NCBI GenBank assembly: GCA_015485495.1
Contig: WFTL01000180.1
Location: 1 to 49,530, forward strand
Source of the DNA: Planctomycetaceae bacterium
GTDB lineage: Bacteria > Planctomycetota > Planctomycetia > Planctomycetales > Planctomycetaceae
Length of the DNA: 49,530 bases
Direction: 5' to 3'
Shown here: one piece after another, positions 1-49,530 of the stretch
Numbering within the stretch: the stretch's first letter is position 1
Layout: each line of letters starts with the position of its first letter
Translations under genes and position numbers: made by a program
The notes under the pieces: generated by a model
Seen by the model: only the letters and a program-made list of their open reading frames with translations
Told to the model about the DNA's origin: nothing
Database searches by the model: none

Positions 1-70
1 GACCAGGGCAGGGAAGGGGAGGCGGCGGGCCGGAATCCGGTGCCCGTCTTTTCGTTTGAAAAACGGATGA

Positions 71-89
71 CCGGCGCCGTTGGCGCCGG
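71..89 (-). terminator. Possible intrinsic terminator of the LuxR-type gene
   Basis: An 8-bp perfect inverted repeat (CCGGCGCC, loop GTT, GGCGCCGG) lies about 52 bases past the stop codon of the leftward regulator gene. On the minus strand it is followed about six bases later by a run of five T. The stem is strong but the T-run is short and offset, so this is a reasonable but unproven Rho-independent terminator. Confidence 0.4.
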
Positions 90-140
90 ACATCCCGCAC
101 CCGGCATGCGATGGATCCGGCCAGGCCCACGGCGGCTCAT

Positions 141-824
141 TCAGGCTCGGATGAGTCCTTCACGGATGGCCCAGCGGCACAGATCCACCCGGTCCGATGT
201 TCCCAGCCGCTGCATGATGCGGTGTTTGTGAGCTTCCACGGCTTTTTTGGAAATGTTGAGTTCTTCGGCCACTTCAGGGACGCGGGCGCCTTCAGCGACC
301 CGGATCAGCACGTCCCACTGCCGATCGGTGAACTGCGTCAGTCGGGAACTGGCCACGCAGTGAAATCGCCCGTCGTCATCCAGGGTGACTCGGGATTCCA
401 GCACCGCGGACAGAACGGGAGTTCCGGAAGCAATGCGGGCGAGCTGATCGCAGATGGCCCGCGTGCCTTCTCGACGCGACAACAGACCGCTCACGCGGTT
501 GTTCGCCACCAGATCGAGCTGCCGGTCCGTCAGCCGATCGGCGAACACGGCCACACGGGTTTCTCCGAGCCGCACCGCCAGTTCCGATCCGACACTGCGA
601 ATGGAATCCACGATGAGCGCTTCGGCGATCACGACCACTGTGGGGCGCTGCGTGCGGATGCTCGAAAGCAGTTCGTCCGATGTGGTGACATGGTCAACGG
701 ACTGAAAGGCCCCATAAGCACTCAGGCACCAGGAAATCGCTTCGGCATGCAGCAGGCTGGGATCCGCGATGAGGACGGATGTTTCGCGAATGGTGGATGT
801 CTGAGACGGAGATGTGGCATCCAT
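141..824 (-). CDS. LuxR/NarL-type regulator with degenerate receiver domain
   Basis: This 227-residue protein has the two-domain plan of NarL/FixJ response regulators. A receiver-like domain spans about residues 16-135, and a LuxR-type helix-turn-helix about 163-224 (TDRQWDVLIRVAEG, then the recognition helix region ISKKAVEAHKHRIMQRLG). At the place of the phosphoryl-accepting Asp the strand reads VVVIAEAL, with no Asp, and the N-terminal acidic pair is reduced to one Asp (LIADPS). It is therefore probably a phosphorylation-independent or atypical regulator. Two in-frame ATGs lie at 830 and 824. AGGAGG sits 3 bases before the first and 9 before the second, so 824 was chosen. No partner kinase is adjacent and its targets are unknown. 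Confidence 0.75.
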   Translation of the reverse strand: MDATSPSQTSTIRETSVLIADPSLLHAEAISWCLSAYGAFQSVDHVTTSDELLSSIRTQRPTVVVIAEALIVDSIRSVGSELAVRLGETRVAVFADRLTDRQLDLVANNRVSGLLSRREGTRAICDQLARIASGTPVLSAVLESRVTLDDDGRFHCVASSRLTQFTDRQWDVLIRVAEGARVPEVAEELNISKKAVEAHKHRIMQRLGTSDRVDLCRWAIREGLIRA

Positions 825-830
825 CGACAT

Positions 831-1331
831 GGGCCTCCTGAAAAACGACTGCGTATCGAACGCTTCGCGCGGCGAAGGGGAAGACTGCAGGAAAGACTGC
901 AGCGGAGCAGAAAAGTACCCGACCGTGCGGGGTTTCAAAACAGCGGCCAGGGCCTTCCGGAACCGGTTTCCGGCGTCCATCGGCCGTGTTCACCGGTCCC
1001 TTCCGGAATGTCCGGCAGCATCCACGGCCCAACAGGCTGTTTCGGCCGATCCTGCCGCCAGGCGGATGCCCGGTTTTCTGTCGCCTCTGCCCCCCGGGGA
1101 CATCCTGCCGGGCAGCATCCCGGGACAATGTGACAGGGCTGGCGGCGCATCCGGTCCGCCGGCACAACCGTGATAATCGACACGCTCGGTTCATCGGCCG
1201 CGTTCAACCGGACCGCCCATGCGGCGGCGTGAAGATTCTCCCGCCCGCTGTGGAATCGTCGACTTAGGCTGAACACACGGCACGCGTTCTTTCGTGCTGA
1301 CTGCTATGATCTCTGTCGAGATGAATTTCCC
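831..1331. other. Gene-free divergent intergenic region (about 500 bp)
   Basis: This stretch separates the leftward regulator from the rightward membrane protein. Open frames exist on both strands, but they overlap one another, have arginine/proline-rich composition, lack convincing ribosome sites and resemble no family I recognise. The only candidate signal seen is an extended -10 close to the right-hand gene. Confidence 0.5.
1302..1310 (+). promoter_or_regulatory. Possible extended -10 promoter element
   Basis: The sequence TGCTATGAT matches an extended -10 (TGnTATAAT) at five of six core bases and lies 21 bases before the ATG of the membrane protein gene. No good -35 is seen, as extended -10 promoters allow. 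The leader would be only about 15 nucleotides and has no clear Shine-Dalgarno. Confidence 0.3.
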
Positions 1332-2999
1332 ATGCCTGCGATTGTGGAATCCGTGACTGAAACGGATCAGTCCCCTGAGGATCGGCAGCAGCCGGACGCA
1401 CGTGTCCTGGAAGACCGCACTCCGGACTGGGCACGCATGTCCCGTCGATCGTCGGGATTTCTGGCCGTTCTGGGACTGCTGCTGACAGCCGTGTTTGCCA
1501 GTCGGCCGCTGTGGCCCACGGATCTCTGGGATCACATCAATTACGGATCCTGGATCCTGCAGAACGGCCGCATTCCGGATCGGGAACCTCTGCTCGAGCT
1601 GACAGACGGCGTTCCCATGACAGCATCGGCCTGGCTGTCTCAGACAGCCCTGGCGGCTCTTTTCGACACAGCCGGGTTTGCCGGCCTGCAGTTCGCCTGC
1701 GGACTGATCATCGTGGCCTCGCTGGGGCTGGTCGTCCGGGGCGCCCTGCGTCGGTCCGGTTCGACGCTGTTCGGCTTCGTCTCTTTGTTCACGTTCCTGA
1801 CCGTGAACTGGCACCAGTTTCTCATCATCCGGCCTCAACTGATCGGTGTGCTGCTGTACTGCGGTCTGGTGGTCTGGCTGCTGTGCGTTCGCCGGTGGCA
1901 CCGGATGGTCTGGGTGGTGGTCCCGGCGCTGTTTGCCCTGTGGGCGAACTGCCACGGTTCGTTTTCCGTGGGACTGGCCGTTCTGGGGCTGGCTGCCGCC
2001 GGTCATGCTGTGGCCGTGGCTGTTCGGACCGGACATGTCGCGGCGGCTGTCCGCAGCCGTCGTGCGGTGCGTCTGTTTCTGCTGCTGCAGCTCAGTGCCG
2101 CAGCCGCACTGATCCATCCGGCCGGTCTGAACGTGTTCACGGAAGTCGTTCGCGTGGGACGGCATCCCAACGTGGCAACGATGTTCGAATGGGCTCCTTT
2201 GACTTTGCGGATGCAGCAGGGACAGATTCTGGCATCTGTCGGCCTGCTGCTGATCGTGATTCTGCGTTTCAGTCCGCGTCGGGTCCGTCCGGATGAAGCT
2301 GTGCTTCTGGTGTTTCTGACCGGAATGACGCTGTGGTCCTCCCGGATGATCAACTGGCTCGCTCCGGTGCTGGCTCTGACACTGGCCGCTCATGGAGCCG
2401 CTGTCTGGCGGTCGTGGCATTCCCTGCGCCGACCGTGGGCTCCGGAACGGCGTTCCGGCCTGTGGACCGTTGTGAACCTGAGTCTCTGCTGGGTGTTCTT
2501 CGCCCTGACGAATTTCGGAGTCCAGGCGGTACACGGGCGGTCCGTCCCGGTGGAACGGGCGGTGTCCCGACAGACGCCCGTATCGGCTGTGGAGTTCCTG
2601 AACAGTCAGGAACGTCTGCCGGACGGTCTGGCATTCTGTGCGGCCGAATGGTCCGGTTTTCTGATGAAGTTCGGCCCGGCCGATTTCCGACCCATGGTGA
2701 ACCTGCACGTCCACGTCATTCCTGAAGAAGTCTGGGCGCACTATCTGGAACTGGCCGACGGTCCGGCGGACTGGTCCGGGCTGGCGGACCTGTACGGAAT
2801 CGGTCTGATCGTGGCCGACCGATCGCGTCATCAGCATCTGATTCGGCAGGTGGAACGGGATGCCGACTGGGAACGGCTGTACAAAGATGTTCAGACATGC
2901 ATTTTCCGCCGCCGCGTTTCTCTGCACAGCCATTCCGGAGCGCCCGACGATCCGCCGGAGACGGAATCGGTCCCGGCATCTGTGCAGCGGGAAAGGTGA
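1332..2999 (+). CDS. Polytopic membrane protein, GT-C-like, function unknown
   Basis: The protein has 555 residues with about ten hydrophobic segments. A short charged N-terminus is followed by a first membrane segment near residue 40. Straight after it, facing the outer loop, comes PTDLWDHINYG, an Asp-containing motif placed like the catalytic loop of GT-C glycosyltransferases. Segments continue to about residue 400. A soluble C-terminal domain of about 150 residues follows (FLNSQERLPDGLAFCAAEW onwards). A role in moving a sugar from a lipid carrier is possible but rests only on topology and the Asp position. It is followed after 42 bases by another + strand gene, probably co-transcribed. 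I do not recognise a named family. Confidence 0.65.
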   Translation: MPAIVESVTETDQSPEDRQQPDARVLEDRTPDWARMSRRSSGFLAVLGLLLTAVFASRPLWPTDLWDHINYGSWILQNGRIPDREPLLELTDGVPMTASAWLSQTALAALFDTAGFAGLQFACGLIIVASLGLVVRGALRRSGSTLFGFVSLFTFLTVNWHQFLIIRPQLIGVLLYCGLVVWLLCVRRWHRMVWVVVPALFALWANCHGSFSVGLAVLGLAAAGHAVAVAVRTGHVAAAVRSRRAVRLFLLLQLSAAAALIHPAGLNVFTEVVRVGRHPNVATMFEWAPLTLRMQQGQILASVGLLLIVILRFSPRRVRPDEAVLLVFLTGMTLWSSRMINWLAPVLALTLAAHGAAVWRSWHSLRRPWAPERRSGLWTVVNLSLCWVFFALTNFGVQAVHGRSVPVERAVSRQTPVSAVEFLNSQERLPDGLAFCAAEWSGFLMKFGPADFRPMVNLHVHVIPEEVWAHYLELADGPADWSGLADLYGIGLIVADRSRHQHLIRQVERDADWERLYKDVQTCIFRRRVSLHSHSGAPDDPPETESVPASVQRER

Positions 3000-3041
3000 A
3001 CCGGACAGACGGCCCGACCGCTGTCTTTCAGAGGCACTGTC

Positions 3042-4328
3042 ATGAATCAAAGAAGATCGATTCGGCTGTCGGTTGTGCTGAGCGTGCAGGTGATTACTGC
3101 GGCGGCATTCACCGCAGCGTGGCTGCAGCTTCCGGCTGTGGAACGGGTACGGCTTCGGGCGGAACTGAGCGGACGGCGTGCACCGGCGGCGGTGGACATT
3201 CGGAACGCCACACCGGTGACGCCGACACCCCGATACGACGATCCGGATGTCGTATCCGATGAAGATCTGGCCCGTGTCCTTCATGCGATTCTGCCGCGTT
3301 TCCCCCGGCAGCAGCTCCGCCCCAATTTCGTGGAACATGCTCTGCGTGCGTGGGGAAGCCGCATCGAATTCACTCGAAACGACCTGATGTCCGGTCCGGA
3401 GATGGTGGATTATCTGCTGGACACCGGACAGTACATCGCGTCCTGGGGAACCGAATCGGAGCCGATCCTTCAGCCTCGGGAAGACGGCGGCATTGCCGTT
3501 CGGTGGGCGTCGGACCGCAGTGCGTCGGTGCATCATGATCACATGCTGGCCTCCCTGGCCGAAGCCGGCGTGTCTCTGGACCACTTCGTGTCGACACCGG
3601 CCCGCCGGACGACTCTGAGGGAAATTTTTCTGGAATCTCTGCGGGATTTTCGGCCCGACGAACGGGAAACCGAATGGTCGGCCATGGCGTTTGCCGCCTG
3701 GCTGGCTCCGCAGGGACGGTCCGTGTGGTTCAACGGCGACGGACGCGAAATCTCCTTCGACCAGATCGCCGCCCGGCTTCTGCGCAGCCACAAGCGCAAA
3801 GGTGTGTGTCTGGGAACACACCGCGTGTACTCGCTGATGATGCTGGTGCGTCTGGACGAACGTTTTCCGGGACTGATTTCCTCCCGCACCCGTCAGGCCG
3901 TTCTGGACTATCTGACCGAAGTGCGCGACCTGATCATGGCGGCGCAGGCGGACGACGGATCCTGGCCGCCGAACTGGCCGGACGGCATCCAGGCGGACAG
4001 CCGGCGTGATCCGGCCGAACCGATTCACCGGCGCGTGATCGCCACGGGCCATCACCTGGAATGGCTGGCCATCGCTCCACGGGAACTGCATCCGCCCCGG
4101 GAAGACATCCTTCGGGCCGCCAGGTGGCTCGTGGACAATGTCCGCCGCACGCCGCAGAGCGACATCGAGGAAAAGTACACGTTCTATTCTCACGTGGGCA
4201 ACGCTCTGGCACTGTGGCGCCGGACGACACCGGCCGCCTTCTGGAGCCGCTGGAGGGAAGCACACCCCGACGCCGAACAGCCGGCAGACGAACCTGGGCC
4301 GATCGAATCCGGCGCTCCGGAACAGTGA
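3042..4328 (+). CDS. Membrane-anchored hypothetical protein, possible alpha/alpha toroid
   Basis: The protein has 428 residues. One N-terminal hydrophobic segment (about residues 8-28) suggests a signal anchor with the rest outside the cytoplasm. The body is helical. Near residues 296-320 it contains AAQADDGSWPPNWPDG, which resembles the short aromatic repeats of prenyltransferase/squalene-cyclase alpha/alpha barrels, followed by conserved-looking helices (RVIATGHHLEWLAIAP). The start is supported by AGAGG eight bases upstream. Spacing to the preceding membrane protein suggests a two-gene unit. No function can be assigned; the toroid idea is a fold guess only. Confidence 0.55.
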   Translation: MNQRRSIRLSVVLSVQVITAAAFTAAWLQLPAVERVRLRAELSGRRAPAAVDIRNATPVTPTPRYDDPDVVSDEDLARVLHAILPRFPRQQLRPNFVEHALRAWGSRIEFTRNDLMSGPEMVDYLLDTGQYIASWGTESEPILQPREDGGIAVRWASDRSASVHHDHMLASLAEAGVSLDHFVSTPARRTTLREIFLESLRDFRPDERETEWSAMAFAAWLAPQGRSVWFNGDGREISFDQIAARLLRSHKRKGVCLGTHRVYSLMMLVRLDERFPGLISSRTRQAVLDYLTEVRDLIMAAQADDGSWPPNWPDGIQADSRRDPAEPIHRRVIATGHHLEWLAIAPRELHPPREDILRAARWLVDNVRRTPQSDIEEKYTFYSHVGNALALWRRTTPAAFWSRWREAHPDAEQPADEPGPIESGAPEQ

Positions 4329-4447
4329 GTCCGCCTGGCAGCCCCGAACATCCCGCAGCAGCGCATCCGTTCCCCGAACAGGCCCCGGCGTCTCAAACAG
4401 CACCGGACCGGCACCCGGCCGCGACGCCGTCGAACGGGCCGAGCCGT

Positions 4448-5242
4448 TCAGGTCTGCGGATTCTTCGTCACGCGCACCGTGACGGACAGAGCCGGCCGCT
4501 TCACGATGGTGTCCTTGTCCGGATACTTTTTCCGATCCTGACGCAGGCCGGTCCACAGCCAGGGGCGGGCCAGAGCGGACAGGCGGGCCTGCTGATCGGG
4601 AGGCAGGTGCAGCAGTTCGATGACTTCCTGACGAATCTGAGCGGCCTGCCGCACGGCCCGGGTCCAGGCCACTTTGGACGGCATGGTGCACCAGACCGTG
4701 ATTTCCACTTCCACATCCGGCCGCCGCAGCATCGGCGCGGTCCCCTTGACGGCCGCTTCGATGTCGCGATTCATGAGGCGGCCTTCGTGCGGCAGACTGC
4801 CGAGCACATCGACATTCATTTCGCCGTCGATGTCGGTTTCCTGCTTCATGGAATGAGACCGTTCCATTTCATGCAGGAAGTTCTGGAACTGTTCGAGCTG
4901 GTAATTCAGGATACGGCGGGAATCGCCGTCTTCGTCGGGCCCGGAAGTGGCTCCCGGTTTCGTTTCGCCGTCGGGAGACGGGACGACATAATGAGGCGAC
5001 TGGTAGCGGTGCTGGAAAGCCTGTTTGGACCGGCCGGTCATGAACAGTCCCGGCAGGCCGAAACTGCTGGTGGACGACACGAACGAACCGGTTCCCGCAT
5101 GCAGGTTGGCACCGTTCTGGGTTTCCGCCATGGAATTCAGAACGATGAAGAATGCCAGCAGAGCCGTCATGGTGTCTCCAAAGGAGATCATGTAGGCCAT
5201 GTTGGGACCGGGAGGCGGGCACTTGCATTTTTTCTTCGCCAT
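4448..5242 (-). CDS. Second MotB-like stator protein (divergent)
   Basis: This 264-residue protein starts with a CKCP-type N-terminus like its neighbour, then a single membrane segment (about residues 16-37) carrying Asp23 (SFGDTMTALLAFFIV), the place of the proton-binding Asp of MotB. The C-terminal part (about 165-264) holds a weak alpha/beta region but neither the GHTD element nor the N..LS..R signature of OmpA/MotB peptidoglycan-binding domains. A strong AGGAAGG lies just before the ATG. It is the last gene of the flagellar operon, 11 bases after the first motB. It may form a heterodimeric or alternative stator with MotA; this is inferred from gene order. Confidence 0.75.
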   Translation of the reverse strand: MAKKKCKCPPPGPNMAYMISFGDTMTALLAFFIVLNSMAETQNGANLHAGTGSFVSSTSSFGLPGLFMTGRSKQAFQHRYQSPHYVVPSPDGETKPGATSGPDEDGDSRRILNYQLEQFQNFLHEMERSHSMKQETDIDGEMNVDVLGSLPHEGRLMNRDIEAAVKGTAPMLRRPDVEVEITVWCTMPSKVAWTRAVRQAAQIRQEVIELLHLPPDQQARLSALARPWLWTGLRQDRKKYPDKDTIVKRPALSVTVRVTKNPQT

Positions 5243-5253
5243 GACGCCTTCCT

Positions 5254-5907
5254 TCAGTCTTTCGTTCGGGTGACCAGCAGTTCCATGTAGCCGGGGCGAA
5301 TCTGAGACGCATCCACCTGGGCGACGGCCACTTTTCCCAGCGGCACGTTCAGTTCGTCCGACATGCTGATCGCCATCTGAATGCAGAAATCGATGTCCTG
5401 CTGCCGGGTGGCCCGCAGAGCAACTTCCACGGGCATGCTGATGAGCTGCTGAGCCAGATGGCTGAGCTGGAGCTGTGCCATCGGTGTCGGGTTGCCGTCT
5501 TCATCCCGCATGACAGACAGAGGCATCTGGATGCGGATGCGGTCTGCGTCGGCCAGCAGATGAGGTTCTTCGAGCGATTTCAGGCCTTTGTCGAGAGTTT
5601 CGCGGGCCGGTCCGGTTTCCGTCGGCGGCAGTTCCGATCCGCTGACCGTCCGCCGCGACGCCGGAGGACGGTATCGGAGCACCACGGCATTGCTGTCGGC
5701 GAAGGAGTCCGATTTGCCCGCCATGCCCGTCGAACCGCCGCCGCCGAATGCCACGACCTGCACCTGAGAAAAGAATTCCGGTTCGTTCGTGGAAAACGTC
5801 AGCAGCAGAATGAAAAACGTCATCAGCAGCGTGATCACGTCACTGTACGTCATGAACCATGACGGAATTTCACCGGTGGGTGCCGGGCATTTGCATTTTT
5901 TCGCCAT
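5254..5907 (-). CDS. motB: Flagellar motor protein MotB
   Basis: MotB anchors the MotA/MotB ion channel that drives flagellar rotation. This 217-residue protein has a typical N-terminus (KCKCPAPTG) and a clear MotB plug/membrane segment (PSWFMTYSDVITLLMTFFIL) with the ion-carrying Asp23. The periplasmic part is short. Its last 100 residues can be read as a degenerate OmpA-like fold, but the GHTD and N..LS..R residues that bind peptidoglycan in classical MotB are missing. It lies directly downstream of motA (9-base gap) and upstream of a second motB-like gene, so the stator genes close the operon. Confidence 0.85.
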   Translation of the reverse strand: MAKKCKCPAPTGEIPSWFMTYSDVITLLMTFFILLLTFSTNEPEFFSQVQVVAFGGGGSTGMAGKSDSFADSNAVVLRYRPPASRRTVSGSELPPTETGPARETLDKGLKSLEEPHLLADADRIRIQMPLSVMRDEDGNPTPMAQLQLSHLAQQLISMPVEVALRATRQQDIDFCIQMAISMSDELNVPLGKVAVAQVDASQIRPGYMELLVTRTKD

Positions 5908-5916
5908 GGCTGTTCC

Positions 5917-6693
5917 CTACGCGGCCTGCTGCGACGAACTGGACACACGGGCTTTGGGCGCCAGGAACGCCTGCAGCCGTTCTTCAACCGCACGCGGCGC
6001 CTGTCCTTCCACCAGAGACACCAGGCCGGTGATCATCAGATCACGGATCAGAGCCTCTTCGGTGGCCCGGTTTTCGAGTTTTCCGGCCAGCGGAATACAG
6101 AACATGTTGGCGATCACGGCGCCGTACAGCGTGGTCAGCAGAGCGACCGCCATCCCGCCCCCGATCTGGCTGGGGTCACTGAGATTGTTGAGCATCTGGA
6201 CCAGTCCGATGAGTGTCCCGATCATCCCGAAGGCCGGTGCCGCAGCGGCGATGGCATCGATGATCTTCTTGCCGGCCGCGTGCCGGCTGTTCACCTGTTC
6301 GACTTCGCTTTCCAGACTGTCCCGAAGCTCTTCGGCCGAAGCACCGCCGACGACCTGTTCCAGTCCCCGTCGCAAAAACGGATCCTCAATCGATTCCACG
6401 GCTCCTTCCAGAGCCAGCAGGCCGTCTCGTCGCGCTGTGGTGGCGAACTCACTGAACTGCTCGATCACTTCTGTCGGTGTCGGCAGTTTGAACAGAAAAC
6501 AGTTTTTGATGACCGCCAGTGTGCTCAGAGCAGTCTTCAGAGGAAAGGTGATGAACACGGCGGCGAATGATCCGCCGACCACGATCATGCCGGACGGAAC
6601 GTCGATGAACGTGGTCAGAGGACCACCCAGCATGATGGATCCGAGGACCAGGGCGATGGCCAGCAGCAGGCCGCCGACAGTTGCGATGTCCAT
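5917..6693 (-). CDS. motA: Flagellar motor protein MotA
   Basis: MotA forms the channel pentamer of the stator and pushes on FliG. The protein has 258 residues with four membrane segments (about 5-23, 33-50, 145-168, 178-205). The conserved Pro in AAAPAFGMIGTLIGLV (Pro153) and the pore segment GGGMAVALLTTLYGAV are both present. The cytoplasmic loop includes RRDGLLALE (about 89-97), the region with the torque-generating charged residues. GGAGG seven bases before the ATG fixes the start. A 94-base gap separates it from flhB upstream, so the stator genes could have their own promoter, although none is obvious. Confidence 0.93.
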   Translation of the reverse strand: MDIATVGGLLLAIALVLGSIMLGGPLTTFIDVPSGMIVVGGSFAAVFITFPLKTALSTLAVIKNCFLFKLPTPTEVIEQFSEFATTARRDGLLALEGAVESIEDPFLRRGLEQVVGGASAEELRDSLESEVEQVNSRHAAGKKIIDAIAAAAPAFGMIGTLIGLVQMLNNLSDPSQIGGGMAVALLTTLYGAVIANMFCIPLAGKLENRATEEALIRDLMITGLVSLVEGQAPRAVEERLQAFLAPKARVSSSSQQAA

Positions 6694-6787
6694 GATTGTG
6701 CCTCCGTGCCTTCGCTTGTCGTGTCTTCCGTGAATGTCTTCAGTGAAGGAGATTCCGTCCGTGTCTGCCGGTCATCGCCGGGGCCGC

Positions 6788-7852
6788 TCAGGCGGCCCGG
6801 CGGCGCATTTTCAGTACCTGTGCCATCAGTTCGGCCACGGCCCGGAAGAACTCCGCCGGAATTTCCTGCCCCACGCGTACCGTACGAAACAGGGCCCGAG
6901 CCAGTGGTTTGTGTTCCATCACAGGAACATTGTGTCTGCGGGCCGTTTCCCGAATGTGCTTCGCGAAAATTCCGGCTCCTTTGGCCACCACACGCGGTGC
7001 CTTCATGGTTTCCTGGTCGTAGCGGAGCGCCACCGCCAGACGCGTCGGGTTGGTGATGACCATCGTCGCCCCCGGGACTTCGCTGACCGATCCGTTGCGA
7101 ATCGCTTCGCGCGCCCGGCGGCGCATGGCGATTTTCAGTGTCGGGTCGCCCAGGTCGTCCTTCTGTTCCCGTTTGATTTCTTCGTGCGTCATCTTCAGTT
7201 TCTGTTCGTGCCGGAACCAGCGGACTCCGTAGTCGATGGCGGCCAGAACAAGGATGACTCCGGCCAGAGCGATGCCGACAGTCAGGCCGAAGTTCCAGCC
7301 GAACAGCAGGATCTCGCTGAGCGACCCGAAATTGGCTGCGCTGAATTCATCGCGGCGCAGCCACACGAGAATCCCGCTGACTATCAGCAGCCCACCGACT
7401 TTCATGATGCCCAGGCTGCCCCGCACCGCGGATTCCAGAGACATCAGACGCTGCAGGCCGCGCGTGGGCGCCAGACGTTCCCAGTCCGGGGCCAGCGGCT
7501 TCCAGGTCACCACGAAACCGACCTGCAGAAACCCGATCAGCAGTCCGGTCAGCAGCAGCAGGCCCGTGAACACGGCACAGGTCGCCAGCAGCTCCGAACT
7601 CATCCAGCGCGCCCCCAGCAGTGCATGATCTGTCGTCCAGTCGGACCGGGGCACATCGTGAAACCACATCCGAATGTCCGCCAGCAGACGGCGTCCCAGC
7701 GGTCCGCTGAACCACATGAGCGTCAGCAGTCCCGTAAACAGGGCCACGGCAGCACCCAGATCCGGACTTTGCACAACCTGCCCGTCGCGCCGCGCTTCGT
7801 CGCGCCGGCGCTGTGTGGGAGCTTCGGTTCCCTGACGATCGGAATCTGCCAT
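6788..7852 (-). CDS. flhB: Flagellar export switch protein FlhB
   Basis: FlhB is a membrane component of the flagellar type III export gate and switches substrate specificity through self-cleavage. The 354 residues match the usual length. An N-terminal charged helix (TQRRRDEARRDGQV) precedes four membrane segments to about residue 210, and then the cytoplasmic domain. The cleavage loop reads VITNPTRLAVALRY: Asn268-Pro269-Thr270 are kept, but the fourth residue, almost always His, is Arg271. The rest of the C-domain (APRVVAKGAGIFAKHIRE) is canonical. The gene lies 12 bases after fliR in the same operon. Confidence 0.93.
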   Translation of the reverse strand: MADSDRQGTEAPTQRRRDEARRDGQVVQSPDLGAAVALFTGLLTLMWFSGPLGRRLLADIRMWFHDVPRSDWTTDHALLGARWMSSELLATCAVFTGLLLLTGLLIGFLQVGFVVTWKPLAPDWERLAPTRGLQRLMSLESAVRGSLGIMKVGGLLIVSGILVWLRRDEFSAANFGSLSEILLFGWNFGLTVGIALAGVILVLAAIDYGVRWFRHEQKLKMTHEEIKREQKDDLGDPTLKIAMRRRAREAIRNGSVSEVPGATMVITNPTRLAVALRYDQETMKAPRVVAKGAGIFAKHIRETARRHNVPVMEHKPLARALFRTVRVGQEIPAEFFRAVAELMAQVLKMRRRAA

Positions 7853-7864
7853 GACGGATGAAAC

Positions 7865-8629
7865 CTACGACCAGTTTCTGATCGGAGCCTTCGACAGGAA
7901 GTACTGAAGAGACGAAATGATGTCGGGAAGAAACAGCACCAGACCGGCCAGTCCGGCCGCCAGCCGCAGGGCCATTCCCCAGGACATGAAATTGAACTGC
8001 GGGGCCGTTTTCATGGTGACCAGCAGAGTGACGGACACGACGAACAGCAGAATGCCGACCGGAGCCACAATGATCAGTCCGGTCTGTTCCGCGGCCGCCA
8101 CGGCCGTCACCACGGATGTCCAGTCCGGAAGCGACCAGGCCGCCAGGAGCGGGCGATTCACAAAGGAACGCCCCAGCGCGAAAAACATGACATGATGAAG
8201 GTTCAGTGAGAAAAACAGGAGCACTCCCAGAGCCTCCAGCCCCTGCGACACGGCGCTGGACGGCTGCTGATCCATGGGTGAGGTGAGTTCTCCCAGGTTG
8301 AGTCCCATTTCCTGAGCGATCCACGCGCCGCCGATTCGGGCCGGAACGAAACACAGTCCGAACAGCCAGGCCAGACCGGCGCCCAGAACGGTTTCCCGGG
8401 CGGCCAGCCATGCCATCTGCAGCCAGGCGGCTGCTCCGGAATCGGCCAGGTGCAGGGAAACAGCCGCCGGACCGGCATGCAGCGGTGCCAGCACGGCGGT
8501 CAGCGCCACTGCCAGACCGATCTTCACCGTGGACGGCATGCCCCGGCCGGCCAGCGGCGGCAGAAAGGCGAGAAAAGCGGCCACACGAAACAGCACCAGC
8601 ACGATGGCCACCACGACAGCTTCTGTCAT
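7865..8629 (-). CDS. fliR: Flagellar export protein FliR
   Basis: FliR is an integral membrane part of the FliPQR export-gate core. The 254-residue protein has at least six hydrophobic segments and the family motif region IGGAWIAQEMGLNLGELTSP, ending with a hydrophobic segment near FLPDIISSLQYFL. The ATG at 8629 was chosen because it overlaps the fliQ stop codon (ATGA) and places the first membrane segment at the N-terminus. The longer open frame upstream is just fliQ read in another frame. It follows fliQ and precedes flhB, a common order, though fliP is not in the window. Confidence 0.92.
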   Translation of the reverse strand: MTEAVVVAIVLVLFRVAAFLAFLPPLAGRGMPSTVKIGLAVALTAVLAPLHAGPAAVSLHLADSGAAAWLQMAWLAARETVLGAGLAWLFGLCFVPARIGGAWIAQEMGLNLGELTSPMDQQPSSAVSQGLEALGVLLFFSLNLHHVMFFALGRSFVNRPLLAAWSLPDWTSVVTAVAAAEQTGLIIVAPVGILLFVVSVTLLVTMKTAPQFNFMSWGMALRLAAGLAGLVLFLPDIISSLQYFLSKAPIRNWS

Positions 8630-8895
8630 TGCGTGACCTCCGCCATGCGAGTCATCATGCGAACGGTGAACGACGTGGACATCTGCAGCATCCAGGGAAG
8701 CACCAGCAGCAGCACGGCCCCCACGGCGACAATACGCGGCGCGAACGACAGTGTCTGCTCCTGAATGCTTGTCAGTGTCTGCAGCAGACTGACAAGCAGT
8801 CCCACGAGCAGACTGGTCAGCACCGCCGGACCGGCCAGCCACATGGCCGTGATCAGCAGGTCACGGCCCACTTCTGTGACTTCCAGAGCTGTCAT
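8626..8895 (-). CDS. fliQ: Flagellar export protein FliQ
   Basis: The 89 residues with two membrane segments match FliQ exactly in size and pattern: LLITAMWLAGPAVLTSLLVG, then TLSFAPRIVAVGAVLLLVLP, with the intervening LLQTLTSIQEQT typical of the family. FliQ is part of the export-gate core with FliP and FliR. The stop overlaps the fliR start (ATGA). A 76-base gap separates it from the MotE-like gene. fliP, usually just upstream, is absent here and must lie elsewhere in the genome. Confidence 0.93.
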   Translation of the reverse strand: MTALEVTEVGRDLLITAMWLAGPAVLTSLLVGLLVSLLQTLTSIQEQTLSFAPRIVAVGAVLLLVLPWMLQMSTSFTVRMMTRMAEVTQ

Positions 8896-8971
8896 GAGTC
8901 AGCTTTCCGCTGAATGAAAGAAACCAATGGTCGCCGGCGCGAATCGACCGGCAGAAAAAGGGGCCGCCACG

Positions 8972-9841
8972 TCATCGGGAGGCCGTTCTGGAACGTTTCA
9001 TGCGTGTGAATTCCTGAAGAAGTTCATCCACCATCTGGCGGTTCTGTTCGTCCGTCCCCATCGCTTCCAGAATGGCGGCCGATTTCCGCCCCTCCATCCG
9101 GGCGATCAGCTGCACGGCCGTATCCATTTCTCCGTTTTCGATGTATCCGGCCAGAGCCCGGGCGGCGGCTTCCGGAGACATGCCGGCCAGCATTTCCGAA
9201 AGCTGTTTCAGATTCTTTTCCCGATCGGATGCCGACGGAGATTCGTCGGCCGCCGTTGCGGAATCGGCCGTGTCCACTTCGAGCAGTTCCTTCTTTTTCT
9301 GTTCCGCCATCCGGTCCAGGCGGGCCTGGATCTCCTTCCGTTCTTCAGCCACCTTCTTCAGCGTGGCAACCGCCTCCTGTTCCTTCGCATCGGCCTGGCT
9401 GAGAAGCTCTTCGGCCGCTCGACGCTGTTCCCGCGCCTGAACCATGAGCCCTTCGATTTCCCGCTGTTCGGCTTCGATGTCGCGCAGCATGAGCATGTAG
9501 CGGGCTTCGACACGCTCCAGCGCTTCTTCCCGGGCCCGCACGGCCGCGTCGCGTTCTTTCAGATTCAGCCCCACTTTCACGAGTTCTTCCGGTGTCATCC
9601 GTTCCGGCTGAACCGGAATGCGTGCCAGAGTGGCTTCATCCGATTTTTCCGGCAGACCGGGATCCGTCAGCGACGGATAGTCGGTCGCCGACGGCACGAG
9701 CTCTTCATCCGGGTCCGGCTGCAGCTTCGCACGTTCCCTGGCCAGTTCCTCCTGGTGTCTGAGATGCAGAAACCAGGCTCCACCGGCAGACAGACCGAAA
9801 ATCAGGCTGCCGTAGATCATCAGTCCCATCATTTTTTTCAT
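8972..9841 (-). CDS. MotE/MgtE_N-like coiled-coil flagellar protein
   Basis: The protein has 289 residues: an N-terminal membrane anchor (about 5-24), a long charged coiled coil (about 90-190, rich in E, R, K, A and Q), and a C-terminal helical domain (about 205-285) with LSEMLAGMSPEAAARALAGY and AVQLIARMEGRKSAAILEAM, which resembles the MgtE_N/FliG-like superhelix. Such proteins (MotE, FlbB) sit beside fliJ or the stator genes and act as chaperones or assembly factors of motor proteins. It overlaps the fliJ stop (ATGA), so it is translationally coupled. The role is inferred from context and architecture. Confidence 0.75.
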   Translation of the reverse strand: MKKMMGLMIYGSLIFGLSAGGAWFLHLRHQEELARERAKLQPDPDEELVPSATDYPSLTDPGLPEKSDEATLARIPVQPERMTPEELVKVGLNLKERDAAVRAREEALERVEARYMLMLRDIEAEQREIEGLMVQAREQRRAAEELLSQADAKEQEAVATLKKVAEERKEIQARLDRMAEQKKKELLEVDTADSATAADESPSASDREKNLKQLSEMLAGMSPEAAARALAGYIENGEMDTAVQLIARMEGRKSAAILEAMGTDEQNRQMVDELLQEFTRMKRSRTASR

Positions 9842-10308
9842 GATCTGACTTCCTGAACGGGTTCAGCGTGCCGCTGAAAATGTTTTTGCGAAGCCGTTTC
9901 CTGCTGAGCATGCTCTTCCTGCAGGAGCATCATGCGGCGGTGTTCCTGCCGCTGCCGTTCAATACGCCCGGAAACCGCCCGATGTTCCGCCCGGGCGGCA
10001 TGCCACTGTCTCCGGGCCACATCGACCGCCTGGCGGGCTTCTTCCAGAGCCGTGCGGAGCTGGTCCTGCTGCTGCTGACACTGCCGATGCAGCGCCAGAG
10101 TCCCGGCCATCAGTTCCGCTCCGGCCGGCCCCCGCAGCAGGCGCCCGGTCGTCTCCGAAATGCGGTCCATCTGTTCGTCCAGAAGCCGCAGACGCTGTTC
10201 AATGTCAGCCTGTCGACGCTGACAGGCCGCAAGCTGCGTCCGGGCCATCTGTTCCTGCTGGTCTTTCAGCCGACGCAGACCGTCCAGCCGTGATCGAAAC
10301 CGCTTCAT
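9838..10308 (-). CDS. fliJ: Flagellar export chaperone/stalk FliJ
   Basis: This 156-residue protein is almost entirely coiled coil, rich in Gln, Arg and Glu, and starts with RFRSRLDGLRRLKDQQEQMA, the typical FliJ opening. FliJ works as the central stalk of the FliH/FliI ATPase and as an export chaperone escort. Its ATG overlaps the fliI stop and its stop overlaps the next ATG, so it is coupled on both sides. Length and position directly after fliI support the call, since FliJ sequences are poorly conserved. Confidence 0.88.
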   Translation of the reverse strand: MKRFRSRLDGLRRLKDQQEQMARTQLAACQRRQADIEQRLRLLDEQMDRISETTGRLLRGPAGAELMAGTLALHRQCQQQQDQLRTALEEARQAVDVARRQWHAARAEHRAVSGRIERQRQEHRRMMLLQEEHAQQETASQKHFQRHAEPVQEVRS

Positions 10309-11738
10309 GGCATCGCTCCCTGAATCGCATCAGCCGCAGCCGCGCCGGATGCTGCCATCCCGGATACCACATTCCCGGATGCAGGCGCTCCGGCGGGCGA
10401 TGCCGCGGCGGCCGGCGCCGGCTGCTCCCAGGCTGCTCCCAGAACATTCAGTCGGGCCAGCGTGTCTTCGAACGAAGACGGCTGTCCGACAGGCTGCTGC
10501 AGAAACTCATCCACGGCCGGCCGCAGCTGAATGGCCCGGTCCACATCCGGGGAGGCTCCCTTCTGATAGGCACCGATTTCGATCAGGTCTTCCATGCGGT
10601 GCCAGGCCGCCAGCATCCGCCGGACTCCCTCCGCGGCCCGACGGTGTTCCGGTGTGGTGACCTGTGAAAAAAGCCGGCTCACACTGGCCAGCACATCCAC
10701 CGCCGGATAATGCCCCTTCTCGGCCAGTGCCCGGCTGAGCACAATGTGTCCGTCCAGAATGGAACGGGCCGTATCGGCCACCGGTTCATCCATATCGTCC
10801 CCTTCGACCAGAACCGTGATCAGACCGGTGATCGTCCCGTTCTCAGCAGCTCCCAGACGTTCCAGGACTTCGGCCATCAGAGACGGCACAGACGGCGGAT
10901 ATCCACGGGCTCCAGGCGGTTCCCCGCGCAGAAGCCCCAGCTCTCTCTGAGCCATGGCCAGCCGCGTGATGCTGTCCAGAAAGAACAGCACATCGGCTCC
11001 CTGGCTGCGGAATTCTTCCGCAATGGCCACACCGGTCAGGACCGACTTGATCCGCATCAGCGGCGTCTGATCGGAAGTCGCCACAACGACCACGCTGCGC
11101 TGCTGTCCATTCTGTCCCAGACAGTCTTCGATGAAGGGACGCACCTCCCGGCCGCGTTCTCCCGTCAGCACGATCACGTTGACATCGGACGACGCCCCGC
11201 GGGCGATTTCTCCCAGCAGCGTGCTCTTGCCCACGCCGCTGCCGGCAAACAGACCGACGCGCTGGCCGCGTCCGATAGTGTTCAGCCCGTCGATCACGCG
11301 CTGACCGGTGACCAGTGGTTCCGTAATCCGCGATCGAGACATCGCCGGCGGAACATCGGCCTGCTCCAGCCGACTCCGCGTCGTTCGCAGCGGACCGCGT
11401 CCGTCGATCGGCCGGCCGATGCCGTCGATCACCCGTCCCAGAAGTTCCCGCCCCGTCGGAATTCGCCGTTTTTCTCCCAGAGCGACCACGTTCATCCCCG
11501 GACGCAGACCGGTCGTGCTGTCGTAACACATGAGCTGGGAGCCGGATTCATCGAACCCCACGACCTCCGCAGTCAGTTCCCTGTTTTCAGAAAGCTGAAT
11601 GCGACACAGCTCGCCCACACTGGCCGGCAGCGTGGCTCGCAGCAGACCGCGGACACTGCGCAGCCGGCCCACGGTCCGAAACGCAGACCGCTGTTCGACC
11701 AGCCCGCTCAGGTGCCGGATGTCAAGTCCGAGCGTCAT
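10305..11738 (-). CDS. fliI: Flagellum-specific ATPase FliI
   Basis: FliI is the hexameric ATPase that energises flagellar protein export and is related to F1-beta. In the 477 residues, Walker A is GSGVGKST (166-173), the catalytic Glu lies in TGERGREV (195 region) and Walker B is VLFFLDS (250-256). RLAMAQRELGLLRGEPP follows, as in FliI/YscN. The C-terminal 40 residues form an Ala/Pro/Gly-rich tail not usual for the family. The ATG at 11738 begins MTLGLDIRHL and overlaps the end of fliH by 17 bases. The open frame extends further upstream, but that part is fliH in another frame. Confidence 0.96.
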   Translation of the reverse strand: MTLGLDIRHLSGLVEQRSAFRTVGRLRSVRGLLRATLPASVGELCRIQLSENRELTAEVVGFDESGSQLMCYDSTTGLRPGMNVVALGEKRRIPTGRELLGRVIDGIGRPIDGRGPLRTTRSRLEQADVPPAMSRSRITEPLVTGQRVIDGLNTIGRGQRVGLFAGSGVGKSTLLGEIARGASSDVNVIVLTGERGREVRPFIEDCLGQNGQQRSVVVVATSDQTPLMRIKSVLTGVAIAEEFRSQGADVLFFLDSITRLAMAQRELGLLRGEPPGARGYPPSVPSLMAEVLERLGAAENGTITGLITVLVEGDDMDEPVADTARSILDGHIVLSRALAEKGHYPAVDVLASVSRLFSQVTTPEHRRAAEGVRRMLAAWHRMEDLIEIGAYQKGASPDVDRAIQLRPAVDEFLQQPVGQPSSFEDTLARLNVLGAAWEQPAPAAAASPAGAPASGNVVSGMAASGAAAADAIQGAMP

Positions 11739-12273
11739 CGAGATTCTCCAGCCAGATCTGTCGGATGGATTCCAGACGCGTCCGGACGTCGGACACCAGC
11801 AGCAGGGATTCGGCTTCCGCCACACAACTGCCCTGGGAACAGGTCGAATCAGCGACCAGCTCCACATGATCCGGAAGAACGGCATCGTCGGCCTGTTCGA
11901 GGATCCGGGTGAGCAGTTCGAGATCCTGTTCGTTGAGTCGGATGGTGATTTTTCCCCGTCCGCTCAGTTCCGAAATGCTTTCCTGAACCAGACGGTCGAT
12001 CGGAAACAGATCGCGATCGATCGCGCTCTGCAGAATGCTTTCTGCAGCCGCCACGGCCAGTTCCACAGCCGCCTGCTGCAGCTCCTCGATGGCCTGCCGG
12101 CGCCGGCTGTCGAGGGCGTTCAAAGCAGCCGTCAGTCCGGTCGAAAGCTGTCGGGCCATCTCCTCGGTGATCACCGCCGCCGCCGATTCCTGGTCGACAC
12201 GGCCACCCTCGTGATCGGTCTGCAGAAAGACGCGAGCAGGAAGACGGGGGAATGAAATGGACAACACCGTCAT
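11722..12273 (-). CDS. fliH: Flagellar assembly protein FliH
   Basis: The 183 residues have an Ala/Glu/Gln-rich helical centre (ALNALDSRRRQAIEELQQAA) followed by a C-terminal domain like the F-type ATPase delta/b region (IRLNEQDLELLTRILEQA, SCVAESESLLL-type segment). FliH dimers bind and hold back FliI and dock it to the export gate. The strong GGAGG before the ATG overlaps the end region of fliG. It lies between fliG and fliI, the canonical order. Confidence 0.88.
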   Translation of the reverse strand: MTVLSISFPRLPARVFLQTDHEGGRVDQESAAAVITEEMARQLSTGLTAALNALDSRRRQAIEELQQAAVELAVAAAESILQSAIDRDLFPIDRLVQESISELSGRGKITIRLNEQDLELLTRILEQADDAVLPDHVELVADSTCSQGSCVAEAESLLLVSDVRTRLESIRQIWLENLDDART

Positions 12274-12284
12274 GCGAAGCCCTC

Positions 12285-13406
12285 CTACTCGCTTTCCTGA
12301 TCGAGGCGGGAAATGACTTCGGCGACACTTTCACGCGCCGCCTGCACGCGGGATTCAGGAACAGACGACTGAAAGGCCAGTTCTTCCTCGATGGACTGCC
12401 GGGCCCGGCGCGACAGATTGCCCAGAATCGTGTCGATGACTTCCTGAGGCGCCTGGAACATGGCTGTGGTGAGTGTCGTTCCGTCGATTTCTCCCAGCAC
12501 CTGCTGCACGACACGCGGATCCAGGGACGTGAGATCCTCGAAGCGGTACAGACGTTTCAGCAGCGCCTGACTCATCTCCGGATCTTCCGCTTCGATTCCC
12601 GCCATCATGTTGCGGCGGAGCTTCTTCGGCACGGCCCTCAGGACGTCGCTGAGCCGGTCCAGACGGTCGCGCCGGTCCGGCGGATCGGCCGGCAGCGTCA
12701 GGCTGCGCTGCAGCGTCGCCCGGGCAATGCGATCCACCAGAACCGGCGGCGCTTCCAGATCCCGCGCCATTTCCCGAACCACCGCCGCCTGATGGTCCGG
12801 CGGCAGCAGGCTGAGGACATCTGCGGTGAGCTGATGCGAAAACTCGCTCAGCAGAATCGCCACCGTGCGAGGCTGTTCGGTTTCCAGAGCTCCGGCCACC
12901 TGATAGATGCTCAGCAGCGTCAGGTCGTGCAGCGGATCACCCGTCAGCCTGGGAGGCGGAGTTTCCGATGAAGATCCCGAACCGCTTCCGGAAATCCCCC
13001 CGGAGTCTCCGGTCCCTTCGGAAGAAGCCTCCACGGAGGAATCCGAACCGCCATCCGCATCGGACGGCCGGCCTTCTGAACCGGAATCGCCGTCCGCATG
13101 GTCTGCCGTTTCCGCCGGGATCTGTGAGGAATCAGCCGATGCAGAGATCGGTGGAAACAGTTCCTGTCCGGCCGCAGCAGCCACTTCCGCGAACTCCAGG
13201 AAACGTTCGAACTCTTCCAGCAGACGGCGTCTTTCTTCCGGATCGAAGTCTTCGACCGATTCGCCGTCCAGACGGGCGCGCAGCCGCTCCGCCTGAACCG
13301 GGTCGAGATGTGCCAGCACCGCCTCGGCCGTCTCATCTCCCAGCAGTCTGAGAAGTTCGATCGTCTGCATCTGCGAGTTCATGGGTCGTGGATTCCACGG
13401 CATCAC
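12285..13406 (-). CDS. fliG: Flagellar motor switch protein FliG
   Basis: FliG is the rotor protein that contacts MotA. The middle domain shows EQPRTVAILLSEF (a variant of the EHPQ motif). The C-terminal torque domain is clear: YRFEDLTSLDPRVVQQVLGE and NLSRRARQSIEEELAF, which holds the charged ridge. The N-terminal domain is short, and between it and the middle domain is a Gly/Ser/Asp/Glu-rich linker of about 70 residues (88-157), unusual for FliG. At 373 residues it is somewhat longer than the common 330-340. The start at 13406 is weakly supported; ATG at 13382 or 13370 would also fit. It lies 17 bases after fliF. Confidence 0.93.
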   Translation of the reverse strand: MMPWNPRPMNSQMQTIELLRLLGDETAEAVLAHLDPVQAERLRARLDGESVEDFDPEERRRLLEEFERFLEFAEVAAAAGQELFPPISASADSSQIPAETADHADGDSGSEGRPSDADGGSDSSVEASSEGTGDSGGISGSGSGSSSETPPPRLTGDPLHDLTLLSIYQVAGALETEQPRTVAILLSEFSHQLTADVLSLLPPDHQAAVVREMARDLEAPPVLVDRIARATLQRSLTLPADPPDRRDRLDRLSDVLRAVPKKLRRNMMAGIEAEDPEMSQALLKRLYRFEDLTSLDPRVVQQVLGEIDGTTLTTAMFQAPQEVIDTILGNLSRRARQSIEEELAFQSSVPESRVQAARESVAEVISRLDQESE

Positions 13407-13423
13407 GAATCAACCGGGTGATT

Positions 13424-14974
13424 TCATGCTGCGCGAGACGGCCGCCGGACCTCCCTTTCCGGTGAAGTGACATCAGCATCCTGCCCCAGCCATGTGGCGA
13501 CGATACGGGCAGCCAGTTCCGGGTTCTCCCGGGCCTTCAGCGAGAGCTGCGCCATCCGTTCGTAATCTTCCCGCGTGAAACCGAGCGACGATTCATCCTG
13601 AACCAGCACCGGCCGCAGGCGCCGCAAAGACAGAACGGCAATCAGGAACGCCATCGTGGCTCCCAGTCCGACCAGGACAGCTTCGGCCAGAGGCCGATAC
13701 TGCCGGTACTGTTCGTACAGCGGCAGCAGTCCCGGTGGTTCCTCCACCGGTTCCGGAGGACTGATGGGAGCCGACACGACGGAAATCGTATCTCCCCGCG
13801 CCGCATCGAATCCGACAGCCTGCCGGACGATGTCTTCCACCGCCTCTTCGGTCAGCGGCGGAGCAGCTGATTCGGAATCTTCCGGAACCGACAGATCGGC
13901 CACCACCGCCACAGTCAGCCGCCGGATTTCTCCGGGCGTCACGCGAATGGTTTCACTGCTGCTGGCGTGATCGTACCGCGTCATGGTCGATTCGCTCTTG
14001 TAGGTCCCGCCGCTGCCGCCGGAAAGCGGGCCGGAAACAGCCTCAACGTTGGGAGCTGTTCCCGTCAGGCCGCCGACCGTCCCGCCGGTCCCCTCGGACT
14101 TCACGGATTCCAGGGTTTCTTCGAGTTTCGTTTTCGTTTCCGGATCGACTGTTTTCGTCGTGCGGCTGATTTCGCGAAAATCGACATCGGCAGTGACCTG
14201 AACACGCGCCCGGCCTTCTCCCAGAACATCCGCCAAAAGCGATTCTGCTTTGTGAGTCAGATTGAGTTCCAGCCGGCGGCGGTACTCGAGCTGACTGTCC
14301 ATGTCGGAACCGATCCCGTCCGCAGCAGCGAACCGTCGGCCTTCCGTATCCGTCAGATGGACGTTTGCCGGATCCAGCCCCTCCACAGCCCGGGCCACGA
14401 TCAGAATGATGCTTTGAGCGGTCGCGGCGGTGATCCGGCTGCGCTGGGATGTGTCCAGAACGACGCCGGCCGTGGGAGGAGCCTGTTCCATGACGAATGG
14501 AGACGGATCCGGTCGGCTGATATGCACCGTGGCGGAGCGGATGCCGTGAAGCCGCTCGATCGTCCGCGCGATCCGCAGTTCCAGCGATCGCAGACGCTGC
14601 TCCCGTTCTGCGGCTTCGGAACCGGGAATCAGCGTGGAAGTGCCCGTCGCCGGCGACACGGACGGTTCCAGGATTTCCTGGATCGCCAGACGCGCCCGGC
14701 TGACATCGGCACGCGGCACCGAAACGGCCCGTCCCGAAAAACTCAGCTCACAGTCAATCTGCTCGGTTTCCAGCAGACCTTTGATATCGAGCGCTTCCTG
14801 CAGAGACAGATTTTCCGCCAGCAGGACATATTCCGGCTGAGCGGCCCAGATGAGCGTTCCGACCACAGCCGCAACGCAGGCCAGCGCCCCCAGAGAAATG
14901 GCGATCCGCTGAGAAACGGACCATTTCATCCACAGAGCGACGATCTGTCGGCGAAATGTATTCCAGACTTCCAT
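13424..14974 (-). CDS. fliF: Flagellar MS-ring protein FliF
   Basis: FliF builds the membrane ring on which the flagellum assembles. The 516 residues show a first membrane segment near 23-45 and the ring-building motifs EYVLLAENLSLQEALDIKGL and RIARTIERLHGIRSATVHIS (the PrgK/YscJ-like domains). A variable Ser/Gly/Thr-rich region lies near 285-310, and a second membrane segment near 427-450. A short cytoplasmic tail follows to bind FliG. No strong ribosome site is visible. It follows fliE after about 94 bases, the usual order. Confidence 0.94.
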   Translation of the reverse strand: MEVWNTFRRQIVALWMKWSVSQRIAISLGALACVAAVVGTLIWAAQPEYVLLAENLSLQEALDIKGLLETEQIDCELSFSGRAVSVPRADVSRARLAIQEILEPSVSPATGTSTLIPGSEAAEREQRLRSLELRIARTIERLHGIRSATVHISRPDPSPFVMEQAPPTAGVVLDTSQRSRITAATAQSIILIVARAVEGLDPANVHLTDTEGRRFAAADGIGSDMDSQLEYRRRLELNLTHKAESLLADVLGEGRARVQVTADVDFREISRTTKTVDPETKTKLEETLESVKSEGTGGTVGGLTGTAPNVEAVSGPLSGGSGGTYKSESTMTRYDHASSSETIRVTPGEIRRLTVAVVADLSVPEDSESAAPPLTEEAVEDIVRQAVGFDAARGDTISVVSAPISPPEPVEEPPGLLPLYEQYRQYRPLAEAVLVGLGATMAFLIAVLSLRRLRPVLVQDESSLGFTREDYERMAQLSLKARENPELAARIVATWLGQDADVTSPEREVRRPSRAA

Positions 14975-15083
14975 GTCAGTTTCATTTTTGTTCAGTGACG
15001 AACGGCCGCACCGGCCGGATCACGACATCCCCGCCGGCACTCCGGGCCGGCGGGCCATCGACCGGAAACAATCCGGGGAACAA

Positions 15084-15389
15084 TCAGATCTGCATCCGCA
15101 TGATTTCTTCGTAGGAGGCGATAAGACGGTTGCGAATTTCCATCACCAGTCGAAAGGCCAGATCGGCCCGCGATGCCGCCAGCACGACATCGTGAATGCT
15201 GTCGGACTGTCCTGTGACAAGCTGCCGCACGCTGTCGCCGATGGCCGCCTGATGTTCGCTGGTTTCCTGAAGCAGGCCGCTGACCAGATCAGCAAACGGA
15301 ACATCGCCGGCCCCACCGGTTTCGGAAACCGGCAGAGACGGCGGCAGAGGCGACCCGGCGCCCGAGTGAACCGGAAACGGCCCGGACAT
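15084..15389 (-). CDS. fliE: Flagellar hook-basal body protein FliE
   Basis: FliE joins the MS ring to the rod. The 101-residue protein ends with the family signature: DIVLAASRADLAF-like HDVVLAASRADLAFRLVME, then IRNRLIASYEEIMRMQI. The N-terminus is variable and Pro/Ser-rich. The ATG at 15389 overlaps the flgC stop (TGATG), with AGAGGA about eight bases upstream. A GTG one codon earlier is possible. Confidence 0.92.
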   Translation of the reverse strand: MSGPFPVHSGAGSPLPPSLPVSETGGAGDVPFADLVSGLLQETSEHQAAIGDSVRQLVTGQSDSIHDVVLAASRADLAFRLVMEIRNRLIASYEEIMRMQI

Positions 15390-15835
15390 CACGTGATTCC
15401 TCTCAGCAGAGACAACGCCTGTTCTGCCAGCTCCCGGAACGTCTGCAGGCTTTTCAGATTCGCTTCATAGGCCCGGCTGGCCGTCATCAGATCCACCATT
15501 TCATGAGGAATTTTCACGTTGGACAGCCGGACGTACCCCTGTTCGTCGGCCTGAGGATGACCGGGGTCGTAAACGACCGGCAGATCGCTCATGTCCGGCT
15601 CAATTCCCGCCACGCGGACGCCGTTCAGCTGAGGCAACGTCCCCGGCCGTCCCGGCTGGAGCTGATTCATCATGGCCATGAAGGACACCCGCTGGCGGCG
15701 ATAAGGTTCCCCGTCGGTTCCGCGGGTGGTGTTGGCGTTGGCGATGTTGTTGGCCGCCACCTCCATGCGGGTCCGTTCGGCGGACAGCCCGGATGCGCTG
15801 ATCTGCGATCCGGCAAAAATATGCTGCATGCTCAT
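15389..15835 (-). CDS. flgC: Flagellar basal-body rod protein FlgC
   Basis: FlgC is a proximal rod protein. The 148 residues have the rod N-terminus SQISASGLSAERTRMEVAAN with NIANANTT, and the C-terminal helix VDLMTASRAYEANLKSLQTF. Both form the coiled-coil core of rod proteins. A GGGGGG ribosome site lies eight bases before the ATG. It is the second gene of the flgB-flgC-fliE start of the operon. Confidence 0.95.
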   Translation of the reverse strand: MSMQHIFAGSQISASGLSAERTRMEVAANNIANANTTRGTDGEPYRRQRVSFMAMMNQLQPGRPGTLPQLNGVRVAGIEPDMSDLPVVYDPGHPQADEQGYVRLSNVKIPHEMVDLMTASRAYEANLKSLQTFRELAEQALSLLRGIT

Positions 15836-15915
15836 TCGACAGCCCCCCTGAATGCTGTGTCGGTCAACGGTGTGGCCGGTCAGATCCTCCGGTTTTTCGC
15901 AGGCGGCCCCGGCGG

Positions 15916-16275
15916 TCAGCTTCCGTCGATGGCCCGCCGCATCATGCTCATTTCAGAACCCAGAACCTGCAGATACACCTGCTGCAGCAGCGCATTTTTG
16001 TTCAGCTGCCCGATCTCCATGTCGATGTCGACGTTGTTCCCGTCGGCCCGTGCCTGCAGTCCCGCCGTATAATGCACCTGCGGCACCGCCTTTTTGGCGA
16101 CAGGCGTCTGACGGCGGTTCAGTTCCTGCGCCAGCGCTTCCTCAAAACTTACGTCCATCCGGCGGTACCCGGGCGTGTTGACGTTGGCGATGTTCTGAGC
16201 GATCACCTGCTGCCGCATGTCGGTCGCATCCAGCAGGCGGGACAGAAGATCGATCTGGTTCTGAAGGAGTGCCAT
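15916..16275 (-). CDS. flgB: Flagellar basal-body rod protein FlgB
   Basis: FlgB is a proximal rod protein. The 119 residues contain the rod signature MRQQVIAQNIANVNTPGYRR and a C-terminal helix ending EMSMMRRAIDGS-like. The ATG at 16275 (MALLQNQIDLL) was chosen over a longer frame because the extra 27 residues are Cys/Arg-rich and unlike the family. This is the first gene of the flagellar operon; the promoter should lie in the roughly 190 bases upstream, where I see no certain sigma-28 or sigma-70 site. Confidence 0.93.
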   Translation of the reverse strand: MALLQNQIDLLSRLLDATDMRQQVIAQNIANVNTPGYRRMDVSFEEALAQELNRRQTPVAKKAVPQVHYTAGLQARADGNNVDIDMEIGQLNKNALLQQVYLQVLGSEMSMMRRAIDGS

Positions 16276-16461
16276 ATCATCTGCATCGGTTCGTCTTCTG
16301 CGGCACGCACAATCAATACGACCGTTACAGCTTGACAGGTCGGCCCCTGGCGGCATCCGGCGGGGGATTTCATGCGGAGATGAAGGGAATTCCTGCGGAC
16401 CGGGCCCGCGGATGCGGTCCGTCCGCAGGGATGAATCCGGGTGGCGCTGTTCCCGGGCGGG

Positions 16462-16947
16462 TCATTCCTGAGCGGCGTACTGTTCCGCGAATTCCAGAAC
16501 CACGCCGTCGATCACTTCACGAAATCCGTCTTCCGTGGCTTCGCTGAGCAGCCGGAAGCTGCGGCGGTTGAGCCGTTCGCGGTTGCGAATCGTTCCTCGG
16601 GTGACCAGCTCCAGAATTCCCGCTTCCGACCACGGACAGATCACCATCTCCAGCCGACTGTACTCACTGGTCGCCGTGCCGTTCTCCAGACGCAGATCAT
16701 CGCGACTGATGGACGCTCCCCAGCCGTCTTCACCGACGATGGTGGAGAATTCGAAGCCGGGAAAGTGGTCGACCAGCCGTTTCAGACACGCTTCGATGTG
16801 TTCGCACAGGGCCAGCCGCAGCTCCGAATGACGATTGCGCAGATCCTCTTCCGTCGCCCGCTTTTCGCCTTCCAGACGTTCCTGAGCGGCACGGGTTCCC
16901 CGTCCCCGCTGGATAGCGCGGTGCAGTCTGTCGTCGAAGGCGGTCAT
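16462..16947 (-). CDS. Hypothetical protein, 161 aa
   Basis: This soluble, charged protein has an Arg/Glu-rich N-terminal helix (RGTRAAQERLEGEKRATEED) and a mixed C-terminal domain (FSTIVGEDGWGASISRDDL, LELVTRGTIRNRERLNRR). No membrane segment or known motif is seen. It lies between the flagellar operon and the two-component genes with gaps of about 185 and 237 bases, so it is probably its own unit. A TAGAAT hexamer about 60 bases upstream could be a -10, with no good -35. Function unknown. Confidence 0.6.
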   Translation of the reverse strand: MTAFDDRLHRAIQRGRGTRAAQERLEGEKRATEEDLRNRHSELRLALCEHIEACLKRLVDHFPGFEFSTIVGEDGWGASISRDDLRLENGTATSEYSRLEMVICPWSEAGILELVTRGTIRNRERLNRRSFRLLSEATEDGFREVIDGVVLEFAEQYAAQE

Positions 16948-17184
16948 TGCAGGCGGAATCTCCGGAAACGGTCAGGATGCGTTCAATGGTCTGCCGGCGG
17001 TCCATTCTAACAGACCGCCGCCCCGTCCGACGGCTGCCGCCGCCCGGATCGTGCGATTCGGCACAGGATTCCCGCAGAATTCCGATTCGGCCCGTTTTCA
17101 TCTCAGCCGAACGACCGTCAGCCAGCCCCTCGATGTCTGGCGGCTGCCGCCCGGGCGGCGGCCTGGGTCCGACACATAGTCCTG

Positions 17185-17838
17185 TCAGATGTCTTCGCTG
17201 CGCGGCAGCAGAATGAGCCCTCGGCGACTGGCCGCTTTGACCAGATCCACGCGGTTGTGCACGTTGAGTTTTTTCATGAGATTGGCGCGGTGCCGCGTCA
17301 CCGTGTGCGGACTGATGTAAAGCGCTTCTGCAATTGCGGAATTCGTCATGCCCTCGCAGATGAGCTGCAGAACCTCCCGTTCCCGCGCTGTCAGTCCGGC
17401 ATCGCTGTGGGTGCATTCTGTCAGCGCCACGCGGTCGATCATTCGGCTCAGAAACCGGCCGCCGTCCATGATGACATCGATCGCCCGAAACAGTTCTTCA
17501 TCCATGGCATGCTTCAGCAGGTATCCGTTGGCTCCTTTCTGCAGAGCCTGCGCCACGAACTGAGCATCGTCGTACATGGACAGCACCAGGATTTTCACGC
17601 GGCGGCTGCGCCGCCGCAGTTCTTCGATCACGGCCATTCCCCCCAGCCGCGGCATGGCCAGATCGACGATCAGCAGGTCGAACGCCACGGTCGAAATCTT
17701 CTGCAGAGCCGACACGCCGTCCGTGGCTTCCGACACGACCTGAAACCCGCCATGCTGGCGGAGCAGAGCGGCCATTCCGCTGCGCACCAGATTGTGATCG
17801 TCCACGAGCATCACGCGGACGGCCTGCGAACGGGTCAT
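17185..17838 (-). CDS. NarL/FixJ-family response regulator
   Basis: The protein has 217 residues. The receiver domain has the acidic pair in LVDDHN (13-14), the phosphoryl-accepting Asp59 in LLIVDLAMP, and the conserved Lys in YLLKHAMDEEL. The LuxR-type helix-turn-helix covers about 149-205 (LTAREREVLQLICEGM, IAEALYISPHTVTRH). Its ATG overlaps the stop of the sensor kinase upstream, so the two are a coupled pair. They lie downstream of hypA-hypB in one transcription unit, so control of the hydrogenase genes is the obvious hypothesis. Confidence 0.93.
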   Translation of the reverse strand: MTRSQAVRVMLVDDHNLVRSGMAALLRQHGGFQVVSEATDGVSALQKISTVAFDLLIVDLAMPRLGGMAVIEELRRRSRRVKILVLSMYDDAQFVAQALQKGANGYLLKHAMDEELFRAIDVIMDGGRFLSRMIDRVALTECTHSDAGLTAREREVLQLICEGMTNSAIAEALYISPHTVTRHRANLMKKLNVHNRVDLVKAASRRGLILLPRSEDI

Positions 17839-19616
17839 CCAGGTTCCTCACCGGCCAGAATCACTTCCAGAATCGTGCCGGAACCCGCCGCCGAAGCAAC
17901 GCGGAACCGGCCTCCCAGCATACTGACGCGTTCCTTCATTCCCACCAGGCCCAGACCGCCGGTCGCCTCGTCGGGATCGAATCCGACGCCGTCGTCCTCA
18001 ATCCGCAGACAGCGGCGCCGCGTGCCTCCGGAAAACGAAATTGTCACGCGGGACGCATGGGCGTGCTTCATGATGTTCGTCAGACCTTCCTGAATGATTC
18101 GATACAAAGCGGTCTGCTCGCTTTCCGACCGCACCAGGCCGCTCTGAACAGCCACGCTCACCCGGAACGGAGCATGAGAACACATGTCGGTGACCAGCTG
18201 CCTCACGGCCGCTTCCAGATCGAGATCGTCGAGTGTCGGCGGCCGCAGCTTCCGGGCCAGATCCCGCAGGGACACCGCAGCCGCATTGACCACAGTGCGC
18301 AACTCCGCAAGCTGTTCTCTGGCTTCGCTCTGATCATCGGTCAGCAGTCCCGACAGAATCTGCAGACGCAGTTTCAGACCGATCAGCACCTGTCCGGTTT
18401 CGTCGTGCAGTTCTCTGGCGATGTGACGGCGTTCCTGTTCCAGACGCCGCAGATGGTCCTGAGACAGGCTGCGGATTTTTTCCGTTTTCAGCTTCAGGGA
18501 CCGCATGAGACGGGCGTTCTCAATGGCCACGGCCGCCGTGTTTCCCAGCGTTTCCAGAAAAGCCGCATCCTGCCACGTGAATTCCGGCTCCCCCGATCGC
18601 CGGTGAAGCTGAAAAAAACCGAGAACTTCTTCCTGAGGATTCTTGATGGGCACACAGATGGCCGATCCCAGATCGAAGCTGCGACACAGATCCGATTCCC
18701 GCAGCGGATCCTTTCGGTAATCGCGACTCAGAAAAGGAAACTGCGTTTCCATGACGGTCCCGGGAATGCCTTCGCCGCGGCGCCACGTTCTGCGAAAATC
18801 CGTCCACAGTCCGGCACACCAGAACCCGTCGCACTGGAGTTCCGCATGCGGCCCCGATCCGATGGCCAGTCCCGCCATGCCGCCTTCTGCATCGAGAAAC
18901 CCGGTCACGTTCATGACCAGCCGACGCACCATTTCCTCCGGTTCCAGATGCTGATTGATCGTGGCATTGAATGACAGCAGCGTTTCGATGGACTGCTTCC
19001 ATTCTTCTATCCGAAAGAACAGCCGGGCCCGATCGACAGCGGTCGTGGCCAGACGCGCCAGACACCAGGCCGCGCGGACATCGTGTTCCGTGAACACGCC
19101 GCCCGTTTTGCGGTTGCGGAATTCGATGACTCCCAGAACCCGGTTCTGAGAAGCCACCAGTGGAACACACAGGATGCTGCGGGCCGCGTCCGGATCATCC
19201 ACCGGCATATTGCGGGTCTTCGGTTTCAGATAACGCACGCACCAGCGGACTTCTTCGCTGACGGTGTCACTGCTGCCTGCAGGCGTGGTCGGAACACCCG
19301 ATTCCACGGAAACGCGGCCATCGGAACAGGAATACACAGTCACCTGTCCGGAAGGCACGATGGTGCTGCCGTGCAGCGCGATTTCCGTGAACAGATCCCG
19401 AAGATCCAGCTGCACAGCGAAACACTGTGCAGCCGCGGAAAGCTGTTCCATTGCTCTCAGAGCATTCCGCAGTTGCCGTCGGACGTCGTCGTTCTGCCGC
19501 CGGGCGGCCGCCGGGGTCCCGTTCCACGATGGTTCGAACGGCCCGGCCGCCGTCAGTTCTTCGAACAGGCCGGTTTGGTCAGCCGGCGCCGCTGTGTTCG
19601 CAGAAACCGAATCCAC
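17835..19616 (-). CDS. NarL-type sensor histidine kinase with two GAF domains
   Basis: The 593-residue soluble kinase has two GAF-like domains (about 60-200 and 215-370), then the HisKA_3 dimerisation helix with the phospho-accepting His404 (HIARELHDETGQVLIGL). A HATPase_c domain follows with Asn514 (LTNIMKHAHA), DDGVGF (541-546) and GLGLVGM. With no membrane segment it should sense a cytoplasmic signal through the GAF domains, perhaps redox or a small ligand. The best start is GTG at 19616, which lies 64 bases inside hypB; the next in-frame Met is residue 56, so the N-terminus is uncertain. It is coupled to the response regulator. Confidence 0.92.
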   Translation of the reverse strand: MDSVSANTAAPADQTGLFEELTAAGPFEPSWNGTPAAARRQNDDVRRQLRNALRAMEQLSAAAQCFAVQLDLRDLFTEIALHGSTIVPSGQVTVYSCSDGRVSVESGVPTTPAGSSDTVSEEVRWCVRYLKPKTRNMPVDDPDAARSILCVPLVASQNRVLGVIEFRNRKTGGVFTEHDVRAAWCLARLATTAVDRARLFFRIEEWKQSIETLLSFNATINQHLEPEEMVRRLVMNVTGFLDAEGGMAGLAIGSGPHAELQCDGFWCAGLWTDFRRTWRRGEGIPGTVMETQFPFLSRDYRKDPLRESDLCRSFDLGSAICVPIKNPQEEVLGFFQLHRRSGEPEFTWQDAAFLETLGNTAAVAIENARLMRSLKLKTEKIRSLSQDHLRRLEQERRHIARELHDETGQVLIGLKLRLQILSGLLTDDQSEAREQLAELRTVVNAAAVSLRDLARKLRPPTLDDLDLEAAVRQLVTDMCSHAPFRVSVAVQSGLVRSESEQTALYRIIQEGLTNIMKHAHASRVTISFSGGTRRRCLRIEDDGVGFDPDEATGGLGLVGMKERVSMLGGRFRVASAAGSGTILEVILAGEEPG

Positions 19617-20242
19617 TCATCCACCCCGTCGCCTGTCTTTGCGGATACTTCCAGCACCGGCATCTCCGGGCGCACCGATTGTATGTTCTCCAGAGCCTGG
19701 ATGCGATCAAACTCACAGGGTTCCGCCAGATCGATCTTCGTAATGACGGCCGCATCCGACGTGTTGAACAGCCCGGGATACTTCAGGGGTTTGTCTTCGC
19801 CTTCGGTCACCGACAGCAGGGCCACCCGCACCGATTCCCCCAGATCCCAGCTCGTCGGGCAGACCAGATTGCCGACGTTCTCGATGAACAGATGATCCAG
19901 ATCCGCCAGATTCCAGCCGGCCAGATGGTCTCGAACCATGTCGGCTTCCAGATGACAGCAGCCGTGCGTCATGATCTGGCGTACGGGCACGCCGCTTTCC
20001 GCCAGGCGGCGGGCGTCGTTGTCCGTTTCCAGATCGCCCACCACAGCAGCCGCTCGTTCGCCGTCCGCGGCAAGCCGCATCAGAGTCTCGCGCAGCAGCG
20101 TCGTCTTGCCGGTACCGGGGCTGGACACCAGGTTGGTCACCAGGACTCCGGCATCCAGAAACTGCTGCCGCATTTCCCGGGCCGTTTCGTCGTTCTTTTT
20201 CAGAACCTTCGTTCGCACTTCCAGAATGCGGGGTTCCATCAT
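19553..20242 (-). CDS. hypB: Hydrogenase nickel-incorporation GTPase HypB
   Basis: HypB is the GTPase that, with HypA, inserts nickel into the hydrogenase large subunit. The 229 residues show Walker A SSPGTGKTTLL, the metal-site segment THGCCHLEADMV, ENVGNLVCP and the guanine-specificity region TKIDLAEP. The N-terminal CxxCGC high-affinity nickel site and the His-rich stretch found in some HypB proteins are absent, so nickel storage is not expected. It overlaps the hypA stop by four bases. Its last 64 bases overlap the proposed start of the sensor kinase. Confidence 0.96.
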   Translation of the reverse strand: MMEPRILEVRTKVLKKNDETAREMRQQFLDAGVLVTNLVSSPGTGKTTLLRETLMRLAADGERAAAVVGDLETDNDARRLAESGVPVRQIMTHGCCHLEADMVRDHLAGWNLADLDHLFIENVGNLVCPTSWDLGESVRVALLSVTEGEDKPLKYPGLFNTSDAAVITKIDLAEPCEFDRIQALENIQSVRPEMPVLEVSAKTGDGVDEWIRFLRTQRRRLTKPACSKN

Positions 20243-20634
20243 GACGTCTCCCTGGCTGCCGACGCGGACACCTGGGAAGATGGTCCGCCCTCAGTGATCT
20301 CAATCGTTTCGATTTCCAGTTCGCGTCCCTGCCGCACATCGGCCGTGGCCGTTCCGCACACCGGACAGGCGAACTTCTGAATCCCGGGCAGTTCCACCTG
20401 CTGTTGGCAGGACGGACAGAACACGGCGACCGGAACGTCGATGAACTTCAGAACGGCTCCTTCCAGCAGCGTGTCCTTCGTGATCAGGTCGAAACTGAAC
20501 TCCAGAGCCTCCTGATGCACACAGGACAACTGTCCCAGACGCAGCGTCACGGCCGTGACCTGCAGAGCTCCGTGCTCCTGGGCGTAGTCCGATACGATTT
20601 CCACAATGCTGCCGGCAATGGACAGTTCATGCAT
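20239..20634 (-). CDS. hypA: Hydrogenase nickel-incorporation protein HypA
   Basis: HypA is the nickel metallochaperone partner of HypB. The 131 residues start MHELSIAGSI, whose His2 is the nickel-binding residue in the family. The zinc site has two CxxC pairs (CPSC, CPVC). The C-terminus has a longer Ser/Ala tail than typical HypA of about 115 residues. It lies between the DUF1641 gene and hypB. Confidence 0.96.
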   Translation of the reverse strand: MHELSIAGSIVEIVSDYAQEHGALQVTAVTLRLGQLSCVHQEALEFSFDLITKDTLLEGAVLKFIDVPVAVFCPSCQQQVELPGIQKFACPVCGTATADVRQGRELEIETIEITEGGPSSQVSASAARETS

Positions 20635-20658
20635 GGGAACACCCGCCAGGCCGGAACA

Positions 20659-21492
20659 CTATTTCAGATGTTTCGCGAAGGCTTTGGCGAACGCAAAAAA
20701 GAATCCGATGGTTTTCTGGACATCGGGATCGCGGCTGGCCCGCAGTGTTCCCATCAGTCCTCCTGTCGGAGGCACCGGGCGGGACGACACTTCGTGCCAC
20801 GTTTCCACCGCTTTTCGGCCCGTGTCTCCCAGTATACCGACCAGCTCCGGGTCGAGCATTCCGGAATCGATCATGGTCACGGCCGCATCGAGCACGCGGG
20901 AAAACCGGTCGCCCAGAAGATCGGAGTGGAGCAGTCTTTCGCCCGCCTCCCGCAGTTTCGGCAGGGAATCCAGAACCGACACGGCCGATGCCAGTTCGGC
21001 AAGCCGTTCTTCGAGTTTCAGTTCGCCGACCGCGTCCGACACGTTGTCGGCAATCGTTTCTCCCCGGGACAGAAGCTGTTCCAGCGATTCCGCGACGAAC
21101 ACCAGCAGCGGCAGACGATCGAGAAGCCGGTTGAGCGTTTCCAGAGTCTCCGGACAGGACAGGCGTCGCAGAACCTGTGAACGGACCAGGGCCTCGGTGT
21201 CCACATCGGCGGCCGCCTGCGTCAGTCGCATCCCGGTCTGCAGCATCTGCGGTGCCTGCTGCAGACACTCCGCGGCCGACTCCCCGTCGGCCTGCCGCAG
21301 TTCCGCCACTCCCTGCGTCAGGGATTCGGCGATCACTTCGCTCCGGGCAAGAAACTCATCCGCCGATTCGACGGCGAAGGAAATCGTGTCCAGGTGGTCC
21401 AGAAGCCGGTTCAGACCTTCGGCCACCTGAGGATCCTTCAGACGCGCCTGCAGGTTCTCTGCAGCCGAAGCAGCCTCCGCGGACGTTGACAT
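20659..21492 (-). CDS. DUF1641-type protein of the hydrogenase locus
   Basis: This 277-residue soluble, helical protein is rich in Leu, Ala, Glu and Asp. The C-terminal segment GLMGTLRASRDPDVQKTIGF followed by a helix ending in Lys resembles the DUF1641 domain, which is found near hydrogenases and formate dehydrogenases. The earlier part looks like two copies of a helical unit (LLDHLDTISFAVESADEFL about 36-55; LLDRLPLLVFVAESLEQLL about 117-135). The ATG at 21492 is preceded by GGGAG at about eight bases; the longer frame upstream was rejected. It heads the leftward operon, diverging from the structural genes. Its role is unproven. Confidence 0.8.
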   Translation of the reverse strand: MSTSAEAASAAENLQARLKDPQVAEGLNRLLDHLDTISFAVESADEFLARSEVIAESLTQGVAELRQADGESAAECLQQAPQMLQTGMRLTQAAADVDTEALVRSQVLRRLSCPETLETLNRLLDRLPLLVFVAESLEQLLSRGETIADNVSDAVGELKLEERLAELASAVSVLDSLPKLREAGERLLHSDLLGDRFSRVLDAAVTMIDSGMLDPELVGILGDTGRKAVETWHEVSSRPVPPTGGLMGTLRASRDPDVQKTIGFFFAFAKAFAKHLK

Positions 21493-21708
21493 GAGACGTT
21501 CTCCCTTCTGAACGAACCGGGATGAAGATGTCCGGATGCCGCACCGCCGTGAGAGCGTCGCACAAAAAAAAATGAACACAATGGCATCAACATGCTATTT
21601 CCATCTGTGCCGCAGCGAAGAAGATTCTCTGCATCATCAGCAGAATCATTTCGGCCGGATACCAGCCGCCCCGCGACTCGCACCGGTCGACCGACGGAGT
21701 CTTCCTTC
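21493..21708. promoter_or_regulatory. Divergent control region of the hydrogenase locus
   Basis: Both arms of the hydrogenase locus start here. The region includes an AT-rich island with nine consecutive A (21564-21572), rare in this GC-rich window. It also holds an imperfect inverted repeat at 21623-21647 (GATTCTCTGC, seven bases, GCAGAATC). I could not fix a -35/-10 pair with confidence. The boundaries depend on the start chosen for the transporter gene. Confidence 0.4.
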
Positions 21709-22446
21709 TTGGCCAGCGATCTTTCCATCCTTTCGGCCACCGCGTTTTCCACGGGTGTGCTGCACACGATTCTTGGACCGGATCACTATGTGCCTTTTGT
21801 CGCTCTGGCCCGCAGCCGCATGTGGTCTGTTCGGAAGCTGATCACCGTGACCGTCCTGTGCGGTCTGGGCCATGTCGCCGGATCCGTCGTCATCGGCACG
21901 GTCGGTCTGCTGCTGGGAACGGCCGTCCTGCGTCTGGAAGCTCTGGAATCGCTGCGCGGCGACGGAGCCGCCTGGCTGCTGATCGGATTCGGTCTGGCAT
22001 ATTTCGTCTGGGGGACGGTTCAGGCATTTCGCGACGTGCCGCACACACATCTGCATGCCCACGCAGACGGAACCGTCCATTGCCATCTGCACCGGCACGA
22101 CGCCGAACATCGTCACGTGCACGATTACGAAACCATGGCGGCTGCGGATACCGAAACACCCCGCCGATCGATCACGCCATGGATCCTGTTCCTGATCTTC
22201 GTGTTCGGTCCCTGTGAAGTCCTCATTCCTCTGCTGATGTATCCGGCCGCCCATGCCAGCGCGGCTGCTGTGGTTCTGGTCGTCGCCGCATTCACCATCG
22301 GCACTGTGGGCACCATGGTCTCCGCAGTGCTGCTTCTTGTGTATGGAATCCGTCGTGTTCCGGTCCCGCACGGGCATCACTTCGGTCATGCGGCCGCCGG
22401 CCTGGCCGTCCTGGCCTGCGGGGCGCTGATGAAACTGGGGCTGTGA
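21709..22446 (+). CDS. NicO/UreH-like membrane transporter with His-rich loop
   Basis: The protein has about 245 residues and six hydrophobic segments. The first holds GVLHTILGPDHYVPFVALAR, a His-then-Asp-His motif resembling the metal site of nickel/cobalt permeases of the NicO/UreH type, although the usual spacing is four residues and here it is five. A cytoplasmic or periplasmic loop has 11 His in 27 residues (DNA 22042-22122), a likely metal buffer. Its position at the head of a [NiFe]-hydrogenase operon suggests nickel supply. TTG at 21709 is chosen for its GGAG and because upstream residues look non-coding; ATG at 21592 gives 284 residues. Confidence 0.7.
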   Translation: MASDLSILSATAFSTGVLHTILGPDHYVPFVALARSRMWSVRKLITVTVLCGLGHVAGSVVIGTVGLLLGTAVLRLEALESLRGDGAAWLLIGFGLAYFVWGTVQAFRDVPHTHLHAHADGTVHCHLHRHDAEHRHVHDYETMAAADTETPRRSITPWILFLIFVFGPCEVLIPLLMYPAAHASAAAVVLVVAAFTIGTVGTMVSAVLLLVYGIRRVPVPHGHHFGHAAAGLAVLACGALMKLGL

Positions 22447-22468
22447 TCTGAAACCGGGTCCGTTATTT

Positions 22469-22493
22469 CAGGTGTGTCTGTTCACAGGTGTGT
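22469..22493 (+). repeat. Direct repeat before the hydrogenase small-subunit gene
   Basis: Two copies of CAGGTGTGT lie 16 bases apart (22469-22477 and 22485-22493), about 75 bases before the small-subunit ATG in the 119-base gap after the transporter gene. This could be a pair of regulator half-sites on roughly the same helix face (one and a half turns apart). No matching promoter is identified. Confidence 0.35.
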
Positions 22494-22565
22494 TTCCTGT
22501 CGTTCTGCCCAGGCTTCAGCGGGTTTCGAAACGACAGCCATTTCCGTTCATTCAGGGAGTCGACC

Positions 22566-23537
22566 ATGGCATCATTACTCTGGCTTCAGGGCGGAGCCTG
22601 CAGCGGGAACACAATGTCGTTCCTCAACGCGGAAGAACCCAGCGCCTGTGATCTGGTGACCGATTTCGGCATCGACGTGCTGTGGCATCCGTCACTGGGA
22701 ATGGACATGGGAGACAATGTCCAGAACATGCTCCGCGAAATCACATCGGGGCAGCGGGAACTGGACATCTTCGTGTTTGAAGGCACGGTCATTCTGGGTC
22801 CGGGCGGATCGGGTCGGTTCAATATGTTCGCCGACCGACCGATGAAGGACTGGGTCAGTGAGCTGTCCGCCCAGGCCAATGCCGTCGTGGCTCTGGGCGA
22901 CTGTGCCTGCTGGGGAGGCATTCCGGCCAACGCCCCGAACCCCACCAACAGTGTGGGTCTGCAGTATCTCAAGCGGGACCACGGCGGTTTCCTGGGCGCG
23001 GAATTCCGGTCCCGCTGGGGTCTGCCGGTGATCAACATTCCCGGCTGCCCGGCGCATCCGGACTGGGTCACTCAGATTCTGGTGGCCATCGCCAGCGGCC
23101 GTGCCGCTGATATCGCGCTGGACGACCTGCAGCGTCCGCAGACATTTTTCAAAACCTTCACACAGACCGGCTGCACGCGCAATCAGTTCTTCGAATACAA
23201 GCAGTCGACCATGGAATTCGGCCAGGGCACGCGAACGGGCTGTCTGTTTTACGAATTCGGCTGCCGCGGCCCCATGACGCATTCGCCGTGCAATCGGATT
23301 CTGTGGAATCGGCAGTCGTCGAAAACCCGTGCCGGCATGCCGTGCACCGGATGCACGGAACCGGAATTTCCTTTTTACGATCTGGCACCGGGAACGGTCT
23401 TCAAAACTCAGAAGATCGGCGGCGTGATTCCGCGGGACGTCCCGGAAGGAACGGATCACGTCACCTACATGGCTCATGCGGCCGCCGCCCGCGTGGCTTC
23501 GCCGCAGTGGGCCCGGGAAGATCTGTTCGTCGTCTGA
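22566..23537 (+). CDS. hhyS: [NiFe]-hydrogenase small subunit, group 1h-like
   Basis: The 323-residue small subunit carries the iron-sulfur relay from the NiFe site. The N-terminus MASLLWLQGGACSGN has no Tat signal, so the enzyme stays on the cytoplasmic side. The proximal-cluster region has Cys12 but Asn15 where CxxC enzymes have the second Cys, plus Cys113 (GDCACWGG) and Cys161 (PGCPAHPDW). Distal ligands are Cys203, Cys226 and Cys233, with Gln200 where His is usual. Medial ligands are Cys242, Cys260 and Cys263. Three Cys per cluster fits the three [3Fe-4S] clusters known for mycobacterial Huc. There is no C-terminal membrane anchor. GGGAG six bases upstream fixes the ATG. Confidence 0.93.
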   Translation: MASLLWLQGGACSGNTMSFLNAEEPSACDLVTDFGIDVLWHPSLGMDMGDNVQNMLREITSGQRELDIFVFEGTVILGPGGSGRFNMFADRPMKDWVSELSAQANAVVALGDCACWGGIPANAPNPTNSVGLQYLKRDHGGFLGAEFRSRWGLPVINIPGCPAHPDWVTQILVAIASGRAADIALDDLQRPQTFFKTFTQTGCTRNQFFEYKQSTMEFGQGTRTGCLFYEFGCRGPMTHSPCNRILWNRQSSKTRAGMPCTGCTEPEFPFYDLAPGTVFKTQKIGGVIPRDVPEGTDHVTYMAHAAAARVASPQWAREDLFVV

Positions 23538-23627
23538 ACTTCGGACCGGCTGCTGTCCCGCCTGCGGGGTTCCGCCTGTCTGTATCGCATTCGTCACCAT
23601 CCATTCTGGTACCGGGAGCAGGAAACC

Positions 23628-25238
23628 ATGACTGCAGCAACGCCGATGAGGATCAGTCCGCTGGGCCGCGTGGAAGGCGATCTGGATCTGAAACTGGAAA
23701 TCACGGACGGTGTCGTTTCCGATGCCTGGACCGAAGCCAGCATGTTCCGCGGCTTCGAAATCATCCTGAAAGGAAAGGACCCCCAGGCCGGACTCATCGT
23801 CACCCCGCGGATCTGCGGCATCTGCGGCGGCAGCCACCTGTACAAAGCCTGCTACGCACTCGATACGGCCTGGGAAACGCACGTTCCGAGAAACGCCACG
23901 CTCATCCGCAACATCGCTCAGTGCTGTGAAACGCTGCAGTCGATTCCGCGCTGGTTCTACGCTCTGTTCGCCATCGACCTGACAAACAAAAACTATGCGG
24001 ACCTGCCGGAATATGAAGAGGTCGTCCGCCGATTCGCTCCGTTCGTGGGAACCAGCTATGAAAAAGGCGTGACTCTTTCCGGAAAGCCGGTGGAAGTCTA
24101 CGCCATCTTCGGCGGCCAGTGGCCTCATTCCAGCTTCATGATTCCCGGCGGGGTCATGTGCGCTCCGACTCTGGCCGACGTCACGAGGTCCGTGGCCATT
24201 CTGGATTACTGGAAACGCGAGTGGCTGGAAAACACCTGGCTGGGATGTTCCATCGAACGGTGGATGGAAAATCGCACGTGGAACGACATTCTGGAATGGG
24301 CCGACGAAAACGACAGTCAGCGGAATTCCGACTGCGGTCTGTTCCTGCGGTTCGCTCAGGCGGCCGGTCTGGATCAGTACGGTCAGGGATGCGGCAGTTT
24401 TCTGGCCACGGGCACCTATTTCCAGCCCGAACTTTATGAAACCCCCACTATCGACGGGCGCAACGCGGCCCTGATCAACCGGGCCGGTGTCTACGATGGT
24501 TCGGACTTCCACGATTTCGATCACCTGAATGTTCGGGAATCGACGGCTCATTCCTTCTTCCGGGGCGACACCTTCCTGCACCCGTGGGAAGGCCGCACCG
24601 AACCTGTCGACCCTCAGGACGGCCAGAAGCAGGGCAAGTACAGCTGGGCCAAATCGCCTCGGTATGAAGTTCCCGGAAAGGGAGCCATCCCGCTGGAAGC
24701 CGGCCCGCTGGCGCGGCAGGTGATCGCCGGACGTCCCGGTGCGGCCGACCACCAGGACCACGATCCGCTGTTTCTGGATGCCATTCAGACCAAAGGCCCC
24801 AGCGTTCTGGTTCGTGTCATGGCCCGCATGCACGAAGCCTGCAAGTACTACAAACTGGCTCAGAAATGGCTCAGCGAAATCGACCTGCACGAAAAGTTCT
24901 ATACGAAACCGACGGAACCGGAATCCGGACGCGGTTTCGGGTCCACGGAAGCAGCACGAGGATCACTGTCTGACTGGATCGTTCTGGAGAACGGCAAAAT
25001 CGAAAACTATCAGGTGGTCACGCCGACGGCCTGGAACATCGGCCCGCAGGACGGAAATGCGGTCCACGGCCCGATGGAACAGGCCTTCATCGGGGCTCCC
25101 GTGAAAGATCCTTCAGATCCGGTGGAAATGGGGCACGTGGCCCGTTCTTATGATTCGTGTCTGGTGTGCACCGTGCACGCGTACGACGGAAAAACGGGAC
25201 GGGAACTGTCTCGGTTCCGAATCGGGGAAGGATCCTGA
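23628..25238 (+). CDS. hhyL: [NiFe]-hydrogenase large subunit, group 1h-like
   Basis: The 536-residue catalytic subunit splits H2 at the NiFe(CN)2CO site. The L1 motif is RICGICGGSH (Cys63, Cys66) and the L2 motif DSCLVCTVH (Cys511, Cys514, His517), with Ser where DPCxxC enzymes have Pro. A 19-residue tail follows His517 and should be cut off by the maturation protease encoded next. The overall sequence pattern, including HLYKACYALDTAW, resembles the high-affinity group 1h (formerly group 5) enzymes of actinobacteria, which oxidise H2 down to atmospheric levels. AGGAAA precedes the ATG. It is co-transcribed with the small subunit. Confidence 0.95.
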   Translation: MTAATPMRISPLGRVEGDLDLKLEITDGVVSDAWTEASMFRGFEIILKGKDPQAGLIVTPRICGICGGSHLYKACYALDTAWETHVPRNATLIRNIAQCCETLQSIPRWFYALFAIDLTNKNYADLPEYEEVVRRFAPFVGTSYEKGVTLSGKPVEVYAIFGGQWPHSSFMIPGGVMCAPTLADVTRSVAILDYWKREWLENTWLGCSIERWMENRTWNDILEWADENDSQRNSDCGLFLRFAQAAGLDQYGQGCGSFLATGTYFQPELYETPTIDGRNAALINRAGVYDGSDFHDFDHLNVRESTAHSFFRGDTFLHPWEGRTEPVDPQDGQKQGKYSWAKSPRYEVPGKGAIPLEAGPLARQVIAGRPGAADHQDHDPLFLDAIQTKGPSVLVRVMARMHEACKYYKLAQKWLSEIDLHEKFYTKPTEPESGRGFGSTEAARGSLSDWIVLENGKIENYQVVTPTAWNIGPQDGNAVHGPMEQAFIGAPVKDPSDPVEMGHVARSYDSCLVCTVHAYDGKTGRELSRFRIGEGS

Positions 25239-25297
25239 CCGTTTGACCAGGGAACGACCGATTTCCCGTTCCCCGGCGGCCGCTGATCCCCGGAAGA

Positions 25298-25858
25298 ATG
25301 ACCGATCCCATGTCCGCTGAATGTTCTGTCGATGCCTTCGACCCGTCGCTGCCGCGGACCAGCGGCTGCGACACGCTCATCATCGGATGCGGCAATCTGC
25401 TGCGCGGCGACGACGCGACCGGCCCGGTTCTGATACAGCGCATGTGGGCCCGCGGCCTGCCAGCGCACGTGCACTGCGCGGACGGCGGCACCGGCGGCAT
25501 GGATGTCGCCTTCCAGATGCGGGGAGTCCGCCACGTCATTCTGGTCGACGCCTGCCGCTCCGGCAGCGATGCCGGGACGATCTTCGAAGTGCCGGGGCAC
25601 GAAGTGGAAGAACTGCCGCCGCTGACGGGAATCCATCTGCACGCCTTCCGCTGGGACCATGCTCTGGCGTTTGCCCGATGGCTGCTGGCCGACGATTATC
25701 CGCAGCAGGTGACCGTTTTTCTGATCGAAGGCACATCTTTCGATCCGGGGGCCGCTCTGTCACCGGCTGTCGATGCGGCCGTGAATCGGCTTGCCGATCA
25801 CCTTTTTCAGGTGATTCATTCGTCCGTTCCGGAAAAGAACCATGACCGCAGTTCCTGA
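25298..25858 (+). CDS. Hydrogenase maturation endopeptidase (HybD/HyaD family)
   Basis: The protease removes the C-terminal tail of the large subunit once nickel is in place. The 186 residues contain LIIGCGNLLRGDDATG (about 27-42, the GxGN..L.DD motif with metal-binding acids), DGGTGGMD (62-69), LVDACRSG (83-89) and His113/His115 near the expected third ligand. The length is slightly above the usual 160 because of an N-terminal extension of about 20 residues; Met5 is an alternative start. It lies 59 bases after the large subunit and its end overlaps the next gene by 17 bases. Confidence 0.9.
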   Translation: MTDPMSAECSVDAFDPSLPRTSGCDTLIIGCGNLLRGDDATGPVLIQRMWARGLPAHVHCADGGTGGMDVAFQMRGVRHVILVDACRSGSDAGTIFEVPGHEVEELPPLTGIHLHAFRWDHALAFARWLLADDYPQQVTVFLIEGTSFDPGAALSPAVDAAVNRLADHLFQVIHSSVPEKNHDRSS

Positions 25859-26180
25859 ACAGGTCACGGACTGCCGCGCATCCGTTCTTCTTTCGCGCGA
25901 CGGCTACCTGCGGCTGTCCCGGCAGGACGCCGCGCGTTTTTTTCCTGAGGACACATTGCTGGTCATCTGGCGACACGGCGTGCTGTATCTGCTTCCGACC
26001 CGCGGAGCGGCCGCCGGCGGCCTGCTGCTGAAACAGCGCAATGCTGTCGGAGACCGGAGCGTGCTGATTTCTGAAGCATTCGCATTCGACATCCCCGAGG
26101 GACGTTTCCCGGCCCGCTGGGATGACACCGTCGGCGGTCTGCGGGTTAGTCTCAGTCAGGGGGAATCGGCCGATGAATGA
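25842..26180 (+). CDS. Small hydrogenase-operon protein of unknown function (112 aa)
   Basis: This soluble 112-residue protein has alternating beta-like segments (SVLLSRDGYLRLSRQDAARF, LLVIWRHGVLYLLPTRGAA, GGLRVSLSQ). No Cys pair or membrane segment is present, and no family is recognised. It overlaps the protease gene by 17 bases and the following gene by 8, so it is firmly part of the operon and a candidate assembly factor or partner of the hydrogenase. Confidence 0.7.
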   Translation: MTAVPEQVTDCRASVLLSRDGYLRLSRQDAARFFPEDTLLVIWRHGVLYLLPTRGAAAGGLLLKQRNAVGDRSVLISEAFAFDIPEGRFPARWDDTVGGLRVSLSQGESADE

Positions 26181-26466
26181 TCCCCGTCTGCAGACCGGTT
26201 TCTCCGGAAGCTCCCCGGTTCCGTTCCATGCGATGGACGCCGTCGCACACGTCACTCAGGAAAACGGCCGCTGGGTGGTCCTGCTGAATGTCCTGTCCTG
26301 GGAACCCGGCAGCGGCGATCACCCGGTTGTCAATCACTGGAAACGCATCTGCGACTGTTCCACGGAACAGGAAGCTGTCACAAAGGCCTCCTGGATCGAA
26401 CGGGCTGCCGGCCGCACCATTCGTCCGCTTTCCGATTTCCAGACCCGCATGGGAGCGTCGGAATGA
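26173..26466 (+). CDS. Small hydrogenase-operon protein of unknown function (97 aa)
   Basis: A 97-residue soluble protein with HAMDAVAHVTQENGRWVVLL, a Trp-rich middle (SWEPGSGDHPVVNHWKRIC) and a charged C-terminus. No known motif was recognised. The ATG at 26173 is supported by AGGGGGA about eight bases upstream; an earlier in-frame ATG at 26122 lacks such a site. It overlaps the genes on both sides by a few bases, which implies coupled translation with the TPR protein. Confidence 0.7.
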   Translation: MNDPRLQTGFSGSSPVPFHAMDAVAHVTQENGRWVVLLNVLSWEPGSGDHPVVNHWKRICDCSTEQEAVTKASWIERAAGRTIRPLSDFQTRMGASE

Positions 26467-27704
26467 TCGATCTGCGTCCTCAGCCCGTCGGAATTTTCCC
26501 TTTTCCTGCCGACAGTCTTCTGCTGCCGCCGGTTCCGGATGACCAGGGGGCCCTGGCCGCTCTGCTGAACGGCGACGCATCGGCATGCGTGCCGGATGAA
26601 TGGGCCTTCTTCACTGCCGCGATACACGGCAGCCGTGAACAGGCGCTGTCTCTGCTGCCCGACAGCGACGCCCCGCTGACCCGGTTCAACCGTTTCGTTC
26701 TGCAGCCGACGCAGCAGACATTCGACAGCGCCGCCCAGGCCGCCACCGGCCCCCTGCGGACTTTTCTGGATGTTTCCGCCTACACCACCGGATTCACCGA
26801 TGCCATCAATTCTTCGTCGGAACTGGACGGGGAGCTGCTGGCGGCATCCCTGGCCGCTCAGGCAGCCGCACACATCGAACAGGAACAAACAGCCTCCGCG
26901 CTGAACCTGCTTCAGGAAGCCGCTGCAGCCGCACGCCCGGTCTCGCCGCTTTACGCGGCTCTGCTGCTGGCCCAGCGTGCCGACCTGACTGCGGAAAATC
27001 CCGAACGAACGCCTGCTCAGGCCCTTCAGGATCTCCGGGAAGCTCTCGCGCTGGCAGAGAACTGTCGGCTGCCGCTTTTCGAAGCTCAGCTTCTCATGAA
27101 AACCGGCATGCTGCTGCAGGACACCGCCGATGGACAGCGTTCGGCGCTTTTGGAAGCGGTGCGCTGTTATCAGGCGGCTCTGCAGAAGGGAATGACGCAG
27201 GAACAGCACCCGCGGCTTTTCGGTCAGCTTCAGAACAATCTGGGGCTCGCCTGGCTGTCCATGCCCGCCGTGGATTCCAGTCATCAGCTCCGCACCGGAA
27301 TTGCCGTCCAGTCGTTTCGGTATGCCCTGAAGGTCTTCACGAAGGACCAGGACCCCGACCTGTGGGCCAGCGTCAGCATGAATCTGGCCAATGCCCTGCA
27401 GTATGCTCCCAGTTCCCATCCGGAACAGAATCTCATCCAGGCCGTTGAAATCTACGAAGACGTTCTCAGTGTTCGCACCCGTGCCCGGGATCCGGAATCT
27501 CACGCACGGGTCCTGCTGAACCAGGCGAACGCTCTGGCTCATCTGGGCATGTTTCGCCCGGCCGTCGAAAAACTGTCGGAAGCGTATCGGCTGTTTCACT
27601 GCTGGCATCGCTTCGAAGAAGCAGCGGCTGCTGAAGAACTGCTGGACCAGATCAGCCGCCTGTCGGATCAGCAGAAACAGACGGTCGGCACGTCTCCCGA
27701 ATGA
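26463..27704 (+). CDS. TPR-repeat protein of the hydrogenase operon
   Basis: The 413-residue protein is almost all helical, with several tetratricopeptide-like units in the second half (LLEAVRCYQAALQKG, AVQSFRYALKVFTK, AVEIYEDVLSVRTRARD, ANALAHLGMFRPAVEKLSEA). TPR proteins act as scaffolds. TPR genes are, from memory, recurrent neighbours of group 1h hydrogenases, so an assembly or docking role is inferred. It starts in an ATGA overlap with the preceding gene. There is no signal peptide. Confidence 0.82.
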   Translation: MIDLRPQPVGIFPFPADSLLLPPVPDDQGALAALLNGDASACVPDEWAFFTAAIHGSREQALSLLPDSDAPLTRFNRFVLQPTQQTFDSAAQAATGPLRTFLDVSAYTTGFTDAINSSSELDGELLAASLAAQAAAHIEQEQTASALNLLQEAAAAARPVSPLYAALLLAQRADLTAENPERTPAQALQDLREALALAENCRLPLFEAQLLMKTGMLLQDTADGQRSALLEAVRCYQAALQKGMTQEQHPRLFGQLQNNLGLAWLSMPAVDSSHQLRTGIAVQSFRYALKVFTKDQDPDLWASVSMNLANALQYAPSSHPEQNLIQAVEIYEDVLSVRTRARDPESHARVLLNQANALAHLGMFRPAVEKLSEAYRLFHCWHRFEEAAAAEELLDQISRLSDQQKQTVGTSPE

Positions 27705-27722
27705 CCCCAAAAACAGCCAGCC

Positions 27723-28088
27723 ATGGATCTGTACGAAAAACAGCAGTTCAGTTTTTTCCTGCAGACAGCAACGGAACGCTGCGTGACCCGACTGGAAGAA
27801 CGGTTTCGCGGCCCGGACGCCGCTCTGGAACACCTGCAGGCCGATCCGGAAGGCGACGGGGTGCAGCTGAGTGCGTTCACGGATGCCCTGTTCGAAGATT
27901 TTCTGCTGAACAGCGTGGACGGAGCCTGTTTTGTTCTTTCGGCACTGCCGAACCGGCACACATCCGTCACCGAACCGGCCACGGTGGAAGAAACACTCAT
28001 CAGACTGGCCAAAACTCTGTTCACCGAACTGCTTGTTCAGAAAACCACGGAGGCTCTGGAGCAGCGTTCCCGTTATCAGTCCGTCTGA
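27723..28088 (+). CDS. Small hydrogenase-operon protein of unknown function (121 aa)
   Basis: This acidic, mostly helical 121-residue protein starts MDLYEKQQFSFFLQTATERC. Central stretches are LSAFTDALFEDFLLNSVDGA and EETLIRLAKTLFTELLVQKT. It has two scattered Cys (20, 69) and no metal motif. It lies between the TPR gene and the NifU-Rieske gene, 18 and 76 bases away. I do not recognise the family. Confidence 0.65.
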   Translation: MDLYEKQQFSFFLQTATERCVTRLEERFRGPDAALEHLQADPEGDGVQLSAFTDALFEDFLLNSVDGACFVLSALPNRHTSVTEPATVEETLIRLAKTLFTELLVQKTTEALEQRSRYQSV

Positions 28089-28164
28089 CGGATTCCGGAC
28101 GATTCCCCGACCTGCTGCGGGTACAGACAGCCATTCCGCAGAACATTCCACCGAATGATCAGCC

Positions 28165-29046
28165 ATGACACCGACCACTGCATCTTCTCCCGCGGATTCC
28201 GGCGAAACGGCGAACAGCAGTCTGGAACAGCTCGCCGCACAGGTCGACCGTGCGGTCGCCGATATCCGCGCTCTTCCGGATGATGTTCAGGACAAAGCGA
28301 TGGCCCTGAAGTCGGCCGTGGAATCCTTTCACCGTGCCGGTCTGGAGCACATCGTGCGCACCCTGCGATCCGATCCGGTCGGCAAAGACATTCTGCTCGA
28401 TCTGGTCCGCGAACCGGCCGTGTACGCCCTGTTCACGATGCACGGTCTGGTGCGTCCGGATCGCACCACGCAGGTCAGCCGGGTGATTGAAATGGTTCGG
28501 CCGTATCTGCAGTCTCACGGGGGAGATGTCCGCCTGGTCGATGTCCGCGGCAGCACGGTTCTCGTGCAGCTTTCCGGAAACTGCAGCGGCTGTTCCATGT
28601 CTTCCGTGACGCTGCACAGCACCGTTGAAGAAGCCCTGAAGGAACACATTCCGGAAATCGAACGGGTGGAAGTCGTCCCCGATGAAACAGCTCCTCTGGT
28701 ACCGCTGAAACTGTCTCCTGATCCCGAAGACACCCATGGATGGGTTCCGGGACCTTTGGTGAGCGAGCTGACGGATGAAGGCCCCTTCGTTTTCGAAGCG
28801 GACGGCACGTCCGTTCTGCTGGTGCCGTCTGGCAAGGGACTGCGGGCCTGGAGAAACGCGTGTGCTCACCAGGGCCTGCCCCTGGACAATGCCGTTTTCG
28901 ATCCGGAAACCGATACGCTCACCTGTCCCTGGCATGGCTTCCGATTCGACGGTGAGTCCGGAGAATGTTTTTCGGCTCCGCAGTGCCAGATGGAACCATT
29001 CCCGCTGCGAATCGAAGACGGCCGCATCTGGGTCCGCCCCTCGTGA
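28165..29046 (+). CDS. NifU C-terminal domain fused to Rieske [2Fe-2S] protein
   Basis: The 293 residues hold three parts. An N-terminal helical region (about 15-95) is followed by a NifU C-terminal-like Fe-S scaffold domain (about 102-170) with SHGGDVRLVDV and the cluster cysteines Cys140 and Cys143 (CSGC). A Rieske domain (about 192-290) follows with Cys233-x-His235 (CAHQGLPL) and Cys254-x2-His257 (CPWHGFRF). Such fusions are known beside group 1h hydrogenases. It could deliver clusters, accept electrons from the small subunit, or both; this is inference. No signal peptide is seen, so it is cytoplasmic. Confidence 0.9.
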   Translation: MTPTTASSPADSGETANSSLEQLAAQVDRAVADIRALPDDVQDKAMALKSAVESFHRAGLEHIVRTLRSDPVGKDILLDLVREPAVYALFTMHGLVRPDRTTQVSRVIEMVRPYLQSHGGDVRLVDVRGSTVLVQLSGNCSGCSMSSVTLHSTVEEALKEHIPEIERVEVVPDETAPLVPLKLSPDPEDTHGWVPGPLVSELTDEGPFVFEADGTSVLLVPSGKGLRAWRNACAHQGLPLDNAVFDPETDTLTCPWHGFRFDGESGECFSAPQCQMEPFPLRIEDGRIWVRPS

Positions 29047-29061
29047 AAGCATCTGAGTGCC

Positions 29062-30354
29062 ATGTCATGCTTTGCTGATTCGCCGTCTGACATTCCGGTG
29101 GTTCGGATATCGCAGAACGAACCGCCTGCCGACCACGTGCCCGCTCAGACATCCCTGTGCCTGGGCCGGCCACTCGTTCGGCTGGGAGCGGCCTCACCAT
29201 TTGGACTGGCCCTTCCGGATGCGTCTCCGACCGCTGCCACCATGTATGCTCCCCGCGGCGTCTGGCTGGATGACCGTCGGCTGGTCGTCTGCGATTCCGG
29301 AAATCACCGGATTCTGATCTGGCATTCGGTACCGGACGCCGACGACACGCCGGCCGATGTGGTCCTGGGACAGCCGGATTTCGCATCGGAAGGCCCGGCC
29401 GCCGGGCGCCGGGGTCCGGACAACGGCGTCCACCTTCCCGTCGGCGTGACGATTGTCGACGACACGCTGATCGTGGCCGATGCCTGGCACCACCGCATCC
29501 TTTTCTGGAACTCGGTTCCCCGGCAGTCCGACACGCCGCCGGATTTTGCACTGGGCCAGCCGACCCTGCATGATGTGGAAACGAACCGCGGCTCCCGTCC
29601 TTCCCGAAACGGGTTCTACTGGCCCTACGGAATCGCCTGGATCGACAATCGGTTTTACGTCACCGACACAGGCAATCGGCGTCTTCTGTTCTGGGACGGA
29701 CTGCCGCGTACCGATCGGCCGGCCGACGGCGTGCTGGGCCAGCCGGACGACCGATCGATGGAAGAAAATCGCGGCGGGCCGGTCCGTTCGGATTCCTTTC
29801 GCTGGCCGCATGACGTGACCGGATGGCGGGGGCAGTTACTGGTGGCCGATGCCGGCAACCATCGTGTGCTCGGCTGGCACCGAACGCCGCAGCACGATAT
29901 GCCGGCCGACTTCGTTCTCGGTCAGGACAGCTTCACTTCAGCCGACGAACTGCCGTACACCGCCCCGGGTGCTCAGAAACTGCGATTTCCCTATGCCGCC
30001 GATGTGTGCGGACGTGTTCTGGCTGTCGCCGACACCGCCAACAATCGTATTCTGTTCTGGAGAATGCCTGTGGAACAGATGTGTTCGGCACCGGCCATGA
30101 ATGTCATCGGACAGACGGATTTTTCCGGCAACGGGGAAAACCGATGGGACGCCGTGGACAGCACGACTTTGTGCTGGCCCTACGGCATCCGTTTTCATCA
30201 GGGAATTCTGGCGGTCGCCGATTCCGGAAACAATCGCGTCGTGCTGTGGGACTGCCGGGAGATTCTGGAGTATGCGGAAGCGGCCGCCACCGGCGGCGAT
30301 GCGTCCGTCACGACGGTGTCTCCGGATTCGGCATCCCCGGCGCCCGGCCTCTGA
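29062..30354 (+). CDS. NHL-repeat beta-propeller protein
   Basis: The 430 residues form about six NHL-type blades, each with the pattern VADxxNHRILxW (VVCDSGNHRILIW, IVADAWHHRILFW, YVTDTGNRRLLFW, LVADAGNHRVLGW, AVADTANNRILFW, AVADSGNNRVVLW). These alternate with LGQ(P/D) segments. It is a classic beta-propeller with no signal peptide, so it is probably cytoplasmic. NHL proteins are recurrent in group 1h hydrogenase operons; a scaffold role is inferred. It starts 15 bases after the NifU-Rieske gene. Confidence 0.88.
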   Translation: MSCFADSPSDIPVVRISQNEPPADHVPAQTSLCLGRPLVRLGAASPFGLALPDASPTAATMYAPRGVWLDDRRLVVCDSGNHRILIWHSVPDADDTPADVVLGQPDFASEGPAAGRRGPDNGVHLPVGVTIVDDTLIVADAWHHRILFWNSVPRQSDTPPDFALGQPTLHDVETNRGSRPSRNGFYWPYGIAWIDNRFYVTDTGNRRLLFWDGLPRTDRPADGVLGQPDDRSMEENRGGPVRSDSFRWPHDVTGWRGQLLVADAGNHRVLGWHRTPQHDMPADFVLGQDSFTSADELPYTAPGAQKLRFPYAADVCGRVLAVADTANNRILFWRMPVEQMCSAPAMNVIGQTDFSGNGENRWDAVDSTTLCWPYGIRFHQGILAVADSGNNRVVLWDCREILEYAEAAATGGDASVTTVSPDSASPAPGL

Positions 30355-30426
30355 ATGACGACACGGCACCGAATCCACACTCGAAACACAGAACCAGCAG
30401 AAACCGATTCAACAGGAACGAAAACC

Positions 30427-30723
30427 ATGTGCCTTGCTGTCCCCGGATGTGTGGAAGAAATCTATGACGAGGCGGGAACCCGCATGGGCCGCGTCCGATT
30501 CGGCAGTGTGGTTCGAGATGTCTGCCTGGCGTACCTGCCGGATCTGCAGGTGGGTGAATACACGATCGTGCACGTCGGGTTCGCCATCAGCCGCATCGAC
30601 GAAGAATCGGCTCAAAAAACGCTGCAGACCTTCGATGAACTGGGACTTCTGGAAGAAGAACTGGAAGAAATGCAGCGAACATCTTCCGACACCCGTTCCT
30701 CGTCCGCACCGACGCCCCGATGA
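30427..30723 (+). CDS. hypC: Hydrogenase maturation chaperone HypC
   Basis: HypC carries the Fe(CN)2CO unit between HypD and the large subunit. The 98-residue protein begins MCLAVPGCVEEI, with the essential Cys2 exposed after Met removal, and has VGEYTIVHVGFAISRID with the conserved His. The Ser/Thr-rich C-terminal tail is longer than usual. The ATG at 30427 is certain from the MCLAVPG motif; an earlier in-frame ATG would bury Cys2. Confidence 0.96.
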   Translation: MCLAVPGCVEEIYDEAGTRMGRVRFGSVVRDVCLAYLPDLQVGEYTIVHVGFAISRIDEESAQKTLQTFDELGLLEEELEEMQRTSSDTRSSSAPTPR

Positions 30724-30774
30724 CTCACGCCGCCATTCGACCCGCCGCAGTCCCCGAACCGGAAGGAGCATCCC

Positions 30775-31893
30775 GTGAAGTATCTCGACGAATACCGCGA
30801 CGGACAGAAGTGCCGCCGTCTGGCCGATGAAATCAGCCGTCTGGTCACCCGTCCGTGGTCCATCATGGAGGTCTGCGGCGGCCAGACGCACTCCATCATC
30901 CGCAACGGAATCGATCAGATTCTGCCGGATGAAATCACCATGATTCACGGTCCCGGCTGTCCGGTGTGCGTCACGCCTTTGAAAATGATCGACCGTGCTC
31001 TGTCCATCGCTGCCCGTCCCGAAGTCATTTTCTGTTCGTTTGGAGACATGCTGCGTGTGCCGGGATCGAAAGACGATCTGTTCCGCATTCGGGCCGCCGG
31101 CGGCGATGTCCGGCTGGTCTATTCCCCGCTGGATGCGGTGACGATCGCTCAGGACAACCCGGACCGGGAAGTCGTGTTTTTCGCCATCGGTTTCGAAACA
31201 ACGGCTCCGGCCAACGCCATGGCCGTGAAGATCGCCGCCCGGCGGGGGCTGTCGAACTTTTCGATGCTGGTTTCCCATGTGCTCGTCCCGCCGGCCATTG
31301 AAGCCATCATGAGGGCTCCTGGATGCCGCGTGAATGCATTTCTTGCAGCCGGACATGTGTGCTGCGTCACCGGATTCCGACAGTATCCGCCTCTGTGCGA
31401 ACAGTACGGCGTTCCCATTGTCGTCACCGGCTTCGAACCGCTCGATATTCTGGAAGGTATCCGCCGGGCCGTCGTCCAGCTCGAAAACGGACAGGCATTC
31501 GTGGAAAACGCCTACGCCCGCGTCGTGTCCGAACAGGGCAACACGGCCGCTCAGGCGGTGCTGGATGAAGTCTTCCAGGTCACGGACCGAGGCTGGCGGG
31601 GAATCGGCGTGATTCCCCGCAGCGGCTGGAAGCTTTCGGACACCTGGAGGGATTTCGATGCCGAATACCGATTCCCCGCGGACGACATCCAGACCTGCGA
31701 GTCGGATCGGTGTCGGGCCGGAGAAGTTCTGCAGGGAACCATTCGTCCCGACCAGTGCGAAGCCTTCGGACGCGAGTGCACTCCGCGAACGCCTCTGGGA
31801 GCCACCATGGTGTCCAGCGAAGGCGCCTGTGCCGCATATTACAATTATGGTCGGTTCGTGGCTCTCGAACCCGCCTCCTCCGGCCGCTCCTGA
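30775..31893 (+). CDS. hypD: Hydrogenase maturation Fe-S protein HypD
   Basis: HypD is the [4Fe-4S] scaffold where the Fe(CN)2CO unit is built. The 372 residues show [11 protein letters not shown] (Cys34), [11 protein letters not shown] (Cys62, Cys65), a FxxGFETT motif ([14 protein letters not shown]) and the Cys-rich C-terminal region with [16 protein letters not shown]. The start is GTG at 30775 with a strong GGAAGGAG six bases upstream. It lies 51 bases after hypC. Confidence 0.97.
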
Positions 31894-31971
31894 CAGTGCT
31901 GCAGAGCAGGGCGCGCCGTTCCGTGAAGAGGCGGGCCGGGAACCCGATCGATTCCCAGGAAACCCCTTTTG

Positions 31972-33060
31972 ATGTCAGATCCACCCATCGGTTCTCCGGA
32001 AACTTCCGCCGTTCCGTTCCACGGACCGAACTGTCCGGTACCGCTGACCGACTATCCCCGCATCGTGCCGGGACACGGCGGCGGCGGCGTGCTTTCGGCC
32101 GAACTGGTCGAACAGATCTTTCTCCCCGCATTCGGCCGGCCCGGGGAATCCGGTGCGCTGAGAGATTCGGCCGTGTTTTCGGCACACGGAGGCCGTCTGG
32201 CGTTTTCCACGGACTCTCATGTCGTGCGGCCTCTGTTCTTTCCCGGCGGTTCCATCGGCCACCTGGCCGTCAACGGCACGGTGAACGATCTGGCCATGTC
32301 CGGCGCCGATCCGATTCACCTGAGTGCCGCCTTCATTCTGGAAGAAGGGTTTTCCACAGCCGACCTGAAACGCATTGCCGATGACATGGGTGCTGCGGCG
32401 GAGAAGGCAGGGGTCCGCATCATCACAGGAGACACCAAAGTCGTCGACCGGGGGCACGGCGACGGCTGCTATATCAGCACCGCCGGCATCGGCATCGTTC
32501 CGGACGGCATCGACATCGCTCCGGACCGGGCGGTCCCGGGAGACGCCGTGATCGTCAGCGGCACCATCGGCGATCATGGCATGGCCGTCATGAGCGTGCG
32601 TGAAGGCCTCGAGTTCGACGCGGAAATCGTCAGCGACTGTGCCCCTCTGAACGACATGGTGTCCGCCATGATCTCCGAATGCCCGGACATCCATGTGCTG
32701 CGCGATCCCACACGCGGCGGTCTGGCTGCCAGCCTCAACGAAATCGCCTCTGCCTCCCGCTGCGGCATCGTCCTCGAAGAAACCCGCCTGCCGGTCAATG
32801 ACACCGTCCAGTCCGCCTGCGAGATGCTGGGGCTGGATCCGCTGCTGGTCGCCTGCGAAGGCCGGCTCGTCTGCATCACTCCGGCCGACACCGCCGATGC
32901 CCTCATTCAGGTGATGCAGTCCTTCGAACAGGGAAGCCGGGCCGCGGTCGTCGGGACCGTCGTGTCCGATCACGCGGGCATGGTCGTCGGCCGGACGGCC
33001 ATCGGAGCCACACGGGTGATCACGCTCCCCATCGGCGAACAGCTTCCGCGCATCTGCTGA
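31972..33060 (+). CDS. hypE: Hydrogenase maturation protein HypE
   Basis: HypE is an ATP-dependent dehydratase that turns a carbamoyl group on its C-terminal Cys into thiocyanate, the source of the iron cyanide ligands. The 362-residue protein ends in PRIC, the required terminal motif. It shows the PurM-like ATP-binding features (AFSTDSHVV, NGTVNDLAMSGADP, GDTKVVDRG, RDPTRGGLAASLNEIA). The ATG at 31972 is preferred over a TTG one codon earlier. hypF, which supplies the carbamoyl group, is not in the window. It is the last gene of the operon and converges with waaA. Confidence 0.96.
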   Translation: MSDPPIGSPETSAVPFHGPNCPVPLTDYPRIVPGHGGGGVLSAELVEQIFLPAFGRPGESGALRDSAVFSAHGGRLAFSTDSHVVRPLFFPGGSIGHLAVNGTVNDLAMSGADPIHLSAAFILEEGFSTADLKRIADDMGAAAEKAGVRIITGDTKVVDRGHGDGCYISTAGIGIVPDGIDIAPDRAVPGDAVIVSGTIGDHGMAVMSVREGLEFDAEIVSDCAPLNDMVSAMISECPDIHVLRDPTRGGLAASLNEIASASRCGIVLEETRLPVNDTVQSACEMLGLDPLLVACEGRLVCITPADTADALIQVMQSFEQGSRAAVVGTVVSDHAGMVVGRTAIGATRVITLPIGEQLPRIC

Positions 33061-33106
33061 ACACCTTTCCGGCCCCGGCGCACCAGGTGGCCGCCCGTCA
33101 GCCCGC

Positions 33107-34432
33107 TCAGGCCGCCCGACACGCCCGGCCACGGCCGGCCGTTTCCTGTTCTGCAGCCAGACGGTCCGTCAGCAGCCGCACCGTCCGGTCCACGGCGCCG
33201 GCCTGAGACCGGATGAACTGCTGAGCCGCCTGGCCGAGGCGCCGCCGGGCAGCCGTATCTTCCAGCAGACGTTTCACGTGCCCGGCCAGTTCTTCCGGAC
33301 GCTGCATCTGAATGGCCGCATCGTGTTCCAGCAGGCGCATCACGATGTCCTGAAAATTCCAGGTGTTCGGCCCGAACAGCACAGCCGCTCCCCAGGCGGC
33401 CGGTTCCAGCATGTTCTGTCCGCCGCGGCTTCCGAATGTGCCGCCCACGAAGGCCACATCAGCCAGGCCCCAGCAGCTTCCCAGTTCTCCGATCGTATCC
33501 AGCAGAATCACGTCGGACACATCGGCCGGTCTTTCCTCTGTGAGTTCCGAACGGCGACGGAACGGCACGTTCCGATCCGTCAGCAGGGCGGCGACCGCAT
33601 CGAATCGTTCCCGGTGCCGGGGAACGATCACCAGCCGCAGGTCCGGATGGTCGTCTCGCAGCTTCTGCCACACATCGACTGCCAGAGCTTCTTCCGGGTC
33701 CTGAGTGCTGCCGGCGATCAGCACCGGCTGCCGGTCCGAAATGGCGAACAGCTTCTTCAGACGCTGCACCGCCGGGGCACTGCGGTCGGTCGGCACGCCG
33801 TCGAATTTGACCGACCCGGTGACCGTCACGGTGCCGCGATCCGCTCCCAGACGAATGAGGCGCTCTGCATAATCGTTCGACTGAGCAGCCATCACGGAAA
33901 AATTCTGCAGCAGCGGCCGCAGCAGACGGCGCACCCGAAAGTAGCCGCGAAAACTGCGTTCGCCGATCCGGGCGTTGATCAGAGCCGTCTGAATCCCCCG
34001 CCGCTGACACAGCGTCAGCAGCACGGGCCACAGTTCCAGTTCCATGAGAACCACCATGACGGGGCGGACCCGCCGGAGCGCCGCGGCCACCGACCAGGAA
34101 AAATCCAGAGGCAGCCAGGTGACCGTCGCATCCGCAAACCGTTTCACGGCCAGATCGTAACCGGTGTCTGTGGACGTGGTGACCACAACCCGATAACGCC
34201 CGGCTGTCTGTTCCTGAAAGCGCTGCACGACTTTTTGAAGCTGAAGCACTTCCCCCACACTCACCGCGTGAAACCACACGACCGGGCGGGAATCATCGAT
34301 GCGCGGCAGACGTCCCAGCAGTTTCTCCGGCAGCCCCCTGCGGTAGCGTCCGTGACGCACCATTTTCCAGACGGCAACAGGAGCCACCAGCAGCAGAGCC
34401 GACAGGTACAGGATGTTGAGCAGCCAGATCAT
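33107..34432 (-). CDS. waaA: 3-deoxy-D-manno-octulosonic acid transferase (KDO transferase)
   Basis: WaaA adds KDO to lipid A precursor at the inner face of the cytoplasmic membrane. The 441-residue protein has an N-terminal membrane segment (about 1-22) and the catalytic motif WFHAVSVGEV with Glu61. VVLMELELWPVLL stands in the place of the usual ETELWP, and the GT-B C-terminal half has GSTQDPEEALAV and FVGGTFGSRGGQNMLEPAAW. GGAG precedes the ATG. Its presence indicates a lipid A-containing outer membrane. It lies 132 bases past the secA stop. Confidence 0.95.
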   Translation of the reverse strand: MIWLLNILYLSALLLVAPVAVWKMVRHGRYRRGLPEKLLGRLPRIDDSRPVVWFHAVSVGEVLQLQKVVQRFQEQTAGRYRVVVTTSTDTGYDLAVKRFADATVTWLPLDFSWSVAAALRRVRPVMVVLMELELWPVLLTLCQRRGIQTALINARIGERSFRGYFRVRRLLRPLLQNFSVMAAQSNDYAERLIRLGADRGTVTVTGSVKFDGVPTDRSAPAVQRLKKLFAISDRQPVLIAGSTQDPEEALAVDVWQKLRDDHPDLRLVIVPRHRERFDAVAALLTDRNVPFRRRSELTEERPADVSDVILLDTIGELGSCWGLADVAFVGGTFGSRGGQNMLEPAAWGAAVLFGPNTWNFQDIVMRLLEHDAAIQMQRPEELAGHVKRLLEDTAARRRLGQAAQQFIRSQAGAVDRTVRLLTDRLAAEQETAGRGRACRAA

Positions 34433-34564
34433 GAGACTCCGTTCACAGAACAGCCGGCGCGTGGTTTCCGTTCGATGCGGCCTGTCCGTTTCAGAACCGG
34501 GCCATTTCAGAACCGGGCCGATTCCACCGAACGCCGGACGCGTCCACCACGTCCGACCGGTGCA

Positions 34565-37500
34565 TCATTTCCCGCAGCATTTTTTGTATTTTTTTCCGCT
34601 TCCGCAGGGACACGGATCGTTCCGTCCGATCTTGGGCCGTTTGTTCACGATGGGCGCGACGGGCCTGTCCGGTTCACCAGGTTCCGGCCGGCCTCCGTCG
34701 ACCGCATCGCCGGCCGGGTCGTCCGGCGGTGCGATGTCGTGCTGTGTGGCCGTGACTTCCCACAAAGACCCGACGAATTCGGGACTTTCCTTTTCCAGCC
34801 GGAAAATCGTCTGCGTGGCCTGTTCGGCAACACGATTCCACATTTCGATGTAGGCCCGTCGTCCTTCCCGTTTGTATTCCGTCTTGGGATCCTTCTGAGC
34901 ATAGCCGGCAAAGCTGACGCCCTGGCGCAGATGGCCCATGAAATACAGGTGTTCCTTCCAGGCCGTATCCAGAAAATTCAGCAGAATGGAACGTTCGGTC
35001 TGATGCAGTTCCGGCCGGAACGTCTGCTGCAGGCTCTGCATGAACTGACGCCGGGCTTCGGCCGGTTTCAGTTCCTTCAGTTTGTCGACGTCCACCGTCC
35101 AGCGCAGATCCGATTCCGCCCATTCGGCCACCGCCTTCGCCTGATCCTCCGTCACCGTCACAGCGTCGTTGGAAGAATCGGGCAGCAGCTCCGCCAGACG
35201 GGCTTCCACCAGACGCGAATCCGGACGTTCTGACAGGTAGTCCCGGCTGGTCGTCAGCATCAGCTCTTCAATGTCCCTGGCCGACATGGATGCCCACGTG
35301 GCGGGATCGAAACTGCGGCGGAACCGCGTGCCGGCCCAGCGGGCCAGCGCTTCCCGGTTGTACTTCTCACCGTGCTGTCCGTCTCCGGACAGGAATTTGC
35401 TGAGTCCCACCGACACCGGAAAGGTGACTTCTTTTTCGTCGTACTTTTCCCGCACCTGCCGCTTCAAAAGTTCCTCGATTTCCGGAGGTTCCATGCGGGC
35501 CAGTTCATCCGGGTCGATCTGCAGCGTGAAATGGTGAGCCGCCCAGCCGCTGAGCGACCGGTACTCATACGCCGGATCCAGCAGGGCATCCAGATCGCTC
35601 AGATCCCACCGTTCGAAGGAACGGCAGGCCTGTTCGTACAGGAACTGATGCAGGTTCTCCCGGCCGACCTTCTTCAGGTCCCGTTCGTTCAGATTCAGCC
35701 CGTACTGACGATTGGCCCATTTGCACAGAGCCACCCAGTTCCACTGGTCATGCAGTTCTTCATCGTCCGGCAGATGCACTTCGAGCTGTTCGTGGATCAG
35801 TCCGTCCGTCTGCCGTTCCGCTTCCTCCTTCAGCCAGACTTCGAGCTGTTCCCGATTCATGCCCTGCACATCGCGCGGTTCCACGTGGACATGCAGTTTC
35901 TGTTCGGCCCATTCGGCAATCGACTTTTCGCGATAACTGCTTCCCAGAAAGCGATGCACCCACGATGCGATCTGCTCATCCATCATGTCCAGCAGCAGTT
36001 CCCGGCAGTCCGCACCATCCAGAATCCGCTGACGCCAGGAATACGTCCGCTTGCGCTGCTCGTCCATCACCTCATCGTATTCGAGCAGATTCTTGCGCTG
36101 ATCGAAGTGGCGTTCTTCGATTTTCTTCTGCGCCCCTTCCACGCGGCGGGTGAGCATGGGGCTGACGATGGGTTCTCCTTCCTTCAGTCCTGCCATCTGC
36201 ATGATGCGTTTGACGAAATCGCCCGCAAACAGCCGCATGAGCCGGTCATCGAGCGAGATGAAAAAGCGGCTGGAACCCGGGTCGCCCTGACGGCCGGCCC
36301 GCCCGCGAAGCTGCAGGTCGATCCGCCGGGAATCGTGACGTTCCGTACCGATCACATGCAGCCCGCCCAGTTTCTGGACCTCCTCGGCTTCCGCCTTCAT
36401 CCCTTCCCGTTCGGCGATTTCTTCGGTCAGACGATCCCATTCGACCTTGGGAACATCCAGACGCGATTCGTAGGTTTTGCTCAGTTCCTGCCAGGCGAAG
36501 AATTCGGGATTTCCACCGAGAATGATGTCGGTTCCGCGGCCGGCCATGTTCGTCGCGATGGTCACCGCCCCCCGCCGTCCGGCCTGAGCCACGATTTCCG
36601 CTTCGCGTTCGTGGTGCTTCGCATTGAGCACATTGTGGCGGATGCCGGCGCGGGTCAGTTTTCCGCTGAGCAGTTCTGATGTTTCGATGGACGTCGTGCC
36701 CACCAGAACGGGACGTCCGGTTTCATGGACTTCCTTCACTTCCTGAACAACCGCGGTCCATTTTTCTTTTTCCGTGCCGTACACGTTGTCGGGATAATTG
36801 ATCCGCCTCAGAGGCCGATTGGGCGGAATGGCCACCACATCCAGGTGATAAATCTTCCAGAACTCTTCCGCTTCCGTCATGGCCGTTCCCGTCATACCGG
36901 CCAGCTTGCCGTACAGCTTGAAGTAGTTCTGAAGCGTGATGGTAGCCAGTGTCTGAGATTCCTCCTTGATGCGGACGCCTTCCTTCGCTTCGACAGCCTG
37001 ATGCAGCCCGTCGCTCCACTGCCGCCCTTCCATTTTGCGGCCCGTGTTTTCATCGATGATGATGATTTCGCCGCGTTCCACGACGTAGTGCACATCGCGT
37101 TTGTACAGATGATGGGCCCGCAGCGCATTGTCGATCAGATGCGGCCATTCCATGTTTCCTGCCGTGTAGAAGCTGTCCACGCCGGCCAGTTCCTCCGCAC
37201 GCCGGACGCCTTCTTCCGTCAGATGACAGGTGTGTTCCTTTTCCTTGACTTCGAAATCGATGTCGCGGCGCAGCTGGCGGGCGATGGAATTCGCCTTCGG
37301 GTACTTGTCCAGATTGTCATGTGCCGGACCGGAAATGATCAGCGGCGTCCGCGCTTCGTCGATCAGAATGTTGTCGATTTCGTCGACAATCGCGTAATCC
37401 AGAGGCCCCTGGACCTGCAGACTGCGGTGCGGCTTCATGTTGTCCCGCAGATAGTCGAACCCGAACTGATTGCTGGTTCCGTACGTGATGTCGCAGGCGT

Positions 37501-38095
37501 AATGCTTCTGCCGCTCCTGCGGCCCCATCTCCGACTGGATGGCTCCGATCGTCAGCCCCAGATTCAGATGGATCGTGCCCATCCATTCCATGTCGCGACG
37601 CGCCAGATAGTCGTTCACCGTCACGACGTGCACTTTGCCGGCCAGAGCATTCAGGAAGGAGGGCAGGGTGGCCACCAGCGTTTTTCCTTCGCCGGTCACC
37701 ATTTCGGCAATCATTCCGTTGTGCAGAATGTAGCCTCCGATGATCTGCACATCGTAATGCCGCATCCGCAGGAAACGGCGCCCCGCCTCCCGAACGGCCG
37801 CAAAGGCTTCCGGCAGCAGGTCATCCAGTGTTTCGCCGGCCTTCAGACGAGCCCGAAACCGATCCGCCGTTTCCTTCAGTTCGGAATCGGTCTTCTTCTG
37901 CCATTCCGGCTCCAGCGAATTGATATGGTCCAGAAGCGACCCGGGAGTGATCGTCGTGTTGCCCTGCCTGTCGCGGACAAAGCCGAGATTCCGGATCCGC
38001 CGCTCATTCGATGACCCCAGCAGACCGGTCAGGCCGCGCTCAAATTTGCTGGTCGCCGCGGAAAAAAAGTCGCCGACGCGCTCAAGAAATTCCAT
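34565..38095 (-). CDS. secA: Preprotein translocase ATPase SecA (enlarged)
   Basis: SecA drives protein export through SecYEG. At 1176 residues it is about 275 longer than E. coli SecA. Walker A is GEGKT (135-139), the DEAD region [14 protein letters not shown] (237-250), and the second nucleotide domain has [24 protein letters not shown] (597-609) follows, and the C-terminal zinc motif [13 protein letters not shown] (1162-1174) is present. The extra length lies mostly in the helical scaffold/wing region (about 720-1020), which carries five degenerate repeats built on a Trp-Ala pair (Trp729, 793, 851, 920, 992). No strong Shine-Dalgarno is seen; a promoter lies upstream at 38187-38216. Confidence 0.97.
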
Positions 38096-38186
38096 AGGTG
38101 ATGTTCACATGTCTGTTGGCTGCCACAAAGGCAGCCGAAAGTCCGGCTCCGCCCCACCAGCATTCGACCTAAGTCTTTGAAATACC

Positions 38187-38216
38187 AGTGTATTGGAACA
38201 CACGAAAACCGGTCAA
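38187..38216 (-). promoter_or_regulatory. Likely secA promoter (sigma-70 type)
   Basis: On the minus strand TTGACC (-35, five of six matches) and TACACT (-10, four of six) are 18 bases apart. The site lies about 90 bases before the secA ATG in an AT-richer part of the 178-base gap. Spacing and orientation fit a housekeeping promoter. Confidence 0.5.
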
Positions 38217-38273
38217 TGCCTGCACCGGACCGGCCCGATCGCTTTCCCCTGCAACTGCAGCGCCACAACCGTG

Positions 38274-39311
38274 TCACGAAAACCGAATCACGGCCGGCCC
38301 CCGTCCCGGAAACGCATCCATCCTGGTCAGGTACTCCGCCCCGTCTTCCAGAGACAGCTCGCTGCTGATGAGCCGCTCCGGCTGCAGCCGGCCCGATTCG
38401 ATCATCTCCAGCATCGGACGATACCCGACCGCCGGCATGCCGTGACTGCCGATCAGCTTCAGTTCGAACGCCACCACCCGGCTCATGGGGACCGACGGAT
38501 CCGCATCCGGCCCCAGAGTCAGCCCGATCTGAACCTGCCGGCCATGCCGCCGCAGACACAAAACGGACTGCCGACAGGTGTCCCGACTGCCCAGCGCGTC
38601 CACCGCCACGTCGGCTCCGCCGTCGGTTTCCCGCCGAATCGTCCGCACCGGATCACAGCAGCGGCCATCGACCACCACGTCGGCCCCCGCAGCCGCCGCA
38701 GCCTCCAGCCGCTCATCGCGCACATCCACAGCCGCCACCCGGGCTCCGGCCGCCGCCCCGATCATCACGGCCGACAGCCCGACTCCCCCGCATCCGAACA
38801 CTGCCAGCGTCTGGCCCGGCTGGAGCCGGGCCTGCGTCACGATGCCGCGAAACGCTGTCGCAAATCGGCAGCCCAGAGACGCCGCCGCGGAAAAACCGAC
38901 CGAGTCCGGCAGAGCCACGAGGTTCACGTCCGCATGCCGAATGACCACATACTCCGCGAAAGCACCCCACTGCGTGAAGCCCGGCTGCGTGTACTCATGA
39001 CAGATATGCGTGTGACCACGCCGGCACGGTTCGCAGATTCCGCACCCACAGCAGAACGGCACCGTCACCCGGTCCCCCTCCGACCATCTGCGAACGCCGC
39101 TTCCCGCACAGGCAACCGTTCCGGCCAGTTCGTGGCCGGGCACATGGGGCAGACGGATGTCCGGATCGTGCCCCATCCAGCCGTGCCAGTCGCTGCGACA
39201 GATGCCGCAGGCGGCCACGCGAATCACGGCTCCATCGTCCGGACATTCCGGAACCGGAACAGTCTGAACCCGGATCGGACCGCGAAACTCATCGAAAACA
39301 GCCGCTTTCAT
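38274..39311 (-). CDS. Zinc-dependent alcohol dehydrogenase (MDR family)
   Basis: The protein has 345 residues. The catalytic zinc site shows CGICRSDWHGW and GHELAGTV, and the structural zinc site is a Cys cluster (CCGCGICEPC...HIC). The Rossmann nucleotide site is FGCGGVGLSAVMIG. The substrate is unknown. The ATG at 39311 begins MKAAVFDEF, the standard MDR opening. TACAAT lies only seven bases before it, which suggests a leaderless message. The longer upstream frame is not supported by homology or a ribosome site. Confidence 0.92.
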   Translation of the reverse strand: MKAAVFDEFRGPIRVQTVPVPECPDDGAVIRVAACGICRSDWHGWMGHDPDIRLPHVPGHELAGTVACAGSGVRRWSEGDRVTVPFCCGCGICEPCRRGHTHICHEYTQPGFTQWGAFAEYVVIRHADVNLVALPDSVGFSAAASLGCRFATAFRGIVTQARLQPGQTLAVFGCGGVGLSAVMIGAAAGARVAAVDVRDERLEAAAAAGADVVVDGRCCDPVRTIRRETDGGADVAVDALGSRDTCRQSVLCLRRHGRQVQIGLTLGPDADPSVPMSRVVAFELKLIGSHGMPAVGYRPMLEMIESGRLQPERLISSELSLEDGAEYLTRMDAFPGRGPAVIRFS

Positions 39312-39317
39312 GACGCC

Positions 39318-39323
39318 ATTGTA
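39318..39323 (-). promoter_or_regulatory. Possible -10 element of a leaderless transcript
   Basis: TACAAT on the minus strand ends seven bases before the alcohol dehydrogenase ATG, which would put the transcript start at or next to the A of ATG. No Shine-Dalgarno is present. No good -35 was found, so confidence is low. Confidence 0.28.
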
Positions 39324-39533
39324 GAATCTGCTCTGCCTCACCACATCTGCCGATCGCACAAAGAAATCATCCTGCAGAACCCAGGAACCCGTCCCGTGCG
39401 ACCGATTCCCGATTCGTGTCCGGCTCTTCAATCCGTTACAGTAAGGTCGCTTTCCATCAGCACCCACATCGGGCGTTCATGCCACAGCCTGTTCAGCCTT
39501 CCTCTTTGAGAATCCCTGTCCGGCCCCTGCAGA

Positions 39534-40589
39534 ATGACTGACGACGGTCCTTCCCATTCATTTCCTCTGCCGGCCATCCCGGCGACCGGCCTTCCCGCTG
39601 CAGACTGGCCCTCAGAAGCCGATGTCATGGCGGAACGCCACGCCTGGTATCGAAAACGGCGACGGCGGCAGCTGCGGCTGAGCGTGCTTCTGTTCCTCGC
39701 CACCCTGGTCACAACGACGCTGGTGGGATCCGGTTTCGCTCCGCTGGCCCTGTTTCCGGGACTGCTGGACGAACAGATCGCGGACGCTCTGGTGAGAGAA
39801 CACCGGCTGTGGTTCATCGAAAACGGACGGCCGCTGTCCTTCCAGGAAGGATACCTGAAATTCCTCTGGCAGGGCTTCACCTACAGCGGCCCCCTGATGC
39901 TCATTCTGCTGTGCCATGAACTGGGCCACTTTCTGCAGGCCGTTCGATACCGCGTCCCGGCTACCTACCCGTTCTTCATTCCTCTGCCTCTGCCGCCTTT
40001 CGGAACGATGGGAGCCGTCATCGCTCAGGGGCGCGGCGTGGCAGATCGCCGTCAGATGTTCGACATCGCCGTCACGGGACCTCTGGCCGGACTGGCCGTG
40101 ACACTGCCGGTTCTGTACCTGGGAATCCGTTCGTCCTACATTGATGTCATCCTTCCGCACGGCGTCCAGGAATTCGGAGAACCGCTGCTTATCCAGTGGA
40201 TGATCGCCTGGATTCATGGTCCCGTCGCAGATGGCCAGATGCTGTACATGAACGGTCCGGCCATGGCCGGCTGGGTGGGCGTGTTCATCACCGCCCTCAA
40301 CCTGCTCCCCGTCGGACAGCTCGACGGCGGGCACCTGACCTACACGATGCTCGGCAAAGCCGCCCACTGGCTGGCCATGGGACTGATCGTCGCCGGGCTG
40401 GCGGCCATGTATCTGACCGGATCCTTTTCTTACGTCCTCATGCTGCTGCTGGTCATGATGACAGGAGTCCGTCATCCGCCGACACGCGACGACACCGTGC
40501 CTCTGGGAACAACACGCCACATCATCGGCTGGCTGACGCTCAGTTTTCTGGTCATCGGCTTCACTCCGACCCCCATCATTCTGCACTGA
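39534..40589 (+). CDS. Site-2 protease-like M50 metallopeptidase
   Basis: This 351-residue membrane protein has about six to seven hydrophobic segments. The zinc motif is LLCHELGHFL (His128, Glu129, His132), and the third ligand region LLPVGQLDGGHLTY is present, as in M50 proteases that cut inside the membrane. PLPLPPFGTMGAVI is a typical family segment. No PDZ domain is present. The natural substrate cannot be inferred: no anti-sigma factor is adjacent. Confidence 0.92.
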   Translation: MTDDGPSHSFPLPAIPATGLPAADWPSEADVMAERHAWYRKRRRRQLRLSVLLFLATLVTTTLVGSGFAPLALFPGLLDEQIADALVREHRLWFIENGRPLSFQEGYLKFLWQGFTYSGPLMLILLCHELGHFLQAVRYRVPATYPFFIPLPLPPFGTMGAVIAQGRGVADRRQMFDIAVTGPLAGLAVTLPVLYLGIRSSYIDVILPHGVQEFGEPLLIQWMIAWIHGPVADGQMLYMNGPAMAGWVGVFITALNLLPVGQLDGGHLTYTMLGKAAHWLAMGLIVAGLAAMYLTGSFSYVLMLLLVMMTGVRHPPTRDDTVPLGTTRHIIGWLTLSFLVIGFTPTPIILH

Positions 40590-40655
40590 CCGGTCATCGG
40601 CCGGCGTCAGTCGACATCGGTCGGCAGAATCTGCGACGACGATCCACTGTGTCCC

Positions 40656-41360
40656 TTACCGGCCGGCAGCCGCATCGCCGATCAGAGACAGGATGCGGTC
40701 ATCGTGCAGACTGTCGGCCACGAACCGTGCCATGCTGAAGTCTCCGTCGGCCGTGTGCCGATTCGGCACAGCCACAACGAACGCCTCGGCTGCCGCCGCG
40801 GCGCGGGTGCCCGCTTCGCTGTCTTCCAGAACCAGCATCGAAGGTGGAGAAACCCCCAGACGCCGGGCGGCGGTGAGATAGATTTCCGGATGCGGTTTGC
40901 CGCAGGTGACGTCTTCGGCCGTCAGAGTGGTCTGGAAGAATGGCAGCAGGTCGAATCGATTCAGCAGATCTTCCATGTAGCGCCGCGGAGACGACGTGGC
41001 CACCGCCCGCGGAATCCCGGCCGCCACGGCCTCCTGCAGCAGATCGGCCAGCCCCGGCATGCACGACAGCGACTGTTCGGCATATTCGGCGAACAGACGG
41101 CGGGTTTCTTCCATCAGATCTTCGATGGCATCCGGAATCCCCGTCACTTCCTTCATTGCGGCGAACGCTTCCTGCGGCCGGCGGCCGATCATGCGGTGCC
41201 GGATGGCGTCCGTCATGTCCATGCCGCGCCGAGCCAGCAGTTCCTGGCCGGCCAGATCGAACACATCTTCGGTGTTCAGCATGAGACCATCCATGTCCAG
41301 AACCACGGCCGACACGCGGGGCCTTTCACCGAATGCCGAATCAGCAGGCGATCGAATCAC
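40656..41360 (-). CDS. HAD-superfamily phosphatase (beta-phosphoglucomutase-like)
   Basis: The 234-residue protein has motif I VVLDMDGLMLNT (nucleophile Asp and acid/base Asp), motif II AVATSSPR, motif III Lys in CGKPHPEIYLTAARRLG and motif IV VLEDSEAGTRAA. The cap domain lies between motifs I and II, as in subfamily I beta-phosphoglucomutase/CbbY proteins. The substrate is unknown. The start is taken as GTG 41360 with GGACGGAA upstream; the frame stays open to a TTG at 41450, but that part is unlike the family. Confidence 0.9.
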   Translation of the reverse strand: MIRSPADSAFGERPRVSAVVLDMDGLMLNTEDVFDLAGQELLARRGMDMTDAIRHRMIGRRPQEAFAAMKEVTGIPDAIEDLMEETRRLFAEYAEQSLSCMPGLADLLQEAVAAGIPRAVATSSPRRYMEDLLNRFDLLPFFQTTLTAEDVTCGKPHPEIYLTAARRLGVSPPSMLVLEDSEAGTRAAAAAEAFVVAVPNRHTADGDFSMARFVADSLHDDRILSLIGDAAAGR

Positions 41361-41494
41361 GTTGATTTCCGTCCTTCCTTCAAAAACCCGGCCGAAATGC
41401 CGGATTCCGACGCGATCATTCCTCACGCGGACTGTTACAGTAAACGCCAATCGGGACCACGCCGCCGGTCGTCCGCTTCCTTCCTGCCGAAAGC

Positions 41495-42007
41495 ATGTCC
41501 ATGACGTCCGCTGAGATCAATACAAAGGCGGTCTCCGGCCGCCGCCGCGTGCATTACGATTCGTACGACGAGGCTCTGGCCGATGCCGAACGCCTGGCGG
41601 CCATCCCGGTTCGTACGCTGGGCAACTGGAGCTACGGACAGATTCTCAGACATCTGGCCAAAACCGTGAACATGACCATCGACGGCAGTTCCCTGAAAGC
41701 TCCCGCTCCCATCCGCCTGCTGGCCCGGCTGTTTCTCAAAAAACGGATGCTGACCCGAACCCTGTCGCCCGGATTCCGTCTCCCGAAACGCGCCCGGTCT
41801 CTGCTGCCGGAAGAAACATCCGTCGCCGAAGGCCTGGAACTGTTCCGCGCTGCTGTTCAGCGAGCCCGAACGGAATCACAGCGGGCTCCCAGTCCGCTGC
41901 TGGGAAAACTGACTCCCGAAGAAACCGACCAGTTCCAGCTCCGACATATCGAAATGCACATGAGTTTCGTGGTTCCTGCGGACGAATCCGATGCGTCATC
42001 CGACTGA
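41495..42007 (+). CDS. DUF1569 / DinB-like protein
   Basis: The 170 residues contain the family pattern LGNWSYGQILRHLAKTVNMT with a helical bundle. FQLRHIEMHMSFV near the end supplies further His residues, so a DinB-like metal-binding four-helix bundle is expected. DUF1569 proteins are frequent in Planctomycetota; the function is not known. ATG at 41495 or 41501 could be used. The 3' end overlaps the convergent AtuA-like gene by 12 bases. Confidence 0.8.
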   Translation: MSMTSAEINTKAVSGRRRVHYDSYDEALADAERLAAIPVRTLGNWSYGQILRHLAKTVNMTIDGSSLKAPAPIRLLARLFLKKRMLTRTLSPGFRLPKRARSLLPEETSVAEGLELFRAAVQRARTESQRAPSPLLGKLTPEETDQFQLRHIEMHMSFVVPADESDASSD

Positions 42008-43759
42008 CAGCAGCGATTCCGGAAGATCGACCAGCCGCGATCGCAGATACTCTCCCAGGCCCTTGGCCTGAGGGTCGAAGCGGACGGAGGAAGCAACCCC
42101 TTCCCCCAGAAGACCGACGACCACGAAGTTCAGAGAACGCAGGTTGGGAAATTCGTACCGCTGCACTTCCAGGCCGTCCGCTTCCGGCAGCAGAGCCCGA
42201 AAGTGATCCACCGTCAGCCGATTCACCAGCCAGGCCCAGGCGTCATCCGTCCGCGCCCAGATTCCCACATTCGCGTTGCCCCCTTTATCGCCGGAACGCG
42301 CTCCGAAAACGCGGCCCAGAGGCACCCTGCGAACCGGTCCTTCGGGAACGGGAACTGTTTCGGACGGCGGAACAGTCACCGGATCTGCGGCGGACTCCGC
42401 CGACGTCGGAGGAATGTCCACCCGGGTCCCGTCTTCCAGAACGACCACATGGTCGGGCACCGTCGCGGGAACAAGCGTGGGCCAGTAGACGCCGAACGGC
42501 CGGGCGTCTCCAGGCGGCGTTGTCAGAAACAGCCCCGGATAACTGGCCAGAACCAGTTCCACAAGCTTCCCGGAAAAGGCACGTCCCACGACTTCCGGGC
42601 GACTGCTTTTGACAGTCACTTTCAGCCGGGACGTCGCTTCGCGATTCACCGAAGCATCCGGACGAGCGGTATCCGCCAGAATCACGCTGAATTCGTCAAA
42701 CGCATCGGTGTCGAGTTCCCGGCGCAGGGTTCGTTCCACCAGCGCGGCTTTTTCCGGAATGTCCAGCCCCGTCAGAACGAACTCCATTTCATTGCGATAG
42801 CCCCCCAGATAGTTCAGACAGACTTTCATGTCCGTCGGAGCCGGTTCTCCGCGAATGCCGGACAGCCGCACCCGGTCCGGCTCCTGCTGCTCGATCCGGA
42901 TCGTGTCGAAACGCGCCACGACGTCCGGATTGGCGTACTGCGGACCGGCGATTTCATACAGAAGCTGCGCCGTCACCGTTCCCACGGACACCAGCCCTCC
43001 GGTCCCTTCATGCCGGGTGATCACCGATGATCCGTCTTCCTGGATTTCCGCCAGAGGAAACCCGGGGTGTTCCAGACCCGGAACGTCCTGAAAGAACGCA
43101 TAGTTGCCGCCGGTGCACTGTGTGCCGCATTCGATGACATGCCCCGCCACGACCGCTCCGGCCAGACGATCCCAGTCGTCCCGCTTCCAGCCGAAATGCC
43201 AGGCCGCCGGACCGACGACGACGGACGCATCCGTCACCCGCGGACAGACCACCACGTCGGCCCCCCGTTCCAGAGCCTCCACGATGCCCCAGCAGCCCAG
43301 GTACGCATTGGCCGACACAGGGGTCACCTGCAGATCCGACAGCGGACGGCCCGTGTCCAGATGCCGCAACGGGTGTCCCTGACGCTGCAGATCGTTCAGC
43401 CGGGGCAGCAGATCGTCGCCTTCGATGTGCAGCACCTTCGCCTGCAGCCCCAGCCGTTCGACCAGACGGCGCAGTTCTCCGGCCAGACCGGCCGGATTGA
43501 GACCGCCGGCGTTGGTGACAATGCGGATGCCGCGATCCAGAGCGGTCCCCAGAACCTGCTCCATCTGTTTCAGAAACGTCACGGCATATCCGCGGGATGC
43601 GTCCTTCTGACGAGCCTTCCACAGAATCATCATGGTCAGCTCAGCCAGGTAATCCCCCGTCAGAAAATCCACGGGACCGCCTTCGATCATTTCCTGAGCG
43701 GCCGAGAAACGGTCTCCGTAGAACCCGGAACAGTTCGCGATACGCACCGGTTCGGTCAT
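41996..43759 (-). CDS. AtuA-like (DUF1446) acyl/terpene utilisation protein
   Basis: The 587-residue protein has typical AtuA features: IANCSGFYGDRFSAAQEMIE, DFLTGDYLAELTMMILWK, GLNPAGLAGELRRL and VICPRVTDASVVVGPAAW-like VVVCPRVTDASVVVG in the middle. GARSGDKGGNANVGIWAR lies in the C-terminal domain, which belongs to the short AtuA-C family. In Pseudomonas AtuA is needed for acyclic terpene breakdown, but its reaction is not settled. It follows the acyl-CoA dehydrogenase after 74 bases, so an acyl-CoA pathway is likely. The other atu/carboxylase genes are absent. Confidence 0.88.
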   Translation of the reverse strand: MTEPVRIANCSGFYGDRFSAAQEMIEGGPVDFLTGDYLAELTMMILWKARQKDASRGYAVTFLKQMEQVLGTALDRGIRIVTNAGGLNPAGLAGELRRLVERLGLQAKVLHIEGDDLLPRLNDLQRQGHPLRHLDTGRPLSDLQVTPVSANAYLGCWGIVEALERGADVVVCPRVTDASVVVGPAAWHFGWKRDDWDRLAGAVVAGHVIECGTQCTGGNYAFFQDVPGLEHPGFPLAEIQEDGSSVITRHEGTGGLVSVGTVTAQLLYEIAGPQYANPDVVARFDTIRIEQQEPDRVRLSGIRGEPAPTDMKVCLNYLGGYRNEMEFVLTGLDIPEKAALVERTLRRELDTDAFDEFSVILADTARPDASVNREATSRLKVTVKSSRPEVVGRAFSGKLVELVLASYPGLFLTTPPGDARPFGVYWPTLVPATVPDHVVVLEDGTRVDIPPTSAESAADPVTVPPSETVPVPEGPVRRVPLGRVFGARSGDKGGNANVGIWARTDDAWAWLVNRLTVDHFRALLPEADGLEVQRYEFPNLRSLNFVVVGLLGEGVASSVRFDPQAKGLGEYLRSRLVDLPESLLSVG

Positions 43760-43833
43760 GACAGTTCACCGCAGAAGAGAACAGCCGGGTCTCCCGGCAG
43801 ATGCCGTCGTGGAGACGGGAAGCAGAAGCGGAG

Positions 43834-45063
43834 TCATCGGCCCGGCGCAATGCCTTCGAACTTCGCGATGATTCCCAGCATCACTTCATCGGCTCCCGCA
43901 CCAATGGACCACAGCCGCGAATCGCGGTAGTAACGTGCCAGCGGGTATTCTTCCATGTACCCCATGCCGCCGTGAAACTGCATGCAGGTGTCGGCCACTT
44001 CACGAGCCAGACGGCCGGCTTTCAGTTTGGCCATGGACGCTTCCCGGGTGAAATCCTGTCCGGCTTCCATCTTGCGGACACAGTGATAGCACATCTGGCG
44101 AAGGAATTCGGTTTCCGCGATGAGTTCCGACAGACGAAAGTGAATCCACTGGTTTTCGATCAGAGGCTTTCCGAATGTCTCGCGTCCCCGGCAGTATTCG
44201 ATGGTCATCTTCAGAATCTTGTCGGCCCCGGCCGCACAGCCGGCGGAACTGACCAGACGCTCGTTCTGAAACTGTTCCATCTGATAGATGAACCCCATGC
44301 CTTCTTCACCGATGCGGTTTTCCACCGGCACCCGGCAGTTGTCGAATGCCAGTTCCGCCGTATCGCTGGCCCAGTTGCCCAGTTTTTTCAGCTTCTTCGT
44401 GACCGCGAAACCAGGCGTGTCCGTCGGCACGATGATCAGCGACATGCCGCGATACCCGCCTTCCGGAGACGTTCTGGCCAGAACACAGATCCAGTCCGCC
44501 TGAACGGCGTTCGTGATGTACAGTTTCGTGCCGTTGATCACGTAATGATCGCCGTCCCGCACAGCCGTCGTGCGAATCGCCGCGACGTCCGAACCGGCTC
44601 CCGGTTCGGTCACGGCAATCGAACAGACCGCTTCCCCGCTGATTGCCGGAGCCAGAAACCGCTCCTTCAGTTCATGAGAACCATGAGCATTCAGAGCGGG
44701 TGTCGCCATGTCCGTCTGCACTCCCATGGCCATGGGAATGGACCCGCCGTTGATCCGGGCCAGCTCTTCCGACAACGCGATGTTGTACCAGTAGTCAGCC
44801 CCCATCCCTCCGTACTCTTCCGGATAGGACAGGCCCAGAAAACCCAGATCGCCCGCTTTGCGGAAGACTTCGTGAGCCGGAAACATTTCGGCTTCTTCCC
44901 ACTCGTCGACATACGGATTGATTTCCTGATCGACGAACTTCCGCACCGATTCCCGAAACAGTTCATGGGCCCGCGTGAACCCGGTCCCCGGGACAACAGC
45001 ATCGCTGCGGGCAGCATTGCTGCGGGCAGCATCGCTGCGAGCATCACTGGCAGTCGTGGACAT
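43834..45063 (-). CDS. Acyl-CoA dehydrogenase
   Basis: This 409-residue flavoprotein oxidises acyl-CoA. It shows AVTEPGAGSDVAAIRTTA (FAD/substrate signature), GTKLYITNA, CRGRETFGKPLIENQWI and a C-terminal FHGGMGYMEEYPLARYYRD with IGAGADEVM. The residue at the usual catalytic Glu of short/medium-chain enzymes is Gly, as in long-chain and isovaleryl types, where the base is in helix G; QNERLVSSAG fits that site. The first about 25 residues include three copies of a 15-base repeat. ATG 45063 has a run of G before it and a perfect TATAAT 37 bases upstream. It is likely co-transcribed with the AtuA-like gene. Confidence 0.94.
   Translation of the reverse strand: MSTTASDARSDAARSNAARSDAVVPGTGFTRAHELFRESVRKFVDQEINPYVDEWEEAEMFPAHEVFRKAGDLGFLGLSYPEEYGGMGADYWYNIALSEELARINGGSIPMAMGVQTDMATPALNAHGSHELKERFLAPAISGEAVCSIAVTEPGAGSDVAAIRTTAVRDGDHYVINGTKLYITNAVQADWICVLARTSPEGGYRGMSLIIVPTDTPGFAVTKKLKKLGNWASDTAELAFDNCRVPVENRIGEEGMGFIYQMEQFQNERLVSSAGCAAGADKILKMTIEYCRGRETFGKPLIENQWIHFRLSELIAETEFLRQMCYHCVRKMEAGQDFTREASMAKLKAGRLAREVADTCMQFHGGMGYMEEYPLARYYRDSRLWSIGAGADEVMLGIIAKFEGIAPGR
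44998..45042 (-). repeat. Three 15-bp tandem repeats inside the acyl-CoA dehydrogenase gene
   Basis: The 15-base unit (AGCATCGCTGCGGGC with small variations) occurs three times in a row and encodes a five-residue pattern of Ala, Arg, Ser/Asn and Asp near the N-terminus. The unit length is a multiple of three, so changes in copy number would keep the frame. Confidence 0.75.
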
Positions 45064-45099
45064 GACGGCTTCCCCCCCCAAGAAAACGTAGAAAGCCGG

Positions 45100-45127
45100 A
45101 TTATAGCGGAACCCCGGCCTCTCGCCA
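45100..45127 (-). promoter_or_regulatory. Likely promoter of the acyl-CoA dehydrogenase operon
   Basis: A perfect TATAAT (45105-45100) lies 37 bases before the ATG on the minus strand. TGGCGA, a weak -35 with three of six matches, is 16 bases further upstream. Confidence 0.5.
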
Positions 45128-45202
45128 CGCGCCACCGACACAGCACGCCATCCGCCCGGAACACGACCCGCCGTCCGTCATCCTGCCCGCCCGATACCGC
45201 AC

Positions 45203-45234
45203 CTCCGTGGCTCCGTGTCTCCGTGTCTCTGTGA
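45203..45234. repeat. Four tandem 8-bp units in a gene-free region
   Basis: The units CTCCGTGG, CTCCGTGT, CTCCGTGT and CTCTGTGA follow one another without gaps. The opposite strand reads as CACGGAG-type units. I recall similar intergenic text from other planctomycete and environmental genomes, but this was not checked. Confidence 0.7.
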
Positions 45235-45660
45235 GACATCCCGGCTCGGCATCGAATCGGTCTTTTTACCCCGCGAAGACGGGAAGACGGAATGCCCCGT
45301 TCCAACCGGTTTCATGTTGTCGGGTTCTCACTGACCCGCCAGGGCACAAAGCTCCGCGGGCGGAACAGCACCGCATCGTTCCGGAACCTGTTCGTGTCAA
45401 CACAGACGCGTGTCCCGGTGTGCCGGAACGGCGTCGCTCCGCTCCTGGTTCCGACCTGCGGACTGCCCACGCCATCGAAGCGGAAGCACGCACGCCCTCC
45501 GGTGGCCACAATCACCCGCAACAACCGGGCGACATGCGGCGTACCGCCTGCATCCGCCATCCCACCGTGATGACCCTGGAACCCGCCTGCCCGGTTTCGG
45601 TTTTACCGGATCCCTCTGGAAACACGGTATGGGACGTCCGGCCGCATGTGCCGGCCGGCA

Positions 45661-46617
45661 TCATTTCCGGACAACCCAGATATTGCGATACAGCACCTGG
45701 TTGCCGTGTCCCTGCAGATACAGCGGCCCGTCACCTTCGCCTTCCGGATCCTTTCCCGGTGTTCCCGTTTTCAGTTCCAGATCGTTGTGAATCAGAATCC
45801 CGTTGTGGCGAACGGTCACACGGGCGTTTTTCACCTTGACGCCGTCTTCGTAAACGGCCGCCGTGAAATCGATGTCGTACGTCTGCCACGTCAAAGGCGG
45901 AAAGCAGGCGTTGACCTTCGGTCGGGCAATGGAATAAATCCCGCCGCATTCATTGCTTTCCCCTTCCAGACCGAACGAATCGAGCACCTGGACTTCGTAG
46001 CGGCCCTGAAGATACACGCCGCTGTTGCCGCGTTCCTGACCGCGATCGTACGGTTCGTAGGGCAGCCGAAACTCCAGGTGCAGCATGTGATCACCGAACT
46101 TTTCCCGTGACTCGCAGCCGGCCAGCAGCAGTGTATCGAACATCAGCCGGCCGTTGATGAAATTCTCGGCCGACGACCCGTCGAACAGGACCACGGCGTC
46201 TTCCGGAGGCTCCTTCCCCAGAGTCGGGCTGCGTCGTTCGACCCGTTTCAGCAGTCCCGCGGGTTCATCATTGACGAAGATTTCTGCTTCTCCGTCCTGA
46301 ATGAGTGCATAACCGCTGTCGGACGAAATTTTCGTCACACCGTCCACCGTTATCCCCTCGGCGAAAACCCGGTCGAAACCGATGTATCCCTTTCCCGGCA
46401 GTCCGCCGGGATACACAACGGCCTGAAACCGGTCGTCTCCCAGAGCCACCACCTGCATGCCCCAGGGATTGCCCCCGATGCGGCCTTCATACTCTCCCTG
46501 GACATGGTAGTCGGGAGTCACCTGGTCCGGGTCGAGAATCGTGCGGGGAGCCTTGTCTTCAGCCACCACCACAGAAACACTCACAGCACACAGCAGCAGA
46601 ACAGCAGATCGGATCAT
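45661..46617 (-). CDS. Secreted DUF1080 (3-keto-disaccharide hydrolase-type) protein
   Basis: The 318 residues start with a signal peptide (about 1-19, MIRSAVLLLCAVSVSVVVA). A middle region of about 120 residues is followed by a DUF1080 beta-sandwich (about 170-318) with LEFRLPYEPYDRGQERGNSG, GVYLQGRYEVQVLDSFG and a C-terminal GPLYLQGHGNQVLYRNIWV, as in concanavalin-like glycan-active domains. These proteins are abundant in Planctomycetota and are thought to act on polysaccharide-derived sugars. The gene stands alone. Confidence 0.88.
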   Translation of the reverse strand: MIRSAVLLLCAVSVSVVVAEDKAPRTILDPDQVTPDYHVQGEYEGRIGGNPWGMQVVALGDDRFQAVVYPGGLPGKGYIGFDRVFAEGITVDGVTKISSDSGYALIQDGEAEIFVNDEPAGLLKRVERRSPTLGKEPPEDAVVLFDGSSAENFINGRLMFDTLLLAGCESREKFGDHMLHLEFRLPYEPYDRGQERGNSGVYLQGRYEVQVLDSFGLEGESNECGGIYSIARPKVNACFPPLTWQTYDIDFTAAVYEDGVKVKNARVTVRHNGILIHNDLELKTGTPGKDPEGEGDGPLYLQGHGNQVLYRNIWVVRK

Positions 46618-46685
46618 GAAGACGTCTCACACAGAAAAACAGGGCAGGAAGGCGGAGCAGCCGAACGGCTCCGGTCGGAATTCCC

Positions 46686-46714
46686 CTTATAGTGCCCCTG
46701 GCACCGGAATGACA
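46686..46714 (-). promoter_or_regulatory. Possible promoter of the DUF1080 gene
   Basis: TATAAG (five of six matches) on the minus strand lies 69 bases before the ATG, with TGTCAT 17 bases upstream as a weak -35. The spacing is good but the -35 is poor. Confidence 0.33.
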
Positions 46715-46758
46715 GGAAAAAGGCGATCCTGCTGCCGCTGGTCAGCGACAGGCCCTGG

Positions 46759-48081
46759 TCACGAATCGTCCTCGGACGTTTCCCCAGCCGCTGCAGCCTG
46801 CATCTTTTTTCGCAACTGTTCGTTGACACAGTCTTCACGCGGCACGGAACACAGTTCACAGGCCGACCGGCCGTCACTGCCTGGCAGCGCTGCCAGGCCG
46901 CCGCAGCTTCCGGTGATCGCCCTGCGGTTCAGCATCACTCCGACGGCCATCCCGGTCACCGCCAGCAAAAAAACGACACCGGCCGCGGTGAAAACAACCC
47001 ACCACTCCGAAGACCGACCCCGGACCGTTTCAGAAACCTGCCTGTCGATGGGACCGGCGGTTTTAGCTTCTCCAGCGAGCCGCCCGCTGCCGACCAGTTC
47101 GATGGTCCCGTCGGCCTGCCGCAACTGAAACAGGACGGACACCCCTTCCCGCCGCGCCAGTTCCAGACCGCGTTCTGGCCCCAGAACCATCAGCGCCGTG
47201 GCCAGACCGTCCGCCGTCATGCACGACGGGGCCAGCACGGATACGGACGCCGGAGGATTCTTCACCGGGTACCCCGTGACAGGATCGATGGTGTGCGAGT
47301 ACGTGATGCCATCGGCCTGAAAGAAATTGCGGTAGTCTCCGGATGTCGCCAAAGCCATCTCAGTCAGCCGCACAATGCGAAGCGGCCGGCTGCGATCGAG
47401 TGCCGCAGACGCGTCGGCCGCTTCGATTCCCACCTTCCACGGCGTACCATCCGATTTCGCCGCTCCGGCCCGTGTTTCTCCGCCGATGTCCACCATGAAG
47501 GAATCGTGCCCGGCCTGCGCCAGCACATCGGCAACGGCATCCACAGCGTAGCCTTTGGCAATGGCGGACAGATTGAGCTGCACGTCGGGCCGCCGTTTTC
47601 TGACAGCCGGCGGGTCCGTCCGTACCTCCACATCCTGCATTCCCACACGTTTCAGAACCTCCGACACCTGCAAACGCGTCGGCACGGACACCGGGCGCGG
47701 CGCCTTTCCGAAGCCCCACAGATCGATCAGAGGCGCCACCGTCGGATCGAACGCACCATCGGACAGACGAAAGATCCGCAGCGCCTCCTGAACCACATTC
47801 ACGAAATCCGAACCGACCGGCTGCCACTCGACGGATGCGGAACGATTGAACCGGGAAATGTCGGACGCATCGTCCCAGGTCGACATCTGTTCGTTGATCT
47901 GCTTCAGACGGGTCTCCACCAGAACCCTCAGACCGTCTTCCGTCAGTTCGTTTCCCGGCGAATCGATCGTCACGGCGTAGTAGGTTCCCATTGTCTGCCC
48001 GGTCACCCGCAGGCGGGGTTCCGCACAGACCGAACCGGCCAGAACAGCCGGCAGAATGACAGCCAGAATCGTTCGCATCAT
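46759..48081 (-). CDS. apbE: ApbE FMN transferase fused to an NqrM domain
   Basis: The 440 residues start with a signal peptide (about 1-20). The ApbE domain that attaches FMN covalently to Thr of NqrB/NqrC/RnfG-type proteins spans about 25-330: VTGQTMGTYYAVTID, the INEQMSTWDDASDISRFN segment, LSAIAKGYAVDAVADVL, FMVDIGGETRAG and HTIDPVTGYPV. After a linker comes one membrane segment (about 365-390) and a Cys-rich tail, SCGGLAALPG with CELC and DC, which resembles NqrM (DUF539). NqrM is needed for iron-site assembly of Na+-NQR. ATG 48081 or 48078 starts the signal peptide; the longer upstream frame is rejected. Confidence 0.92.
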   Translation of the reverse strand: MMRTILAVILPAVLAGSVCAEPRLRVTGQTMGTYYAVTIDSPGNELTEDGLRVLVETRLKQINEQMSTWDDASDISRFNRSASVEWQPVGSDFVNVVQEALRIFRLSDGAFDPTVAPLIDLWGFGKAPRPVSVPTRLQVSEVLKRVGMQDVEVRTDPPAVRKRRPDVQLNLSAIAKGYAVDAVADVLAQAGHDSFMVDIGGETRAGAAKSDGTPWKVGIEAADASAALDRSRPLRIVRLTEMALATSGDYRNFFQADGITYSHTIDPVTGYPVKNPPASVSVLAPSCMTADGLATALMVLGPERGLELARREGVSVLFQLRQADGTIELVGSGRLAGEAKTAGPIDRQVSETVRGRSSEWWVVFTAAGVVFLLAVTGMAVGVMLNRRAITGSCGGLAALPGSDGRSACELCSVPREDCVNEQLRKKMQAAAAGETSEDDS

Positions 48082-48433
48082 GAAACCGGAACATTCACAG
48101 AACACAGGACCGGGCCCCCCGCAGCCGGACTCCGCCAACCGGATTCCGTGACGGAATGATCGGCGGGCCCTGCCGAAGCGGCAAGAGTCCGCCGCGCAGA
48201 TTCGGCCGCATTCCCATGGTCCGGCGACGTTTCTGCCCGGACATCCGGCCGATGCGAACGGTTTCTCCCCCGCTCGCAGTCCGAACACCCCGTTTTTCCC
48301 GTTCCGGACATGACGGATGACCGGCTTTGCTGACGTTCCCCTGAGCAAACAGCCGATGACAGACAACGGACGCCCCCTGAACCGAAGACAGCCGAACGGC
48401 AGGAACAAACGACGTGGCGACGCAGCAGGAGAC
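48082..48433. other. Divergent intergenic region (about 350 bp)
   Basis: This region lies between the apbE and WbqC-like genes. It holds a perfect inverted repeat (48143-48157) and no other recognisable element. The open frames running through it are extensions of the flanking genes beyond their supported starts. Confidence 0.45.
48143..48157. promoter_or_regulatory. Perfect 7+1+7 inverted repeat, possible operator
   Basis: ATTCCGT, one G, ACGGAAT: a short palindrome in the divergent gap, about 60 bases upstream of the apbE start. The size fits a dimeric regulator site, but nothing identifies the regulator. Confidence 0.3.
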
Positions 48434-49219
48434 ATGTGCGTGCGGCTGGGCATGATGCAGCCCTATTTCTTTCCGTATCTCGGATACTTCGCCCTCATCG
48501 CGGCCACGGACGAATGGGTGGTGTTCGACACCGCGCAGTACGTGCGCCGAAGCTGGATGAACCGCAATCGCGTTCACAGCTCCGGATCGTCCGGATGGAA
48601 ATACGTTCGCCTGCCGGTCGCAGCCGCCGATCGCACCACCCCCATCCGGCATATGTCGATCGCCCGTCCGAACCAGGTGAAGGATGACATTCTCCGCCGT
48701 CTGGACGAATACCGTCTGGCCCGGGCTCCTCACTACGAGGCCACCATGACGTTTCTCGACGCGTGCCTTTCACAGATTTCCGATTCGCTGCTGGACAGTC
48801 TGATGATCTGCCTGCAGGCAACGTGCCGGCACATCGGCCTGTCCTGGCGTCCGCAGCTTTTCTCCGGCCTGCCCGTGGCCGCCGCGACCGGAACGAAACG
48901 GGCTCCAGGAGACTGGGCGCTGCTCACAGCGATCCACCTGGGAGCCACGGCCTACATCAATCCGCCAGGAGGCCGCCGGCTGTTCGACCCGGCGGCCTTC
49001 CGGCGTCACGGCATTCGGCTGCTGTTTCTGGAACACCGGCTTCCGCCGTATGGGCCGATCGACCGGTTCCTGCCCGGCCTGTCCATCATCGATGCACTCA
49101 TGTGGCAGGGCGCAAAGCGCGTGCGGCAGCTCATCGACGATTACCGCCTCACCGATGCCTCAGGAAACACAGTCGCTTCTTCGCCGACCGCTGTTGACAG
49201 TCCCCGAATCGCGTCCTGA
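48434..49219 (+). CDS. WbqC-like family protein
   Basis: The 261 residues start with GMMQPYFFPYLGYFALIAAT, the hallmark of WbqC-like proteins, followed by VVFDTAQYVRRSWMNRNRV and later YINPPGGRRLFDPAAFRRHG and FLPGLSIIDALMWQG. Members sit in O-antigen and surface-glycan gene sets, and a glycan-linked amino-transfer role is suggested for some, but the activity is not established. ATG 48434 has GGAG two bases away; GTG 48440 would have better spacing. Confidence 0.88.
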   Translation: MCVRLGMMQPYFFPYLGYFALIAATDEWVVFDTAQYVRRSWMNRNRVHSSGSSGWKYVRLPVAAADRTTPIRHMSIARPNQVKDDILRRLDEYRLARAPHYEATMTFLDACLSQISDSLLDSLMICLQATCRHIGLSWRPQLFSGLPVAAATGTKRAPGDWALLTAIHLGATAYINPPGGRRLFDPAAFRRHGIRLLFLEHRLPPYGPIDRFLPGLSIIDALMWQGAKRVRQLIDDYRLTDASGNTVASSPTAVDSPRIAS

Positions 49220-49227
49220 TACGTGTC

Positions 49228-49530
49228 ATGTTCGAACTGCGTCACGACACCGAAGTTTTTTGCTGGCTGCGAACGGTTCTGGAACCCCGTTATCAGGTCG
49301 TGGCCGTTCCGAGATCCGGGTATTTTCAGCAGCAGCACTGCTGTTATCGGGTACTCGACGGACACCAGGTCATCGCGGAACTGTCCGGGCAGTTCCCCGC
49401 CAACCCGCCCGGCGACCTGGTCCGTCGGGCCCGGGAGCTGGTTTCCCGTCTGGCACACCGGACAGGTGCAGTTCCGGCGGTCCGCGATCCGGCAGCGGCC
49501 GATCCGGCCCCCAGGGTCCCCCCAATCGCC
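49228..49530 (+). CDS. Partial hypothetical protein, cut by the window end
   Basis: An open frame starts at ATG 49228, nine bases after the WbqC-like stop codon, and runs 101 codons to the window end without a stop. The readable part has FCWLRTVLEPRYQVVAVPRS, a Cys-Cys-Tyr (QQQHCCYRVLDG) segment and a Pro/Ala-rich end. No family is recognised. Short spacing suggests co-transcription with the WbqC-like gene. Confidence 0.55.
   Translation, partial: MFELRHDTEVFCWLRTVLEPRYQVVAVPRSGYFQQQHCCYRVLDGHQVIAELSGQFPANPPGDLVRRARELVSRLAHRTGAVPAVRDPAAADPAPRVPPIA

Follow-up and report, generated by a model that had tools for sequence, protein, structure and literature searches.

Which kind of [NiFe]-hydrogenase does this planctomycete encode, and what could the enzyme do for its host? 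The window (i.e. the whole stretch of 49,530 nucleotides analysed here) carries a hydrogenase cluster that we read, with a probability of roughly 0.87, as encoding a respiratory uptake hydrogenase of the Huc type (group 2a), in a flagellated planctomycete that is aerobic and probably heterotrophic. The features of the cluster are:

17185–17838 (−), response regulator with receiver and LuxR-type HTH domains (Pfam PF00072/PF00196, synteny)
17835–19616 (−), sensor histidine kinase with two GAF stretches, HisKA_3 and HATPase (Pfam, PDB, synteny)
19553–20242 (−), hypB, Ni GTPase (Pfam cobW/HypB/UreG family)
20239–20634 (−), hypA, Ni metallochaperone (PF01155, E 1e-33)
20659–21492 (−), hucM, predicted DUF1641 scaffold and menaquinone-delivery subunit, 277 aa (PF07849; PDB HucM 7uus_Q and 7utd_Q)
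21289–21453 (−), HucM unit copy 1 (domain HMM, PDB alignment to 7utd_Q)
21016–21174 (−), HucM unit copy 2 (domain HMM; aligns from residue 25 of full-length HucM 7uus_Q)
20677–20778 (−), DUF1641 C-terminal motif of HucM (Pfam)
21592–22446 (+), uncertainly assigned candidate for a Ni/Co permease, containing a His-rich loop (Pfam below cut-off only)
22566–23537 (+), hucS, small subunit (ORF from 22488, probable start ATG 22566; PF01058 and PF14720, 7utd_B E 2e-179)
23628–25238 (+), hucL, large subunit (PF00374, 7uus_A E 7e-263)
25298–25858 (+), hydrogenase maturation endopeptidase (PF01750, TIGR00072)
25842–26180 (+), conserved Huc-operon protein, 112 aa (no family; synteny)
26122–26466 (+), small protein, 114 aa (no family; homologues in some relatives)
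26463–27704 (+), TPR-like Huc-operon protein (TPR score below cut-off; synteny)
27723–28088 (+), conserved Huc-operon protein, 121 aa (no Pfam family; homologous to the Thermus gene that is flanked by those for TPR and NifU)
28165–29046 (+), hucE, NifU and Rieske iron–sulphur protein (PF01106 and PF00355)
29062–30354 (+), NHL-repeat protein (PF01436)
30427–30723 (+), hypC (ORF from 30355; probable start MCLAVPG; PF01455 from residue 25)
30775–31893 (+), hypD (PF01924, E 1e-150)
31969–33060 (+), hypE (PF00586 and PF02769)

The initial annotation recognized this gene cluster but placed it at 20239–33060, a span that proved too short: the minus-strand unit extends to 17185, with hypB, the histidine kinase and the response regulator lying wholly or nearly wholly beyond it, and the actual cluster occupies 17185–33060. 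Pfam, PDB or synteny identified all the structural genes, protease, hypA/B/C/D/E, NifU-Rieske, NHL, DUF1641 and two-component genes that it named. Genes for the nickel permease and the TPR protein are present too, but both family assignments are weak, with Pfam scores below cut-off; homologues of the permease occurred in three of the eight Planctomycetota loci whose upstream DNA was long enough and in none of the loci from other phyla. Pfam places the DUF1641 gene on the minus strand, and the plus-strand ORF 20606–21430, which gave no family match, was rejected as a gene. ORF 27701–28168 (+), also devoid of a family match, is out of frame, the true gene being 27723–28088, which is kept in relatives. 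The probable start of hucS was chosen by comparison with relatives, while that of hypC is presumed from its N-terminal MC motif. HypB is 73–81% identical to its counterparts in the Planctomycetota loci L005, L006 and L008–L012. No hypF was found in the huc cluster; a zf-HYPF gene lies on another contig (C72) of the same genome. As judged from sequence, a chance gathering of the cluster genes is excluded, because the identical gene set reappears in relatives of several phyla.

The enzyme, first suggested to be of the Hhy type (group 1h), is by its sequence a group 2a (Huc) hydrogenase, a subgroup call that rests on solved structures, a tree and gene order. HucL matched Mycobacterium smegmatis Huc at E 7.3e-263, the next solved hydrogenase following at 1.3e-63 (a lead of ~199 orders of magnitude), and HucS did so at 2e-179, with the next at 6.2e-34 (~145 orders; both against the PDB). 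In a quick HucL tree, with very long outgroup branches and drawn without cyanobacterial, 2e or 2f rows, HucL fell within the 2a clade (support 99) and a Planctomycetota subclade (SH-aLRT 96), apart from the 1h, 1d, 2b and 3d enzymes of C. necator. HucL also has a C-terminal extension past CTVH, the point where the solved Huc chains end. The operon encodes a NifU protein with a Rieske domain (Pfam); such a domain is described as the mark of HucE, HhyE having two C-terminal CxxC motifs in its place (PMC6883350). Although the C. necator 1h locus is alike in overall gene content, also having a NifU-family gene, a protease and hyp genes, a group 1h enzyme can practically be set aside, both subunits being far closer to Huc than to the 1h subunits HofG (E 1.1e-36) and HofK (E 3.2e-29), and HucM being described as a Huc subunit in M. 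smegmatis (PMC10017518). The large subunit thus lies outside group 1h by structure matches and tree, the finding set beforehand as decisive against that placement; the proposal of an uptake enzyme holds, as does that of a high-affinity class, which is group 2a.

The nine cysteines of HucS, three per cluster, are kept in 94–100% of 85 rows (C38/C139/C187, C229/C252/C259 and C268/C286/C289), the pattern expected for three [3Fe-4S] clusters; we take their assignment to individual clusters from known motifs. The quinone-site residues are likewise kept, i.e. Lys238 in 84, Tyr255 in 82 and Tyr327 in all 85 rows, a count that leaves out one C. necator row of group 1d or 2b; their counterparts in M. 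smegmatis Huc are given as Lys212/Tyr229/Tyr301 (PMC10017518). As to the Tat signal and cytochrome b anchor that Huc, a soluble but membrane-attached enzyme, lacks, HucS read from its probable start begins at the catalytic domain, and no cytochrome b gene was among the Pfam matches of the cluster. Overall, the locus is like M. smegmatis Huc (PDB 7UUS/7UTD, PMC10017518) in HucS, HucL, HucM (DUF1641), HucE, cluster cysteines and quinone-site residues.

Where the two differ is in HucM, which has two units here and one in M. smegmatis: in the window protein, the segment that was resolved for the mycobacterial complex is present in two tandem copies, forming a repeat of ~94 residues, with copy 1 matching 7utd_Q, the segment modelled there. 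Among the 69 loci with a usable hucM, all 43 of those from Planctomycetota, Acidobacteriota, Gemmatimonadota, Chloroflexota and two other phyla had two or more unit copies, and all 26 of those from Actinomycetota, Thermus and Sulfobacillus had a single unit. The Gemmatimonas and Chloroflexus loci L030–L035, from congeners of the species whose Huc is described in PMC7784904 and members of the same wider HucL clade, have a doubled HucM as well. The solved Huc assembly found in the PDB is mycobacterial, with a single-unit HucM. Duplicated units are not mentioned in the portions of the HucM and DUF1641-hydrogenase literature covered here. The AlphaFold model of HucM was all-helical (mean pLDDT 77, pTM 0.31), and none of the four PDB chains aligned reached Z ≥ 2; the model would support ‘helical’ only and gives no confirmation of a HucM-like fold for either unit. 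Both units may bind hydrogenase.

Two earlier ideas on this subunit were dropped, namely that the locus lacked HucM and had the permease ahead of hucS in its place (the opposite strand proved to encode hucM), and that the small proteins at 25842–26180 and 27723–28088 were HucM candidates (no PDB match at E up to 10). The C-terminal part of HucM weakly resembles YjlC (9snk) and an ‘NDH-2 membrane coupling protein’ (9pxk; E 0.03–0.05); the enzyme partners of these proteins, and of ForE, differ from that of HucM, and the similarity is weak. ForE of Bacillus ForCE is described as a DUF1641 subunit linking a soluble formate dehydrogenase to menaquinone (PMC8808070). Hys, the archaeal group 2e enzyme of Acidianus, is by its published description ~45% identical to Huc and has a HucM-like subunit, HysM, that is 18% identical to HucM and was modelled as a quinone tube (PMC11018855).

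HucM is not universal in group 2a, because it was not found in the Huc loci of Runella, Bradyrhizobium and Sphingopyxis. Some planctomycete Huc loci also lack a detectable hucM, and their HucS is altered next to the quinone site. A tentative reading, to which we give somewhat less than even weight, takes these observations together. The Huc scaffold would commonly be a repeat protein outside Actinomycetota, derived by a single duplication, inherited in common, of a storey of ~94 residues that comprises a hydrogenase-binding unit and the start of the stalk. Two hydrogenase-binding rings (three in Bryobacter) would surround one quinone tube, so that up to 16 (or 24) HucSL protomers would be stacked, compared with 8, or else a ring would be built from fewer chains. 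In a planctomycete side line HucM would have been lost and the quinone mouth of HucS reshaped, and quinone would therefore have to be fed to the enzyme in another way.

A further difference from M. smegmatis is the kinase/regulator pair in the hucM–hypA–hypB unit of the window. In Planctomycetota, Acidobacteriota and Gemmatimonadota, Huc loci have this pair next to hypB (synteny, with order inspected in part of the loci), whereas the Chloroflexus locus L031 is without it. The histidine kinase matched the kinase parts of VraS, DesK and DevS in the PDB; haem-based sensing was considered but found no support, the DevS and DosT matches being confined to the ATPase part. The GAF histidine kinase and LuxR-type regulator of this unit probably control expression.

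That the genome is flagellated, as initially proposed, agrees with the FliF, FlgB-like and FlgC-like genes beside the cluster, and its planctomycete origin with the genome scan, whose eight top-scoring loci are all titled as Planctomycetota, with the HucL tree and with the kdtA–secA flank, shared by same-genus genomes. Could the cluster or contig be bin contamination, or a decayed and silent cluster? No other genome among 150 sampled from the family carried it, and 392 sampled from the phylum added only two more matches (43–44% identity). We nevertheless regard this as very improbable: the GC content of huc (61.5%) is close to that of its flanks (61.9–62.6%) and of four other stretches of the genome (60.6–61.7%), the kdtA–secA flank is syntenic in both same-genus genomes searched, hypF lies on a separate contig, and all listed genes keep open frames. 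In an empty-site comparison with genomes G029 and G071, kdtA–secA was kept, but the stretches examined did not yield the flagellar flank, so no empty site was shown.

The resident enzyme would work as follows. H2 would be split by HucL, and electrons would pass via the three HucS clusters to menaquinone at Lys238/Tyr255/Tyr327. HucM would hold the HucSL lobes and form a hydrophobic tube in which quinone moves between enzyme and membrane, and terminal oxidases would hand the electrons to O2. HucE, required for activity in M. smegmatis, would take part, and the NiFe site would be built by the protease together with HypA–E and a HypF encoded outside the cluster. The duplication, gene order, residues and sequence relationship are observed directly; we infer the affinity, O2 tolerance, quinone reduction and regulation of this Huc.

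Aerobic H2 scavenging appears to fit best, because two genes of the COX1 family occur in the genome, RuBisCO gave no match, and the NifH family gave only a weak and partial one (a single match above cut-off, scoring 32 bits and covering 66 of 271 positions, in an unspecific family matched in 14 of 14 control genomes). Recycling of H2 from the cell's own nitrogenase or a fermentative hydrogenase is the classical 2a role in Cyanobacteria for nitrogenase H2 (PMC7784904), and a second, group-3-like hydrogenase on contig C65 could make H2. We consider recycling in place of scavenging unlikely, given the poor NifH match and the wider HucL clade, since species of both Chloroflexus and Gemmatimonas, namely Chloroflexus aggregans and Gemmatimonas aurantiaca, oxidize atmospheric H2 (PMC7784904); the two roles are not mutually exclusive. 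Scavenging was also behind the initial suggestion of atmospheric H2 as a hidden energy source: group 2a enzymes of other bacteria are described as taking H2 below its atmospheric level (PMC7784904, PMC10017518), and for this organism such an energy source may be proposed from that precedent. In three species studied, the group 2a gene belonged to the growth phase (PMC7784904), whereas Parageobacillus showed a strong rise of it when growth was near zero (PMC12976888).

Hydrogen is removed from air by several enzymes, Huc among them. If a two-storey scaffold is true of many non-actinobacterial Huc enzymes, the 8-protomer clover would not hold generally, and phyla would differ in how much enzyme is served by each quinone tube. 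Because Huc enzymes occur naturally with one, two or three HucM units or with no HucM, the role of HucM can be tested, be it assembly, quinone delivery or O2 protection. Hydrogenases are mentioned in Planctomycetota MAGs, with the group unnamed in the portion of that account drawn on here (PMC10305171), and a published group 2a count for the phylum gives a single genome (PMC7784904), so the class is already on record there; the present locus represents a concrete, testable trace-gas capacity of a planctomycete.

The large subunit (HucL) matched the Huc hydrogenase of M. smegmatis best in a PDB search (E 7e-263, against only 1.1e-36 for the group 1h large subunit HofG), as did the small subunit HucS (2e-179 versus 3.2e-29 for group 1h). 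In a HucL tree of 91 rows, built by a quick method with SH-aLRT supports, the window sequence fell within Planctomycetota sets of eight rows plus the window (96) and ten rows plus the window (96), joined next by Acidobacteriota and Gemmatimonadota (98), all inside the Huc radiation; two Planctomycetota rows (L023 and L051) were placed elsewhere. The C. necator 2b, 1d, 1h and 3d sequences lay outside Huc; their branches are very long, and the order among them is not trusted. The consulted portion of a published group 2a survey (PMC7784904) describes a mixed clade to which Gemmatimonas and Chloroflexus belong, and Planctomycetota are represented in its listing by a single genome. Because of the PDB matches, the tree and this survey, the hydrogenase is assigned by sequence to group 2a, and the group 1h assignment of the initial annotation fails. 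Group 2a is not new to Planctomycetota, given the genome in that survey; the enzyme is a sound member of the group, ordinary as an enzyme and less ordinary in its scaffold.

The source genome (4.67 Mb in 180 contigs; completeness 98.2%, contamination 0.2%) contributes the window as one entire contig, C180. Pfam matches confirmed the structural (HucS and HucL), protease, NifU-Rieske (HucE), NHL and hypA, hypB, hypC, hypD and hypE genes proposed in the initial annotation, and the proposed DUF1641 gene is likewise present, in the following arrangement:

20659-21492, minus strand: hucM (the DUF1641 gene)
reaching down to 17185, minus strand: unit hucM-hypA-hypB-kinase-regulator
ending at 33060, plus strand: unit permease-hucS-hucL-protease-two small genes-TPR-121 aa protein-hucE-NHL-hypC-hypD-hypE

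The hypF gene is located on another contig (C72) of this genome. Flagellar genes (FliF, FlgC- and FlgB-like; 13424-16356, minus strand) lie near the regulator end of the cluster, and an ApbE flavin transferase with a fused NqrM-like C-terminus (Na+-NQR maturation) is encoded at 46759-48453 (minus strand). A second hydrogenase set (G000:C65:49076-53760; L085 5077-9761) comprises a Fer4_22 iron-sulphur subunit, an Oxidored_q6 small subunit, a protease-like frame and a 437-aa large subunit placed by the tree alongside C. necator HoxH (group 3); this set presumably resembles a group 3b enzyme.

In loci whose sequence extends 6.5 kb or more upstream of hucL, similarity matches within the locus (kinases being a large family) gave homologues of both kinase and regulator in 6/8 Planctomycetota, 5/5 Gemmatimonadota and 6/16 Chloroflexota. 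The kinase was matched in 8/10 and the regulator in 10/10 Acidobacteriota, with 4/21 and 5/21, respectively, in Actinomycetota, and neither in five further loci, single ones from other phyla or of unassigned phylum. In the inspected Planctomycetota, Acidobacteriota and Gemmatimonadota loci carrying the pair upstream of hucS, it adjoins hypB where that gene is on the contig, with one exception (L048).

Matches at E ≤ 1e-100 occurred in 1/150 sampled genomes of the family and 3/392 of the phylum, the source genome being counted in both; the two further phylum genomes shared only 43-44% identity. A scan of genome contigs confirmed 419 stretches, and among the best 80 of these Planctomycetota titles were carried by the first eight loci, L015, L017, L023 and L051, at 83-87% identity save for L023 (82%) and L051 (73%). 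Locus L007 is titled Candidatus Kuenenia stuttgartiensis, yet the HucL tree groups it with Pirellulales-like rows; this contig is perhaps mis-binned. Both same-genus genomes searched share the flanking kdtA-secA with the window, and neither gave a Huc match.

Nine cysteines of HucS, in three sets of three, are 94-100% conserved across 85 rows, other cysteines of the window HucS being conserved less (C141, 87%; C54, 48%). As described in parts of PMC10017518, Huc has three [3Fe-4S] clusters and holds menaquinone at Tyr301, Lys212 and Tyr229; identical residues occupy positions 327, 238 and 255 of the window HucS. The window HucE has both NifU and Rieske domains, and an excerpt of PMC6883350 states that H2 consumption in M. 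smegmatis requires HucE. In another planctomycete locus (L010 13674-14624), the NifU part of HucE, with its CxxC, is seemingly missing, so that the protein would retain just the Rieske domain and a stretch at the N-terminus. The source genome encodes two COX1-family proteins. It gave no RuBisCO match and one NifH family match above the cut-off (32 bits, 66 of 271 positions covered), NifH family matches being found in 14/14 control genomes; nitrogenase recycling and H2-driven Calvin-cycle growth lose support. The likeliest role of Huc here would be an energy supplement to heterotrophy.

The scaffold HucM contains two copies of the segment (hereafter unit) modelled in M. smegmatis, which, by the text available from PMC10017518, spans residues 20-79 and forms a central tetramer bearing the HucSL lobes. 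Residues 11-66 of the window HucM align with this 60-residue segment (7utd_Q) and residues 108-273 with full-length 7uus_Q; the core motif is kept in both units, and the DUF1641 part is single, here and in an alignment of 35. An HMM of the unit, started from five seeds and refined iteratively against that same HucM set, was used to search 70 HucM frames, leaving 69 for counts once a contig-edge fragment (L078) was set aside. At least two copies were detected in 43/69 (Planctomycetota, 8/8; Acidobacteriota, 10/10; Gemmatimonadota, 5/5; Chloroflexota, 18/18; one Altimarinota, a broken frame; and one unassigned) and one copy in 26/69 (Actinomycetota, 24/24; Thermus; and Sulfobacillus), a division between one copy and more that needs three changes across these 69 rows on the HucL tree. 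Two Bryobacter-type Acidobacteriota rows with identical HucL carry three copies (L013 and L014, both 4337-5431), and three Chloroflexota rows an additional partial copy. Spacing had a median of 94 residues (47 intervals; outliers 64, 64, 109 and 111), both 64-residue spacings representing partial third copies. The repeat takes in the start of the stalk, since a model of the first linker recognised the segment behind the last unit in 32/43 multi-unit and 5/26 single-unit rows. Between phyla, identity was 38.7% among first units and 34.2% among second units, with 34.1% for first versus second. When labels were swapped by group the observed labelling was the best of 32 (tied with its mirror), which favours a single shared duplication, although with five groups this cannot be strong. 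The doubled unit itself is a fact of sequence across several phyla.

In three planctomycete loci (L010, L011 and L012) hucM is absent between hypA and hucS, and a HucM profile search of their genomes and that of L007 found none (0/4; MAGs of unstated completeness), the genomes of L005, L009 and L023 giving 3/3. HucM was likewise not found in whole Runella and Bradyrhizobium plasmids or a S. alaskensis plasmid stretch, in searches confined to these plasmid sequences. According to a section of PMC10305171, S. alaskensis consumes H2 below air level, so HucM either is unnecessary for such uptake or has diverged past recognition, as HysM might be (18% identity to HucM in the accessible text of PMC11018855). 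HucS of L010, L011 and L012, the three such planctomycete rows with hucS, shares private residues, each seen in a single HucM-bearing row of 69 or in none, at seven positions (235, 240, 242, 318, 319, 323 and 332), all within nine residues of the quinone-site Lys238 or Tyr327, the quinone residues themselves being unchanged. Among 69 control trios of similarly related HucM-bearing rows, there were at most six private positions per trio (mean 0.5), and never more than one near the quinone site. The three rows are related, so the changes represent one or two events, not three. Two Alphaproteobacteria rows with no HucM detected keep the common residue at 5/7 positions (F235, S240, P319, D323 and A332) and Runella at 3/7 (F235, V318 and P319), which counts against a simple reading in which HucS changes without HucM. 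The loci L010, L011 and L012, together with the genome of L007, are natural test cases for the role of HucM.
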